NCBI GenBank assembly: GCA_902812415.1
Contig: CADDZJ010000024.1
Location: 1-42,584, forward strand
DNA length: 42,584 bases
Source: Acidobacteriota bacterium
Lineage (GTDB): Bacteria; Acidobacteriota; Terriglobia; UBA7540
Direction of reading: 5' to 3'
Shown: one piece after another, positions 1-42,584 of the stretch
How positions within the stretch are numbered: position 1 is the first letter of the stretch
Layout of the letters: the number at the start of each line of letters is the position of its first letter
Notes under the pieces: generated by a model
Seen by the model: the letters and a program-made list of their open reading frames with translations, nothing else
The model's database searches: none
Told to the model about the DNA's origin: nothing
Translations under genes and position numbers: made by a program

Positions 1-465
1 GTTGCTGCCGGTTTTGGGCGAATCAGTTCCGGGTATTGATGACGGCGGCGGCTTATGTGTTGATGCAAGAGGTGCGGCTGCGGGCGGCTCGGACGGCCTG
101 TGCCCGAGCGCAGGTGTGGACGCTGCGCGAGCGGCTGCTCAAGTTGGGAGCCACGGTCGTGGTCTCGGTGCGCCGAGTGGTGATTCATCTTCCTGTCTCG
201 TTCCCGTTTCTGAGCAGCTTCCGTCAGATCGCCTGGACCTTCGGGGCTTCGAGCGGATAGCCCCCCATCCTTCCCGGACCATCCTCTAAAATATTTTCCA
301 AAGAACGGGACGAAGGGACACGTGTTTCTCCAACCCAGTCCGAAGCTACCTTCTCGTGCCGTCTCGGCAAGAAAAACTGCCGGAACTCGCGCGCCAAGGT
401 CTCGAGATCGCTCTCAAGCTGCGCGAAACGAATTGAGATTGCCCTACACAGTCCGTTCATGAATA
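1..465 (+). mobile_element. Right end of an IS1380-type insertion sequence (left end outside window)
   Basis: The window opens inside a transposase whose C-terminal residues look like those of IS1380-family elements. After the transposase stop at 260 there are about 200 bases with no convincing gene, and then an Oar-like receptor gene that ends abruptly near 465. The simplest reading is that the element inserted into the receptor gene and that its right end lies close to 465. I cannot see the left end, the inverted repeats or a target duplication, so the boundary is an inference. Confidence 0.45.
3..260 (+). CDS. IS1380-type transposase, C-terminal fragment (cut by window edge)
   Basis: This reading frame is already open at base 3 and ends with TAG at 258-260. 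The N-terminal part, including the catalytic DDE residues, lies outside the window. The visible 85 residues contain the segment ANQFRVLMTAAAYVLMQE followed by an Arg/Ala-rich helix and then LLKLGATVVVSVRRVVIHLP. This is the typical C-terminal tail of IS1380-family DDE transposases, which catalyse cut-and-paste movement of the element. The match is from family recognition, not a search. Downstream lies an interrupted receptor gene, which fits a past insertion. Whether the element is intact cannot be judged here. Confidence 0.75.
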   Translation, partial: CCRFWANQFRVLMTAAAYVLMQEVRLRAARTACARAQVWTLRERLLKLGATVVVSVRRVVIHLPVSFPFLSSFRQIAWTFGASSG

Positions 466-1185
466 ATGCAGGTTAAATTCCTGAATGTCATCCACGACGG
501 GCGCCACGGCATAGGCGCTGGCATAGTCGTTCTGATTGTTAACGCCATCCAGAAAGTAAAAGTTGCTGCGGTTGGTCTGGCCGTTCACCGAAGGGAAGGT
601 GAAGCTTCCCACCGAGTTGGCCATGAATCCGTTGCTTTGAGACACGTTCACCGGGCTCACGCCTGGAGTGAGGCTGAGCAACTCCGTAAAATTTCTTCCG
701 TTCAAGGGCAGGTCGTTAACAGAGCGGGTTGTGACGGCGGTGCCGAGTTCGGATGTTGACGTCTCAATGGTGGCGGCTGCAGCCTGCACGGTGACGGCCT
801 GCTGGGGTGAGCCGACCTGAAGAGTGAAGTTGTAGGTGGTGGTCTGATTGACCTGAACCACGATATGGGTTTCCGTGGCGCTCGTGAAACCCTCCTTCAC
901 AACCTGGAGAGTATACGTTCCGGGATGAACGTCAAAAAAGGCGTAAATGCCCGTGTCGTTGCTCTGGGTTGTGCGCTTCACTCCGGTCGCGACATTCTCC
1001 AATGTCACCGTGGCGTTGGGCACGACGGCTCCGGACTGATCGTGAACCGTGCCGTTGATGGTCCCGGTTGATATTTGCGCTCGCAGGATCGTCGGGCTGC
1101 CGAGACTGATTTTAAGGAACCCAATCAGAACAATCCATGCAGGGCTTCCCGCTGAAAGAGACCACCTTCGTGGAGTGGGGATCAT
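457..1185 (-). pseudogene. Truncated Oar-like TonB-dependent receptor (N-terminal 242 residues)
   Basis: The start at 1185 is chosen because AAGGAGG lies 8 bases upstream; the longer frame to 1233 has no such site. The product has a signal peptide (about residues 10-36), then a carboxypeptidase-regulatory-like beta-sandwich (about 38-125; GTINGTVHDQSGAVVPNATV). A TonB-plug-like segment follows (NDLPLNGRNFTELLSLTPGV; YFLDGVNNQNDY; VDDIQEFN). Acidobacterial Oar-like receptors of this type usually run to about 1000-1200 residues, with a beta-barrel after the plug. Here the frame stops just after the DDIQEF motif, so the whole barrel is missing. The adjacent IS1380 remnant is the likely cause. 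A short exported plug fragment may still be made, because promoter and ribosome binding site look intact, but it cannot work as a receptor. Confidence 0.8.
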
Positions 1186-1241
1186 GGCGATACCCTCCTT
1201 ACAAAGCCCTTTTTGATGGCGTGAATGCCACACGGAGAGAA

Positions 1242-1270
1242 AGTGTAAATTTCCGAATTCTTTAGGTCAA
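1242..1270 (-). promoter_or_regulatory. Sigma70-like promoter of the truncated Oar-like gene
   Basis: On the minus strand, TTGACC (1270-1265) and TACACT (1247-1242) are separated by 17 bases. The predicted start of transcription is near 1235, giving a leader of about 50 bases before the ATG at 1185. This is seen by eye and untested. Confidence 0.6.
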
Positions 1271-1285
1271 TTAGAATTATTTGAC
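1266..1285. promoter_or_regulatory. Putative LysR operator between two divergent promoters
   Basis: GTCAA (1266-1270) and TTGAC (1281-1285) form an interrupted dyad, N10 between the arms. It contains T-N11-A spacings (T1267/A1279 and T1272/A1284), as is usual for LysR sites. It overlaps the -35 elements of both divergent promoters, so binding by the adjacent LysR protein could repress itself and control the neighbouring receptor gene. The dyad is partly a by-product of two facing TTGAC hexamers, so the operator role is inference. Confidence 0.4.
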
Positions 1286-1308
1286 AGATTCTGTCTCATT
1301 TCTATACA
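1281..1308 (+). promoter_or_regulatory. Sigma70-like promoter of the LysR gene
   Basis: TTGACA (1281-1286) and TATACA (1303-1308) are 16 bases apart, predicting transcription from about 1315. This decides the start codon of the LysR gene: an in-frame start at 1281 would lie inside the -35 element, so the GTG at 1329 is preferred. Confidence 0.7.
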
Positions 1309-1328
1309 CTTGGCAACCGAGGTGCGAC

Positions 1329-2234
1329 GTGGAACTGCAACAACTTGCGATGCTGCTGGCTGTCGTCGATTCCGGGGGTTATACTCAGGCGGGGAAAGCC
1401 TTGAATATTTCACACTCGGCTATCCACCGGCAGGTCAGGCTGCTAGAGGAGGAGATCCAGGAGGAGGCTCTCGTCCGGATCGGCAGACGCGTGGAGCCTA
1501 CTGAAGCCGGCCGCATCCTCGTGAATCTTGCAAGAAGAATTCAAAACGAAATTTCGGGCGCTCAACGACAGATCGGGGAGGCGACGCAATTATTATCGGG
1601 ACATCTGAGCATCGGGACAGGGAGCAGCATCCTGGTTTCTTTTCTGCCGCCGATCCTTCAGCGCTACCGCCAGGAATTCCCCGGCGTTGAAGTCTATTTG
1701 ATGACGGGAACAGCCGATGACGTGATTGAGGGCATTGCCAGCGGAAAGCTGGATCTCGGAATTGTCTTCAATCCTGCGGACGTTCCGCCGGGAGGTCACG
1801 GAACGCGATATGAAATCCTCTATAAGGAAGAGTTTCTCTGGGCTGTAGGCAAGGGGCATCCTCTCGCCCGTCGAAAACGCGCCACGCTGCGCGAGATCGC
1901 GCAGCATCCGCTCATTATACTTCCCCGAACGAGTCATATCCGCCGGACGTGCGAGCGGCTCTTTGAGAACGCAGGTCTGAAGCCAAGAGTCGCCATGGAG
2001 CTTGAAAACGAGGAAGCCATCGAAAGGCTGATCGAAATCGATATCGGCATCGCGCTACGATCGAGGCATCGCGCCCATAACCCTAAAATCCATACGTTTG
2101 CGACCCGCGGCCTGCGAATTTACTGTGAGGTGGGAATGGTATTCCCCCGAGGAAGCTACATTCCCAGAGCAACGTCTGAGTTTGCGCGTCTTTGCAGGCT
2201 GGCGAAGGGAGTTTCCTGGGTCTCCGCCCAGTGA
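1329..2234 (+). CDS. LysR-family transcriptional regulator
   Basis: The 301-residue protein has the usual LysR length. Residues about 1-60 form the winged helix-turn-helix (SGGYTQAGKALNISHSAIHR is the recognition region, followed by the linker helix starting at VRLLEEE). Residues about 85-290 are the periplasmic-binding-like effector domain (LSIGTGSSILVSFLPPILQR; KLDLGIVF). The GTG start at 1329 has GAGG about 6 bases upstream and lies 14 bases after the predicted transcription start. The gene diverges from a truncated Oar-like receptor gene, the classical LysR target arrangement, and a dyad spans both promoters. The co-inducer cannot be deduced. The original target receptor is broken, so the regulator may have lost its local function or may act elsewhere. 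Confidence 0.93.
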   Translation: MELQQLAMLLAVVDSGGYTQAGKALNISHSAIHRQVRLLEEEIQEEALVRIGRRVEPTEAGRILVNLARRIQNEISGAQRQIGEATQLLSGHLSIGTGSSILVSFLPPILQRYRQEFPGVEVYLMTGTADDVIEGIASGKLDLGIVFNPADVPPGGHGTRYEILYKEEFLWAVGKGHPLARRKRATLREIAQHPLIILPRTSHIRRTCERLFENAGLKPRVAMELENEEAIERLIEIDIGIALRSRHRAHNPKIHTFATRGLRIYCEVGMVFPRGSYIPRATSEFARLCRLAKGVSWVSAQ

Positions 2235-2612
2235 CGGCGATTTTATATTGGTAAAACCCCTCTTCCCTGTAGGGAAAAGGCTTGGGATGGAGGTTGTTAT
2301 AGCGGCTTGGCTTAAGCCTAATAAGGTTGCCGAACGCAGGCGTCTGGCCGCCCCATGTTGTTTCCTGCTATTAATTTTTCCAATAAAGCCGCTACTCGTC
2401 CCTAAATATTTATTGCAATCATTCCCGTTGAATAGCGAGCGCAACTGGCGTATGCTTCTGCCATTCGGCTTCCGGCGACTACCGAAAATCAATTTGCGGT
2501 TCTCGGCCAGAGCCAGCGAAAACTTGAGGTCGACCAGGTAGAGAATTTCGCTCTTTTTTGAAGCCGACAGCCTTTGAAGCTAAATCTAAGGCTCAAGGAG
2601 GGAATTTTAGCC
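2235..2612. other. Intergenic region with one hairpin, no gene seen
   Basis: This 378-base stretch between the LysR gene and the next gene holds no frame that looks coding. It contains a hairpin at 2260-2279 and a strong ribosome binding site (AAGGAGG, 2595-2601) for the downstream gene. I could not identify a convincing promoter by eye. Confidence 0.5.
2260..2279 (+). terminator. Hairpin downstream of the LysR gene, terminator-like without a T-run
   Basis: CCTCTTCCC and GGGAAAAGG pair at 8 of 9 positions around a four-base loop (TGTA), about 26 bases after the LysR stop codon. No run of T follows, so intrinsic termination is uncertain. Confidence 0.3.
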
Positions 2613-5600
2613 ATGAAATCTCCCTTTCGCCTTCCGGCATTTCTTTTGACGGCTTTTCTTCTGTTCTATTCTTGCTTGCTGGGCAGCGCTCGGACCGGCG
2701 CCACACCTCAGCCGCCAGGCGCGTCCGATGCAGAGCAACCTCCCGCAGAAGGCGCGTCAACCTCCTCAGTTGACATTACGATTCCAGGTCCGCTACGTTC
2801 CTTTCTCCGCATGGCGGCCATCAGCCAGAAGATTTCCCCAAACGAAGTGTTATCTCTTCTGGCGCGCAACGTGACGATGGAAGGTTATGGCTGGCACGGC
2901 AAGACACCCCAACCCACCGAATATCTGATCCTTTTGAAGGGATATCTGGAACACGCGAGAGAATTGCTGGCGCTGGCTGGCCCGAAACACATCATCCGCG
3001 TTTCCACGTGCAGTGAGGCGCAGCCACTGTTAAAGGTTCTTGGCTACAAGCTCCGACAAGCGTGTGGCAGCCCCGATACTTCCGTCGAAACGGAGGATCC
3101 CAAGAAGGCTTTTCTCACCATTGACTCCGGCTTCCCGCTGACAGATTTGGAAAACACGCTGCGGGGAGGCAAACCTTTCGTCTACACTTTTCCTACCTCG
3201 CAGGTGCCCGTCCTATTTAAGCCGAAGGACTGGATCCTGACGGTTGGGGAGAGAACGAAAGGGAGAAACAAGAAGGGCGAGCCCAACGATGTGATTGACT
3301 CCCTGGTGAACAATCCTAACCTGGCGCGGCTTTACTGGGCGCTGGCCAGGATGGACGCGAATACCCGAACGTACTTGGAGCAGTCTCTCGGGCTTGAGAA
3401 ACTCATTCCATATGCCGCTGTCCTCGATTTCTATGGCAGCAATATTCAAATTCGATCCGGTCGAGTGGTCGTACCCGGTGGAGCTGCTGCGGAGCCTGCC
3501 TGGAAGAGTTTGGTTGGGGCCAGCCCCAAATCACCGAAAGCGTTCATCACCCACTTACTCCAGAAAGATGAAGGCTGGCTGGCAGCTTATTTTGACGCCC
3601 TCTCACGGGTTGACGAGGCGCGACAGGCCTATTTTACGGAACCCCATCGTTTGCGTCTTTTCTATAAAGCGCTGCGGGGAGAAAATCCTTCACCCAGCCC
3701 TGCGAGGCCGGTATTCCGGCCGAATCCAGGACTTCTGCTTCTGGTTACCCGGCTTCAGTTGGAGCCTTCGGGCCAGCCGCACATCCCCGGCAACTTGGAT
3801 GCGTGGGCGGAAGTGCTTCGAGGCCAACGCAAGAGCAAGTCCAAGATTGCCCGGATGTGGGCCAGGAGTGGGGGAGACTGGAAAAATCCTGACCAACTCG
3901 TGGCAGCCATGTTTGCTCTTTCGCGGGTGAACTCGGAAAACGATCCGTTGCAACTTTTCCTGATGCTCACCGAGATTGACCGGCGCCGCGCGCCGCAGCC
4001 GGGCTTGAGTCCTAAAACAGTCCGCTTGCTGGCTGAGAAGTTTCAACAGTTTGGCGATCAGTACCTTATCTTTTCTGAGTTTGCTGCTTTAAACGATTCC
4101 TCAATTATCCGATTTTTGAATGTCGCCAACTCCATCGACCACATCCACGATTTGACGTTGCGGTCCGACGCTTCGGGCATTTTTCAAGCCCAGGTAGGTC
4201 TTTGGGAAATCCTGGCTCGGCAAGGCCAGATTCCAGCGGCAAATTGGAACCGTTCTTGGCAGCGCATCATCCATCCTTTTGGCCGCGTCCACTCGTCCGC
4301 TCAGCTTTTCGATGCAGCGCGGAGCTCGCTCGGAGAATTGATGCGCGCTGCCGATGTAAAGCCTCGCATCTCCGAGGACGAAATCATTAGCTTGCTCGCC
4401 GGCCCGGATCAAACTACGCCGGAGGGCCAAAGAGTAAAGCAGGAACTGGCCTATCGAATCAGCTCAGCGCTTGAAGCGCAACGGCTTGTTTCACTCGATA
4501 CGTTGTTCGCGTTAGGGGACGACTTGAATCGAATGGCTCAAGGGAAGCCGGCGCCGCCGGGGATGCTCCAATTAGCCGGGGAGCTTCGCGAATTTCAATT
4601 GCCAAAGCCCTTGTTCACAGGCAGCGAGCGAGCTGAGTGGAGCTATGGCCTTTACAGCAACTCTCACATCCAGTCCGAACTAGCAACGGATTTGGCCAAG
4701 GTTATCAAGTCGCCGCGTTCCGCTAAGGAACTGGAGACGGCCCGCGGCCAGCTTGTTCCTTTTCTGAGAGATACGTTAGTGGGGCTAAACTACGCTTACT
4801 ATCAACCGCCGGGAGCTCAGGTGCTTTATAACGATACGCTTTTCGTCCGATCACATGATTTTTCAGGGCAAGCGATCACGGGGCGAGACCAGGAATGGAA
4901 AACCCCCATCATATTTGGCCGCGGCTGGACAGCGGGCGGCGGCGTTCATCTGGTCGGCTCACTGGCAGACCTGCCTTATGTGCTGGCAGAAGTCGAACAG
5001 GACTTCATTGTACCGGAAAATGTTCAGGCGCTGATCTGGGGAGATTTGGTGCCAACTCTCCTGACGAACTCTGTTGTGCCGCGCTGGTGGCGGGTGACTC
5101 CGAATGAGCTTCACGCCGTCACGCTTTACCAGCGATATGGTGAAGAGCTTGTTACAGCCGCGGCAAACCATGAAAAACTGCGCCAGCAAGTGATTGATAT
5201 CCTTTCGGAGCGCATGCTGCCTCAAAAATATGAGCAGGTCGAGCAGGCTCTCCAGTCCGGACGCCAGGAGGAAGCGCTTTCCCAGTTGGCGCCGATCGAC
5301 ACTTTTTACTTGGCCGCCGATTTCCGGCGAAAGTTTCCGGATGAGGCTGCCCGGTGGGGAAAAGCAGGCGAAGAGTTGCAGAAGCTCTCGGAGCGCTATC
5401 CCAACGAGGTCAGTTGGGAGCGCCTCTCAGAGGATTTCGGGGTGCCTCATCCGGCCCTTGCTGATACCTACGCCTGCGAATTGCTGGATGTGAAACCCTT
5501 TCCCACTTTCCTGGGTTTTTCCAGCCGCCTTTTGGCTGAATCTTGGGAGTCCAATAATTTGTATTGGGCCCGCTTGGCGGACGAAATGGGTTATCAGCCG

Positions 5601-5774
5601 GTCATGCTGAATCTCCTGATTCCCGAACTGACGCGTCATATGGTGGCAAAGATATTTGCCACCGACTTGGAGGACCGGCCTGCCCTTCTTCGAGCGCTGT
5701 GGGAGACCGGCAAGGCGTTTCGCAATAGCCATTTGGCCTCCGTGCCGGAAAAGCGGGCGGCTTCGGGACTTTGA
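2613..5774 (+). CDS. Large exported protein of unknown function (1053 residues)
   Basis: The ATG at 2613 is preferred over one at 2574 because AAGGAGG sits 11 bases upstream and because it gives a clean signal peptide (residues about 1-30: MKSPFR, a hydrophobic core with LLTAFLLF, then small residues near GSARTGA). The rest is a soluble, mostly helical sequence without membrane segments and without any domain, metal motif or nucleotide-binding motif that I recognise. Many short segments of 30-40 residues look like irregular helical repeats, for example around residues 380-480 and 880-960, but no regular TPR signature is evident. The product is probably periplasmic or secreted. It is followed after 82 bases by a VWFA-domain protein on the same strand, so the two may be co-transcribed. 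Long exported orphans next to VWFA proteins are common in Acidobacteria; the function is unknown. Confidence 0.85.
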   Translation: MKSPFRLPAFLLTAFLLFYSCLLGSARTGATPQPPGASDAEQPPAEGASTSSVDITIPGPLRSFLRMAAISQKISPNEVLSLLARNVTMEGYGWHGKTPQPTEYLILLKGYLEHARELLALAGPKHIIRVSTCSEAQPLLKVLGYKLRQACGSPDTSVETEDPKKAFLTIDSGFPLTDLENTLRGGKPFVYTFPTSQVPVLFKPKDWILTVGERTKGRNKKGEPNDVIDSLVNNPNLARLYWALARMDANTRTYLEQSLGLEKLIPYAAVLDFYGSNIQIRSGRVVVPGGAAAEPAWKSLVGASPKSPKAFITHLLQKDEGWLAAYFDALSRVDEARQAYFTEPHRLRLFYKALRGENPSPSPARPVFRPNPGLLLLVTRLQLEPSGQPHIPGNLDAWAEVLRGQRKSKSKIARMWARSGGDWKNPDQLVAAMFALSRVNSENDPLQLFLMLTEIDRRRAPQPGLSPKTVRLLAEKFQQFGDQYLIFSEFAALNDSSIIRFLNVANSIDHIHDLTLRSDASGIFQAQVGLWEILARQGQIPAANWNRSWQRIIHPFGRVHSSAQLFDAARSSLGELMRAADVKPRISEDEIISLLAGPDQTTPEGQRVKQELAYRISSALEAQRLVSLDTLFALGDDLNRMAQGKPAPPGMLQLAGELREFQLPKPLFTGSERAEWSYGLYSNSHIQSELATDLAKVIKSPRSAKELETARGQLVPFLRDTLVGLNYAYYQPPGAQVLYNDTLFVRSHDFSGQAITGRDQEWKTPIIFGRGWTAGGGVHLVGSLADLPYVLAEVEQDFIVPENVQALIWGDLVPTLLTNSVVPRWWRVTPNELHAVTLYQRYGEELVTAAANHEKLRQQVIDILSERMLPQKYEQVEQALQSGRQEEALSQLAPIDTFYLAADFRRKFPDEAARWGKAGEELQKLSERYPNEVSWERLSEDFGVPHPALADTYACELLDVKPFPTFLGFSSRLLAESWESNNLYWARLADEMGYQPVMLNLLIPELTRHMVAKIFATDLEDRPALLRALWETGKAFRNSHLASVPEKRAASGL

Positions 5775-5856
5775 AGGGTTGAAGTGATGAGCGATGAGAC
5801 TTTTGAAATGCCCATCCTGCAGGAACAGAAATGGCGGGATGGCTGGAAGGTGACCT

Positions 5857-6885
5857 ATGGGGAAGCGAAACGATATCGTTCTGTTTCTTTTTCTGAGCGT
5901 ATTCTTGGGCGCTGGGGTTTGGGCGCCAGCGCAGAAGTTTGAATCGGGCCACATCGTCCTTCACCGAACGGTGGACCTGGTGCAGTTGGATGTAGCCGTG
6001 ATGGACAAAAAGGGGAACTACGTTAGCGGCCTTCGCCCGTGGAACTTCGCGGTTTACGAAGATGGAATTCGGGAAAAGCTCGCCACTTTCGGAGAAGAGA
6101 ACCAGGCCCCGCGAAGAGCGACGGATTTTGTGCCGCTTAAACAACATCAGGATCAGTTGGCGACATCTTCCCCCGCGCGGCTCTCCTCGGGGGTTGGCCG
6201 CAGCGTTTTTGTCCTCTTCGATACCAGCAACTATATGTATCGCGGCTTTGTTTTCGCACAGGATGCCATCGCCGAATTCGTGCGATCGTTGGACCGTTCA
6301 GACCGGGTGGCATTCTATTCCTATAGCCGCGACTTCTCGCGCGGCGCCTTGCTCACCTCGGACCGCATGGCGGTCCTGCGCGGCGTCCGAGCCACCGTAG
6401 CCGGAGACGACGCTGCGCTTTATGACAGCCTGCTTCTGACTCTGGAGGATGCGGGCCAGTTCACGGGCAGAAAGGTGATTGTGGTCTTTTCAAACGGCCC
6501 CGACAACGCCAGCATGGTGGCGCCGGAGGACGTCCTGGAACTTGCGCAGTCGGAAGGGATTCCCATTTATATGGTCAGCACGCAGAGAGCCAAGATTGAT
6601 CCGGTTTCAACGGCGGTCTTTGAGCGCATGAGCGCGGCAACCGGCGGCAAAGCTTATTTTGCCAAGAACTGGGAAGACCAGCAAAAGGCCTTCGCTTCTA
6701 TCCGGGATGACTTGGCGCACCTCTATTCCCTCAGTTACTATCCACAGCCCAATCCGAATCGCGGCTGGCGCAAGATTACCGTGAAACTCGTCGGAGTAAA
6801 CTTGAAGAAGTATCGCATCCGGACACGCAGCGGCTATCGCCCTGAGGCCGTCAGGGTCACCGATGAGTTGGTTCCGCCCTCATAG
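5857..6885 (+). CDS. Exported VWFA-domain protein of the acidobacterial type
   Basis: The 342-residue protein has a signal peptide (about residues 1-26) and an N-terminal segment typical of the VWFA-related acidobacterial family (VQLDVAVMDKKGNYVSGLRP, then FAVYEDG). A von Willebrand A fold follows (about 115-305), and the C-terminal strand region includes YSLSYYPQPNPNRGWRKITV. The metal-site motif that is normally DxSxS reads DTSNY (122-126), so the second serine is missing, and the usual acidic residue late in the fold appears as SNGPDN. Metal binding may therefore be weak or lost. The start has GAAGGTG just upstream. Such proteins probably mediate protein-protein or adhesion contacts in the periplasm or outside the cell; the partner is unknown. 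It may form a unit with the preceding large exported protein. Confidence 0.88.
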   Translation: MGKRNDIVLFLFLSVFLGAGVWAPAQKFESGHIVLHRTVDLVQLDVAVMDKKGNYVSGLRPWNFAVYEDGIREKLATFGEENQAPRRATDFVPLKQHQDQLATSSPARLSSGVGRSVFVLFDTSNYMYRGFVFAQDAIAEFVRSLDRSDRVAFYSYSRDFSRGALLTSDRMAVLRGVRATVAGDDAALYDSLLLTLEDAGQFTGRKVIVVFSNGPDNASMVAPEDVLELAQSEGIPIYMVSTQRAKIDPVSTAVFERMSAATGGKAYFAKNWEDQQKAFASIRDDLAHLYSLSYYPQPNPNRGWRKITVKLVGVNLKKYRIRTRSGYRPEAVRVTDELVPPS

Positions 6886-6990
6886 AATGGGGAGCGACGT
6901 CCAAGTGAAAATCGCCGCCTCGGGATTTTACAAGCAGAGGCCCAGCCGAGGAGGAAACTGTGCGGCAAGGAGGTCGGCTTTTCCGCGCTT

Positions 6991-7708
6991 TTAATGCTGT
7001 AATGTTTTCAGTTCTCGTTGCGCCCGCGTCCGAATCGCAGTGTCCTTTGAGTTCGCCGCAAGGCGAAGTTCTTGGATCGCCTTAACCTTGTTCCCCGCAG
7101 CCTGATAAAGCACGCCAAGACGATAATCTTGAGCGGGGTCGGGCGAGGGGTTCATCTTTACCGCCCTTTCGAACTCTTGGATCGCTTTGCGGATATCGCC
7201 TTGTTTGTAGGCGATCAAGCCCAGCGCGGCGTGTGCTTCCGAGCCCATCGCGGATCGATCCCGGTTCCATTCGTTGTGCAGAATCCATCTTGGAATATGA
7301 AGTCTTTCTGAAATCTCGATCTCCTTCTGCGCTCGCGCTCTGCCTGGGCGAGATGTTGCGAGTCGGAGAAAGAATCCGCCAGGATGTAAGTAGGGCTGGC
7401 GAGGACAGCAGATCATCGGGGTTGGCGGCGAGAGCCTTCGCGCCTGCCCGAATTGCGCCGGTCGCATTGTTCTGCGAACGGAAGGCTTCCATTTCCATTT
7501 CGCTGACCTTTCCGCAAAGCTCCGAATGCGGCCAGTTCCGCTCAAACATTTCTGCCGCGGAAATCACTCCTTTCGGCGTTGTCTTGGCCAAAATGTTGAG
7601 ATATGCGTCAAATTCGGCGGGTGAGTTTGCCTGGGGTTCAGCGCTTTGGCCCGAACTGGGTAGGATCAGGCGGCTTGAATTGCTGAGACTGTAAGCCGCA
7701 AGGCTTGG
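6991..7708 (-). pseudogene. Frameshifted TPR-repeat protein
   Basis: Coding homology continues through at least two reading frames on the minus strand. The first part (7708 to about 7430) contains NSPAEFDAYLNILAKT and later AIRAGAKALAANPDDL, typical of acidobacterial tetratricopeptide proteins. A short middle piece (about 7405-7340) makes sense only in a second frame (YILADSFSDSQHLAQAERE). The last part (about 7330-6991) is in a third frame, with TPR helices (AHAALGLIAYKQGDIRKAIQ, YRLGVLYQAAGNKVKAIQEL). No start codon or intact signal peptide is present; the frame begins after a TAA at 7711-7709. The gene is therefore decayed, although the C-terminal repeats are well preserved. It lies among other broken genes. 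Confidence 0.7.
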
Positions 7709-7784
7709 TTAAGATAAACGTCGTTTTCGCGCGCGCCGCGCTGGAGTCGAGTCCTGACGCCGGCTTGGCATCGCAACACAAGCT

Positions 7785-7943
7785 TCAAGAGGCGTTAGGC
7801 GGCATCCCTTGAATGGCCAGATTCGCATATGCGAATGTGAGGATCGAGAGGGTGAGAAGGGCCAATCCATAACTCAATGTCCGCAATGATCGTTCTATCC
7901 AGTCACCGTAAAGATATTCTGCAGCCGCTGAAGCCAGATTCAT
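7785..7943 (-). CDS. Possible small membrane protein (52 residues)
   Basis: An ATG at 7943 opens a 52-residue frame ending with TGA at 7787-7785. It has an amphipathic N-terminus (MNLASAAAEYLYGDWIERS) followed by one clear hydrophobic helix (YGLALLTLSILTFAYANLAI) and a short polar tail. The composition is that of a single-pass membrane peptide. It lies 76 bases upstream of, and on the same strand as, the decayed TPR gene. The ribosome binding site is poor and the surroundings are degenerate, so this may be a chance frame or the remains of a larger gene. No family is recognised. Confidence 0.3.
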   Translation of the reverse strand: MNLASAAAEYLYGDWIERSLRTLSYGLALLTLSILTFAYANLAIQGMPPNAS

Positions 7944-7974
7944 TGGTCCGATTCACGAATGCGCTGACTATAAG

Positions 7975-8241
7975 CACAGCCGGAAATCCTGAGAGCTCTA
8001 CGAGCGCGCTCTATCACAACAACGGCGACGTAACTTTTACCGATGTCACGGAAGGCTCGGGGCTCGCGCACCCCGGGTAGGATGTGGGCGTGACGGCGGA
8101 TTTCGACGGGATGGATACCAGGACCTTTACATCACTTGCCTCGGCCCTACTTGTCTCAATCGCAACAATGGCGATGGAACGTTCACCGATGTGACCGCGA
8201 AAGCCGGAGCGAACGATCTTCGCTGGTCCACGGGCCATCCT
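7975..8241 (+). pseudogene. Broken ASPIC/UnbV (FG-GAP-like) repeat protein fragment
   Basis: Two adjacent repeat units can be read in different frames. The first gives ALYHNNGDVTFTDVTEGSGL and ends in a TAG at the position where a Trp codon is usual in the family. The second, after a shift of one base, gives GYQDLYITCLGPTC and then NNGDGTFTDVTAKAG. These are Asp/Asn/Gly-rich, calcium-binding-type beta-propeller repeats of the ASPIC/UnbV or CRTAC1-like proteins, which are usually exported and several hundred residues long. Only about 85 codons remain, with a stop and a frameshift, so this is a relic. Confidence 0.7.
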
Positions 8242-8321
8242 TTTTATCATCCACCTCCTGATGTTCGGATTTCAGTTGCGGATGAAAAGCAATCATGCGC
8301 TCGGCCAAAGTCGGCGCCGCG

Positions 8322-8990
8322 TCAATGAGCAAGTTTCCTTGTCATATCTATCTTCCTCCTCCAATCCGGCATGGTTCGGCTCGGTCTGGGTTTCTCAGCG
8401 CCAGAGCCCTTGCTCGGCTGTGAAAGCGCCGGGCCGGAAGCGTTGGCGGAAGGATTGTCTGGACTAATCTTCGCCAAAAAGGCATCCCACGTTCCCCCTC
8501 CGAACTGCGGCTGCGCGGCATTCAGCGTCGGGAAATCATTCGAGCTGGTCGGTCCTGCCAGGTAGATGTTACGACGGGAGTCGATGGCTGTTCCGTGGTT
8601 AAACTCATCGCCGCTGCCTCCGAGGTAGGTTGAGTATCTCAAGACGGGGTCGATGATGAGCGGCTTCGTCCGATCATAGGAGGCGACTTCGAAAGTAACC
8701 TGGCGATCGCCCTTGAGCACATATCGACTGTTAACCCCCATCCGTTGTCCTTGGGTCCGTTGGTAGGCGACTGGCTTGTGGAAGATAACCTCGCTGCCTT
8801 CACCGTGCACCACGAGATCGCCGTTGGCATCGATGTGTAGGGAGGCCCCTTGCGGGCGCCCTCGGGCGGGCACAAGGCTGGCAAGCTGGGCGCAGATTCT
8901 GGTAGCCTGTCGTCTCTCGATTGACTGGAGTGCATTGGGAATGAACCCAGAAAATGCAAGACTTTCCGCTTCCCCATCGAGGGTTTCCAA
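8322..8990 (-). pseudogene. Fragment of an SBBP beta-propeller repeat protein
   Basis: The recognisable part (about 8870-8480) contains SLHIDANGDLVVHGEGSEVI, then FHKPVAYQ, then IDPVLRYSTYLGGSGDEFNH, and one repeat with AGPTSSNDFPTLNAAQPQFG. This order is typical of SBBP repeat proteins of Acidobacteria, which are normally over 700 residues with many repeats. Here only the tail of the N-terminal domain and one repeat survive. The sequence before residue 50 and after about residue 180 of the open frame has no resemblance to the family. No start codon with a ribosome binding site is apparent. It is a gene relic. Confidence 0.65.
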
Positions 8991-9054
8991 GAAGTAGCAT
9001 CCTTTTCACCGTCGTCGGAGATACCCATTGAGCCCGGGAGAGGCTGGCTTTTAA

Positions 9055-10113
9055 TCATAGACGGTCGATATCGGTGCGCGAGGAAGCGAGATGCAACGAA
9101 CAGACGCATCTCTGGCAGATTGGGTTTGCAGAGATATCTAAATGTCGGCGAAAATTGATGGCGCGCTCGCTGTTGAGAACGTCTTTGAGTGATCCGCTAT
9201 AGATGTTCCCGATCGATTGATGAAAGAAACACGGAAGCAGGCTGCCATCCGCATCGATCACCGCTGAGACCCAGGGTGCGTTGCAGGGCGGCGAAGCCGG
9301 TGGACACTGCCCGAGTTGAGCGCGAAAATGAAGCACGATTCTCCGCAATTTGCAGGGGCTTTCCACGATAAATCCGTCCTCGATATCCTTCTGGTTATCA
9401 CGAATCAGGGCTTCCATCTCATCAGCAAGCTGTTCCACTTCACGGCAGTTGAGCGCCACTTTGGAACGGCGCTCTTCCGGCCAACCTTGGGTGCGATTGA
9501 AGGCCGCGGAGAATAAGTCGGCGGCAAGAAAGGAAATCGAGTTCAAAGCCATTAAATGGCCGGCCCGTACCGTATCTCGAAGGCGGCAGAAATTCTCTTT
9601 CTGAACCGTGCAGCGTCCGCGCACCGGAATTTCAGCGCGCCATCTACGCAAGGCTCCAATTCCTCTGACCAACCTCTGGAAAGCTCCTGGCACAGCGCGG
9701 ATCCGATTATGAATTTCTATTGGACCATCTAGTGACACAATCACATCATCAAAGTTCTTCGCAATCATCTCCGCGCGCCTCTCCAAGAGTAGGCCGGCCG
9801 TAAGCAGCGTGACACGAATCCCTTCATTTCGGAAAAGAGATGACAGCTCCGACAAATGGGGATGCAACAACGGCTCGCCGCCGGAAAATATCACCCACTT
9901 TACGCCGAGTTCGCGCACCGAGTTCAGATGAGGCGTAAGGTCTTCTGCTGTCAACTCTCGCACCTGCCTGATTTTCCATATGTCGCACATCATGCAGCGG
10001 CAATTGCACCGGTTGTGAGGCATGATGACCAATACGGGTAGGGACATGACGCGGTCTCTGCCGTCCAATAACCTGGCGGCGATCATGTTTTGGGCGTCGG
10101 CGTGAGCGCTCAT
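9055..10113 (-). CDS. Radical SAM protein with SPASM-like C-terminus
   Basis: This is the last gene of the long minus-strand operon (352 residues). The radical SAM cluster motif CX3CX2C is at C36, C40 and C43, followed by the SAM-binding GGEP (78-81) in a TIM-barrel core. The C-terminal region carries further cysteines (CNAPWVSAVIDADGSLLPCF, and later ICQRCVC), as in SPASM/twitch proteins that hold auxiliary iron-sulfur clusters. Such enzymes start radical chemistry by cleaving SAM; SPASM members often modify peptides, but others act on small molecules. The start ATG overlaps the stop of the amidohydrolase gene (ATGA), so the two are translationally coupled. It differs from the other five radical SAM proteins here in having no N-terminal B12-binding-like domain. 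The substrate is unknown. Confidence 0.9.
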   Translation of the reverse strand: MSAHADAQNMIAARLLDGRDRVMSLPVLVIMPHNRCNCRCMMCDIWKIRQVRELTAEDLTPHLNSVRELGVKWVIFSGGEPLLHPHLSELSSLFRNEGIRVTLLTAGLLLERRAEMIAKNFDDVIVSLDGPIEIHNRIRAVPGAFQRLVRGIGALRRWRAEIPVRGRCTVQKENFCRLRDTVRAGHLMALNSISFLAADLFSAAFNRTQGWPEERRSKVALNCREVEQLADEMEALIRDNQKDIEDGFIVESPCKLRRIVLHFRAQLGQCPPASPPCNAPWVSAVIDADGSLLPCFFHQSIGNIYSGSLKDVLNSERAINFRRHLDISANPICQRCVCSLHLASSRTDIDRL

Positions 10114-11402
10114 ACTCTGACTCTTTTACCCGCAAGGTGGATTTCTTTTCCGAGATGTTTTTGAGCGACGTTGAAAAGGTTTCTGACAGGCGCCGCAATC
10201 AGGCGGTCGACACCATCGATCTCTAATCGCTCAAGGTTCGCCGAAACTTCGTTGGACCAACGGCGAGCCAGCGACGGCGATAGAAGCTTGATTTCTCCTC
10301 CCACCATGACCAGCTCAAGCCTCTCCAGATTTAGGGCACTCAGAGAGTCGCACGGGCGACCACCGTCATCGGCGATGGCAATGAGGTCGGCCACAGCGCC
10401 TTCCGTGAGAGTTCCCTCTCCCCGCATGAGTCTCAACACATCGGCTGCCCGGTTTGTCACCATCGCGTAAGCCTCCTCTGCGGTTGCCCGGAGGTGGCCG
10501 CGCGCAAATCGGATTTCGTCCAGCAGATCACCCGCGGCGGTGAGCGCTGAATCCGAAGCGAGGGCTATCCGGCGATGCTGCCGGACAGAATCCAAGTCAA
10601 GCGTCCTGCCCAGAAGGAATTGATTCGACGTTGGACACCAAACCAGAGCCGAACCACGGCGCTCAAGAAGCTCGTGACCTGCGCGATCCATTCCCACTCC
10701 GTGGACGATGACCGTCTTTGGATCGAGCGCTCCCACTTGGTCGAGCCAAAAAATCTCCGCGCGGCTTTGCTCATCCGCACCCTCAGCCGCATGGATGATG
10801 AACGGTGTATCCACGAGCGTCGAGCGGAATGTTTCCGCCACGTTCTTTCCCAAAGCCAGGGAATGAGCCCATGTGTATCGGGTCACGACCCGAACAGGTA
10901 AGCGCGCCCGGAAGCTACAGGGAATCTGAGGGTTGTGATGGCAGACTGTTGTGACTCCACACAAAAGGTTTCTGACCGCACCCCACCACAGCCTGACTGA
11001 TTTCGGGATCGACAACTGCTCTTTCACCGGCGAGCGGTTAGGATAGTAAATGTCCGCAGCCCATTCCAGAAAATTCTGATAAGGGCCGTGGCCAAGACGC
11101 GGAAACAAACCGAATTCCAGATGATCGTGAGCGTTGACGAGGCCTGGAAGGATTATGTAATCCCTCAGGTCAACGGTCTGAACGGGGATCGGGGAGCCCA
11201 TTTGCGCTGCGCCACGCCTGTGGCTATTGGCGGGTGGAGCGTGATGAAGTCGCCCGTTTATAACCGCAAGATCGGTGGTGATGGCGGTGGCCGCGCCCGT
11301 TGCGACGCGCGCCCCGGTAAGCCGCCACATCGGCGGCGTGACAGAACGTTGCATCGCGGGCGAGCGAGCTTCCAGGAGCGTCTGACTCATAGGCTCACCC
11401 AT
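10110..11402 (-). CDS. Amidohydrolase (ATZ/TRZ-type metal-dependent deaminase/hydrolase)
   Basis: The 430-residue protein has the composite beta-sandwich plus TIM-barrel layout of the amidohydrolase superfamily. Expected metal ligands are visible: HxH at H92 and H94 (GLVNAHDHLEF), H204 (FIIHAAEG), H234 (VIVHGVGMD) and D284 (ALASDSALTAAG). The pattern with the SDS-type motif and no bridging lysine resembles single-metal ATZ/TRZ enzymes, which deaminate or dechlorinate heterocycles. The substrate cannot be read from the sequence. The start could be 11402 or the in-frame ATG at 11390, which follows GGGTGA. It lies 6 bases after a methyltransferase gene and overlaps the next radical SAM gene by ATGA, so it is part of the same pathway operon. 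A hydrolase in a radical SAM pathway suggests processing of a purine- or pterin-like, or an amide-containing, intermediate. Confidence 0.87.
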   Translation of the reverse strand: MGEPMSQTLLEARSPAMQRSVTPPMWRLTGARVATGAATAITTDLAVINGRLHHAPPANSHRRGAAQMGSPIPVQTVDLRDYIILPGLVNAHDHLEFGLFPRLGHGPYQNFLEWAADIYYPNRSPVKEQLSIPKSVRLWWGAVRNLLCGVTTVCHHNPQIPCSFRARLPVRVVTRYTWAHSLALGKNVAETFRSTLVDTPFIIHAAEGADEQSRAEIFWLDQVGALDPKTVIVHGVGMDRAGHELLERRGSALVWCPTSNQFLLGRTLDLDSVRQHRRIALASDSALTAAGDLLDEIRFARGHLRATAEEAYAMVTNRAADVLRLMRGEGTLTEGAVADLIAIADDGGRPCDSLSALNLERLELVMVGGEIKLLSPSLARRWSNEVSANLERLEIDGVDRLIAAPVRNLFNVAQKHLGKEIHLAGKRVRV

Positions 11403-11408
11403 TCTTTC

Positions 11409-12131
11409 TCATCGCATCCGGAATGGGCGAAACTGGAGGATGAAAATAGCGGGCTCATTGCAATTCCCTTCATAAAGGCGAATCTTGCCAGCGGCCTCGA
11501 AAATGCGTCGCTCCCGTTCTCCCCAATGGGGTTCAGCCTGGCCGACAAGACGTAAACCTGAAGCTTCGCCGAGGTAAACTATCTCCGCGATGGAATGCCT
11601 CGTGTTCTCGATCTCCAAAACCTGATTTTCATGCCGAAACGCGCGCTTCCAGCCCCGGCTGTGACAGGAAGGGTGGACGTCGCTCAGGAAGATCTCCGCC
11701 CGGGGGCTCAAAATCCGCGACAGTTCTCTCATCAAACTCTTCAGGTCCTCCAGATATCCTGCGACAAAGGAACACAGCGCCAGGTCTATCGTCCCCGAAA
11801 GGATCGGAATCTGCCGGCAGTCTGCCTGCAAAAGCCGACCGTGCAATGAATCATTCCTTAGAGCGCAACCCAGCATTTGCGGTGAGAGGTCCAGTCCGAA
11901 AACTGATGCGGCTCCACGGGCAATCAGCCTATTCATCCAGCGTCCAGTTCCACACGCGACGTCCAGCCCGCGACGATTGACAACGGTCGGGAGTCTCGCT
12001 TCCATCACTCGCTCTTCGAGAACGAGCAGCGGATTGGGGCAGCGGTCATAGCTTGCCGCCCAGAGAGCATACCCCTCGCGCACCGACACGCGCCTGGGTT
12101 CGATCGTGCGGGATCGTTGGGCAAGATTCAC
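11409..12131 (-). CDS. Class I SAM-dependent methyltransferase
   Basis: The 240-residue protein has a Rossmann-like methyltransferase fold. Motif I is LDVACGTGRW (about 56-65), followed by the acidic end of strand 2 (VFGLDLSPQML) and motif IV (IDLALCSFVAGYL). The N-terminal VREGYALWAASYD is characteristic of small-molecule methyltransferases of the UbiE/COQ5-like or BioC-like group. It probably transfers a methyl group to a soluble or lipid-like acceptor. It overlaps the preceding B12-type radical SAM gene by ATGA (12128-12131) and precedes the amidohydrolase gene. It is one of three methyltransferases in this operon; the three are not close copies of one another, which suggests different steps. 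The acceptor is unknown. Confidence 0.9.
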   Translation of the reverse strand: MNLAQRSRTIEPRRVSVREGYALWAASYDRCPNPLLVLEERVMEARLPTVVNRRGLDVACGTGRWMNRLIARGAASVFGLDLSPQMLGCALRNDSLHGRLLQADCRQIPILSGTIDLALCSFVAGYLEDLKSLMRELSRILSPRAEIFLSDVHPSCHSRGWKRAFRHENQVLEIENTRHSIAEIVYLGEASGLRLVGQAEPHWGERERRIFEAAGKIRLYEGNCNEPAIFILQFRPFRMR

Positions 12132-13591
12132 AGACTTTCCACCTTGGGTTTTCGCAGTTCAACAAACCGCTGAGCCCACTCAAGCTCCAAGGGCCAGCGA
12201 TAGATTCGGAGCGCGTAACGCCAGGAACTCAGCAGCTTCAGCAGGCGGCGTCCCCAGGAAGGAAGACGGATATCCTGGACGGTCGGCCAGCGTGAGGCAA
12301 CGACCAGTTCGAAATCATCAATCAACTTCTTCACGGAAGGCCTAAGCCAGGGCGTGGCTGGCTCTCTACGAATCGTGAAATTCAGCCAGTGGTCTGTAGC
12401 CCACTCTTCCACTGTGTCAGGAAACTGCACTCTTCCCTCAATGTCGCCATACATGCGGTCGCGCTGGGGGACAGGAATATAATGCTGGATGATGATCTCC
12501 GCCTGAGAGTTGATCTTTTTGATCTTCCGAATAAACCGCAGACATTCACGGGTATCTCGCTCAGGATTTCGGGGATTGCCAACTACGAAGGAGAACTCAG
12601 GAACAATGTTGAAGTCTCGTATGCGACGGGCAAGTTGCAAGGTTTGTTCCGTCGAAAGCTGCTTGTTCATCTCTTTTAGAACCCAGTCGGACCCTGATTC
12701 GGCGCCGAAAAAGATCATCGCGCAGCCGGAGCGGCGCAGGGCTTCCAGCGTCGCATCCGAATACCTCAAGAGAATGTCGATTCGGGCTTCACACCACCAG
12801 CGGAGCCCCAAGGGCATGATCCTCTCGGCCAGTTCTCGGGCGTGGTCCTCACGAAGGAAGAAATTGTTGTCGTAGAACTGAATGGCATTGACGCCGTAGC
12901 GCTGCACCAGATGGCGCAAGATAGTCTCAGTGCGCGCGGGCGATTCCATTTTTTCCTGGCTCCCCAAAGCGGAGATCACCCCGCAGAAATTACATCGGAA
13001 AGGACAACCCACGCTGGCTTGATGGACCGCAGTGTATTTCCCAAGAAAAGTGGGAAGGATATATTTCTTTGCCGGCAGTCGATGAAAAGGGGGCCAGGGA
13101 AAACCATCAGGGTTCTTCAGAGGGCGATGATTGTTATGCTGATGCCTTCCATCCTTCTCTTTGAACGAGAGCCCCAGGATCGAATTCAACGGGCGCTCGC
13201 CGCGCAGAGCGCCGATCAGCTCAACAAACGTTTCTTCGCCCTGTCCTCGTACAGCGAAATCGACATAGGGAGCATTCAACGCTGCGTCCGTGTAAATGGA
13301 GGGGAAATAGCCGCCCCAGACAATAGGGACATACGGATAATTCGCCCGAACCACACGGCATGTTTCCATGGCGGCGACCATTTGCGGACCAGGCATCACG
13401 GAAACTGCCAACAATTCTGTGGCATGGGCTTCAATCAATCGCTGGATGGTGCCGACCGGATTTGCGTCCACATTCCCATCCACAATGTAGTATTCTTCGC
13501 GGTCTTCGATCATCGCCGCCAGCGCGAGCACCGCGAGCGGAAATCGCCTGCTGCGTGGTTTCGTGGATTTAGGGTGGTAGAGAATGATCAT
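12128..13591 (-). CDS. B12-binding-type radical SAM protein (BchE-like architecture)
   Basis: The start at 13591 is preferred; a longer frame to 13687 would run far into the upstream gene. The 487-residue product has an N-terminal Rossmann-like B12-binding-type domain (about 1-140, with GGYFPSIYTDAAL and VDFAVRGQGEETFVEL). The radical SAM core follows, with CX3CX2C at C196, C200 and C203 (SVGCPFRCNFC). A C-terminal region of about 130 residues is rich in Trp and Arg. The canonical cobalamin lower-ligand motif DxHxxG is not seen. The start lies one base after the upstream methyltransferase stop, and the end overlaps the next methyltransferase gene by ATGA. By family, such enzymes catalyse methyl transfer to unactivated carbon, cyclisation or other radical rearrangements. 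It resembles the pair at 18433 and 19926 more than the pair at 15422 and 16876. Confidence 0.9.
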   Translation of the reverse strand: MIILYHPKSTKPRSRRFPLAVLALAAMIEDREEYYIVDGNVDANPVGTIQRLIEAHATELLAVSVMPGPQMVAAMETCRVVRANYPYVPIVWGGYFPSIYTDAALNAPYVDFAVRGQGEETFVELIGALRGERPLNSILGLSFKEKDGRHQHNNHRPLKNPDGFPWPPFHRLPAKKYILPTFLGKYTAVHQASVGCPFRCNFCGVISALGSQEKMESPARTETILRHLVQRYGVNAIQFYDNNFFLREDHARELAERIMPLGLRWWCEARIDILLRYSDATLEALRRSGCAMIFFGAESGSDWVLKEMNKQLSTEQTLQLARRIRDFNIVPEFSFVVGNPRNPERDTRECLRFIRKIKKINSQAEIIIQHYIPVPQRDRMYGDIEGRVQFPDTVEEWATDHWLNFTIRREPATPWLRPSVKKLIDDFELVVASRWPTVQDIRLPSWGRRLLKLLSSWRYALRIYRWPLELEWAQRFVELRKPKVESL

Positions 13592-13592
13592 G

Positions 13593-14603
13593 TTATTGCA
13601 ACATGCCCCAGACGATATAAAACTTCGCCGGTTTGCGCCGGCGCGCAAGCCGCGCCTGAAGCGGGCGCAGGGCCCAGCGCAGACCATACCAGGGCTTACC
13701 CAGCCGCCACTGGACGCCGTAGGCGCAGGTCAACTGTTCCAGGTTTTGCCGGGTGAGAAATTCACAGCTTGCGACACTGTCTGAAGCAAAGCCATATTTT
13801 TCAACGTATGCCTTGCGACGCTCCGCCATCATCGCGCGGCCACTTTCTTCCCTGTTGTAGAATGGCGAATCAACAATCAGAATATGCCCAGCTCTTCGCA
13901 GGCAACGCAGCGCTTCACCCAAAGTGGTTCGATAGTCTTCGGAGTAATGAAACGAAGCGTTAAAGATCACTAGATCGAACTGCGCTCCAGCGAATGGAAG
14001 CCGATCCATTTCGGCCCGAAACCGAGGGAAGGGCTGCGAAAGAAAGCGCAGGTAGTGGCGGGCAGCGCCTAATCCGTCGAGTTCATCGGTTCGCAGATCG
14101 ATGGCCACGGGCCGATAGCCGCGCAAAGCCAAGCGGTAGCTCAGCCAGCAATTTCCCGCCCCTACGTCGAGAACGTCCAATCCACCCTTATGCTCTCTTT
14201 CTATTTGAGGAAGAATCTTTCGTTGCAGGTAGCGAAAGCTCCGCGCGCGAAGTTTCCACTGCCAGGAGTTTCTCCCGGTGGCGTCTTTGAATGGCAAGGC
14301 GAGGTAGTAACGCCCTCCCGATGAGCCTCGACCTTCGCTCTGACGGATCGTTTGATACTCGGTGACGAATTGGCGGTAGCGCTCGTCGCGGCACGGAGCA
14401 AGCGCCTTCCAGATGCCCCGCTCATTTTTCAATATGAAACCGCACGCGGGGCACTGGGGCTCTAGCCTCATCGGGAGTAAAACAAGTGTGCCCATCGGAT
14501 GTGTGCATACAGGACATCGCAGGAGAAGCGAGCGCGACTGAGCCGGGAGGGCAATTGCAGCTTCCGACGCGGCCTGGGTCGAAGTTTGAAGAAGAGCGCT
14601 CAT
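13593..14603 (-). CDS. SAM-dependent methyltransferase with N-terminal zinc ribbon
   Basis: The 336-residue protein begins with a Trm112-like zinc ribbon (C30, C33, C51 and C54: CPVC and CPACGF), then a class I methyltransferase fold. Motif I is VLDVGAGNCWLSY (about 144-156), and there is an acidic strand 2 (PVAIDLRTDEL) and a motif IV region (FDLVIFNASFHY). The HILIVDSPFYN segment is post-motif as in many small-molecule methyltransferases. Zinc-ribbon methyltransferases occur in RNA-modifying, quinone and natural-product enzymes; the genomic setting favours the last. The gene lies between another methyltransferase (2-base gap upstream) and a B12-type radical SAM gene (1-base gap downstream), so all three are probably translated together. 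The acceptor is unknown. Confidence 0.87.
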   Translation of the reverse strand: MSALLQTSTQAASEAAIALPAQSRSLLLRCPVCTHPMGTLVLLPMRLEPQCPACGFILKNERGIWKALAPCRDERYRQFVTEYQTIRQSEGRGSSGGRYYLALPFKDATGRNSWQWKLRARSFRYLQRKILPQIEREHKGGLDVLDVGAGNCWLSYRLALRGYRPVAIDLRTDELDGLGAARHYLRFLSQPFPRFRAEMDRLPFAGAQFDLVIFNASFHYSEDYRTTLGEALRCLRRAGHILIVDSPFYNREESGRAMMAERRKAYVEKYGFASDSVASCEFLTRQNLEQLTCAYGVQWRLGKPWYGLRWALRPLQARLARRRKPAKFYIVWGMLQ

Positions 14604-14605
14604 GA

Positions 14606-15415
14606 TTATGATCTTGCAAATATGAGTAATACGTGATCCGCGAGACTGCGGAAAACGGGAAAATTGGAAATGTTACGGTCAACTTTCGCGGCTGCACGGA
14701 AGATTGCAGGAAATCGAGTGGTCAAAGATTCAAGATAGGAGGGCGGCACCACGATTCCCAGCCCGATCTGGCGCTTGAGGCAAAAATAACGCGAAAAAGC
14801 ACGCTGAAGTTGACCGATCGACCAGTAATTGACGTTGAGCCTCCGGCCGCCGATAATGTAGCTCTGCGTGGCGTTTCTGAGCCGCCGGAAAGCCTTTCGC
14901 GAATCCCCGCACCCGATATTCCAAAGCATCTCCCAGGCGCAATGTTTTCCAAAGATACAGAACAAGGCATAGGCTCCGGGCTTCAGAAGATGAGCCAGGT
15001 TTTGAGCGGCAGATTCCAGATTCAGCACGCAGTTCAGACCGGCGAAGTTCGACAGCAGGCCATCAAACGGAGGCATTTGGGTGAATCTGTGGATTTCCTC
15101 CGTCGGCATGGTGTGGAATTCAATGCGCTCCCCGAGTCCCATGCTCGCGGCTCGTTGGCGCGCAACGCGGATCATGGCCGAAGAAGCGTCGCACGCGAAA
15201 ACCTGCACGCCTCTCTGCGCCAGGTGCGCGGCATCGACGCCTGTCCCGCAGTTGATTTCCAGAATACGTTGGCCCGGTCGGAACACCTGATCCATTTCTT
15301 TCCAGACAAGATTTCTCTGTGATCTACCCACGAAGGATTCCGTAAAGGTTTTATCATACGATTCAGCAATCGAATCGAACGGCGTCGCCGCTTGGAATGC
15401 CGAAGAGCCATTCAT
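14606..15415 (-). CDS. Class I SAM-dependent methyltransferase
   Basis: This 269-residue protein has an N-terminal FDSIAESYDKTFTESFVGRS segment and SAM-binding motif I ILEINCGTGVDAAHLA (about 51-66). Strand 2 ends in FACDASSAMI, and the later region with LLKPGAYALFCIFGK is motif VI-like. The C-terminal 90 residues are basic and aromatic (RRLNVNYWSIGQLQRAFSRY) and may bind the acceptor. Small-molecule methyltransferases with this N-terminal segment often act in lipid or quinone pathways, but the specificity here is unknown. The gene lies 6 bases after a B12-type radical SAM gene (15422) and 2 bases before the zinc-ribbon methyltransferase gene, within the same operon. Confidence 0.9.
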   Translation of the reverse strand: MNGSSAFQAATPFDSIAESYDKTFTESFVGRSQRNLVWKEMDQVFRPGQRILEINCGTGVDAAHLAQRGVQVFACDASSAMIRVARQRAASMGLGERIEFHTMPTEEIHRFTQMPPFDGLLSNFAGLNCVLNLESAAQNLAHLLKPGAYALFCIFGKHCAWEMLWNIGCGDSRKAFRRLRNATQSYIIGGRRLNVNYWSIGQLQRAFSRYFCLKRQIGLGIVVPPSYLESLTTRFPAIFRAAAKVDRNISNFPVFRSLADHVLLIFARS

Positions 15416-15421
15416 TTCGAT

Positions 15422-16813
15422 TCACGCCTCAACTTCTGAATAAGAGAGGCGCAGCCCCTCGCGAGCCTGAACAATCATTGATTCAATCTCCTGACGAGAA
15501 CCGTGTGAGTCGCCCCGGAACAGCAGTCGTTGCAATTCCACTTCCGAGCGGAGGAGTTGATCGGCATACTGATAAAAACGGCGGGAGTGCCGGCCGCGAA
15601 TTTGAATATCGCGGTCCGAGCTCTCCCGCCATGACGTAGGAGGAAGAAGCCGATCGGTTACCTGCTCAAAGTAAGGAGTTCCTTTAATCGGGTAAGCCAC
15701 CGTGGTCAGAAAAATATCTGGATCAGCGCGTTTGACATGGTTGACCGTCGCTTCGATGTCCTCGAGACCCTCGCCTTCATATCCCCACATCAGGAACATG
15801 CCGGTCTGAATCCCGCGCGATTTGCAGAGCTGGATAGCCCCCTGCACCTGTTCGACGGTCACGCCACGCTCCATGGAATCGAGGACGCTTTGTGAGCCGC
15901 TTTCCGAGCCAATCCAGATTCGGAAGCATCCGAGTTCCGCAAGTGCGTCCGCCGCTTGCGGGTTGATCCGATCGGCTCGGGAAATACATTCAAAAGGCAC
16001 TTTTAGATTGCGGCGCTTCATTTCGCAGGCGTATTGAAAGAGCCAACCATGATGGATCGTAAAAACATCATCTGCGATCCAGATCATGTCCGGCGAATAA
16101 CGGCTCATGATCCATTCGATCTCATCCACCACCGCAGCCGGCTTGCGGCGCCGGTGCGTGTTCCCATAGACGGAATGACTGCACCAGCGGCAGCGATAGG
16201 GACATCCCCTTGCCGTAATGACCGAGACGGAACCCACGCCGTGATGCGCTCGCCACGTGTCGATATATTTCTGGATGGAGATCGATTCGCGGCCGGGCCA
16301 CGGCTGCCCATCGAGATCGGAGATCAAAGCTCGGGGCCGCGTTCTTTCCACTTTCCCTTCTCCCCCGAGGAAGGCAATTCCGTCCACGCCAGCCAAAGAT
16401 GCAAACCCGCCTTCCTTCAGGGCGGGCAGGAGCTCTTCCAAAGTCTTCTCCGCTTCCCCGATGACAACAACGTCGGCGCCCGCATCGAGATACTCTTCCA
16501 CATAGTTTGCGGGCTCCGGGCCGCCAACAATTGTTTTCCAGCCAGCTTTCTTGGCTGCTTGAAGAATTGCAACGGCATTGCGCCTCGTCATCAGGTTGGC
16601 GTACACGCCCAGCACAGAAGGGGAATGGTTGCGAAGAACTTTGAAAAGGTCTTCACGCGAGGAAAAAGTGGAGTCAAAGACCTCTACGTCAAAGCCTTTC
16701 GCGCGCAGATGCGAGGTCAAATAGAGAATTCCCAACGGCGCGTAGGGCTTCATGATCTGCAACTCTTTTGTGTCCTCATAGAGGAAATAGCCGTGAGTTA
16801 GGAGGAGATCCAT
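15422..16813 (-). CDS. B12-binding-type radical SAM protein (BchE-like architecture)
   Basis: The ATG at 16813 is chosen because the protein then begins MDLLLTHGYFLYEDTKELQI, aligning with the paralogue at 16876; a TTG at 16834 is possible. The product has 463 residues. The N-terminal B12-binding-type domain (about 1-140) contains KPYAPLGILYLTSHLRAKGF and AGADVVVIGEAEKTLEEL. The radical SAM motif is C204, C208 and C211 (ARGCPYRCRWC), followed by a TIM-barrel with WIADDVFTIHHGW and the typical GSESGSQSVLDSMERGV. No DxHxxG cobalamin ligand motif is seen. The upstream gap of 62 bases contains an inverted repeat (16837-16842 and 16854-16859). The close paralogue upstream suggests a gene duplication with divergence of substrate. 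The substrate is unknown. Confidence 0.9.
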   Translation of the reverse strand: MDLLLTHGYFLYEDTKELQIMKPYAPLGILYLTSHLRAKGFDVEVFDSTFSSREDLFKVLRNHSPSVLGVYANLMTRRNAVAILQAAKKAGWKTIVGGPEPANYVEEYLDAGADVVVIGEAEKTLEELLPALKEGGFASLAGVDGIAFLGGEGKVERTRPRALISDLDGQPWPGRESISIQKYIDTWRAHHGVGSVSVITARGCPYRCRWCSHSVYGNTHRRRKPAAVVDEIEWIMSRYSPDMIWIADDVFTIHHGWLFQYACEMKRRNLKVPFECISRADRINPQAADALAELGCFRIWIGSESGSQSVLDSMERGVTVEQVQGAIQLCKSRGIQTGMFLMWGYEGEGLEDIEATVNHVKRADPDIFLTTVAYPIKGTPYFEQVTDRLLPPTSWRESSDRDIQIRGRHSRRFYQYADQLLRSEVELQRLLFRGDSHGSRQEIESMIVQAREGLRLSYSEVEA

Positions 16814-16875
16814 AAACTTGCCATTAATTCTCAATCATCCGATTTGAAAAACGTCGGATTGGTTCTTTCCTGCGA

Positions 16876-18375
16876 TCATGCCGAGCACGTCGTCGAACAC
16901 TCCAAGATGGGAAGTAAAGTTGGGTGAGTAGTTCGACAAGTCTTTTCCATGGCTTCAACCTTTGCCCAGAGGTCATCCGGATGACTAACCTCCCGGGCAG
17001 TCCGAGTGCCCTCGGAAAGGATCACGGGGAAGGGCCAGGCGCGGCGAAGGCTCCATTCCGCGACCTCCGCGTGAAGCGCATCGTGGAGAGCGCGGTAAAA
17101 CTCGGTGGTATAAGCGCCCTGGAACATCATGGAAATATCCTCGCTGTCGATCCAGTTTGTTTTAGGCCCAAGTTGCGCGCGGACCCGTTCGTAGAAGCGC
17201 GTTCCTGGCAACGGATAGGAGACGGAGATGCCGATATCATCAGGCTGGGTCTTTCGAATCAGGCGAATCGTTTGCTGAATGTCTTCCCAGGATTCTCCCG
17301 CATACCCAAATTGAATGAAGAAACAGGCGCGTATACCGGCGCTTCGGAGGTTCTCGCGGCTTTGAGCGACTTGGTCCACTCGAATACCCTTTTCCATAGC
17401 ATTCAGGATTTTTTGCGACCCTGATTCAACGCCCATCCACACTTCCGCGCAACCGGCCTGGCGCAGCGCGCGGGTCGTCTCCTTCTTCATGAGGTCGACG
17501 CGCGATTGAATTTTGAACGGAACGGAAGCGTCGAGACGCCGGGTCATTTCAGCTAGTTCAGCGACCCACTGAGTTTTCAAGCCGAAAATGTCATCCGCAA
17601 ACCAAAGATGGTCCGGGCGATAGAGGTTTTTCAGAAGGGCTATCTCCTCGGCCACGCTTTGGGCGGAACGCAGGTGAAACGCATCCCCGTAGATTGGCTT
17701 GGCGCACCAATTGCATCGGAAGGGACACCCCCGGCTCGTCGTGAGATTCAGAGAGAAGAAACCATGTGCGGACTTCCAGGCGCGACGATATTGTTCGATA
17801 TCGACCAGATCGCGCGCCGGCAAAGGAAGCGAATCGATGTCCCGCATTAAGGGGCGACGCGGGTTTTGTACAAGCGTCCCCGAAACTTTGTGGTAAAAAG
17901 CGAGGCCGGCAATCTCCTCCACCGGTCCCTGGCGCCTGCCAAGCAGCGACCCGACTAGCTCGATGAGCGTCCACTCCGCTTCACCCAGCATCACGAAGTC
18001 CGCGCCCCGTCTTAGGTATTCAGAGACATGATCAGACGCGTCCGAGCCATTGACCACGATCACACAGCCGAACTGCCGGGCCGCGCTGATCATTCCAAAC
18101 GCTACTTCTCGCATCCGGCTCAGGCACATTTTTGAGAGGAAGTTGAAATTATCTTCGTAAATAGCTACAACTTTGGGGCAGTGCCGGCGAAGGACTTCAT
18201 GGAAATTCCGCTCCGGGTCTTCGAGTGTGGAATCAAACACGGCAACCGAATAGCCCTGCTGTCGAAGCAGTGCAGCCGCATAAAGCGTGCCCAAAGGAGG
18301 GTAGGGCTGCATCTTACGAGCCTGCTTCCGGTCGTAATATAAATGGTAGGAATGTGTCAGAAGAATATCTGCCAA
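16876..18375 (-). CDS. B12-binding-type radical SAM protein (BchE-like architecture)
   Basis: The frame is open to 18411, but the TTG at 18375 is preferred: GGTGAGG lies 5 bases upstream, and the product then begins in register with its paralogue at 15422 (MADILLTHSYHLYY against MDLLLTHGYFLYED). It has 499 residues. The N-terminal domain (about 1-145) carries QPYPPLGTLYAAALLRQQGY, and the radical SAM motif is at C217, C221 and C224 (SRGCPFRCNWC). The core has LWFADDIFGLKTQW and GVESGSQKILNAMEKGI. A C-terminal extension of about 90 residues ends with Cys-Ser-Thr-Thr-Cys. No DxHxxG motif is visible. It lies downstream of the 18433 gene with a gap of about 57 bases. By family it may be a cobalamin-dependent methylase or cyclase; the substrate is unknown. 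Confidence 0.88.
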   Translation of the reverse strand: MADILLTHSYHLYYDRKQARKMQPYPPLGTLYAAALLRQQGYSVAVFDSTLEDPERNFHEVLRRHCPKVVAIYEDNFNFLSKMCLSRMREVAFGMISAARQFGCVIVVNGSDASDHVSEYLRRGADFVMLGEAEWTLIELVGSLLGRRQGPVEEIAGLAFYHKVSGTLVQNPRRPLMRDIDSLPLPARDLVDIEQYRRAWKSAHGFFSLNLTTSRGCPFRCNWCAKPIYGDAFHLRSAQSVAEEIALLKNLYRPDHLWFADDIFGLKTQWVAELAEMTRRLDASVPFKIQSRVDLMKKETTRALRQAGCAEVWMGVESGSQKILNAMEKGIRVDQVAQSRENLRSAGIRACFFIQFGYAGESWEDIQQTIRLIRKTQPDDIGISVSYPLPGTRFYERVRAQLGPKTNWIDSEDISMMFQGAYTTEFYRALHDALHAEVAEWSLRRAWPFPVILSEGTRTAREVSHPDDLWAKVEAMEKTCRTTHPTLLPILECSTTCSA

Positions 18376-18432
18376 CCGGACCTCACCGTTCTCTTTGCGC
18401 TTGGCCACCAACTGCGCGTCGCATAATGATTT

Positions 18433-19929
18433 TCAGCACACTTGCTGCATACCGCGTTGCAAGACCTGTCCCGTCAAGAGAGATCGCCGAGCGACCGCTT
18501 GTTCAAATCCACGGGCGAGCCAAAGCTCCCAGGGAAATGTGTACTGATCGGCCTGCAGGCGCCAGCGCAGCGGTGTCGCCAGCGCCTGGCGAATTCCTCG
18601 GCCCAGCCAGGCGCTCTTCGACGCTTGGCGCTGGGTCTCGGTACAGAGCATGAAGTAGTCGAGCATCCTCCTGAGTTTTTGAAACGGCTTGCCGGCTAGC
18701 CAGGGCAGTGGATTGTTCCCCAGGGTCATGTCGCCCCATTCCTCAAGACTTTGCGGTTCGCGCACACCTTTCCTTCGCAGTTCCGGCCAGATGGAGATTC
18801 CGGGATAAGGCGTGAAGAGATTCGGGGAAAAACTCACATGAGGATATCTGCGAGAGATATCGGTCATGACCCGCATGGTTTGCAATCGGTCGGAATCCAT
18901 TTCGCCTGGAAAGCCCAGGATCAGATTAAACGTCACGCGAATTCCCGTTCCCCGGGTCTTCCGCGCCGTTTCAAACATTTCGTCAATGCACTGGTGCTTT
19001 TTATTCATCAGCATCAGCACCTGTGGCGAAGCCGACTCCGTGCCAAACCCCATATGGCTGACTCCCGATTCAGCCAGGAGACAGACCTCGTCATCGCTCA
19101 TGCGGCAGAGGAGATTGGTGGAGGCTTGAAAAGTCCAGCGGAACTTAAGCCCCGAGTCCACGAACCCTCGCGCAATCGCCACGGCTCGCTTCACATCCAC
19201 AAGAAAATTGGAATCCAGAAAGGCCACTTCCCGGAGGCGCCAGCGCGAGGCGAGAGTCGTCACTTCGTTAATGACCCGCTCGGCTTTGCAGGCATTGAAT
19301 CGCTGGCCGTAGTAAACGAGATCGGTGCAGTAATTGCACGCATAGGGACAACCGACGCTCGATGCATAAGTGACCTTGCGAAGTCCGGATTTTCGCTCGT
19401 ATGCATCAAAATCTCCCATGAAGAAAGCAGGCGTCGGCAGATGGTTGACGTTCTCAACCGGACGATCAGGGTTGTGAATTACCTCTTCAGGTGTCTTCAG
19501 GGAGCTTCCTCGGACTCCCTCCGCGCCTTTCCCTTCGCGCAGCCGTTGCGCGACCTCCAGCATTGTCAACTCGCCCTGTCCTCGCACCACGATGTCAGCA
19601 ATACCCGCTGCAAGCGTCTGGGCAGGCAGGATTGTTGCGTGCCAGCCGCCGAAAATGATCGGAATATCGGGTCTCAGAATTCGGACGAGACTGGAAACCC
19701 GGATAGCGTCCTTGATCATCGGGCCGGTTAGAAATGAAACTCCAAAACAAAGCGCATCCTTGACTTCGTTCGCCACGGTCACTTCAGGGTCATCCGTGAT
19801 CGCTGAATCGATGATCCTCACGTGAAAGCCAGCCTGGACGAGCGGAGAGGCTACTGACAACAGGCATAACGGCGGCCCAAGAGGAGGCCCGTCATAAGGG
19901 GGGTAGTAAAGCACCACCTTGTTTTTCAT
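18433..19929 (-). CDS. B12-binding-type radical SAM protein (BchE-like architecture)
   Basis: The 498-residue protein has an N-terminal B12-binding-type domain (about 1-135) containing VVLYYPPYDGPPLGPPLCLL, GGWHATILPAQTLA and DIVVRGQGELTMLEV. The radical SAM core has CX3CX2C at C194, C198 and C201 (SVGCPYACNYC), plus AFLDSNFLVDVKRAVAIARG and GFGTESASPQVLMLMNKK. Its C-terminal portion (about 390-498) has LPWLAGKPFQKLRRMLDYF and FPWELWLARGFEQA. It is clearly paralogous to the 19926 protein along its whole length, including the C-terminal region, and less so to the 12128 protein. It overlaps the upstream gene by ATGA (19926-19929), and GGAGG lies 11 bases before its ATG. No DxHxxG motif is seen. 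The reaction is unknown. Confidence 0.9.
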   Translation of the reverse strand: MKNKVVLYYPPYDGPPLGPPLCLLSVASPLVQAGFHVRIIDSAITDDPEVTVANEVKDALCFGVSFLTGPMIKDAIRVSSLVRILRPDIPIIFGGWHATILPAQTLAAGIADIVVRGQGELTMLEVAQRLREGKGAEGVRGSSLKTPEEVIHNPDRPVENVNHLPTPAFFMGDFDAYERKSGLRKVTYASSVGCPYACNYCTDLVYYGQRFNACKAERVINEVTTLASRWRLREVAFLDSNFLVDVKRAVAIARGFVDSGLKFRWTFQASTNLLCRMSDDEVCLLAESGVSHMGFGTESASPQVLMLMNKKHQCIDEMFETARKTRGTGIRVTFNLILGFPGEMDSDRLQTMRVMTDISRRYPHVSFSPNLFTPYPGISIWPELRRKGVREPQSLEEWGDMTLGNNPLPWLAGKPFQKLRRMLDYFMLCTETQRQASKSAWLGRGIRQALATPLRWRLQADQYTFPWELWLARGFEQAVARRSLLTGQVLQRGMQQVC

Positions 19930-21449
19930 GGGCAGTTCGCCTCCACCGCTGGTTTCAGGGTCTTGGCATCTACGGCAGGCTTCGCTACCGGAATCAGCTT
20001 CTTAAGCTTTCGGTTCAACCACAGCTCTACGGGCAAATCATAGAAGTCGTGATCCAAACGCCACCGGGCAGGGCGGCTCAATGCCTTCTGGAGCTTCCGA
20101 ATTAATTTATTGGACTCGTATTTTGAAATCGGCTGGCGGTCAAAGGCAATACGCAGGTAGTCCCGCATCGTCTGCAAGCGGGCGTGGTCGCGTCCTTTAA
20201 GCCATGGGAGCACGGTATAGCGCGGGAAGTAGTCTGACCAGCCTTCAAGCGACTGCGGCGTTTCAATTCCAAGCTCTTTCGCTCGACTCATAATGGGAGA
20301 GCCTGGATAGGGGGTGAAAATGTTGGTCCAGAATTCCGCGCCGGGGAATCGCCGGCAGACGTCCATGATGAATTGAATCGTCTGCTGGCGTTCTTTAACT
20401 CCTTCACCGGGATAGCCGAAGATGATATTGAACGACGGCCTGATTCCGGCTTTCAGACATCGTTCGGCGGATTGGTAGATCGAGTCAAAGTCCTGAAACG
20501 TCTTGTTCATGAGTTTCAGGATTTTGGGGGAAGCAGAGTCAACACCCTGGCAGACCTGGCGCAGCCCTGCGCGTCGCAATAAGAGCAGATTTTGCTCCGT
20601 CAACCGCGCCGTCAGATTGGTCGTGGCCTGAATGCTCCATTGGAAATGCGCGCCGGCGCGAATGAGTCCCTCTCCAATCTGAAGTGCGCGATCGAGATCA
20701 ACGAGAAAGTTATCATCCACAATCCATAACATTTCGAGATGGTAGCGGGTCGTCAGGTCGACAGTTTCTTCCACCACCTGTTCAGCAGGGAGCGCATTCC
20801 ATTTGCGCCCGTACACGCCGGCATTCGTGCAATAAGAACAGTTGAAGGGACAGGCCAGGCTCGAGGTGTACATCGCCCACCGCCGGCCGCACAGACGCTC
20901 GTAAGCGTCAAAGTCAGCCAGATGATAGGCTTTGGGCGGAAGGTCAGCGATAGGCTTCAGCGGTCTTTCCGAATTGAAGATCAATTTTCCGTCATGTTTA
21001 TAGGCGATGCCTTGAATTCCCTCCAGCGTGCCGCCCTCCTCAAATCTCCGGGCTATCTCCGTGATGGCATCTTCACCCTGTCCGCGCACCACAACGTCTA
21101 CACCGTAAGCGCCAAGCGTTTGCTCAGGCAGCAGCGACGGATGCCAGCCGCCGAGAACAACCGGAAAATCGCGATTCCACGCTTTAACGGCGCGCGCAAG
21201 CTCCACGGTTTCGCGGATCATCGGACCGGTGACCAGCGAGATTCCCAGAAAAAGGGCGTCCTGGACTTCCTTCAGCACACGTTTTTTGAAATCCGGCGTG
21301 ACGGTGGAATCCACGAGCGTCACAGCATACCCAGATCTGAGAAGCGGCGTTGAAATCGCCAGCAGGCTCAGCGGGGCGGTCGCTTCCTGACTCGAAAATG
21401 CCGGAAAGAAAAGGACGACTTTTCTGGAAGCTTTCAAGCGTCTCACCAT
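19926..21449 (-). CDS. B12-binding-type radical SAM protein (BchE-like architecture)
   Basis: This 507-residue protein is the first radical SAM enzyme of the operon. The N-terminal domain (about 1-145) has VVLFFPAFSSQEATAPLSLL, GGWHPSLLPEQTLG and DVVVRGQGEDAITEI. The cluster motif is at C200, C204 and C207 (ACPFNCSYC), then IVDDNFLVDLDRALQIGEGL and GVDSASPKILKLMNK. The C-terminal region (LPWLKGRDHARLQTMRDYL; DLPVELWLNRKLKKLI) matches that of the 18433 paralogue, so this segment may hold the lipid or substrate-binding part. The start ATG at 21449 has only a weak ribosome binding site (AGTGAAAG) and overlaps the end of a 37-codon frame, which suggests translational coupling. No DxHxxG is seen. 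The substrate is unknown. Confidence 0.9.
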   Translation of the reverse strand: MVRRLKASRKVVLFFPAFSSQEATAPLSLLAISTPLLRSGYAVTLVDSTVTPDFKKRVLKEVQDALFLGISLVTGPMIRETVELARAVKAWNRDFPVVLGGWHPSLLPEQTLGAYGVDVVVRGQGEDAITEIARRFEEGGTLEGIQGIAYKHDGKLIFNSERPLKPIADLPPKAYHLADFDAYERLCGRRWAMYTSSLACPFNCSYCTNAGVYGRKWNALPAEQVVEETVDLTTRYHLEMLWIVDDNFLVDLDRALQIGEGLIRAGAHFQWSIQATTNLTARLTEQNLLLLRRAGLRQVCQGVDSASPKILKLMNKTFQDFDSIYQSAERCLKAGIRPSFNIIFGYPGEGVKERQQTIQFIMDVCRRFPGAEFWTNIFTPYPGSPIMSRAKELGIETPQSLEGWSDYFPRYTVLPWLKGRDHARLQTMRDYLRIAFDRQPISKYESNKLIRKLQKALSRPARWRLDHDFYDLPVELWLNRKLKKLIPVAKPAVDAKTLKPAVEANCP

Positions 21450-21556
21450 CTTTCACTGCAAGCCATCGGTCTTCGCAAGACTTGAACGATCAAATTACCT
21501 GCAACAGCATTGGTGAGTGTCACAGGCAGGTTTGGAGGCTGCAAAAATTTTGTCAT
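21443..21556 (-). CDS. Possible 37-residue peptide coupled to the first radical SAM gene
   Basis: An ATG at 21556 overlaps the stop of the O-antigen ligase-like gene (ATGA, 21556-21553). It opens a 37-codon frame whose TGA (21445-21443) overlaps the first bases of the radical SAM gene that starts at 21449. The peptide starts MTKFLQPPNLPVTLTNAV, continues through a hydrophobic stretch (GNLIVQVL) and ends with a basic Arg-Arg-Pro segment, one Cys (residue 33) and a C-terminal Trp. Overlap at both ends is what translationally coupled genes show. It may be a leader that carries ribosomes into the radical SAM gene, or a precursor peptide for the radical SAM enzymes, or chance. There is no clear ribosome binding site of its own and no known precursor motif. 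Confidence 0.35.
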   Translation of the reverse strand: MTKFLQPPNLPVTLTNAVAGNLIVQVLRRPMACSERW

Positions 21557-22902
21557 CGCACTGCGTTTCTGGAGCTGAACATTTGCGCGATCCGGGCCAA
21601 GGTGAGTTTCAACTGCCATGAACTGCCCGAGTCATTGATTCCGCAAGCTGAATGAGTCGGGGAGACAAGCGGAGAGAGAACCGCGAAGCTTAAGAGGATC
21701 AACGCGAGCGAATGGCCGTACGTGTAATCAAAGACGCCCGCAATCAGAAACCCGGTGAGCGCCAGAAGCGAGGTCAGACAACAAAAGAGCTCTTCCTGTT
21801 GATGCGCTGCCTGGAAAGCCAGGAACAGATCACGGTACAGCGCAAGGACCAAAAGAATTGCTGCCAGTGCAACCGGCAGACCGAAGGTCGAGGCCAACTG
21901 CGCCAGGTTATTGTGAAGGTGCCCGCGATAGCGAGGGATCGGCTCGTGGGGTTTGAGATACTGCAAGTAAAGTTCGTTGATTCGCCCGGCGCCCACGCCG
22001 ATCCAAGGATGCTTCTCGATCATCCTCCAGCTGACACGCAGCATCTCGATGCGCTCCTGGTTTGGGTAGTAATCCGGATCCATCGATCCCCGAATCCGAG
22101 AGCGGACGGGACCGGGCGTCGCCGCGTAGAGCAGCACCGGAAGAGCTGCGACGGCCCACAGCCATTTCGAGCGCCGCCGCGCGAGTTCAATTCCGGCGAG
22201 GAGCCAGCATACAAACCAGAGGGTGCGCGTCAAACTGACCGCAATCGCTATCAGGTTCAGAATCCAGATGAGCCGCCAGCGCTTCTGCTCCCCGGGATAG
22301 AAAGCTCGAAAGCTAAGCAGTCCTGCAAACACGATGACTTCTACGATTGCATAAACCATCCAATTTCCGAGAAATCCGCCCGTTCTCAGGTAAAAACGCG
22401 CAGGGCCACCCGCCTCAACGTTCGCGTGGAACATGACAATGTGCCTGAGAAAAATTACGATCAGGAAGATCGAACCGAGTCCTGAACTCAGAAAAACGGC
22501 TTTCCACGCTCGCAGGCGCGAGCCGGCGACTCCGAGGCTGGAAAGCAAAAATCCGAGACTTACCAGCAGCAGAAGATGCCGCATCTCACTCATGCCCGCC
22601 TTTCGATCCGGGGAGAGCAACCATGAGCCGACTTGAAGGGCGGCGAGCAGCAGCCAGAGCCAGAAAGAAAGAGGCAAACGCGCCGGGCGGCGAGACTTCG
22701 AGCGATCGAGAACCCGCGCCAGCAATGACACGGCCAGGAGCGATTCCGAAATCGCAATCGATAAAGGGACGGCGCCAATTGCCAGCGTGAGCGCCACACG
22801 ATCCAGCGGCTCTCGCAGAAAACCTGCCGAAGGAGGTTTGATGAGGCCGCTGGTTACTTCTTGTTGAAGCGCCGCTTCTAACTGCGCTGAAAGTCCGCTC
22901 AC
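21553..22902 (-). CDS. O-antigen ligase/polymerase-like membrane protein (Wzy_C type)
   Basis: The 449-residue protein starts with GTG at 22902, with AGGCGG about 5 bases upstream. It has about ten hydrophobic segments and the periplasmic loop region typical of O-antigen ligase or polymerase proteins (EKHPWIGVGAGRINELYLQY, then HLHNNLAQLASTFGLPVAL). The family joins polysaccharide or lipid-linked repeat units in the periplasm. It follows the DUF5777-like gene after 8 bases, and its stop overlaps a small frame that leads into the radical SAM genes. A second protein of the same family is encoded at 30551 in the divergent operon, so one may polymerise repeats and the other may attach the chain or the product of the radical SAM pathway. 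Specificity cannot be predicted. Confidence 0.85.
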   Translation of the reverse strand: MSGLSAQLEAALQQEVTSGLIKPPSAGFLREPLDRVALTLAIGAVPLSIAISESLLAVSLLARVLDRSKSRRPARLPLSFWLWLLLAALQVGSWLLSPDRKAGMSEMRHLLLLVSLGFLLSSLGVAGSRLRAWKAVFLSSGLGSIFLIVIFLRHIVMFHANVEAGGPARFYLRTGGFLGNWMVYAIVEVIVFAGLLSFRAFYPGEQKRWRLIWILNLIAIAVSLTRTLWFVCWLLAGIELARRRSKWLWAVAALPVLLYAATPGPVRSRIRGSMDPDYYPNQERIEMLRVSWRMIEKHPWIGVGAGRINELYLQYLKPHEPIPRYRGHLHNNLAQLASTFGLPVALAAILLVLALYRDLFLAFQAAHQQEELFCCLTSLLALTGFLIAGVFDYTYGHSLALILLSFAVLSPLVSPTHSACGINDSGSSWQLKLTLARIAQMFSSRNAVR

Positions 22903-22910
22903 AATTCCGC

Positions 22911-24161
22911 CTAATAAATCTGCCGCGTCAAATCAAAACCCACGAACAAGTTTGCCGGCGTATCACCCGAAGGATTGCCGATGAATGTGGCCCGAGTGCC
23001 TGCGCGCTGCGAAACAGTGGTGCCTGGGCTGTTTGTGAAGCCAAACGTAAAGGCGTGCCGCCAGATCTTTTTCTGAATGCCGAACGAAAAAGCCGGTCGA
23101 TGGATTCCCAGGTCGGGGCCGTTGACGAGCGTTGGAATGACTTCGGCCACCAGTGCCACAGTTGGCCGAATGTCCAAAGCGCCGCCAATCCCTATCGAAA
23201 ACGTGTTGATGCCCGGGAGATCAGGCTGCGAGTCCGTCAGATTCCGCTGCGGACCGAGCAAGATTCGGTTGTCGAGGGAGACGGTCGGAACGACGTAGAT
23301 CTGCGCGCGCCTCGTCAGGCTGCGCGAGACAATACCTTCAAAATTGACCGTGAAATTATTCGAGAAGTCGTTGCGTCCTTCCACAGAGAACCGGAAGCCC
23401 GCGTTCAACGGCTTGCCATCGTGCTCATCAAGAAAATGGTAGGCGGCCATGAGTTGGATGGGGCGGCCAATGACGCTGGGTGAGCGGTAAGCGCTGACGG
23501 AAAATTTATCCGTGACCCCGTAACGCAAGCCAAACGACGCGATGCCGAAACCATCCAGTCCTCCTAGAATGGCGCCGCGCGCGGGCCCGGTGAAAGCCGG
23601 ATCAAACGCAAAGCGATGATTGAAATTGACGTAAAACCCGTGCTTGTCGAGGCGCCGGCCAGTGGGAAGACTGAAAAGATAATCATCTCCCGCTTCGTAA
23701 ACCTTGCTCTTTTCACTGCCGGGTTTTTCTTGAGCGGACATGGCCTCCGCCGCTGGGGCCTTCTGCTGTGTTGTGTCCTTAGCCAGTTGGTTTTTCGGCG
23801 TTTTCGAGGGTGTTGCCTCCTGATGATTGGACTCCGAGGGCAATTCCTTTACCGTATGGGAAGCCAAATCCACCAGATATTTCTTCCCATTGTGTTCAAT
23901 GATCAAAGTCGGGTTTGAGCCTGGAACAAGGGTCAGCCCCGTAGAAGCGGTATCGAGCGCGGCAGTGTGGCGCGCCATTGGAGCAGACAACTCCACCGGC
24001 GCTGAAACGTCTCCCTGCGGATTAGCTGCGAAGCTCCGGTTCGATGCGGAAGCAACACACATCATGAAGATGAAAGCCGCAGCCAGGATCTTTGAGCCGC
24101 GGGGTCGCAAAGCAGCTCGATATGATTGACATGACCGTGTAAGAATTCGCGCGTTTCTCAT
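22911..24161 (-). CDS. Exported DUF5777-like beta-barrel protein
   Basis: The frame extends to 24317, but the ATG at 24161 is chosen because GGAGG lies 7-8 bases upstream and because it starts a good signal peptide (hydrophobic ILAAAFIFMMCVASA, cleavage near residue 46). The product has 416 residues. After a low-complexity Ser/Lys/Glu/Ala-rich linker (about 95-160) comes a barrel-like region with alternating strands (DKHGFYVNFNHRFAFDP, FGLRYGVTDKFSVSAYRS, FNIGIG-type strands), ending in an aromatic residue (FVGFDLTRQIY), as outer-membrane barrels do. The resemblance to DUF5777 is by eye. It is the first gene of the minus-strand operon, directly upstream of an O-antigen ligase-like gene, and so could be an outer-membrane port or a surface receptor for the product. 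The promoter region carries one of the paired CTTTACAAACT boxes. Confidence 0.65.
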   Translation of the reverse strand: MRNARILTRSCQSYRAALRPRGSKILAAAFIFMMCVASASNRSFAANPQGDVSAPVELSAPMARHTAALDTASTGLTLVPGSNPTLIIEHNGKKYLVDLASHTVKELPSESNHQEATPSKTPKNQLAKDTTQQKAPAAEAMSAQEKPGSEKSKVYEAGDDYLFSLPTGRRLDKHGFYVNFNHRFAFDPAFTGPARGAILGGLDGFGIASFGLRYGVTDKFSVSAYRSPSVIGRPIQLMAAYHFLDEHDGKPLNAGFRFSVEGRNDFSNNFTVNFEGIVSRSLTRRAQIYVVPTVSLDNRILLGPQRNLTDSQPDLPGINTFSIGIGGALDIRPTVALVAEVIPTLVNGPDLGIHRPAFSFGIQKKIWRHAFTFGFTNSPGTTVSQRAGTRATFIGNPSGDTPANLFVGFDLTRQIY

Positions 24162-24212
24162 TCTTGCGTCCTCCATGCTTGAAAGAGATAACACGCCCCT
24201 CGCGCGCCATGA

Positions 24213-24240
24213 GTCAGTGTGTTGTAGCCAGTTTGTAAAG
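24213..24240 (-). promoter_or_regulatory. Regulatory box facing the minus-strand operon
   Basis: On the minus strand CTTTACAAACT (24240-24230) is followed by 13 bases and TGAC (24216-24213). Inside it, TTACAA and CTACAA form a direct repeat with an 11-bp period, the spacing used by PhoB/OmpR-family regulators. It lies 79 bases upstream of the DUF5777-like start. It could instead be a promoter element for an alternative sigma factor. Confidence 0.5.
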
Positions 24241-24323
24241 ATTTCGTCCGCCGAGTGATTGTTAAGCGCGCCTTTCGGGTTCGCCCTCCATCCGATTACC
24301 GCTCTCTGCCGTTTCACTCAAAA

Positions 24324-24351
24324 CTTTACAAACTCTCAACAGCGGAATGAC
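24324..24351 (+). promoter_or_regulatory. Regulatory box facing the plus-strand operon
   Basis: CTTTACAAACT (24324-24334) is followed by 13 bases and TGAC (24348-24351), the same arrangement as the minus-strand copy 84 bases away. The second half-site is weaker (CAACAG, sharing the ACA core at the 11-bp position). It lies 123 bases before the ATG at 24447. Confidence 0.45.
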
Positions 24352-24446
24352 ACGCCTCATGGCTCCAACTGCTAACGTCAGACTCCAGGCAGCCAAGAGC
24401 AAGCCGTCCGGCGACCGGCCGTCAGACTCTGCCTGGGTGCAATATC

Positions 24447-26480
24447 ATGACGTTCGTTCGAGAGCTACGAATGGGTTCGGGAGACTTCTTCAAGACACAG
24501 ATGCGGACGCCCCGGGAGGAGACTTTTCTGATCGCCAGTTTGACCTGTCATCTCAAAACGAATAGCGAGGCGATCCTGAAACACGCCCGAAAACACTTCA
24601 TTGCGCTTTCTTCAGACTTGGCTGCTTCGGACGTGACGTTTCGTTTCTGGGTGGATGACGCGGCTGCCTCGCAGCCTGCCTCGGAGAAGCCGCGCTTTAG
24701 AGGAGTTGAAGGCATCGTCTTTGCATCGTTCAACAGGCAGAACTTTCTTCTGATGAATCTGGCGAAGCGCTGTGTCATCGGGCGATTCACGCAAGACTTT
24801 GTGGAAGATGAGGCGGGTCTAGGCAGAACGGTATTCCCCATTGCTATTGCAACCCTGGGGCCTGCGAACGGAATCAGCGTGATTCACAGCGCCTGCGTCG
24901 TTGACAAACAGCAGGGTTTGCTGCTCGCTGGCGCCTCGGGATCAGGAAAGTCAACGCTCTCGCTGGCGCTCTGCCAATTAGGGTACGAGTGTCTCTCAGA
25001 CGATCGGACATATATTTCATCGCGCCACGGCAGGCTTCTGTGTTGGGGCGCCGGCGGTCGGCTGAAGCTGCGGCCTGAAGCTACAAAGCACTTTCCCCAC
25101 ATTCCGATGACGAGAGTTGCTGGCAATTCCGGCCCTGAGATTTTCGAGGTAGACCTTGCGCAGGATGGTTCCACGCGCCGTCATTGCTCTGAACCGAGTT
25201 GGATTGTATTCCTTGAACCCAAAGAGGGCGCGGGGCTGGAATTAACCGCGCTTTCTCCTTCCGATGCTGCCCTCCGGCTGGAAGACGGTGTGCTGCAAGA
25301 ATCAGAGCCGGCAGTCAAATGTCAGTTGGACGTGATTCAAAACCTGGTGAAACGCCCCTGCTATCTTTGTCGCTACAGTGGCCCGCCACAAGTCGTCGCT
25401 CGCGCGCTGGCTGATGCGTTCTTTTCAACAGTCGGAAAATCCCCGATCGCGCTTCCTGAAACTGTGAAAGCAAGCGGGCCTTCCACAACCACATATCGAG
25501 ACCCCTTGCGACGCTTCACTCCTCTCGTTCACCAAACTCCGATCCGGGTCCTGGGCCGGGACGGGATGCTTGAGACCAACTCCTTCCGGGTCAGGGAACT
25601 GGCGTGCAGGTTCCTTAAAAGCGGACTCCCTGACGCTACTTCCAGACTCTTCTTCACCTGGAGGATTGTGGCCGAAGAGGATCATCGCCCGAGGTCTCCT
25701 TGGCCTCAACCCAGGGGGCTTGCGGCGGAGGGCATGCAGTGCGTGAATTTGGGCCAAGCAGGTTTCGTCGCGGCTGATCTCGGTGCGTGTGAAATCGTCG
25801 GTTTTACGTCAGAGAGCCGCGTCGCGGATGCGCCCGGCTTCGCTGGTGTTTTTCTGGCCGCCATGGCTCACCTCACGGCAGCCGCATTGCGCCTGACGCC
25901 AATTTCATCAGCATGCATCTCCAGGCAAAACCGAGGTTTGCTTTTGCTGGGGCCTCCCGCTTGCGGGAAGACCACGTGCGCCTACGCTGCGCAAAACTTT
26001 GGCTTTGAAATCCACTCCGATATGGCGACTTTCCTGGAAGTGCGCGGCGGACGGCTGCATGCCTGGGGAGAATTCTGGCCAGCGCTCTTCCGCCAGGAAA
26101 CTGCACGCTTTCACCCGGAACTTCTGCGATTGGGCCAGCCTCTGGAGCATGAGAACGAGATTTTTATTTCCGTGGAAAAAAGCTGCCTGATGGCTCAGGA
26201 TGAAAGCAACGTCATACCGATCCTGGCGCTGGTTCTTGAACGAGGTAAGACAAAGATACCGCGCCTGACCCAACTACCCAAAGCCAAGTATCTAGAGATC
26301 TTAAAAGCAAGCTGCCCCTATGCCGAGGAGCCGCAGAACTTATCGCATCGAAGCGCCGTCCTAGCGGAGCTTCTATCGATTCCCGCTTATAAGCTCGCCT
26401 TTGGAGAAGACCCAGCGGAGGCGGCCATATTCTGCCGGAGCCTTTTTACCACCCACCGCAGACTGGAGGGCTTGCGATGA
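24447..26480 (+). CDS. Tandem HprK-like kinase (two HPr-kinase-type domains)
   Basis: The 677-residue protein contains two copies of an HPr-kinase-like module. The first has IHSACVVDKQQGLLLAG leading into Walker A GASGSGKST (162-170) and SDD (184-186). The second has ISSACISRQNRGLLLLG, Walker A GPPACGKTT (502-510) and SDM (524-526). HPr kinases use the conserved Asp pair for catalysis, so the second copy, which lacks the second Asp and has an altered P-loop, may be regulatory or inactive. HprK-related proteins next to nucleotidyltransferases occur in some polysaccharide and peptide-modification loci, where the phosphorylated partner is unknown. No PTS HPr is encoded in the window. It is the first gene of the plus-strand operon and overlaps the next gene by ATGA. 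A start at 24471 with GAGAG upstream is also possible. Confidence 0.8.
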   Translation: MTFVRELRMGSGDFFKTQMRTPREETFLIASLTCHLKTNSEAILKHARKHFIALSSDLAASDVTFRFWVDDAAASQPASEKPRFRGVEGIVFASFNRQNFLLMNLAKRCVIGRFTQDFVEDEAGLGRTVFPIAIATLGPANGISVIHSACVVDKQQGLLLAGASGSGKSTLSLALCQLGYECLSDDRTYISSRHGRLLCWGAGGRLKLRPEATKHFPHIPMTRVAGNSGPEIFEVDLAQDGSTRRHCSEPSWIVFLEPKEGAGLELTALSPSDAALRLEDGVLQESEPAVKCQLDVIQNLVKRPCYLCRYSGPPQVVARALADAFFSTVGKSPIALPETVKASGPSTTTYRDPLRRFTPLVHQTPIRVLGRDGMLETNSFRVRELACRFLKSGLPDATSRLFFTWRIVAEEDHRPRSPWPQPRGLAAEGMQCVNLGQAGFVAADLGACEIVGFTSESRVADAPGFAGVFLAAMAHLTAAALRLTPISSACISRQNRGLLLLGPPACGKTTCAYAAQNFGFEIHSDMATFLEVRGGRLHAWGEFWPALFRQETARFHPELLRLGQPLEHENEIFISVEKSCLMAQDESNVIPILALVLERGKTKIPRLTQLPKAKYLEILKASCPYAEEPQNLSHRSAVLAELLSIPAYKLAFGEDPAEAAIFCRSLFTTHRRLEGLR

Positions 26481-27817
26481 ACGACGCGTTGGCCTTTGAG
26501 ATCGTCAGGGCTTTGTCGGTCCAAGCTTTGCCGGAGGATGCCCCAGATCGACTCAGCCGCTTCTCAGTTGGTCAATGGCACCGGTCTCTCGGCTGGTTTC
26601 ATGCAGGCGGCATTGCCCTGTATTTCTGGCAGCGGATGAAATCGAGCGGCGCACAGGCTGTTGTACCTCGAAACATTCAGACGGTTCTGGAAAATTGTCT
26701 GGCGATGAATCGCGGGCGCCTGGAAGTGATGGTGGAAGAATTCCGGTCTGTTAATCGTGTGTTTCGAGAAGCCAGAATTCAGCACGCCGCGCTGAAAGGA
26801 TTTGCTCTGGTTCCTGACTACTGCCCGGACCCGGCGCTTCGAAATCAATATGACTTCGATTTCCTGGTCCCTGCCGAGAGCATGGAGTTGGCTGACCGAT
26901 ACCTTAAAGATGCCGGGTTCGCTCGGAAGGAGCGAAGCCGGTGCAGTCATCCGGTCGTTTATCTGGCTGCAAACCGGCAAACGCATCCGCCGGTGAGCCT
27001 CGAAGACATCTATTCCCCGCTCACCCATCGCTCCCTTGAAGTGCATACCCGCCTTTGGGAAGCGGAGGCTGAAAAGATTTCATTTGAACTGCCGGCGAAT
27101 CCGCACGCCCGCGTGTGGGAGAGGGATTGGAACGGCCTCAAATTCCACTCGCTGTCGCCTGAAGACACGCTGATCTTTCAAGTGATGCATGCCTTCCAGC
27201 ACATGCTGAACAACAAATGCCGCATCTCGATATTTCTGGAAATTGCCCGCTTCGTTCAAACACATTCCTCTGACGACGTGTTCTGGTTGAAATTTGCCGC
27301 TTTGCTAAGAGGGCGCAGGCGCTTGAGTGAAGCAACAGCGGTGGTGTTTTCTCTGGCTTTCCGTCTCTTCGGTCCGGAAATACCCAGCGAAATCAAAGTG
27401 TTGCTTGGCAGATGGCTGCGCCCGCCGATGGCTTTGTGGGTAAGCCGGTATGGACTTCGGCTGGCGCTGGGAAACTTCTCTTCCAGCAAAGACAGCCTCC
27501 ATCTCCACAGGCTTTTTGTGGAAGACCCTCGCCTGTGGGCAACCGTGAGGCGGCGCAAACTTTATCCGTTCCAGCGCCCGACGGTGCCGGAAGGTGGTCA
27601 CCCGGGGCGGTTGCGGGCGCGCTACAGGCAGATAATCCACGTTGCCAGACGAATTCATTTCCACGTCGGTTCGGCTCTTCATTACGTCTGGGGGCTGCCC
27701 GCGTGGAGGTATACGGTGCGAGCCTCAAACCGCGCCGGAAACGCCATGTCTCATATCGAGACGCTTGCCGGACCCGAAATCCCGAAGGCGGGCGCGCTCG
27801 GATTCAGGAGAAGATGA
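26477..27817 (+). CDS. NTP_transf_5-type nucleotidyltransferase
   Basis: The 446-residue protein shows the features of the uncharacterised nucleotidyltransferase family often found near HprK-like kinases. A region at about 105-150 has LKGFALVPDYCPDPALRNQY, followed by DFDFLV with the catalytic Asp-x-Asp, and then YLKDAGFARKE. Further on come HRSLEVHTRLWE and LSPEDTLIFQVMHAFQHML. The family is thought to transfer a nucleotide to a small molecule or protein, but no substrate is known. The gene overlaps both neighbours by four bases (ATGA at 26477-26480 and at 27814-27817), so it is tightly coupled to the tandem HprK-like kinase before it and the Wzz-like gene after it. The last 60 residues are basic and poorly matched to the family. 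Confidence 0.8.
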   Translation: MNDALAFEIVRALSVQALPEDAPDRLSRFSVGQWHRSLGWFHAGGIALYFWQRMKSSGAQAVVPRNIQTVLENCLAMNRGRLEVMVEEFRSVNRVFREARIQHAALKGFALVPDYCPDPALRNQYDFDFLVPAESMELADRYLKDAGFARKERSRCSHPVVYLAANRQTHPPVSLEDIYSPLTHRSLEVHTRLWEAEAEKISFELPANPHARVWERDWNGLKFHSLSPEDTLIFQVMHAFQHMLNNKCRISIFLEIARFVQTHSSDDVFWLKFAALLRGRRRLSEATAVVFSLAFRLFGPEIPSEIKVLLGRWLRPPMALWVSRYGLRLALGNFSSSKDSLHLHRLFVEDPRLWATVRRRKLYPFQRPTVPEGGHPGRLRARYRQIIHVARRIHFHVGSALHYVWGLPAWRYTVRASNRAGNAMSHIETLAGPEIPKAGALGFRRR

Positions 27818-29100
27818 TGATGGACTATGAGGCGGATCGCCACCTTGCCCGGCGGGTCATCAGATTGCGCCGCCATTTGCCATGGATACTCACAGCCAGC
27901 ACTTTATGCGCGCTGATTGCTCTGGGCGTGAGCCTCACGCTGCCCAAGATCTATCGCGCAACCACCGATGTGCTGGTCTCTGAATCGAAGATCGGGACTG
28001 GGACGGAGAATACGCTGTGGCAGTATGCGCTGATCCGCACCTATCTCCCCTTTGTGGACAGTGATTCGCTCCTCAAGAAGGCGCTTCACGACCTCCATCT
28101 TGACGGACCTCCTTACCATTTGACGGTCTATCGCTTCCGCAAGAAGGGCTATCTGGATGTGGATATACCCAAGCACACGCGGTTGGTCGAAATTAATGTG
28201 GAATTTCCCGACGCGCAGATCGCGGCCCGGCTTGCCAATTACCTCGCGCAGCAGGCAGTCGCGTTCAACGAGCGATTGATGGCAGCCGACACCGCAAGCA
28301 CGCAGCTTTTTCTCAAAACGAGCCTTGACCAGGCCCGAGACCGCCTGAAGCGGGCCGCAGCCGAGCGGCTGAACGTGAAAAAAAAGGCAAAGATTGAGGA
28401 TCAAGAAAAGGAATTGAGCATCCTTCTTGCGGAGAAGGCCGACTTTTCGACTCAGCTTGAGCAACTCTCCATGGCCGTCAGCCAAAACCTGGCGCGGGCG
28501 AAAGCATTCTCTGAGGAGCTCAGAAAGGAGCCGGAAATTCTGAACCTGCAGAAAAGCTTGGTTTCGGATCCGTTCCTGCAACATGCGGTGGACAAAATCG
28601 GCAAAGTCGAAGATCCAAAACTCTCTGTGGTCGAACAGACGTTAAGCAAAAGCCATGAGGCGTTTCAGACCCAATATGTAGCCGCTGTGGCAGACGCTCA
28701 AGGGGAGCAGGCGGGGCTGAGGGCCGGTCGCTCGAAATTAGCGGAAATCAATCGGAACCTCGATCGCGTCTTGTCCCAGATCGCCCGAAGCCGGAATGAT
28801 ATCGAGATGGTCGACCGGCAGTATGCCCTGGCCCAGCAAGCTTACGCAACGGCCAGCCAGGATTATCTCAATGCCTCAATTTCTGTTTCTTCAAAGTCTC
28901 AGGATCTCAAGCAACTGGCTCCTGCAACCGTGCCCGAACAGCCGGTTCGGCCCAAGATGCTGCTGAACACTATCCTGGCGGGCATCCTTGCGTTGGTGGT
29001 ACTCAGCGCAGCGGCGCTGCTGGTTGAAGGCGTTCGTGAAAGCGCGCTGTATCTTCCTGTTTCCATTAACGAGAGGACAGGAACTACGGCGGGTCGGTAA
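27817..29100 (+). CDS. Wzz-type polysaccharide chain-length determinant
   Basis: Three consecutive ATG codons (27814, 27817, 27820) follow AGGAG; 27817 gives the best spacing. The 427-residue product has a membrane segment near the N-terminus (about 20-40: ILTASTLCALIALGV), a periplasmic region with PKIYRATTDVLV, a long coiled coil (about 150-340, with KIEDQEKELSILLAEKADF), and a second membrane segment near the C-terminus (about 385-408: LLNTILAGILALVVLS). The layout is that of Wzz/GNVR polysaccharide co-polymerases, which set chain length and couple synthesis to export. There is no cytoplasmic tyrosine-kinase domain. A longer in-frame extension to 27412 lies in the upstream coding sequence and is a shadow. 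It precedes the Wzx flippase gene by 5 bases. Confidence 0.88.
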   Translation: MMDYEADRHLARRVIRLRRHLPWILTASTLCALIALGVSLTLPKIYRATTDVLVSESKIGTGTENTLWQYALIRTYLPFVDSDSLLKKALHDLHLDGPPYHLTVYRFRKKGYLDVDIPKHTRLVEINVEFPDAQIAARLANYLAQQAVAFNERLMAADTASTQLFLKTSLDQARDRLKRAAAERLNVKKKAKIEDQEKELSILLAEKADFSTQLEQLSMAVSQNLARAKAFSEELRKEPEILNLQKSLVSDPFLQHAVDKIGKVEDPKLSVVEQTLSKSHEAFQTQYVAAVADAQGEQAGLRAGRSKLAEINRNLDRVLSQIARSRNDIEMVDRQYALAQQAYATASQDYLNASISVSSKSQDLKQLAPATVPEQPVRPKMLLNTILAGILALVVLSAAALLVEGVRESALYLPVSINERTGTTAGR

Positions 29101-29105
29101 TTCAC

Positions 29106-30554
29106 ATGGCGACACTCACCCGAAGCGAAGGAAAGCGAACCATTACCAATGCTGCTTCGATCTTCAGCGCTGAAGCCGCCAGCCGGCTCACAACTTTCGC
29201 CGTGGCCATGGTGATCGCCCGACGATTCGGCCCGCAGGCGCTTGGCCAGTATGCCTACGCGCTGGCGCTGGCGGGCATTCTGCTCGTTCTGCCGGATATG
29301 GGGTCACACCTCTTGACAACTCGAGAGCTTGCGGCACAACCCGAACGGCTACCGGACATGCTCTGGCGCCTGTTCTTCCTGAAGGCAGGGCTTGTGGCAC
29401 CGGTCGTTATGATTGTAGCCCTTTTGATAGAGGTCGGAATTCATGATGAGGGACGACGACTGCTCTTCTTGATCTTGGCGGCGCGCATGGTCCTGCAATC
29501 GATTTCACTGGGCTGCGCAGCCGTTTTTAAGGCCTTTGAACGCATGCACTACGTGGCGCTGACGCAAATGGCGAATGCCGCAGTCTGCTTTCTGGCGCTT
29601 GCCGCCTGTCTGCTACTCGGAACAAATCTCATGATGGTCGTAGGCGCTCTGGCGCTAGGGCAGGTGTTTGAAACGTGGTTAGCCTGGAAAATTCTCTTCC
29701 AGCATTTCAATCCCGGCGTGATTCCGAGGTGGGATTGGAAGCCTTTATTCAACCTGTTAGTGATGGCGGCGCCAATTGGCATTGTAACGCTTCTGCAAAC
29801 CATCAGCCTGCGGCTGGACGTTCTGGTTCTCAGCATCTTCGCTCCCAATCACGAGCTGGGTCGCTTACAGGCCGCCGCCTGGTTTATGACGCTCAGCTTT
29901 CTGCTCGCCACGCTCCTCATGACGGTTTTGTTCCCAAAACTCGCGCGGCTCTGGCAGGTTTCTGGGCTGGTGAGAGTTCGTTACATTGAGAGCCTGCTCA
30001 AGCATGGAATGCTTCTGGCCGGTCTTCTGGCCTTGTTGGTGTGGATTACGGCTCCGTATCTTCTTGAGGCTTTCTTTGGAAAATCTCTCGGCTCGGCGAC
30101 CATTCTGCTGCATATCGTGACTCCGGCGCTTCCTTTCGTATTCGTCAATACGGTGTTGTTTTATGTCTTCATCGCTGCCGATCGGCGCAAGACTTATCTG
30201 GCCTTGTTGGCTTTGAGCCTCACGGGCGGCTTGATCGTGGCGTTCGATCTGACGGCACGTTGGGGAGCGAACGGGGCCGCATGGGCAGACGTCGCGCGCG
30301 AGCTTGCGGAATGCGCTCTTCTGCTCTTTTGTCTCTACCGCGAGTCATTGATTCCCAATCTGGCTCCGGCAATGTTCAAAGCGGCGCTGTGCGGAGTTTG
30401 TTTCACCACGCTCGTTCTCCTGGTCGGGCAGATTCACACGGGCGAAGCGTGCGCTGCTGTGTGGAGCTTTGCGATTGTCGTCGGGACGTTGGTTTTTACC
30501 GGCTTGCCGAAATGGCGGCAAATCGTGTTGCTGGCGGCAGGAGGGCATGTATGA
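29106..30554 (+). CDS. Wzx-type polysaccharide flippase
   Basis: The 482-residue protein has about 12-14 hydrophobic segments and lies in the MOP superfamily of oligosaccharide flippases. The N-terminal part (TFAVAMVIARRFGPQALGQY) is characteristic of Wzx proteins. It probably moves lipid-linked repeat units from the cytoplasmic to the periplasmic face of the inner membrane. It overlaps the O-antigen ligase-like gene by ATGA (30551-30554) and follows the Wzz-like gene after 5 bases, the usual neighbours of a Wzx/Wzy pathway. The ribosome binding site is weak, so translation may depend on coupling. Confidence 0.9.
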   Translation: MATLTRSEGKRTITNAASIFSAEAASRLTTFAVAMVIARRFGPQALGQYAYALALAGILLVLPDMGSHLLTTRELAAQPERLPDMLWRLFFLKAGLVAPVVMIVALLIEVGIHDEGRRLLFLILAARMVLQSISLGCAAVFKAFERMHYVALTQMANAAVCFLALAACLLLGTNLMMVVGALALGQVFETWLAWKILFQHFNPGVIPRWDWKPLFNLLVMAAPIGIVTLLQTISLRLDVLVLSIFAPNHELGRLQAAAWFMTLSFLLATLLMTVLFPKLARLWQVSGLVRVRYIESLLKHGMLLAGLLALLVWITAPYLLEAFFGKSLGSATILLHIVTPALPFVFVNTVLFYVFIAADRRKTYLALLALSLTGGLIVAFDLTARWGANGAAWADVARELAECALLLFCLYRESLIPNLAPAMFKAALCGVCFTTLVLLVGQIHTGEACAAVWSFAIVVGTLVFTGLPKWRQIVLLAAGGHV

Positions 30555-32035
30555 GCCGCGAAACAAGGGTTTTCGCTGGATTGAACGGCTGGAGTTGGCC
30601 GGCGCTCGTTACGGTCACTCTGCTCATCAGCGGCCTTACAATCGTTCTGGCTCCCTTGTCCGCCGTGGCGATCGCGCTCGGCGTATCCGTTTATCTCCTG
30701 TTCGCTTTGGCTTCAATTAAAGAGCCCCTGCTTTACGTCACAGTTTTCCTGGCAGGTCTGATTGCCCTTCCGCCCGTATATCTCGAAAGACTGGGCGCAG
30801 TACCCATCTATCCTACAACGTTGCTTCTCCCCATCGGAGCGGGCATCGTCGTATGCCGCCTGCCAGACTTCAAGTGGCGGTTCGATGCTATTGCAGGCGC
30901 TTTTACCTGCTTTTTATTGTTCACGGGCGTTTCGCTTCCTTTTGTCTGGATATTTTCAGATAGCCAGGTGGGTTGGGGCAGTTTGCTGCGCTGGCTCATG
31001 CTGGCGCAGGCCGTTTTTATTTACGTCATCGCCCGGGGAGGTATGAGGGCTGAAGAAACTCGCCTCGAAACGCGATTGATGCCGGCGCTCTTCGCTGTTG
31101 CCGCCGGTTCTGCAATCTATGGTGTTATTGACTTTGTTTGGCCAATTCCCATTCCTCATCCGGCTGCTGATCAGTTTATCTGGCTGGGCAGCGGCATCAT
31201 CCGGCGAGCGCAGGGAGTGTTCTTTGAGGCTTCCAGCTTTGCAAATTTGTGCGGCTTCTTTCTTGCAGCAGCCGCGGCGGCCTTTCTAACCGGCAAGGAA
31301 CGAGCGGTTAGGCTCTCACAAGCATGGCTACTGGCGCTCATTGCTGTCCTCATGCTTGCTGTCTTTGTATCATTCTCGCGCAGCGCCTGGGGATGCGTCC
31401 TGACAACCATTTTGGTGTTCGGAGCGCTTTTTGGGCGAGTCCGCGCCGGCAGATTGGCCTGGTTTCTTTTTGCGTTGTGCCTTCCTCTTTTCCTCTTGCC
31501 GCTCTATTCGCCGGAGCTATGGAACTATTTTTTGATTAACCGCGTCGGTCACTTCACCCAGATTTTTACCGATCCCAACCTGGTATCCAGCGGAAGGATC
31601 GACACGTGGCGGCGCATCGCCGGAGTGCTTCAGGAGCATCCGTATTATTTTATTTTCGGCGTGGGCTACAAGTCCCTGCCGCGCACACGCCTCTTTCAGC
31701 AAGCCATCATCACAGATAACGGATTCCTGAATCTGCTTCTTGAAACAGGAATGGCAGGACTTGCCAGTTTTGTTTTCTTCCTCTCGGAGACTTTCCGCAC
31801 TTTCTGGCGGCTCGCGCATTCCCAGAACATAAAAACGGCATTCTGGGGCGGCCTTTTGTTCTCGTTCTGGTGCGGCGAGTGCGTCCAGTTGATGGCGGCG
31901 GATGCTTACACCTATTGGCGGAACATGGCGGTTTTCTTGACCCTGATGGGTATCGTGATGAATTGGGCTGAACGTGACGAAGCAGGCGGGCAGATCAGCG
32001 ATTTCCCCGGACGGCCGCGAACGGAGGGAAGATGA
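30551..32035 (+). CDS. O-antigen ligase/polymerase-like membrane protein (Wzy_C type)
   Basis: The ATG at 30551 has AGGAGG 6 bases upstream; a longer frame to 30260 only overlaps the flippase gene. The 494-residue protein has 11-12 hydrophobic segments and motifs of the O-antigen ligase/polymerase family, for example VFVSFSRSAWGCVLTT and the loop with EHPYYFIFGVGYKSLPRTRL. It probably joins repeat units (Wzy) or transfers finished chains to an acceptor. It lies between a Wzx flippase and a GT4 glycosyltransferase, so polymerase is the likelier role here. The paralogue at 21553 belongs to the divergent operon. The stop codon overlaps the next gene by ATGA (32032-32035). Confidence 0.87.
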   Translation: MSRETRVFAGLNGWSWPALVTVTLLISGLTIVLAPLSAVAIALGVSVYLLFALASIKEPLLYVTVFLAGLIALPPVYLERLGAVPIYPTTLLLPIGAGIVVCRLPDFKWRFDAIAGAFTCFLLFTGVSLPFVWIFSDSQVGWGSLLRWLMLAQAVFIYVIARGGMRAEETRLETRLMPALFAVAAGSAIYGVIDFVWPIPIPHPAADQFIWLGSGIIRRAQGVFFEASSFANLCGFFLAAAAAAFLTGKERAVRLSQAWLLALIAVLMLAVFVSFSRSAWGCVLTTILVFGALFGRVRAGRLAWFLFALCLPLFLLPLYSPELWNYFLINRVGHFTQIFTDPNLVSSGRIDTWRRIAGVLQEHPYYFIFGVGYKSLPRTRLFQQAIITDNGFLNLLLETGMAGLASFVFFLSETFRTFWRLAHSQNIKTAFWGGLLFSFWCGECVQLMAADAYTYWRNMAVFLTLMGIVMNWAERDEAGGQISDFPGRPRTEGR

Positions 32036-33270
32036 GTAAAACATCCATTATGATTCTTGACCAGCAGAGTTGGCGCGGGGGCGGGCAGCGAGCGCTGGGG
32101 CATGTGTTAGCAAGTCTTGAAGAAGATTTTCGTCTCACCGTGGTTTTTCCAGATTGCGGCCCATTCCAAAGGGAGTTGCAGGATCGAGGGTATGAGACTT
32201 TGACCTACCCACTCGGGTCTTATCAACCTGGCCGCAAACCCGCGCGCGAAAAGGCAGCCTTTGCAATACGCAGCGCCGTCTGCGCCTTGCGGCTGACGAG
32301 AGCGATCATCGCAAGGAAATCAGGGCTTATTTATGTTAACGGGCCGCGGTGCCTTCCCTTTGGGGTCGCGGCGTCATGGCTTACGCAGACGCCTGTGTTG
32401 TTTCACCTGCACAACGCCCTTTCGCGCCGCAGCGACATCCTGCTAATTTCCCGGTTGGCGAGGTATGTTGAAAAGATCGTTGTGTGCTCAAATGCCGCAG
32501 CGGACTGTTTACTCAAGGCTAGCCCTGAACTCAAAGCCAAAATCGTCTTGGTGCGCAATTGTGTACACCCAGCGCCGAGAGATGTCGAGCCCGCGGCGCT
32601 TGAGAGTTCGCCGTCCCGCGAGGCACAGTTCACGATCGGAATTGTGGGCCGCATTACCGAAGATAAAGGCCACCATATCTTATTGAAAGCAGTGGCTGGA
32701 TTGCGTCCTGAGATTAGGGATCAACTTCGGCTCCTTTTTGTGGGAGGACCAGGTCCTGAATGCCCGAGAGATGAAGCATACGTCCACCGCCTTAAATCGC
32801 TTGCGTATGAGATGAGATTGGAAGGGCGTATCGTCTGGACCGGTCATCAACCGGATGTGGAGCCGTATTATCGATTAATGGATGTGGTCGCAATTCCATC
32901 CACTGCCACGGAAGGGGGCGGGCCCACGATGGTCTCTCTCGAGGCCATGCAACGCGGGATCCCGGTGATTGTTTCCGGCTGCGGAGGCAATGCTGAATGC
33001 TTGCGGGACAACGTTAACGCGCTGGTGGTGCCCCCCGGAGATGCAATTGCTTTGGCCGGCACCTTGATGAGAATGTTCAAGGATTCTGGGTTGCGCCAAC
33101 GCCTGGCCGTTGCGGCCAGGCAGACCATCGAGCAACAATTTTCTCCGGTCGTTTTCTCATCCGCCATCCATCAGCTCGTGTCGGAACGATGCCTGCCCGT
33201 GAAAGATGCCGAGCCAGCTTTGAGGATTGCCGGGCAGCCTAAGCCCTCCAACCAGGAGTTATTGCCTTAG
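32032..33270 (+). CDS. Family 4 glycosyltransferase
   Basis: The 412-residue protein has the GT-B fold of GT4 enzymes. The N-terminal half starts with LDQQSWRGGGQRALGHVLAS (nucleotide/acceptor side), and the C-terminal half has FTIGIVGRITEDKGHHILL, LLFVGGPGP and the donor-binding TEGGGPTMVSLEAMQRGIPV with VSGCGGNAE. It probably transfers a hexose or similar sugar from a nucleotide sugar onto a lipid-linked intermediate in the cytoplasm. It is the only glycosyltransferase in the window, so the rest of the repeat-unit synthesis must be encoded elsewhere. It ends the operon; the converging gene on the other strand starts 11 bases later. No terminator is visible between them. Confidence 0.92.
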   Translation: MSKTSIMILDQQSWRGGGQRALGHVLASLEEDFRLTVVFPDCGPFQRELQDRGYETLTYPLGSYQPGRKPAREKAAFAIRSAVCALRLTRAIIARKSGLIYVNGPRCLPFGVAASWLTQTPVLFHLHNALSRRSDILLISRLARYVEKIVVCSNAAADCLLKASPELKAKIVLVRNCVHPAPRDVEPAALESSPSREAQFTIGIVGRITEDKGHHILLKAVAGLRPEIRDQLRLLFVGGPGPECPRDEAYVHRLKSLAYEMRLEGRIVWTGHQPDVEPYYRLMDVVAIPSTATEGGGPTMVSLEAMQRGIPVIVSGCGGNAECLRDNVNALVVPPGDAIALAGTLMRMFKDSGLRQRLAVAARQTIEQQFSPVVFSSAIHQLVSERCLPVKDAEPALRIAGQPKPSNQELLP

Positions 33271-33281
33271 CGTCCGATCCA

Positions 33282-34055
33282 TTATTCAGGCTCGCCGTAA
33301 AGCGGCGAAACGGAGATGACAGGATCATAGTCACGGCCGTATTTGTTCTTGTGGTGCGCCAGCAGGTCGCCAGACGCCTGGATTCGAAACGTTCCGAGGC
33401 TGTGGGTATCTTCGTCGATCGTCACTTCACGATCAAGGTTTTTAAGAGTTGCCGGAAGCGCGCGCTCCGACCATATTTGGATTTGATATCGCCCATCGGG
33501 CACCCCCGTGATATGCACTTTACCGGCCTTGTTCGTTACTCCATAATAAGGCGTCTTCATCGTCACAACCACTGCGCTCATCTGCGGGTGGATGTTGCAA
33601 AAAATAAAGGATACGCCGGGGCGATCAAACTTCACGCTACGAGTCGATCCTGCCGCATAGAGCCCCAAATCAAATCGCTTCCCATCGAAAAGCGAAAACA
33701 CATTATGAAAAAAGGGGTCCCTGTTTGGGAAATCCACCAGCGATCCGACCGGTACGACTAAAAGGTGGGGATCGAAGCGTTTGTGGAATTGCACGAGTTG
33801 GAAATGGCGCGGAAGCAATTGAAGGGCGGTCCCCGCCTGTGTGATGGCCGGACCTGAGAGCGGGGTAAGCCAAAGAACCACGTTCGAGGCGTCACGCACA
33901 GCGACTTTTTTGGATGAAGCTGCATACTCGACGTGCGCCTCTACGGTCACCGCATCGAGAACGCCTGAAAGGAGACCTAAGAGCGCAACCACCGCAAGCG
34001 CCCCAACTGCTGCGCAGGTTGCCCTTCCCAAAAGCCTGTTAAAAGAGCACTCCAA
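33282..34055 (-). CDS. Exported cupredoxin-like (type 1 copper) protein
   Basis: The frame is open to 34220, but that would overlap the upstream gene by 180 bases. The TTG at 34055 gives a 257-residue product with a hydrophobic export signal (about 15-33) and a 17-base overlap with the preceding stop; the exact start is uncertain. The copper ligands of a plastocyanin-like site are visible: H117 (DPFFHNVFSLF), C153 (FIFCNIH), H156 and M159 (HPQM). A C-terminal domain with TNKAGKVHITGVPDGRYQI resembles carboxypeptidase-regulatory folds. It is likely periplasmic and electron-carrying or copper-sensing. It sits directly downstream of a porin-like gene, probably in one operon, and near a diheme cytochrome c and a two-component system. 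Confidence 0.7.
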   Translation of the reverse strand: MECSFNRLLGRATCAAVGALAVVALLGLLSGVLDAVTVEAHVEYAASSKKVAVRDASNVVLWLTPLSGPAITQAGTALQLLPRHFQLVQFHKRFDPHLLVVPVGSLVDFPNRDPFFHNVFSLFDGKRFDLGLYAAGSTRSVKFDRPGVSFIFCNIHPQMSAVVVTMKTPYYGVTNKAGKVHITGVPDGRYQIQIWSERALPATLKNLDREVTIDEDTHSLGTFRIQASGDLLAHHKNKYGRDYDPVISVSPLYGEPE

Positions 34056-35637
34056 TCCCCAAATTGATCTGGTTCGCCCGGTAAGGTTCTTCATTGACGT
34101 CGGTGGTCCAAAGACGCCGGTATTCCAGGGAGAGCAGCAGGTTCGATCGCAGGTGATAGATAAAGTTGACCAAGCTGCCTTGGTTCTTCTCAATCGCAGC
34201 ATTAAAGTAGCTTTGCGCATTCAGAAACCGGTGAAGATCCGCAGCGAATGATTGATCCTCGCCAAACGCTCCGTTGAACTCAAGCCGTTCAGTTGGATGA
34301 AACTTCAGTTGCCCCCACCCCCCGGCGGAGTTCAAACCTAAGAGAGAGGTTGCAGCACTGATTAAAGGACCATTGTATAATACGCTTCTTCCTATTCCAC
34401 CTCCCAGGCCGCCAATGGCGTAGCCGCGATAAAACTCACCGGAAAGGTTGAACCAGCGGCCTAAGGGCAAGTCCCAGTCTGCTGTTCCTGCCCAGCCATC
34501 GAGTTTCCGTCCGAAACCCCAATTTTCCGGCGCGTAATACCCTCCCACACCCACCGTGGCGGTCTGGCCAAAGGCTGAGGCGCTCCAGGCTATCCGTGTC
34601 GCGTAGCCAGGCTGTCCGGATCGCTCCCCGGCCTGCGGGGTTCGATAAAAGTTGTAGATTGGCGGTTCACCCGTCAGGGAATCCAGAATGCCACCCTGCA
34701 GGATCAGCCTCGAGGTTTCGGACAAATTAAAGCGGCGCTCAAGACGAATCTGCGGCGCCCATGCCCAGAGGTTTCCGGAGTAGGAGAAAGCGGGCTCAGC
34801 GAGAGAGGCCAGCGAGGTGGGGGAGAGGGGCGAGAAGAAGAGCATGTCTTGCCCTGCTTTCAGCGAGGTATTTGACCAGTCCATTTGGAAGGTCGCTGTG
34901 CGCATTCGCATAAGCCCAGCCGTAACCCCATTCAGGGCGTTGGGGAACCCTCCAAAAAAGTCCATCTGAACTTCGCCATGAGTCCTGGCTCCGGCGAGCG
35001 CCGGACCGGAAACATCGATTCCAACCATCGATTGCCGGACAGTCGCGCCAAACGTGGCATTGGAATCCAAAGGGCCGCGCTGTTGGGCGAAACGGGGAAC
35101 GTCCTGGTTGTCAACGCTCCCTCGATTGCTGAATACGTTGAGCAAGGCCATCCCTGACAGGCGGACGCGATATTTGGAAGCGCTTTCGACCTTGGTCTGA
35201 TATTGGTCATCAACTTTACTTTCCAAAAGCTGCTGCTGTTCTTCCAGACTCGACAGCCGATTCCGGAGATTGTTATTAGGGTTGGCTGACGCGTTTGGTT
35301 CAGACTGCACGGGAAGCGCGGCACCGTGTGTGCTGGCAGGGGACGCCGATGCAGGCTTTGGGGGGGAGGCGAGAGCCAATAACCGGGCTCGTGCATCGCG
35401 GAGTTCCGCGCGGAGTTTTTCAGTTTCTGCCTGCATGGAGTCCATCCGGGATTGCATGTATGCCATGCTGAGTTGTAGCGCCCGAATCTGCGCCTGTAAG
35501 TCACCCGCTGTGCCTGAAGTCACATTTGCAGGCCGCGGCGCTGGCGCATTCTGCCCTAGGGACAATGCGGCGGCGCTCAGTAAAATGGCCGCGCAGATAC
35601 CCAGTTCTCGAAGAATCCTGAGGCTTCGTTCACCCAT
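34039..35637 (-). CDS. Porin-like outer-membrane protein with N-terminal coiled coil
   Basis: The ATG at 35637 has AGGAGG 5 bases upstream, so the extension to 35664 is not used. The 532-residue product has a signal peptide (about 1-28), a coiled-coil region (about 40-75: LQAQIRALQLSMAYMQSRMD), a Pro/Ala/Ser-rich linker and a second short helix (NLRNRLSSLEEQQQLLESKV). A long beta-barrel-type region (about 135-532) follows, with alternating aromatic strands and a C-terminal Phe (GIGVLF). This arrangement resembles trimeric porins whose coiled coil reaches peptidoglycan. The cargo is unknown. The gene is transcribed divergently from the response-regulator gene, and a cupredoxin-like gene overlaps its end, suggesting a role linked to copper or redox. 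A sigma70-like promoter lies upstream. Confidence 0.7.
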   Translation of the reverse strand: MGERSLRILRELGICAAILLSAAALSLGQNAPAPRPANVTSGTAGDLQAQIRALQLSMAYMQSRMDSMQAETEKLRAELRDARARLLALASPPKPASASPASTHGAALPVQSEPNASANPNNNLRNRLSSLEEQQQLLESKVDDQYQTKVESASKYRVRLSGMALLNVFSNRGSVDNQDVPRFAQQRGPLDSNATFGATVRQSMVGIDVSGPALAGARTHGEVQMDFFGGFPNALNGVTAGLMRMRTATFQMDWSNTSLKAGQDMLFFSPLSPTSLASLAEPAFSYSGNLWAWAPQIRLERRFNLSETSRLILQGGILDSLTGEPPIYNFYRTPQAGERSGQPGYATRIAWSASAFGQTATVGVGGYYAPENWGFGRKLDGWAGTADWDLPLGRWFNLSGEFYRGYAIGGLGGGIGRSVLYNGPLISAATSLLGLNSAGGWGQLKFHPTERLEFNGAFGEDQSFAADLHRFLNAQSYFNAAIEKNQGSLVNFIYHLRSNLLLSLEYRRLWTTDVNEEPYRANQINLGIGVLF

Positions 35638-35812
35638 AACTTCCTCCTGGCCGTCTTCGATCACGCGACGGCCCGAACCTGTTCTTTTAATTGCTCGTTG
35701 TGATGTTTATCCCCTGAAAGCCACCCATGAAAGAAAGCTGCCATGCAGCGCCTGGCGAATTTTATCTATGGTCATGCAGCGGATCAAAGTTGCCCCCATT
35801 CTCCACCGTTAA

Positions 35813-35841
35813 ATTCAACCTGATCCCAGCGCGGAGTTCAA
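35813..35841 (-). promoter_or_regulatory. Sigma70-like promoter of the porin-like/cupredoxin operon
   Basis: On the minus strand TTGAAC (35841-35836) and TTGAAT (35818-35813) are separated by 17 bases. The predicted transcription start is near 35806. The direct-repeat box lies upstream, centred about 72 bases before that start, a position typical of activator sites. Confidence 0.5.
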
Positions 35842-35869
35842 GCAAAATACAGGGAAAATCCGGCTATTT

Positions 35870-35888
35870 TTGTAATTAAATTGTAAAG
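35870..35888 (-). promoter_or_regulatory. PhoB/OmpR-type direct repeat near the response-regulator gene
   Basis: On the plus strand TTGTAA occurs at 35870-35875 and again at 35881-35886, exactly 11 bp apart, with AG following; on the minus strand this reads CTTTACAATTTAATTACAA. The 11-bp period is the usual spacing of half-sites for OmpR-family response regulators. The box can serve the regulator gene itself, the porin-like operon, or both. Confidence 0.55.
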
Positions 35889-35983
35889 ATTTTATTAGTT
35901 TCTGTGTTTGAACGAAAAGAATGGTGTACGCTTTAGAGGGTTGTAGTCTGCCGTTGGACAGATTGCCTTGGGCCGGGGAGGGT

Positions 35984-36014
35984 TATAACACCGGCTGCTT
36001 GGGCGCCGGTTATA
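35984..36014 (+). promoter_or_regulatory. Inverted repeat in the response-regulator leader
   Basis: TATAACACCGGC and GCCGGTTATA can pair with a two-base bulge around a loop of about 8 bases. The structure ends just before the AGG ribosome-binding region and the ATG at 36020. It could limit translation of the regulator. This was seen by eye only. Confidence 0.3.
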
Positions 36015-36019
36015 GGTTT

Positions 36020-36697
36020 ATGGAAAAGCTTCTGATTATTGAAGACGACCGAGCGATTCACAAAGCCTTGAAGCAATTGTTCGAGTCCGAGGGCTATGCA
36101 ATCGAATTCGCTACGGACGGCTCGGCGGGCCTCGCCGCCTTCCGCGCCGCGCCGCCCTCTCTGGTGATTCTGGATTTGAAGCTGCCGCAGATGCCCGGGC
36201 GCGAGGTTTGCCGCGAGATTCGTAAAGTGTCGCCGTCCCTGCCGATTATCATTCTGAGCGCCACAACGGATGAGGTTGACAAGGTGCTCCTTCTTGAGTT
36301 GGGCGCCGATGATTACGTCACGAAGCCCTTCAGCCCCAAGGAACTTCTGGCGCGGGTGCGAACTTCCCTGCGTCGACTCCAACGCGGAGTCATCATCGAC
36401 CAATATGATTTTTCCGATGTTTCCATCGACTTCGGCAAAATGGAGCTTAAGCGCGCGGGAAATCTCATTGAAATGACTCCCCAGGAGTTCAAGATTGTGA
36501 AGTACTTCGCGCAACATCCCGAGCGCGTCATTTCAAGGGATGAGCTGCTGAACGAGGTATGGGGTTACGATTGTTACCCATCAACCCGCACAGTGGATAA
36601 CCACATCCTGAAGCTGCGCCAGAAGCTGGAAGCAGATCCGGAGCGTCCCGTGCACTTCAGGACTGTCCACGGAGTAGGCTACAAATTTGTGCCTTAG
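36020..36697 (+). CDS. OmpR/PhoB-family response regulator
   Basis: The 225-residue protein starts at the ATG at 36020; a longer frame to 35921 lacks support. The receiver domain (1-120) has the acidic pocket (IEDD at 7-10), the phosphoacceptor D52 (VILDLKLPQMPG), T82/T83 and K102 (YVTKPF). The C-terminal winged-helix domain (about 130-225) has DELLNEVWGYDCYPSTRTVD and GVGYKFVP, as in OmpR/PhoB proteins that bind direct repeats as dimers. It is followed after 75 bases by a histidine-kinase gene and is probably its partner. A direct repeat with 11-bp spacing lies upstream of the gene, and similar boxes lie before the two polysaccharide/radical SAM operons, so it is the leading candidate for their regulator. 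Confidence 0.97.
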   Translation: MEKLLIIEDDRAIHKALKQLFESEGYAIEFATDGSAGLAAFRAAPPSLVILDLKLPQMPGREVCREIRKVSPSLPIIILSATTDEVDKVLLLELGADDYVTKPFSPKELLARVRTSLRRLQRGVIIDQYDFSDVSIDFGKMELKRAGNLIEMTPQEFKIVKYFAQHPERVISRDELLNEVWGYDCYPSTRTVDNHILKLRQKLEADPERPVHFRTVHGVGYKFVP

Positions 36698-36772
36698 GAT
36701 CTGAACTGCTCCGGAAGGGGCAGATTCGCGCTTCGATTCCCTTCCGCCCAACGTAATCGGGAGATCGTCCAG

Positions 36773-38527
36773 ATGCGCAGAGTCAAACTCAGGACGAAGC
36801 TGCTATTTTCCCTGATCTTTATTTCCAGCGTGCTGGCGTGCGCCACCGTCTTCATCGTGCGCTTGAAAGTGGAGCGCAGGGTGCGAGAGGACCTCAATGA
36901 GGCGCTCCACAATTCCGTCGTCACCTTCCAGAACTTTCAACGCCAGCGCGAAGGGACGCTGGCCCGGTCCGCCGGTCTGCTGGCGGACTTGCCGAACCTT
37001 CGCGCTTTGATGACCACGCAGGATGCCGCCACCATTCAGGACGCCTCGGCGGAACTCTGGCGGCTGGTTAGAAGCGACCTGTTCGTGCTGGCTGACCGCA
37101 CCGGTAAACTGGTGGCGCTGCACACCTCGGCAAGTGGCTTCACGATGGAAGCCGCGCAGATCTCCATGCAGCGCTCGCTCGCGGCGGGCGAGAGCCGCGA
37201 CTGGTGGTTTGGCAAAGGCCGTCTCTATGAGGTTTTTCTCCAACCCATTTATTTCGGGCGTCCTTCGGAAGGGCTGCTGTTAGGCATTCTGGGCGTCGGC
37301 TACGAGGTGGACACAGGCGTCGCCCGGGAGGTGAGCCAGGCAGCCTCCAGCCAGGTGGCGTTTCGATATGGAAAAAGCCTTGTGGTGAGCACCCTTTCAC
37401 GCGATCAGCAGGCGCAATTGGAATCGCAGATCGATCTTGTGCCAGACAGCGATCGCGGCGCTGCTGAATTTAAGCTCGGCGCTGAACGCTTCGTGAGCGC
37501 TTCGGTGAAGCTGCCCCCTGACGGAAGTCACCCGGTTAGCCTTACCGTTCTCAAGTCATATGACCGCGCCACCCAGTTTCTCAGCGGCCTGAACCGCTGG
37601 CTGTTTGGGGTGGGGCTGGCGGCCATCCTTGCCGGCTTCGGGCTGGCGATCCTGATGTCCCACACCGTCACGCGCCCGCTTGAAAATCTGGTTTCCGGCC
37701 TGCACGCGCTGGAAAAGGGCGACTTTGACTATCCCCTTCTGCCCACGACCGGAGATGAAGTGGGCGAGCTCACAGGCGCGTTCCGCCGCATGCGTCAGAG
37801 CCTGCGGACAACGCAGAACGAGCTGCTGCACGCCGAAAGGCTGGCAACGATGGGCCGCATGGCCAGCGCCATCTCTCACGACCTGCGTCATCCCCTGACG
37901 GCCATTCTCGCCTACGCCGAGTTTCTTTCCGAAGGCAATCTGCCGGAATCCCAGCGCAAGGACTTCTACGAAGAAATCCGCCAGGCTGTGAACCGCATGT
38001 CAGACCTGATCAGCTCGCTTCTTGAGCTCTCAAAGGCCCGCGAGATTAACCGGCCCGTCCTTTGCAGCATTGAGGAAGCGGTTCGCCGCGCGATCCAGGC
38101 CGTGCAGGCTCGCCCGGAATTTCGCACCATTGGAATCAGCGTGTGGCATGAAGAAGGGCCATGTCAGGGGTGGTTTGACCCGATCAAACTGGAGCGCGTC
38201 TTCCATAACCTTCTGCTGAACGCCTGCGAGGCGGTCTCGCAGGAATCCGGACTGATTGAGGTGCGAGTCCGGCGATCGCCAGACGGCTTTGAGGTTCGCA
38301 TTGCCGATAACGGCCCCGGAATTCCTGAATCGATCCTGGGAACCATCTTTCAGCCTTTTGTCAGCTATGGGAAAGAAAATGGAACAGGGCTGGGCCTGGC
38401 CGTTGTCCAGAAGATGGTGCAGGATCACGGAGGCGACATCTCTGTTGAGCAAACCGGTCGTACCGGAACCGTATTTAAGTTAATATTCCCTCCCGGGTCT
38501 CCGCCCGAAGTAGCCGCACGGGTCTGA
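36773..38527 (+). CDS. Membrane sensor histidine kinase
   Basis: The 584-residue protein has an N-terminal membrane segment (about 8-32), a periplasmic sensor region (about 33-260) with no recognised domain but with a Cache-like length, a second membrane segment (about 276-300), and a HAMP linker (about 300-352). The HisKA domain has the phosphoacceptor H369 (AISHDLRHPLTAILAY). The HATPase domain has the N-box (FHNLLLNACEAV), G1 (DNGPGIPE) and G2 (GTGLGLAV). All catalytic motifs are intact. The signal is not known, but the kinase is flanked by genes for envelope, copper and cytochrome proteins, so a redox or envelope signal is reasonable. It probably phosphorylates the response regulator encoded just upstream. 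Confidence 0.95.
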   Translation: MRRVKLRTKLLFSLIFISSVLACATVFIVRLKVERRVREDLNEALHNSVVTFQNFQRQREGTLARSAGLLADLPNLRALMTTQDAATIQDASAELWRLVRSDLFVLADRTGKLVALHTSASGFTMEAAQISMQRSLAAGESRDWWFGKGRLYEVFLQPIYFGRPSEGLLLGILGVGYEVDTGVAREVSQAASSQVAFRYGKSLVVSTLSRDQQAQLESQIDLVPDSDRGAAEFKLGAERFVSASVKLPPDGSHPVSLTVLKSYDRATQFLSGLNRWLFGVGLAAILAGFGLAILMSHTVTRPLENLVSGLHALEKGDFDYPLLPTTGDEVGELTGAFRRMRQSLRTTQNELLHAERLATMGRMASAISHDLRHPLTAILAYAEFLSEGNLPESQRKDFYEEIRQAVNRMSDLISSLLELSKAREINRPVLCSIEEAVRRAIQAVQARPEFRTIGISVWHEEGPCQGWFDPIKLERVFHNLLLNACEAVSQESGLIEVRVRRSPDGFEVRIADNGPGIPESILGTIFQPFVSYGKENGTGLGLAVVQKMVQDHGGDISVEQTGRTGTVFKLIFPPGSPPEVAARV

Positions 38528-38531
38528 CGCT

Positions 38532-38688
38532 TGTCATTACTGAGCGTTGCGAAGAATCCCTGTATTTCCTTAACCTTTAGCAAGCAGCGCTCAGCTTTCA
38601 GCAGCAAAGCCCCAAAGCGAAAAGCTGAATGCTGATGGCTGATTGCTCGTTCGAGATTCCTCGTCGCCTGCGGCCCCTCGGAATGACA
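38532..38688. repeat. Nested inverted repeat of the dispersed intergenic type
   Basis: The outer arms are TGTCATTACTGAG (38532-38544), with GAAGAATCC further in at 38551-38559, and their inverted counterpart ending TCGGAATGACA (38678-38688). Inside, TCAGCTTT (38591-38598) pairs exactly with AAAGCTGA (38621-38628). Families of intergenic repeats with ends like TGTCATTCCGAG and GAGGAATC are known from many environmental bacteria. The element lies between the histidine-kinase and cytochrome c genes and may act as an mRNA hairpin or a MITE-like element. The assignment is by resemblance only. Confidence 0.5.
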
Positions 38689-38746
38689 GGCTGGGCATGT
38701 TTTTCAGCAACTTGCCAGGGCAGGTTGCTTCTCAACCGGAAAAACG

Positions 38747-38764
38747 TTTACATCACTTTTACCT
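38747..38764 (+). promoter_or_regulatory. Weaker direct-repeat box before the cytochrome c gene
   Basis: TTTACA (38747-38752) is followed 11 bp later by TTTACC (38758-38763), and CGAC lies at 38770-38773, the position of TGAC in the two main boxes. It is 75 bases upstream of the ATG at 38822 and points toward it. It matches only the core of the box, so it may be chance. Confidence 0.3.
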
Positions 38765-38821
38765 TCCTCCGACAGTCTGGGAGCCCTGCGGAAATAAGAT
38801 GTTGTCTGCGGGGTGAATCGT

Positions 38822-39592
38822 ATGAGTTCATGGAGGCAGGCGGCAATCTTCATTTTTCTGAGCGCGCTGATCGCAGCGGCGGCATCATGCACTGCTAACA
38901 AGCGTCCCTCAAAGGTGGAAACGATCCTGGCCAATGCGGCCAAGGATGTTGCCATTCCTATTCAGGCCACAAATCTCCAAAACCCTTTTCCCGCCAATCC
39001 GGGGAGCATCGAGCGGGGACGGCAAGTTTATCAGGAATCCTGCGCTCTTTGCCACGGCGCGGACGGCCACAGCGCCACTCAACTTGGGCGCGGCATGTAT
39101 CCGCCCGCAATGGACCTGACTTCCCCTCATGTACAGCATTGGAGCGACGGCGATCTCTTCTGGATCATTCAGAACGGTATTCGCCTGACGGGCATGCCCG
39201 CGTGGAATGGAGCGATTTCCGGGGAGGATAGCTGGAAGCTTGCACGCTTCATTCACGCTCTTCCGAAAATGGGTACGGCGACAGGCGCGCCACCAGAAAC
39301 GCAATCAACGGCTCTGCTGAAACAGGCTGACCTCATCCGATACGGCGAAACGCTCTATCGCCAGGAAGGCTGCTTCACCTGCCACCGCCTGGATGGAGAA
39401 GGCACGAAACTGGGCCCTGACCTCACCCAGGAAGGCAACCGCGGGCGGTCTGATGAATGGCTCATCGGACACTTCAAGAACCCGACGGCTTACTCGCCCG
39501 GCTCCGTGATGCCGTCATTCAAGAACTTGAACGCTGAGCAGCTCAGGGCGCTGGTGGCCTTCCTGCAAAGCCAGAAAGGTTCAAGGAAATAA
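38822..39592 (+). CDS. Diheme cytochrome c lipoprotein
   Basis: The ATG at 38822 has GGGGTGA 6 bases upstream and is preferred to the GTG at 38813. The 256-residue product has an export signal with a lipobox-like end at Cys23 (AAAASC). It contains two class I cytochrome c domains with CXXCH haem sites: CALCH (C74-H78) and CFTCH (C184-H188). Candidate axial Met ligands are M125 (GMPAW) and a later one in VMPSF. It is probably anchored in the periplasmic leaflet and carries electrons to a terminal oxidase or from a donor, but the partner is not in the window. It is followed after only 2 bases by the lptD-like gene, so the two are co-transcribed, an unusual pairing. Confidence 0.9.
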   Translation: MSSWRQAAIFIFLSALIAAAASCTANKRPSKVETILANAAKDVAIPIQATNLQNPFPANPGSIERGRQVYQESCALCHGADGHSATQLGRGMYPPAMDLTSPHVQHWSDGDLFWIIQNGIRLTGMPAWNGAISGEDSWKLARFIHALPKMGTATGAPPETQSTALLKQADLIRYGETLYRQEGCFTCHRLDGEGTKLGPDLTQEGNRGRSDEWLIGHFKNPTAYSPGSVMPSFKNLNAEQLRALVAFLQSQKGSRK

Positions 39593-39594
39593 CC

Positions 39595-41970
39595 GTGCCC
39601 GGAGAGCGCCCGCGCGCACCCGCGAATTCCCGCCCTCAGCGCTGCCCGAGCTTCAGACACCTATGCCCGAAAGCACACGCTCTTATTGCGGGTTTGCTCT
39701 GCCTTGCCATCGCGCCCAGTCTTCTGGCTCAGCAAGGCTGCTTCGTTCCCACTCAACTGATGGATTCCCAAACCACTCTGACCCTGCGCGCCGACAAGCA
39801 GGAAAAGATCAAGGACATTTACAACCTGCAAGGTCACGTGACGATGAGCTACCGCGAGATGCGAATGTCAGCGGATTCCATCACCTACGACGATTCAACC
39901 GGCGACGTGCTGGCGCGTGGCCACGTTGTGTTTGAAGATCCCGGAGGGCATCTCGAAGCAGATTCTGGCCGGTACAACATCAGGACGGATCAAGGGTGGT
40001 TTATGAACGCCCGAGGCTATCTGCGATATGCCGGGCGCGACCCAGGCGCAAGAGGCCCTGCTACGCTCTTTGTGCGAGCGAAACAAATTACGCGCGTGGA
40101 TGAGAGCGCCTATGGTGTGAAGGATGGGCGTGTCAGCCCATGCCGAAAGGAACGCCAGGGCCTCACGTTCGCCGCCGGCACGGCGAAGATTGAGATGGAC
40201 CATGAAGTAACCAGCCATCGAGCCATCTTCCGATTTGTCGGCCTTCCGGTCTTCTATCTCCCTTTTGTCAAGGTGTCAGCCGCGCGCGAACCTCGGCAGA
40301 CAGGATTTCTGCTTCCGGAGATTGGCCAGAGTTCGCAGAAAGGCCTTACCCTGGGGGATGGATTCTTCTGGGCCATCAACCCCAGCGCTGATTTGTTGCT
40401 GGGCCTGGAAGACTTCAGCCTGAGAGGGCTTGCCTACTCCGGACGTTTTCGCGCGCGGCCCAGCGCTTCAAGCCGCATGACGGCGTCGTTCTTTGCCATC
40501 GATGACCGAGGCGCGGGCCCCAATCGCTCGTTCCGCGCGCCGGGCGGCAGTTTCGATATTGTCGGTGACGCTGATGATCTCGGCCATGGCTTTCGCGGCG
40601 TGGTGAACGTCGATTATGTGAACTCGCTCGCGTTTCGCACCATCTGGGCCAGCACTTTCAACACCGCCACGTTCTCGGAGGCGGGCCAGGCGGGTTTTCT
40701 CACCAGGAACTTCGATGCCTTCAGCCTCAATTTTTACGCCGCGCGCTTCCAGGATTTTCTTTCTGCGGCCACGACGAATGAAAAATCCGTTGTGATTCGG
40801 CAGGCGCCCGGAGTCTGGTTTTCGGGTGTTGACAAACAAATCCGGGACTCGCCCATTTATTTTTCTTTTGACGCTCTGGCCGACGGCGTTGGACGCTCCG
40901 AGCCTGATTTAACCCTGCCCGCACTCAGCCCGCGGCTGGATTTCTTTCCCCGCATTGCCGTTCGACCGAGGCCCTTCTGGGGGTTTCATTTCACTCCCGC
41001 GTTGGGAGCGCGGGAAACGTATTACGGCGCAAGTTTGAAGCCGGACCACACCGCCACAAACCGCCTGCTGGGCGAATTCAGCGCCGATCTTCGTCCGCCT
41101 TCGTTTGAAAAGCTGCTGGCGCGCCGCTTCTTCGGCCATCGCCTGAAACACGTTATTGAGCCTGATATTCAGTATCGGTATGTGAAGGCCGCCAATCCCG
41201 AGTCCATTCTGGACGTGATTCGATTCGACGCGACGGATATCCTGACCGAGGATCATGAAGTTGAAGTTTCGCTGACCAATTCGATTTTTGAAAAGAAAGA
41301 TGCGCCGAATTATCAGGCTGGAGGAGCGCCGGCGCGCGATCTGATCTCCTGGACATTCACGCAAAAGTATTTCCTGGACCCCACATTCGGCGGCGCCATC
41401 CGGCCCGGGAGTGAAGTGGCGATTGACCCCGCGCTCTCACTGACCGGTTTTGCATTTCCCGGAGGCAGGCGTCTCTCGCCCTTGGACTCAGTCCTGAGAA
41501 TTGAGCCGGTCTCAAAGTTCGATGCAGAGCTCCGCGCAGATATTGATCCTCAGGGCGGCGGCGTGCTGGATGCGGGAATCACCGCGCATGCCACGACCCA
41601 CGTCCTGGACCTTGCGCTGACGGACTTCTTCATCAAACGCGCATTGCTGCTGCCCGCGCCTATCGCTCCCACGATTCCCATCGCGTCGCTTCCGACCTTC
41701 CACCTGCTGAACCTTACAGCAAGTCATGGAAATGAAGATCGCAAAGGGCTGATAGAAGCTTTTCGTGTTGCCTACAATTTTTCCGAGCGTGTGGCGCAAG
41801 ACTTTGTAGCCGAAGCCAGTTACAACTTTGGTTGCTTTGCGCTGAATGCGCAATTCGAGCGCTTTAATCTCGGACCCGTCCGCAATGAAAACCTGCTCAG
41901 AATCTCCATCACCATGCCCAACATTGGCACGTTCGGCAGCCTGAAACCCAGCCGGCTGATCCAGCGTTAG
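39595..41970 (+). CDS. lptD: LptD-like LPS-assembly outer-membrane protein
   Basis: The frame starts with GTG at 39595, with AAGGAAAT upstream. The 791-residue product has an export signal (about 24-45: HALIAGLLCLAIAPSLLA). An OstA/LptA-type beta-jellyroll domain (about 55-140) follows, with KDIYNLQGHVTMSYREMRMS and ARGHVVFEDPGGHLEADS. A long C-terminal barrel region (about 200-791) has strands such as VFYLPFVKVSAAREPRQTGF and FFWAINPSADLLLGLEDFSL. The length and domain order match LptD, which inserts LPS into the outer leaflet; its partner LptE is not in the window. The four disulfide cysteines of enterobacterial LptD are not conserved. It shares an operon with a diheme cytochrome c. A paralogue with another cargo is possible. 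Confidence 0.82.
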   Translation: MPGERPRAPANSRPQRCPSFRHLCPKAHALIAGLLCLAIAPSLLAQQGCFVPTQLMDSQTTLTLRADKQEKIKDIYNLQGHVTMSYREMRMSADSITYDDSTGDVLARGHVVFEDPGGHLEADSGRYNIRTDQGWFMNARGYLRYAGRDPGARGPATLFVRAKQITRVDESAYGVKDGRVSPCRKERQGLTFAAGTAKIEMDHEVTSHRAIFRFVGLPVFYLPFVKVSAAREPRQTGFLLPEIGQSSQKGLTLGDGFFWAINPSADLLLGLEDFSLRGLAYSGRFRARPSASSRMTASFFAIDDRGAGPNRSFRAPGGSFDIVGDADDLGHGFRGVVNVDYVNSLAFRTIWASTFNTATFSEAGQAGFLTRNFDAFSLNFYAARFQDFLSAATTNEKSVVIRQAPGVWFSGVDKQIRDSPIYFSFDALADGVGRSEPDLTLPALSPRLDFFPRIAVRPRPFWGFHFTPALGARETYYGASLKPDHTATNRLLGEFSADLRPPSFEKLLARRFFGHRLKHVIEPDIQYRYVKAANPESILDVIRFDATDILTEDHEVEVSLTNSIFEKKDAPNYQAGGAPARDLISWTFTQKYFLDPTFGGAIRPGSEVAIDPALSLTGFAFPGGRRLSPLDSVLRIEPVSKFDAELRADIDPQGGGVLDAGITAHATTHVLDLALTDFFIKRALLLPAPIAPTIPIASLPTFHLLNLTASHGNEDRKGLIEAFRVAYNFSERVAQDFVAEASYNFGCFALNAQFERFNLGPVRNENLLRISITMPNIGTFGSLKPSRLIQR

Positions 41971-42000
41971 TATGGTGCAACTGAAATACACGACCTATGC

Positions 42001-42018
42001 CGGGACCTTAATGTCCCG
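42001..42018 (+). terminator. Hairpin downstream of lptD, terminator-like without a T-run
   Basis: CGGGAC (42001-42006) and GTCCCG (42013-42018) form a perfect 6-bp stem with a 6-base loop, about 30 bases after the lptD-like stop. No T-run follows directly, so it may only mark the transcript end or stabilise it. Confidence 0.35.
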
Positions 42019-42032
42019 CTGACCCCTTTGCC

Positions 42033-42120
42033 TGTCATTACTTAGCGAAGACGCCATGAGCCTTTGGCTCACCACATGGCATGAAAACAGCGCTGTCATT
42101 CACGCGCAAACGAGAATCCA
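42033..42120. repeat. Fragments of the TGTCATT-type dispersed repeat
   Basis: TGTCATTACTTAGCGAAG (42033-42050) resembles the left arm of the repeat at 38532, and a second TGTCATT followed by GAGAATCC lies near 42094-42118. Between them is a hairpin with arms GCCATG/CATGGC and GAGCC/GGCTC. Confidence 0.4.
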
Positions 42121-42584
42121 CTGAGACCCCGCTTTCGCGAGGGCGATAGCGAAGGGGTTTTGTGAACCAAAGGCTTTTTGAGTATAACCCCTTTATTTTC
42201 AATGATGCGACCGGCTATTTTCAAGGCAGAAGAATTTCCGCATTTTGCGAATCTAGGCAAATTTCGCCAGTTGTGTATTCAGGCGGAACAAGCTTCGCAA
42301 CCCTGCATCCCGGAGTATCCATCGCAGCTTGTATCTCTGCCAAGCCTCTTCTCCCACGAATTTCGCCCCTACGTCCTCCTTAAAAGCTCTAACCCTCTAT
42401 GGTTCGACTGTTTACTTGAAAACGACAGCAAAACGCGCGGAAGGTCCTGATCAACAATTCAGGACTTTCCTCATTTTTTTCGCGAGGTGGCTTCATCTGC
42501 AAGGATCTGCGGGCCCTTTCGAGTGCGGCGCTACACTTCCGGCGCGCCCCACAACCCCAAAACCCCTGCAAATACGCGCTCGCA

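Follow-up and report, generated by a model that had tools for sequence, protein, structure and literature searches.

What does an operon make when it joins six radical SAM proteins to three methyltransferases and an amidohydrolase? The question is raised by ten consecutive genes of an Acidobacteriota bacterium, found on a stretch of 42,584 nt (hereafter the window) that is the whole contig C24 of a 4.84-Mb draft genome. To our knowledge, few operons bring together so many B12-radical SAM enzymes.

Operon layout and enzyme families

The ten ORFs run on the minus strand from nt 21449 to nt 9055 in the order A1-A2-A3-A4-M1-M2-A5-M3-AH-SP (Table 1), with intergenic gaps, from A1 to SP, of -4, 21, 41, 6, 2, 1, -4, 6 and -4 bases. 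Pfam assigns A1-A5 to the B12-binding-type radical SAM proteins, SP to the SPASM radical SAM proteins, M1-M3 to the class I methyltransferases and AH, of deaminase type, to the amidohydrolases. Coordinates, gaps and domain content thus confirm the single-strand run of these enzyme types given in the preliminary description of this DNA. A longer ORF for A5, starting from the ATG at nt 13687, would overlap M2, and the start at nt 13591 is the better fit. Six of the 37 PF04055 matches in the 4.84-Mb genome fall within the 12.4 kb of the operon.

Table 1. Genes of the operon and its recurrent neighbours in the window; the last column gives the number of Terriglobia-type loci, out of 36, with an orthologue.
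Gene	Position (nt)	Strand	Description	Profile match	Loci
A1	19926..21449	-	B12-binding-type radical SAM, first operon gene	PF02310 + PF04055	32/36
A2	18433..19929	-	B12-binding-type radical SAM, paralogue of A1, most dispensable gene	PF02310 + PF04055	21/36
A3	16876..18411	-	B12-binding-type radical SAM, also in short form and Ignavibacteria	PF02310 + PF04055	34/36
A4	15422..16834	-	B12-binding-type radical SAM, paralogue of A3	PF02310 + PF04055	34/36
M1	14606..15415	-	class I SAM methyltransferase	PF13649/PF08241	34/36
M2	13593..14603	-	class I SAM methyltransferase, N-terminal CPxC...CPxC ribbon-like segment	PF08241	31/36
A5	12128..13591	-	B12-binding-type radical SAM	PF02310 + PF04055	36/36
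M3	11409..12131	-	class I SAM methyltransferase, fused to AH in Acidobacteriaceae	Pfam	36/36
AH	10110..11402	-	deaminase-type (COG0402-like) amidohydrolase, in every variant	PF01979	36/36
SP	9055..10113	-	radical SAM/SPASM, last gene	PF04055 + PF13186	33/36
Wzy	21553..22902	-	Wzy-type O-antigen ligase/polymerase, directly upstream (gap of about 100 bases), probable associate	PF04932	
HprK-like	24447..26480	+	HprK-related kinase-like protein, recurrent neighbour	TIGR04352, 56.9 bits (below cut-off of 200)	
NTP	26477..27817	+	nucleotidyltransferase, recurrent neighbour, first gene of short form; sole copy in window genome	PF14907	

The CxxxCxxC motif is kept in 40/41 homologues read for A1, 32/32 for A2, 60/60 for A3, 53/53 for A4, 76/76 for A5 and 63/63 for SP. 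C-methylation is the commonest activity of B12-radical SAM enzymes, and deoxygenation and ring formation are also known. The B12-binding Pfam domain of A1-A5 does not prove use of B12 or methylation, and the individual radical reactions of A1-A5 and SP cannot be told from sequence. An Rfam scan of the window gave no match, hence no cobalamin riboswitch at the Rfam threshold, and promoter and terminator scans did no better than shuffles.

Conservation of the gene order, the M3-AH fusion and the short form

Of 299 genomes belonging to the same class, 47 have AH-like genes, and in the first twenty loci read the gene set and its order are nearly always those of the window. Scanning 84,980 species genomes led to 80 loci, and order was counted over the 36 Terriglobia-type loci with enough flank. 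All ten genes are present in 16 of them (strictly in order in 15), and the order of whichever genes are present is kept in 35. A5, M3 and AH form the most widely kept triad. Cultured hosts include Edaphobacter aggregans DSM 19364, E. lichenicola and Terriglobus albidus DSM 26559.

Partial sets, with A5-M3-AH accompanied by M1, A3 or SP, were retrieved from other acidobacterial classes, Ignavibacteria and Planctomycetota. Three loci of other acidobacterial classes carry SP-A3-A2-A4-M1-A5-M3-AH (L145, 34-55% identity), A3-A4-M1-A5 (L144, in a complete genome) and A3-A2-A4-M2-A5 (L139). Homologues of A5 and M3 adjoin AH in Ignavibacteria (L127, L130 and L135), in Planctomycetota (L128) and in uncultured lineages, and SP, M1 or A3 is often there too; in Chloroflexi (L129) AH adjoins M3, in Gemmatimonadota (L136) and Myxococcota (L124) it is accompanied by other set members, and in a Cyanaurora locus (L133) it stands alone. 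Plasmid records held no AH relative. In the Ignavibacteria loci L127 and L135, AH/SP are followed by genes that resemble nucleoside salvage by eye, without a profile check, those of L127 being a putative cytidine deaminase, thymidine kinase, nucleoside transporter and purine nucleoside phosphorylase.

The genes are therefore not scattered in relatives, and large parts of the set recur in other classes and phyla. Nor could any of them be assigned to a characterised family: none of the ten proteins reaches a curated NCBIfam cut-off, and no description of the cluster was found in the open-access literature. That the ten genes are one dedicated pathway and not a chance pile-up, as first proposed from the window, is well supported, and the pathway would be an ancient one because many soil Acidobacteriota and, in part, other phyla share the gene order. 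Acidobacteriota are one of the most abundant soil phyla, and their cultured hosts are strains in which the product can be sought.

In many Acidobacteriaceae M3 and AH are a single ORF of about 630-700 aa. In an AH tree built from 82 sequences, the rows from other classes and other phyla form one group (100/95), and 24 fused M3-AH rows form one clade, inside which the rows of a short form are nested as a clade of their own (100/99). This short form has the order NTP-M1-RibA-A3-M2-AH-GT in seven loci (L055, L085, L093, L096, L102, L104 and L113); as exceptions, L092 lacks RibA and L100 consists of A3-M2-AH-SP. Since its clade is nested in the fused one, the short form derives from the fused long form by loss of A1, A2, A4, A5, M3 and, except in L100, SP. 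Because only AH, A3, M1 and M2 remain in it, the pathway is modular, and different forms need not yield one product. With the conserved set, the reduced versions found in other phyla and this naturally short variant, an orphan cluster becomes a pathway open to testing.

The seven short-form loci look like a separate natural-product pathway. Between M1 and A3 they carry an intact GTP cyclohydrolase II, above the NCBIfam cut-off and with 68-71% identity among loci, which is an extra (third) copy in most host genomes; a UGT/EryCIII-like glycosyltransferase follows AH, a PhyH gene is close by in some of the loci, and an MsbA/HepA-like ABC exporter is found nearby in L093. These genes would suit a natural product that is secreted freely and built on a pyrimidine-, pteridine- or flavin-like core derived from GTP, AH being a heterocycle deaminase and the polysaccharide genes mere neighbours. 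As an account of the operon we consider this unlikely. The short form is a single derived clade within the fused long form, which makes the cyclohydrolase a late, single gain; none of the long-form loci has GTP cyclohydrolase II inside the operon, and the one copy in the window genome is RibBA-sized. A GTP-derived heterocycle as substrate is suggested by the derived short form only.

The amidohydrolase, the neighbouring genes and a proposed pathway

The predicted structure of AH (pLDDT 92.7) gave as best fold matches adenosine, MTA and SAH deaminases (Z 33-34 over about 350 residues), followed by 8-oxoguanine deaminase, isocytosine deaminase and AtzA. Alignment, motif counts and fold match agree on an amidohydrolase fold with HxH, HxxE, H and D residues; HDHL is found in 81/83 and HxxE in 82/83 homologues, and the metal ligands are intact. 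These observations support AH as a predicted C-N hydrolase or deaminase acting on an amino-bearing, probably heterocyclic, substrate, and from its family it may fairly be supposed to remove the amino group.

MTA/SAH deaminases (4f0s, 4gbd and 1p1m) are the closest solved sequences and folds, and AH alone among the genes is retained in all variants, whatever its partners. Both points would fit a housekeeping role in which AH clears SAH, MTA or 5'-deoxyadenosine, by-products of six radical SAM proteins and three methyltransferases, the M3-AH fusion relieving SAH inhibition. The barrel itself argues against this explanation, which we hold to be improbable. By profile positions, the distance from HxH to HxxE in AH is about 44 residues less than in 4gbd, the AH model has only seven barrel strands (DSSP), and the full-length segment between these motifs, which holds the ribose/homocysteine pocket of MTA/SAH deaminases, was not found in AH; its substrate pocket must therefore differ from theirs. 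Moreover, the position which we take to be the ribose-binding Glu84 of TM0936 is not conserved, and AH is far from the NCBIfam cut-offs for 5'-deoxyadenosine, aminofutalosine and guanine deaminases. The length and strand number of AH do not support the name MTA/SAH deaminase.

Among the neighbouring genes, a Wzy orthologue lies upstream of A1 also in L042, L044 and L062. Homologues of the HprK-like kinase stand beside the operon in many loci and accompany the PF14907 gene. The latter is present in 47/47 genomes with AH vs 146/252 without it (Fisher 1.2e-10, uncorrected for kinship), an association partly confounded by family membership, as many genomes of family f10 without AH have PF14907; it is rare in control genomes (2/14). 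Copies number 1-3 per genome and mostly lie close to the operon: at 5 kb in the window, at about 8-10 kb in four other genomes (G020, G035, G049 and G055), adjacent in G656 and inside the operon in G214. In L097 the HprK-like kinase and then PF14907 follow SP in the same operon, and in L117 PF14907 comes directly after SP. The exceptions, with PF14907 not near the operon, are two Terriglobus genomes (G135 and G155) and fragmented assemblies. A response regulator/histidine kinase pair like that at nt 35921-38527 of the window is found beside the operon in L042, L044, L072, L076, L103 and L115, and is a possible regulator of the pathway. Distant versions of the operon lie beside GT87, GT9, GT4 and sulfotransferase genes.

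Adjacency to polysaccharide genes thus recurs in several lineages, and the best reading of the neighbours is that the operon serves the cell surface. The link to surface polysaccharide suggested in the preliminary description stands insofar as PF14907, the HprK-like kinase, Wzy, glycosyltransferases and the two-component pair recur nearby; attachment of the product to the polysaccharide is still something we infer, and some long-form loci have no polysaccharide gene within the stretch read.

Other features of the surroundings were also recorded. The kinase-like protein at nt 24447-26480 has two P-loop segments (residues ~155-177 and ~498-538), which give it the look of two kinase domains in one chain, and its homologues in relatives are single-domain proteins of about 340-380 aa. 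The minus strand at nt 33282-35664 encodes two secreted proteins that match no Pfam family, one a 312-aa ORF and the other beta-barrel-like; their orthologues come right after SP in L060, L061, L062 and L064. Just downstream of SP, a short ORF (nt 8322-8990) matching only the end of DUF7948 and one SBBP repeat is probably a truncated remnant, and nt 2574-5774 hold a 1066-aa ORF without any Pfam match.

A peptide had been named among the possible substrates, and SPASM and B12-radical SAM proteins often mature peptides and HprK-related kinases occur in peptide systems. That these enzymes modify a small genetically encoded peptide (RiPP maturation) is nonetheless highly improbable: the largest gap, of 41 bases, leaves no room inside the operon, no PqqD-like or peptidase gene was seen, and when 75 loci and their surroundings were searched for conserved small ORFs, all that emerged were shadows, antisense or out of frame, of other conserved genes, which disfavours a peptide.

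We favour, with somewhat less than even confidence, a dedicated pathway in which a small deaminated precursor is turned into a product activated and displayed or exported with surface polysaccharide. Taking the operon structure, enzyme families, conserved order, M3-AH fusion and recurrent neighbours described above, we infer the substrate class, each reaction and the reaction order as follows. The starting compound would be a small amino-group-bearing precursor of central metabolism, most likely nucleoside-, pyrimidine- or amino-sugar-like, whose C-N bond AH would hydrolyse (deamination). M1-M3 may methylate N or O, and A1-A5 would act on unactivated carbons through radical reactions (C-methylation, deoxygenation or ring formation), to which SP may add another radical step, an oxidation or a decarboxylation. 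In Acidobacteriota, the HprK-like kinase and the PF14907 nucleotidyltransferase encoded nearby would probably activate the product, which would be displayed or exported along with a surface polysaccharide made by the neighbouring Wzx/Wzy/GT genes. A bolder version, which we regard as rather doubtful, is that the five B12-radical SAM enzymes, the SPASM enzyme and the methyltransferase-deaminase fusion build a chemically unprecedented, multiply C-modified block of surface polysaccharide, activated by the HprK-like kinase and PF14907, in a pathway as old as the phylum.

Comparison with known systems

A1-A5 share their domain pair with HpnJ, BchE, the TIGR04072 lipid (ladderane) family and AprD4. 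The top NCBIfam profile hits of A1-A5 reach 98-148 bits, with HpnJ, BchE and TIGR04072 among the best, and all scores against the four families stay under one third of the curated cut-offs, so that none of the hopanoid, BchE, ladderane or AprD4 equivalogs is reached. Unlike in the HpnJ, BchE and AprD4 systems, no hopanoid, chlorophyll or aminoglycoside genes were seen beside A1-A5. A3 and A5 are similar to AprD4, one of the few solved members; an AprD4-like function was not adopted for them, as HpnJ and BchE score higher for both.

The presence of HpnJ and the ladderane family among the best hits, along with HpnH in all Terriglobia tested, could point to a modification of hopanoids or membrane lipids, such as deamination and methylation of adenosylhopane or methylation of a lipid tail. 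This is very unlikely, since the scores fall well short of what these families require (HpnJ at most 141 vs a cut-off of 577.6) and HpnH above cut-off is missing from the Ignavibacteria with the A5-M3-AH triad and from AH-locus hosts of Gemmatimonadetes, Myxococcota and others. Hopanoids as a general substrate are excluded by its absence from several AH-bearing lineages.

For SP, the nearest solved relative is BlsE, the cytosylglucuronate decarboxylase of blasticidin S (E 3.7e-17); the match amounts to 73.6 bits against a cut-off of 400, with the alignment limited to the radical SAM half, and the similarity was not taken as function.

Toxoflavin-type pathways begin at GTP cyclohydrolase II. 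The short form likewise couples this enzyme with methyltransferases and a deaminase-type enzyme; it differs in that a radical SAM enzyme and an amidohydrolase replace the toxoflavin enzymes, and the arrangement is absent from the long form.

With the MTA/SAH deaminases TM0936, 4f0s and 4gbd, finally, AH shares the fold and the HxH/HxxE/H/D metal and catalytic motifs; at 17-23% identity it differs from them in being shorter and, in many species, fused to a methyltransferase.

Follow-up and report, generated by a model that had tools for sequence, protein, structure and literature searches.

The window, meaning the whole 42,584-nucleotide stretch of DNA that was analyzed, carries two operons that diverge from a 285-bp interval and, about 12 kb from that interval, a response regulator gene followed by a histidine kinase gene. 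The features to which we refer are these:

9055-22902, minus strand: remainder of the minus operon, encoding according to Pfam a Wzy-like ligase, five B12-binding radical SAM proteins, methyltransferases, an amidohydrolase and a radical SAM/SPASM protein.
22911-24161, minus strand: DUF5777 beta-barrel gene, the first of the minus operon (Pfam 1e-15), with its ATG at 24161 preceded by GGAGGA.
24189-24193, minus strand: TGTTA, putative extended -10 of the minus promoter, 19 nt after TGAC; TGnTA is conserved in relatives.
24213-24240, minus strand: box facing the DUF5777/radical-SAM operon, an exact match with half-sites TTACA (24238-24234), CTACA (24227-24223) and TGAC(T) (24216-24212).
24324-24351, plus strand: box facing the polysaccharide operon, an exact match with half-sites TTACA (24326-24330), CAACA (24337-24341) and TGACA (24348-24352).
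24370-24378, plus strand: TGCTAACGT, putative extended -10 of the plus promoter, 18 nt after TGAC; TGnTAnnnT is conserved in relatives.
24447-33270, plus strand: plus operon, encoding according to Pfam and NCBIfam an HprK-related kinase, a nucleotidyltransferase, a Wzz-like protein, a flippase, a Wzy-like protein and a glycosyltransferase.
33282-35664, minus strand: genes of a cupredoxin-like protein (recognized by eye) and a porin-like protein, divergent from the regulator gene.
35871-35896, minus strand: two-repeat site TTACA-N6-TTACA, upstream of the regulator gene and facing the porin-like gene; the third-best match in the genome (E=0.42), weak alone.
36020-36697, plus strand: OmpR/PhoB-family response regulator of 225 aa, the proposed binder (Pfam Response_reg 2e-30, Trans_reg_C 3e-27).
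36773-38527, plus strand: histidine kinase, the proposed partner (Pfam dCache-like sensor, HAMP, HisKA and HATPase), adjoining the regulator in relatives.

For the DUF5777 gene we retained the start at 24161; the mechanical open reading frame starts at 24317, a start that is unlikely and would place the box within the gene. A -10 element near 24190 would put the start of the minus transcript near 24178, ahead of GGAGGA and the ATG. The DUF5777 protein of relatives (L114:4180-5667 and L123:10641-12170) has a cytochrome c domain; neither a CxxCH motif nor a cytochrome match was found in the window copy (22911-24161). The part of the minus operon encoding the B12-radical-SAM, methyltransferase, amidohydrolase and SPASM proteins (9055-21449) is kept across Terriglobia, including cultured genera. 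In the gene pair at 33282-35664 the porin-like protein matched no Pfam family, and the pair stays beside the regulator in several relatives. Named genomes, scanned with the plus-operon kinase, gave no match.

The original prediction was that two identical motif copies in opposite orientation lie between the operons, that this is unlikely by chance, and that one factor, either a PhoB/OmpR-type regulator or an alternative sigma factor, co-regulates both sides. The motif CTTTACAAACT-N13-TGAC is indeed present at 24240-24213 on the minus strand and at 24324-24351 on the plus strand with 0 mismatches each, and these two copies are the only ones in the genome (261 contigs, 4.84 Mb). When the 285-bp interval was shuffled 300 times on a dinucleotide basis, an inverted exact run of at least 11 bases appeared in 2 shuffles and a 28-mer inverted identity of at least 21 in 1, while none of the 300 combined the 11-base run with the 21/28 identity, which bears out the claim that the arrangement is unlikely to be a chance one.

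Comparison of the sites of family genomes led to the consensus TTTACAA-N7-ACA-N6-TGAC, and the true unit, which also includes a downstream TGnTA element, is longer than the motif noted at the outset. Each box consists of three direct repeats of approximately TNACA at 11 bp, namely TTACA, an NNACA unit and TGAC(A), and most radical-SAM-side promoters of relatives have a fourth unit, TAACA, 11 bp further upstream. Direct repeats at 11-bp spacing are what is expected of OmpR/PhoB-type binding sites, and the boxes are putative sites of this type. In most sites the TGnTA element lies 18-19 nt past TGAC, and in the polysaccharide group hexamer position 6 is often a T. The gap between TGACA and TGnTA, 20-21 bp, is too long for a normal -35/-10 pair. 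A search of 24100-24500 for sigma-70 promoters matching at least 9 of 12 positions (TTGACA-like and TATAAT-like hexamers 16-18 nt apart) found none.

Besides the genome of the window, 11 members of its family have an ortholog of the first plus-operon gene (32-49% identity), and in 9 of these (6 at first look) the box stands in front of the ortholog despite the diverged surrounding DNA. The 39 family genomes together contain 56 sites with at most one mismatch, of which 31 are exact, vs 20 for the reversed control (sums made by hand). Many of the family sites are divergent pairs on one contig, 2.6-10.6 kb apart, with one box facing the DUF5777/radical-SAM operon and the other the polysaccharide operon; near or between them lie genes for an OmpR/PhoB-family regulator (225 aa) and a kinase (~583 aa). 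All 16 genomes with an exact box fall among the 22 whose regulator ortholog is at least 66% identical (hypergeometric 2e-6, relatedness ignored). Three of the 16 (G014, G027 and G008) have their exact boxes away from the two operons, with low scores of 13-25 bits. Six genomes contain the regulator but lack an exact box: in four of them nothing matches the plus-operon gene, G004 shows two repeats, TCACA-N6-TGACA, ahead of this gene, and in G018, where the gene and the regulator are both present, no array was found. Two relatives of genus g11, G013 and G026, have strong full boxes with a -10 element before TonB-like and YceI-like genes (L129:6193-6219 and L130:5966-5992), which indicates that the regulon is larger there.

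The arrays are also found more widely. In an additional 57 loci of Terriglobia, T.ACA pairs upstream of the radical-SAM gene and oriented toward it numbered 40 at 11 bp and 20 at 22 bp, with 0-2 at other spacings; their density there was 2.4 per kb, vs 0.018 per kb in the remainder of the loci. Mirror-image arrays resembling those of the window are present in two of the 57, L187 and L253. The radical-SAM operon is present in Edaphobacter, Granulicella and Terriglobus, with arrays in several strains. The regulator orthologs of these Acidobacteriaceae are 52-58% identical and, provided that contig numbers were correctly matched, lie 10-30 kb from the radical-SAM operon in eight of nine strains. 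Upstream of the distant regulator orthologs the 11-bp spacing accounted for 11 pairs and any other spacing for 0-1; the flanks of paralogous regulators contained no pairs at 11 bp.

To search the whole genome for further sites we used a promoter profile built from 23 sites, all of other genomes. It gave three matches with E<=1, at 24189-24247 (5.6e-7), 24317-24374 (1.1e-5) and 35871-35896 (0.42), all within the window, and no other in the whole genome. As the matches comprise both boxes and the promoter of the regulator gene, the regulon appears small and local. Scored with a weight matrix from other genomes, the minus-strand box reached 36.5 bits, the plus-strand box 33.3 bits and the next unrelated site 6.6 bits. 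The third profile match lies 133 bp upstream of the regulator start, in the same position class as sites upstream of regulator orthologs, and may serve feedback on the regulator or control of the divergent porin gene. With loose motifs no genome-wide enrichment was seen, the noted motif giving 92 matches vs 110 for the reversed control at three mismatches and the refined consensus 11 vs 13 at two. The concentration of hits at envelope genes that had been anticipated for a genome scan was thus not observed, strong sites being found only at the locus. If judged by motif frequency, the measure put forward with the original prediction, the co-regulation idea would look weak; the missing enrichment of loose matches does not refute it, because the strong matches are restricted to the locus, and would be explained by a small and local regulon. 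One further candidate, a one-mismatch site at C16:14409 of the same genome, was rejected as a regulon member since it scores 18.4 bits vs 33-37 for the window sites and is not among the profile matches. The region C16:14409-14435 (L132:6410-6436) contains four units resembling the repeats, ahead of an operon with cytochrome c7, iron-sulphur and NrfD genes, and is possibly a site of another OmpR/PhoB regulator.

The regulator encoded at 36020-36697 has the architecture of the OmpR/PhoB family, a receiver domain followed by a winged-helix Trans_reg_C domain, both far above the Pfam cut-off, and the kinase beside it contains HisKA, HATPase_c and HAMP domains, as a two-component system should. The regulator's recognition helix (TRTVDNHILKLRQKLE) is nearly invariant across orthologs, its winged helix matches the PhoB structures 1gxp and 1qqi at E=1e-18, and by sequence its closest full-length solved relatives are 2gwr and 2oqr (MtrA and RegX3 of Mycobacterium). 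We consider it very probable, from the sequence comparisons described above, that the boxes are tandem sites of this regulator, phosphorylated by its kinase, and that they switch both operons. The kinase would phosphorylate the regulator, which would then bind the three TNACA half-sites head-to-tail, 11 bp apart. The array would overlie the -35 region, with the TGnTA -10 element 18-19 nt downstream, and for this reason the regulator most likely activates in place of a -35 element. With one array toward each side, the B12-radical-SAM/DUF5777 and polysaccharide operons would be switched together, and the two-repeat site before the regulator gene may add feedback or control of the divergent porin gene. 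The comparisons made here show the repeat layout with its 11-bp spacing, its conservation at the two operon promoters as well as before the regulator gene, and its co-occurrence with the regulator; binding by this particular regulator, its phosphorylation, activation rather than repression and the start sites are inferred. The one-factor part of the original prediction, in its PhoB/OmpR form, is well supported by the same 11-bp repeats, conservation of the boxes at both promoters, regulator co-occurrence and related site at the regulator's promoter.

The putative sites are associated with this regulator through co-occurrence and position, and another OmpR/PhoB regulator of the genome could bind them, because the whole family prefers such repeats. 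A phosphate regulator, for instance, might be the binder and the neighbouring two-component system a bystander; related TTGACA-type repeats do occur elsewhere in the relatives G014 and G027, and other regulators of the family therefore probably use similar half-sites. We nevertheless regard this as improbable, since genomes with an exact box always have the adjacent-type regulator, the same array type is found at this regulator's own promoter and not at those of its paralogs, and none of the site-associated genes checked is a phosphate gene. Even less likely are promoters of an ECF-type alternative sigma factor, with TTTACA as the -35 and TGAC as the -10 element 17 bp apart. Both elements are invariant and the spacer is fixed at 17 bp in the aligned sites, but an invariant ACA lies between them in phase, the TGnTA element follows further downstream, and no sigma factor gene was recognized among the window genes examined. 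ECF promoters consist of two dissimilar elements only, whereas the boxes are built of repeated half-sites, and in other Terriglobia they are made of TGACA-like units, two or three of them 11 bp apart, a layout that a bipartite promoter leaves unexplained; the alternative sigma factor offered in the original prediction is accordingly disfavoured. It is hardly credible that the boxes are the terminal inverted repeats of some mobile element, or an inverted repeat of chance or structural origin. Their 32-nt arms are 75% complementary, and the genome has a repeated element with TTTACAAATTATAG ends, but the boxes of relatives are single or kilobases apart and face orthologous genes, a conservation that already contradicts this reading, and the repeated element differs in sequence and does not occur in the window. 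This element (~150 bp, its ends GTTTACAAATTATAGTGAC ... GTCACTATAATTTGTAA enclosing a GC-rich palindromic centre; contigs C2, C9, C11 and C94 of the same genome, L018, L024, L028 and L010 around 1502 or 604) is probably MITE-like and gives false matches to TTTACAAA motifs.

Tandem sites of an OmpR/PhoB-family regulator are a mechanism of a known kind. The Pho box of PhoB and the PhoP boxes of Bacillus and Mycobacterium consist of tandem half-sites resembling TGTCA or TTAACA that are spaced by one helical turn and cover the -35 region. The regulator described here resembles PhoB in its winged helix; on the side of differences, no phosphate gene was seen among the genes checked at the strong sites, and the kinase has a dCache-like sensor with HAMP. 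The likeness to MtrA and RegX3 is one of regulator sequence and general to the family, and the targets differ. The ArcA box of Escherichia coli, recognized by another member of the family, is likewise made of direct repeats, often three to five, with an 11-bp centre-to-centre distance (PMC3798270). ArcA, however, is a global regulator with many sites, whereas the strong sites here are restricted to one locus.

No published description of this regulon was found in the literature searched (full text), in which both locus and regulon appear undescribed. On balance we lean towards a dedicated two-component system with a very small regulon that couples the large B12-radical-SAM/methyltransferase operon to polysaccharide assembly throughout the class Terriglobia, with regulator, boxes and operons staying together despite rearrangement of gene order. 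An uncharacterised acidobacterial envelope locus thereby gains a candidate regulator, binding site and promoters, defined with enough precision for experiments in cultured genera, and tying the product of the radical-SAM operon to polysaccharide assembly provides a lead to its function.

Follow-up and report, generated by a model that had tools for sequence, protein, structure and literature searches.

Tandem 11-bp repeats as candidate operators of an OmpR/PhoB-type response regulator at a cell-surface-like gene cluster of an Acidobacteriota genome

Gene content of the contig

The window, that is, the whole stretch of DNA analyzed, is one entire contig of 42,584 nucleotides (42.6 kb) from an Acidobacteriota genome of 4,844,903 bases. 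Its genes and intergenic repeats are given below by position.

9055..22902, minus strand: an O-antigen-ligase-like protein, five B12-binding radical SAM proteins, three methyltransferases, an amidohydrolase and a SPASM protein
22911..24176, minus strand: DUF5777 beta-barrel protein (PF19089, 1.5e-15; start inferred), heading the long minus-strand run
24212..24250, plus strand: box A, AGTCA-N6-TGTAG-N6-TGTAA-N6-CGTCC, in the gap separating the minus-strand DUF5777 gene from the plus-strand HprK-related gene
24314..24352, minus strand: box B, TGTCA-N6-TGTTG-N6-TGTAA, 95-133 bp upstream of the HprK-related gene
24447..33270, plus strand: HprK-related kinase, NTP_transf_5, Wzz-like, Wzx-like and Wzy-like proteins and a glycosyltransferase
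33282..34034, minus strand: cupredoxin-like protein, from a reading of the sequence
34039..35637, minus strand: porin-like outer-membrane protein, from a reading of the sequence
35860..35898, plus strand: box C, TGTAATTAAAT-TGTAAAGATTT-TATTAG, in the porin/regulator intergenic region
36020..36697, plus strand: OmpR/PhoB-type response regulator, receiver and winged helix (PF00072, 2e-30; PF00486, 3.1e-27)
36773..38527, plus strand: sensor histidine kinase (weak dCache_3 sensor match, HAMP, HisKA, HATPase)
38748..38774, minus strand: possible box D ahead of the cytochrome c gene (39-65 bp upstream), TGTCG-N6-GGTAA-N6-TGTAA
38813..41970, plus strand: cytochrome c and an LptD-like barrel, from a Pfam search

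The gene order of both arms of the cluster (9055..22902 and 24447..33270) is kept in relatives, and the cluster as such (9055-33270) is found, whole or in part, in G087, a genome of another family, as well as in 12 relatives within the family. The radical SAM proteins scored below every listed cut-off of NCBIfam, the porin-like and cupredoxin-like proteins had no match in Pfam, and the Rfam search of the window and five loci returned nothing at the gathering score. A search of one open literature collection found nothing on DUF5777 or this cluster, nor on footprinting of two-component systems in Acidobacteria. A dispersed repeat of approximately 110 bases with the core TTTGGAAATTGTTCGT was seen outside the window, in at least 30 copies among the matches listed and with no Rfam match (examples at L039, L040, L044, L045, and L056).

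The regulator and its kinase

The receiver and Trans_reg_C domains of the regulator at 36020 score above the Pfam cut-offs and the protein aligns end to end with MtrA, which places it in the OmpR/PhoB type. Orthologs at E<=1e-85 were identified in 21 of the 39 family genomes, and a truncated copy in G032 (7.1e-78) brings the number to 22. The regulator is 84% identical to the cluster regulator of G022, and within its own genome it has no close paralogue as a competitor, the second-best regulator being only 43% identical. The recognition-helix region is nearly unchanged across the orthologs; a change in this helix was therefore dropped as the explanation for TGTCA versus TGTAA half-sites. The regulator/kinase pair groups with that of G008 and G024 in both trees (support 98/91 and 100/99); these two genomes likewise have the pair diverging from the porin gene, and both lack DUF5777.

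Relatives that bear names are mostly Acidobacteria, and the closest named relative of the regulator (67%) lies on a contig whose title gives a Bifidobacterium breve MAG (L128), by its looks a mislabelled bin. G022 holds two such regulators (L065 and L095), 84% and 66% identical to that of the window; one is beside DUF5777, the other stands with a kinase before the HprK-related gene, and a box is found beside each.

The repeat upstream of the regulator gene

The initial annotation had described TTGTAA repeated at an exact 11-bp period between the porin-like and regulator genes, and this was confirmed, as TTGTAATTAAATTGTAA is read at 35870-35886. The exact TTGTAA-N5-TTGTAA pattern is found once on the forward strand and never on the reverse strand of the 4,844,903 bases, with no match to the reversed-pattern control, while pairs with up to two mismatches number four in the window against 1.00 expected, a count reached by two of 100 shuffles. 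The decamer said to be common to this box and position 24233 turned out to be a 12-mer, TTGTAAAGATTT, whose only window copies are at 24233 and 35881 (0.01 expected; none of 100 shuffles reaches two). The promoter scan did not reproduce the sigma70 start that had been placed approximately 72 bases downstream of the box for the porin-like operon; the sole promoter-like site near 35870 runs from 35787 to 35759 on the minus strand, with 9/12 matches (1 versus 0.5 in shuffles).

Two TTGTAA words were rejected as the operator unit for being too short, the operator comprising three to four half-sites. A 16-base pattern with up to two mismatches gave 101 genome matches against 93 with its reversed control; hence, specificity resides only in the longer model. 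The repeat core of box C (35871-35898) precedes the regulator start by 122-149 bp and has a weak half-site before it.

Architecture and conservation of the boxes

The putative operator reads GTCA-TGTAG-TGTAA-TGTTA, with three or four half-sites at an 11-bp period. A strongly conserved repeat of this kind was found in the regulator promoter of 12 relatives, in 11 of them between DUF5777 and the regulator, while in G012 these genes lie far from each other and a separate box A accompanies each of them. The regulator/kinase pair of box-bearing relatives lies between the boxes or borders one. A relaxed triple of TGTMR at 11 bp with up to two mismatches, written after the sites were seen and thus descriptive, the held-out tests being the relatives-built models, matches six times in the window versus 0.97 expected (none of 100 shuffles reaches six). 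The matches are at 24212, 24223 (overlapping 24212), 24326 (minus), 35871, 38748 (minus), and 2771; the first five fall on the four places named in the initial annotation, and the last is taken as chance.

A 34-column PWM was built on the regulator promoters of six relatives, excluding the window. Its top window site is box C (35869, 24.4 bits), followed by box A (24221, 21.4 bits) and a minus-strand site at 24310 (13.2 bits), the next best being 7.5 bits. The maximum over 60 simulated windows was 15.1 bits, so the site at 24310 is not significant in this test alone. With the main PWM, boxes A and B score 31.6 and 29.7 bits, respectively.

If DUF5777 starts at 24176, as is likely, box A lies 36-74 bp upstream of this start. 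Box B is oriented opposite to the HprK-related gene downstream of it, and both its place and its orientation are kept in the relatives' HprK-related promoters. Copies of box B are present in G006, G013, G020, G022, G023, G026, and G012, with TGTCA-type copies in G061 and G032, that is, in nine relatives and the window among the 14 genomes with an HprK-related gene; none was seen within 450 bp of this gene in G018, G004, G036, and G062. Footprinting had been proposed as the check on the four repeats, and its outcome was graded: conservation is strong for 24212 and 24326, which in relatives border the orthologous regulator/kinase pair, moderate for 35870, and weak for 38748. The 176 upstream regions of other cluster genes include nine that score at least 13 half-site positions, six of which coincide with box-like repeats where the cluster is rearranged; a single repeat in G036 accounts for four of these.

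The conservation of boxes A and B could also reflect core promoter elements or overlapping promoters instead of an operator, since the intergenic regions are short and divergent and their AT-rich words would resemble -35 elements. This explanation is very improbable: the words recur three to four times in helical phase, box B is oriented opposite to its downstream gene, a constant -10 distance from the box was looked for and is absent in most promoters, and family genomes lacking the regulator have no strong match. A fixed -10 spacing, seen in a few promoters only, was accordingly dropped as part of the box.

Genome-wide and class-wide searches

A sequence-only covariance model built from 17 relatives' sites, the window excluded, was run over 39 family genomes, with the best 150 first-look candidates scored per genome. 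In the window's own genome, it gave three matches at E<=1, boxes A, B, and C, all inside the window. Box A is the best match of the genome (24213-24247, E 2.5e-5, window held out) and box B the second best (24320-24351, minus strand, E 8.5e-4), while box C (35871-35897, E 0.785, 12.4 bits) is at the genome-wide noise level. A reversed-letter control model reached a best E of 0.025 across the 39 genomes and 14.7 bits in the window's own genome. Boxes A and B are thus clear by the genome-wide model, which taken alone gives box C no significance.

At E<=1e-3, the strong motif was identified in 13 of the 39 family genomes, all 13 of which carry both the regulator and DUF5777; the hypergeometric probabilities of this co-occurrence, ignoring kinship, are 6e-5 for the regulator (22/39) and 1e-8 for DUF5777 (15/39). 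Twelve of these genomes gave training sites, so the window's own genome is the sole held-out positive among the family. No strong motif was found in those of the 39 genomes without the regulator, and nine regulator-bearing family genomes are without it, including two (G018 and G004) with DUF5777 and HprK-like genes. Among 299 class genomes at E<=0.01, 15 have a match, namely, the same 13, G087, and G167. In G087, which belongs to another family and is outside the training set, the same cluster is present, with a regulator 66% identical beside the box; the G167 match is weak and lies without homologous genes nearby. Weak copies of the motif also occur near YceI-DUF2141 genes in G026 (E 0.002; L209) and G013 (E 0.005; L210), both of the same genus, and may extend the regulon.

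The boxes might be operators of a different OmpR/PhoB-type regulator encoded elsewhere, with the pair at 36020 controlling the porin side only. The pair lies beside the porin gene and not inside the cluster, as in the DUF5777-less G008 and G024 with which it groups in the trees, and the box in its own promoter matches the cluster boxes imperfectly. Such a division is nevertheless improbable, given the near relationship of the 36020 regulator to the G022 cluster regulator, the 43% identity of the next candidate in the genome, the nearly unchanged recognition helix, and the confinement of the strong motif to family genomes having a 36020-type regulator.

Box C, the porin gene, and the cytochrome promoter

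Box C lacks the first half-site of the main motif, and this, together with its genome-wide E of 0.785, would agree with a chance AT-rich repeat, the operators then being A and B only. That reading is doubtful in view of the uniqueness of the exact pair in the genome, the 12-mer in common with box A, and the first rank of box C with the regulator-promoter PWM. The two closest relatives, G008 and G024, also have TGTCA-type triple repeats in the regulator/porin intergenic region (TGTCAATTATTTGTCAAAAATCTGCCA and TGTCAATTTTTTGTCAAAAATGTGTCA), oriented with respect to the genes as box C is; the distances to the regulator start are unequal, about 70 bp versus 150 bp. A repeat of this type is probably the ancestor of box C or was replaced by it. 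Box C is a moderately supported candidate operator in the regulator's own promoter, on account of these TGTCA-type repeats at the corresponding place.

The porin gene is found in 20 of the 39 genomes, all within the 22 that have the regulator. Only three of the 20 porin promoters, the window included, reach at least 13 of the 15 half-site positions, and all three are shared with a divergent regulator. Independent control of the porin was rejected, as the other 17 orthologous promoters, away from the regulator, are without the repeat. Since porin orthologs have the repeat only when divergent from the regulator, the box at 35870 would be associated more closely with the regulator gene than with the porin.

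Box D has 14 of the 15 half-site positions and scores -2.8 bits with the main motif. Three of 10 full-length orthologous cytochrome promoters reach at least 13 positions, all with one orientation: that of the window, that of G020, and one of the two from G012. The expectation is 0.008 per region; because the window's own site is among the three, there are two independent cases. The count omits the partial or edge copies G020b, G020c, and G030 (scores 10, 9, and 10), and the scan of porin and cytochrome promoters passed over two short upstream regions. Box D is a possible operator.

Proposed regulation

The window's regulator/kinase pair adjoins the porin gene, and both cluster operators (A and B) are still in place. 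It is proposed, with a probability of approximately 0.8, that the regulator at 36020 and its adjoining kinase act on the tandem repeats at their own promoter, at A, at B, and perhaps at D. The neighboring kinase, responding to a presumed signal, would activate the regulator, presumably by phosphorylation, and the regulator, arranged head to tail in dimers or larger complexes, would bind direct repeats whose half-site is about TGTMA and recurs three or four times at an 11-bp period. Action at 35860-35898 would amount to autoregulation and may also affect the divergent porin-cupredoxin genes. At box A, the regulator would act, with either sign, on the promoter of the DUF5777/radical-SAM operon, at box B on that of the HprK-like/polysaccharide operon, and the cytochrome promoter (38748) is perhaps weakly bound. 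In many relatives, the pair stands between A and B; with the pair beside the porin gene here, A and B are presumably served in trans.

The initial annotation had assigned an OmpR-family regulator to the local 11-bp repeats and four transcription units to its control. Footprinting supports the first of these assignments well, the unit being corrected to three to four half-sites; of the transcription units, those at A and B are supported and that at C moderately so, while D is weak and the porin makes no separate case.

Most of the repeats are conserved in related bacteria, and the operator and regulator look like a known kind, a real but ordinary gene switch, probably controlling an unstudied cell-surface gene cluster. 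A broader reading has about even odds: an undescribed regulon devoted to an uncharacterised B12-radical-SAM/polysaccharide/envelope-redox cluster. Its operators of three to four repeats would accompany the cluster, in one case into a different family, and keep their place when the regulator pair relocates, so that adjacent control became distant in this lineage; in genus g11, the regulon would reach YceI-DUF2141 genes elsewhere in the genome. The analysis yields a testable operator and regulator for a large conserved cluster in little-studied bacteria, which could help find its signal and product. It also shows, by example, how a model from other genomes largely recovered sites that had been picked out visually.

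Comparison with known systems

MtrA is the best relative of the regulator in solved structures and in NCBIfam, where the regulator scores 221.6 bits against a cut-off of 300 (NF040689) and so is not itself an MtrA. OmpR/PhoB regulators bind as tandem dimers on 11-nt direct-repeat units (PMC4415409; PMC4832192). The M. tuberculosis PhoP is described as a tandem dimer on 7-bp motifs with a strict 4-bp spacer (PMC4832192); the present regulator scores 125.1 bits to PhoP chains, well below MtrA, and its targets differ. The PHO box is composed of 11-nt repeat units with seven conserved and four less conserved positions and the E. coli core CTGTCAT (PMC4415409). TGTCA-type half-sites occur in the present operators too, but these have three to four half-sites with TGTAA/TGTAG variants, their targets are not phosphate genes, and the regulator scores 204.7 bits where the PhoB cut-off is 296.2 (TIGR02154). 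Most sites of E. coli ArcA have three to five direct repeats, mainly 11 bp from center to center (PMC3798270). The regulator belongs to another subfamily than ArcA (NF008378, 147.5 bits, cut-off 334) and has other targets, but boxes A and B, with three to four half-sites at 11-bp spacing, fit the multi-repeat architecture of ArcA sites.
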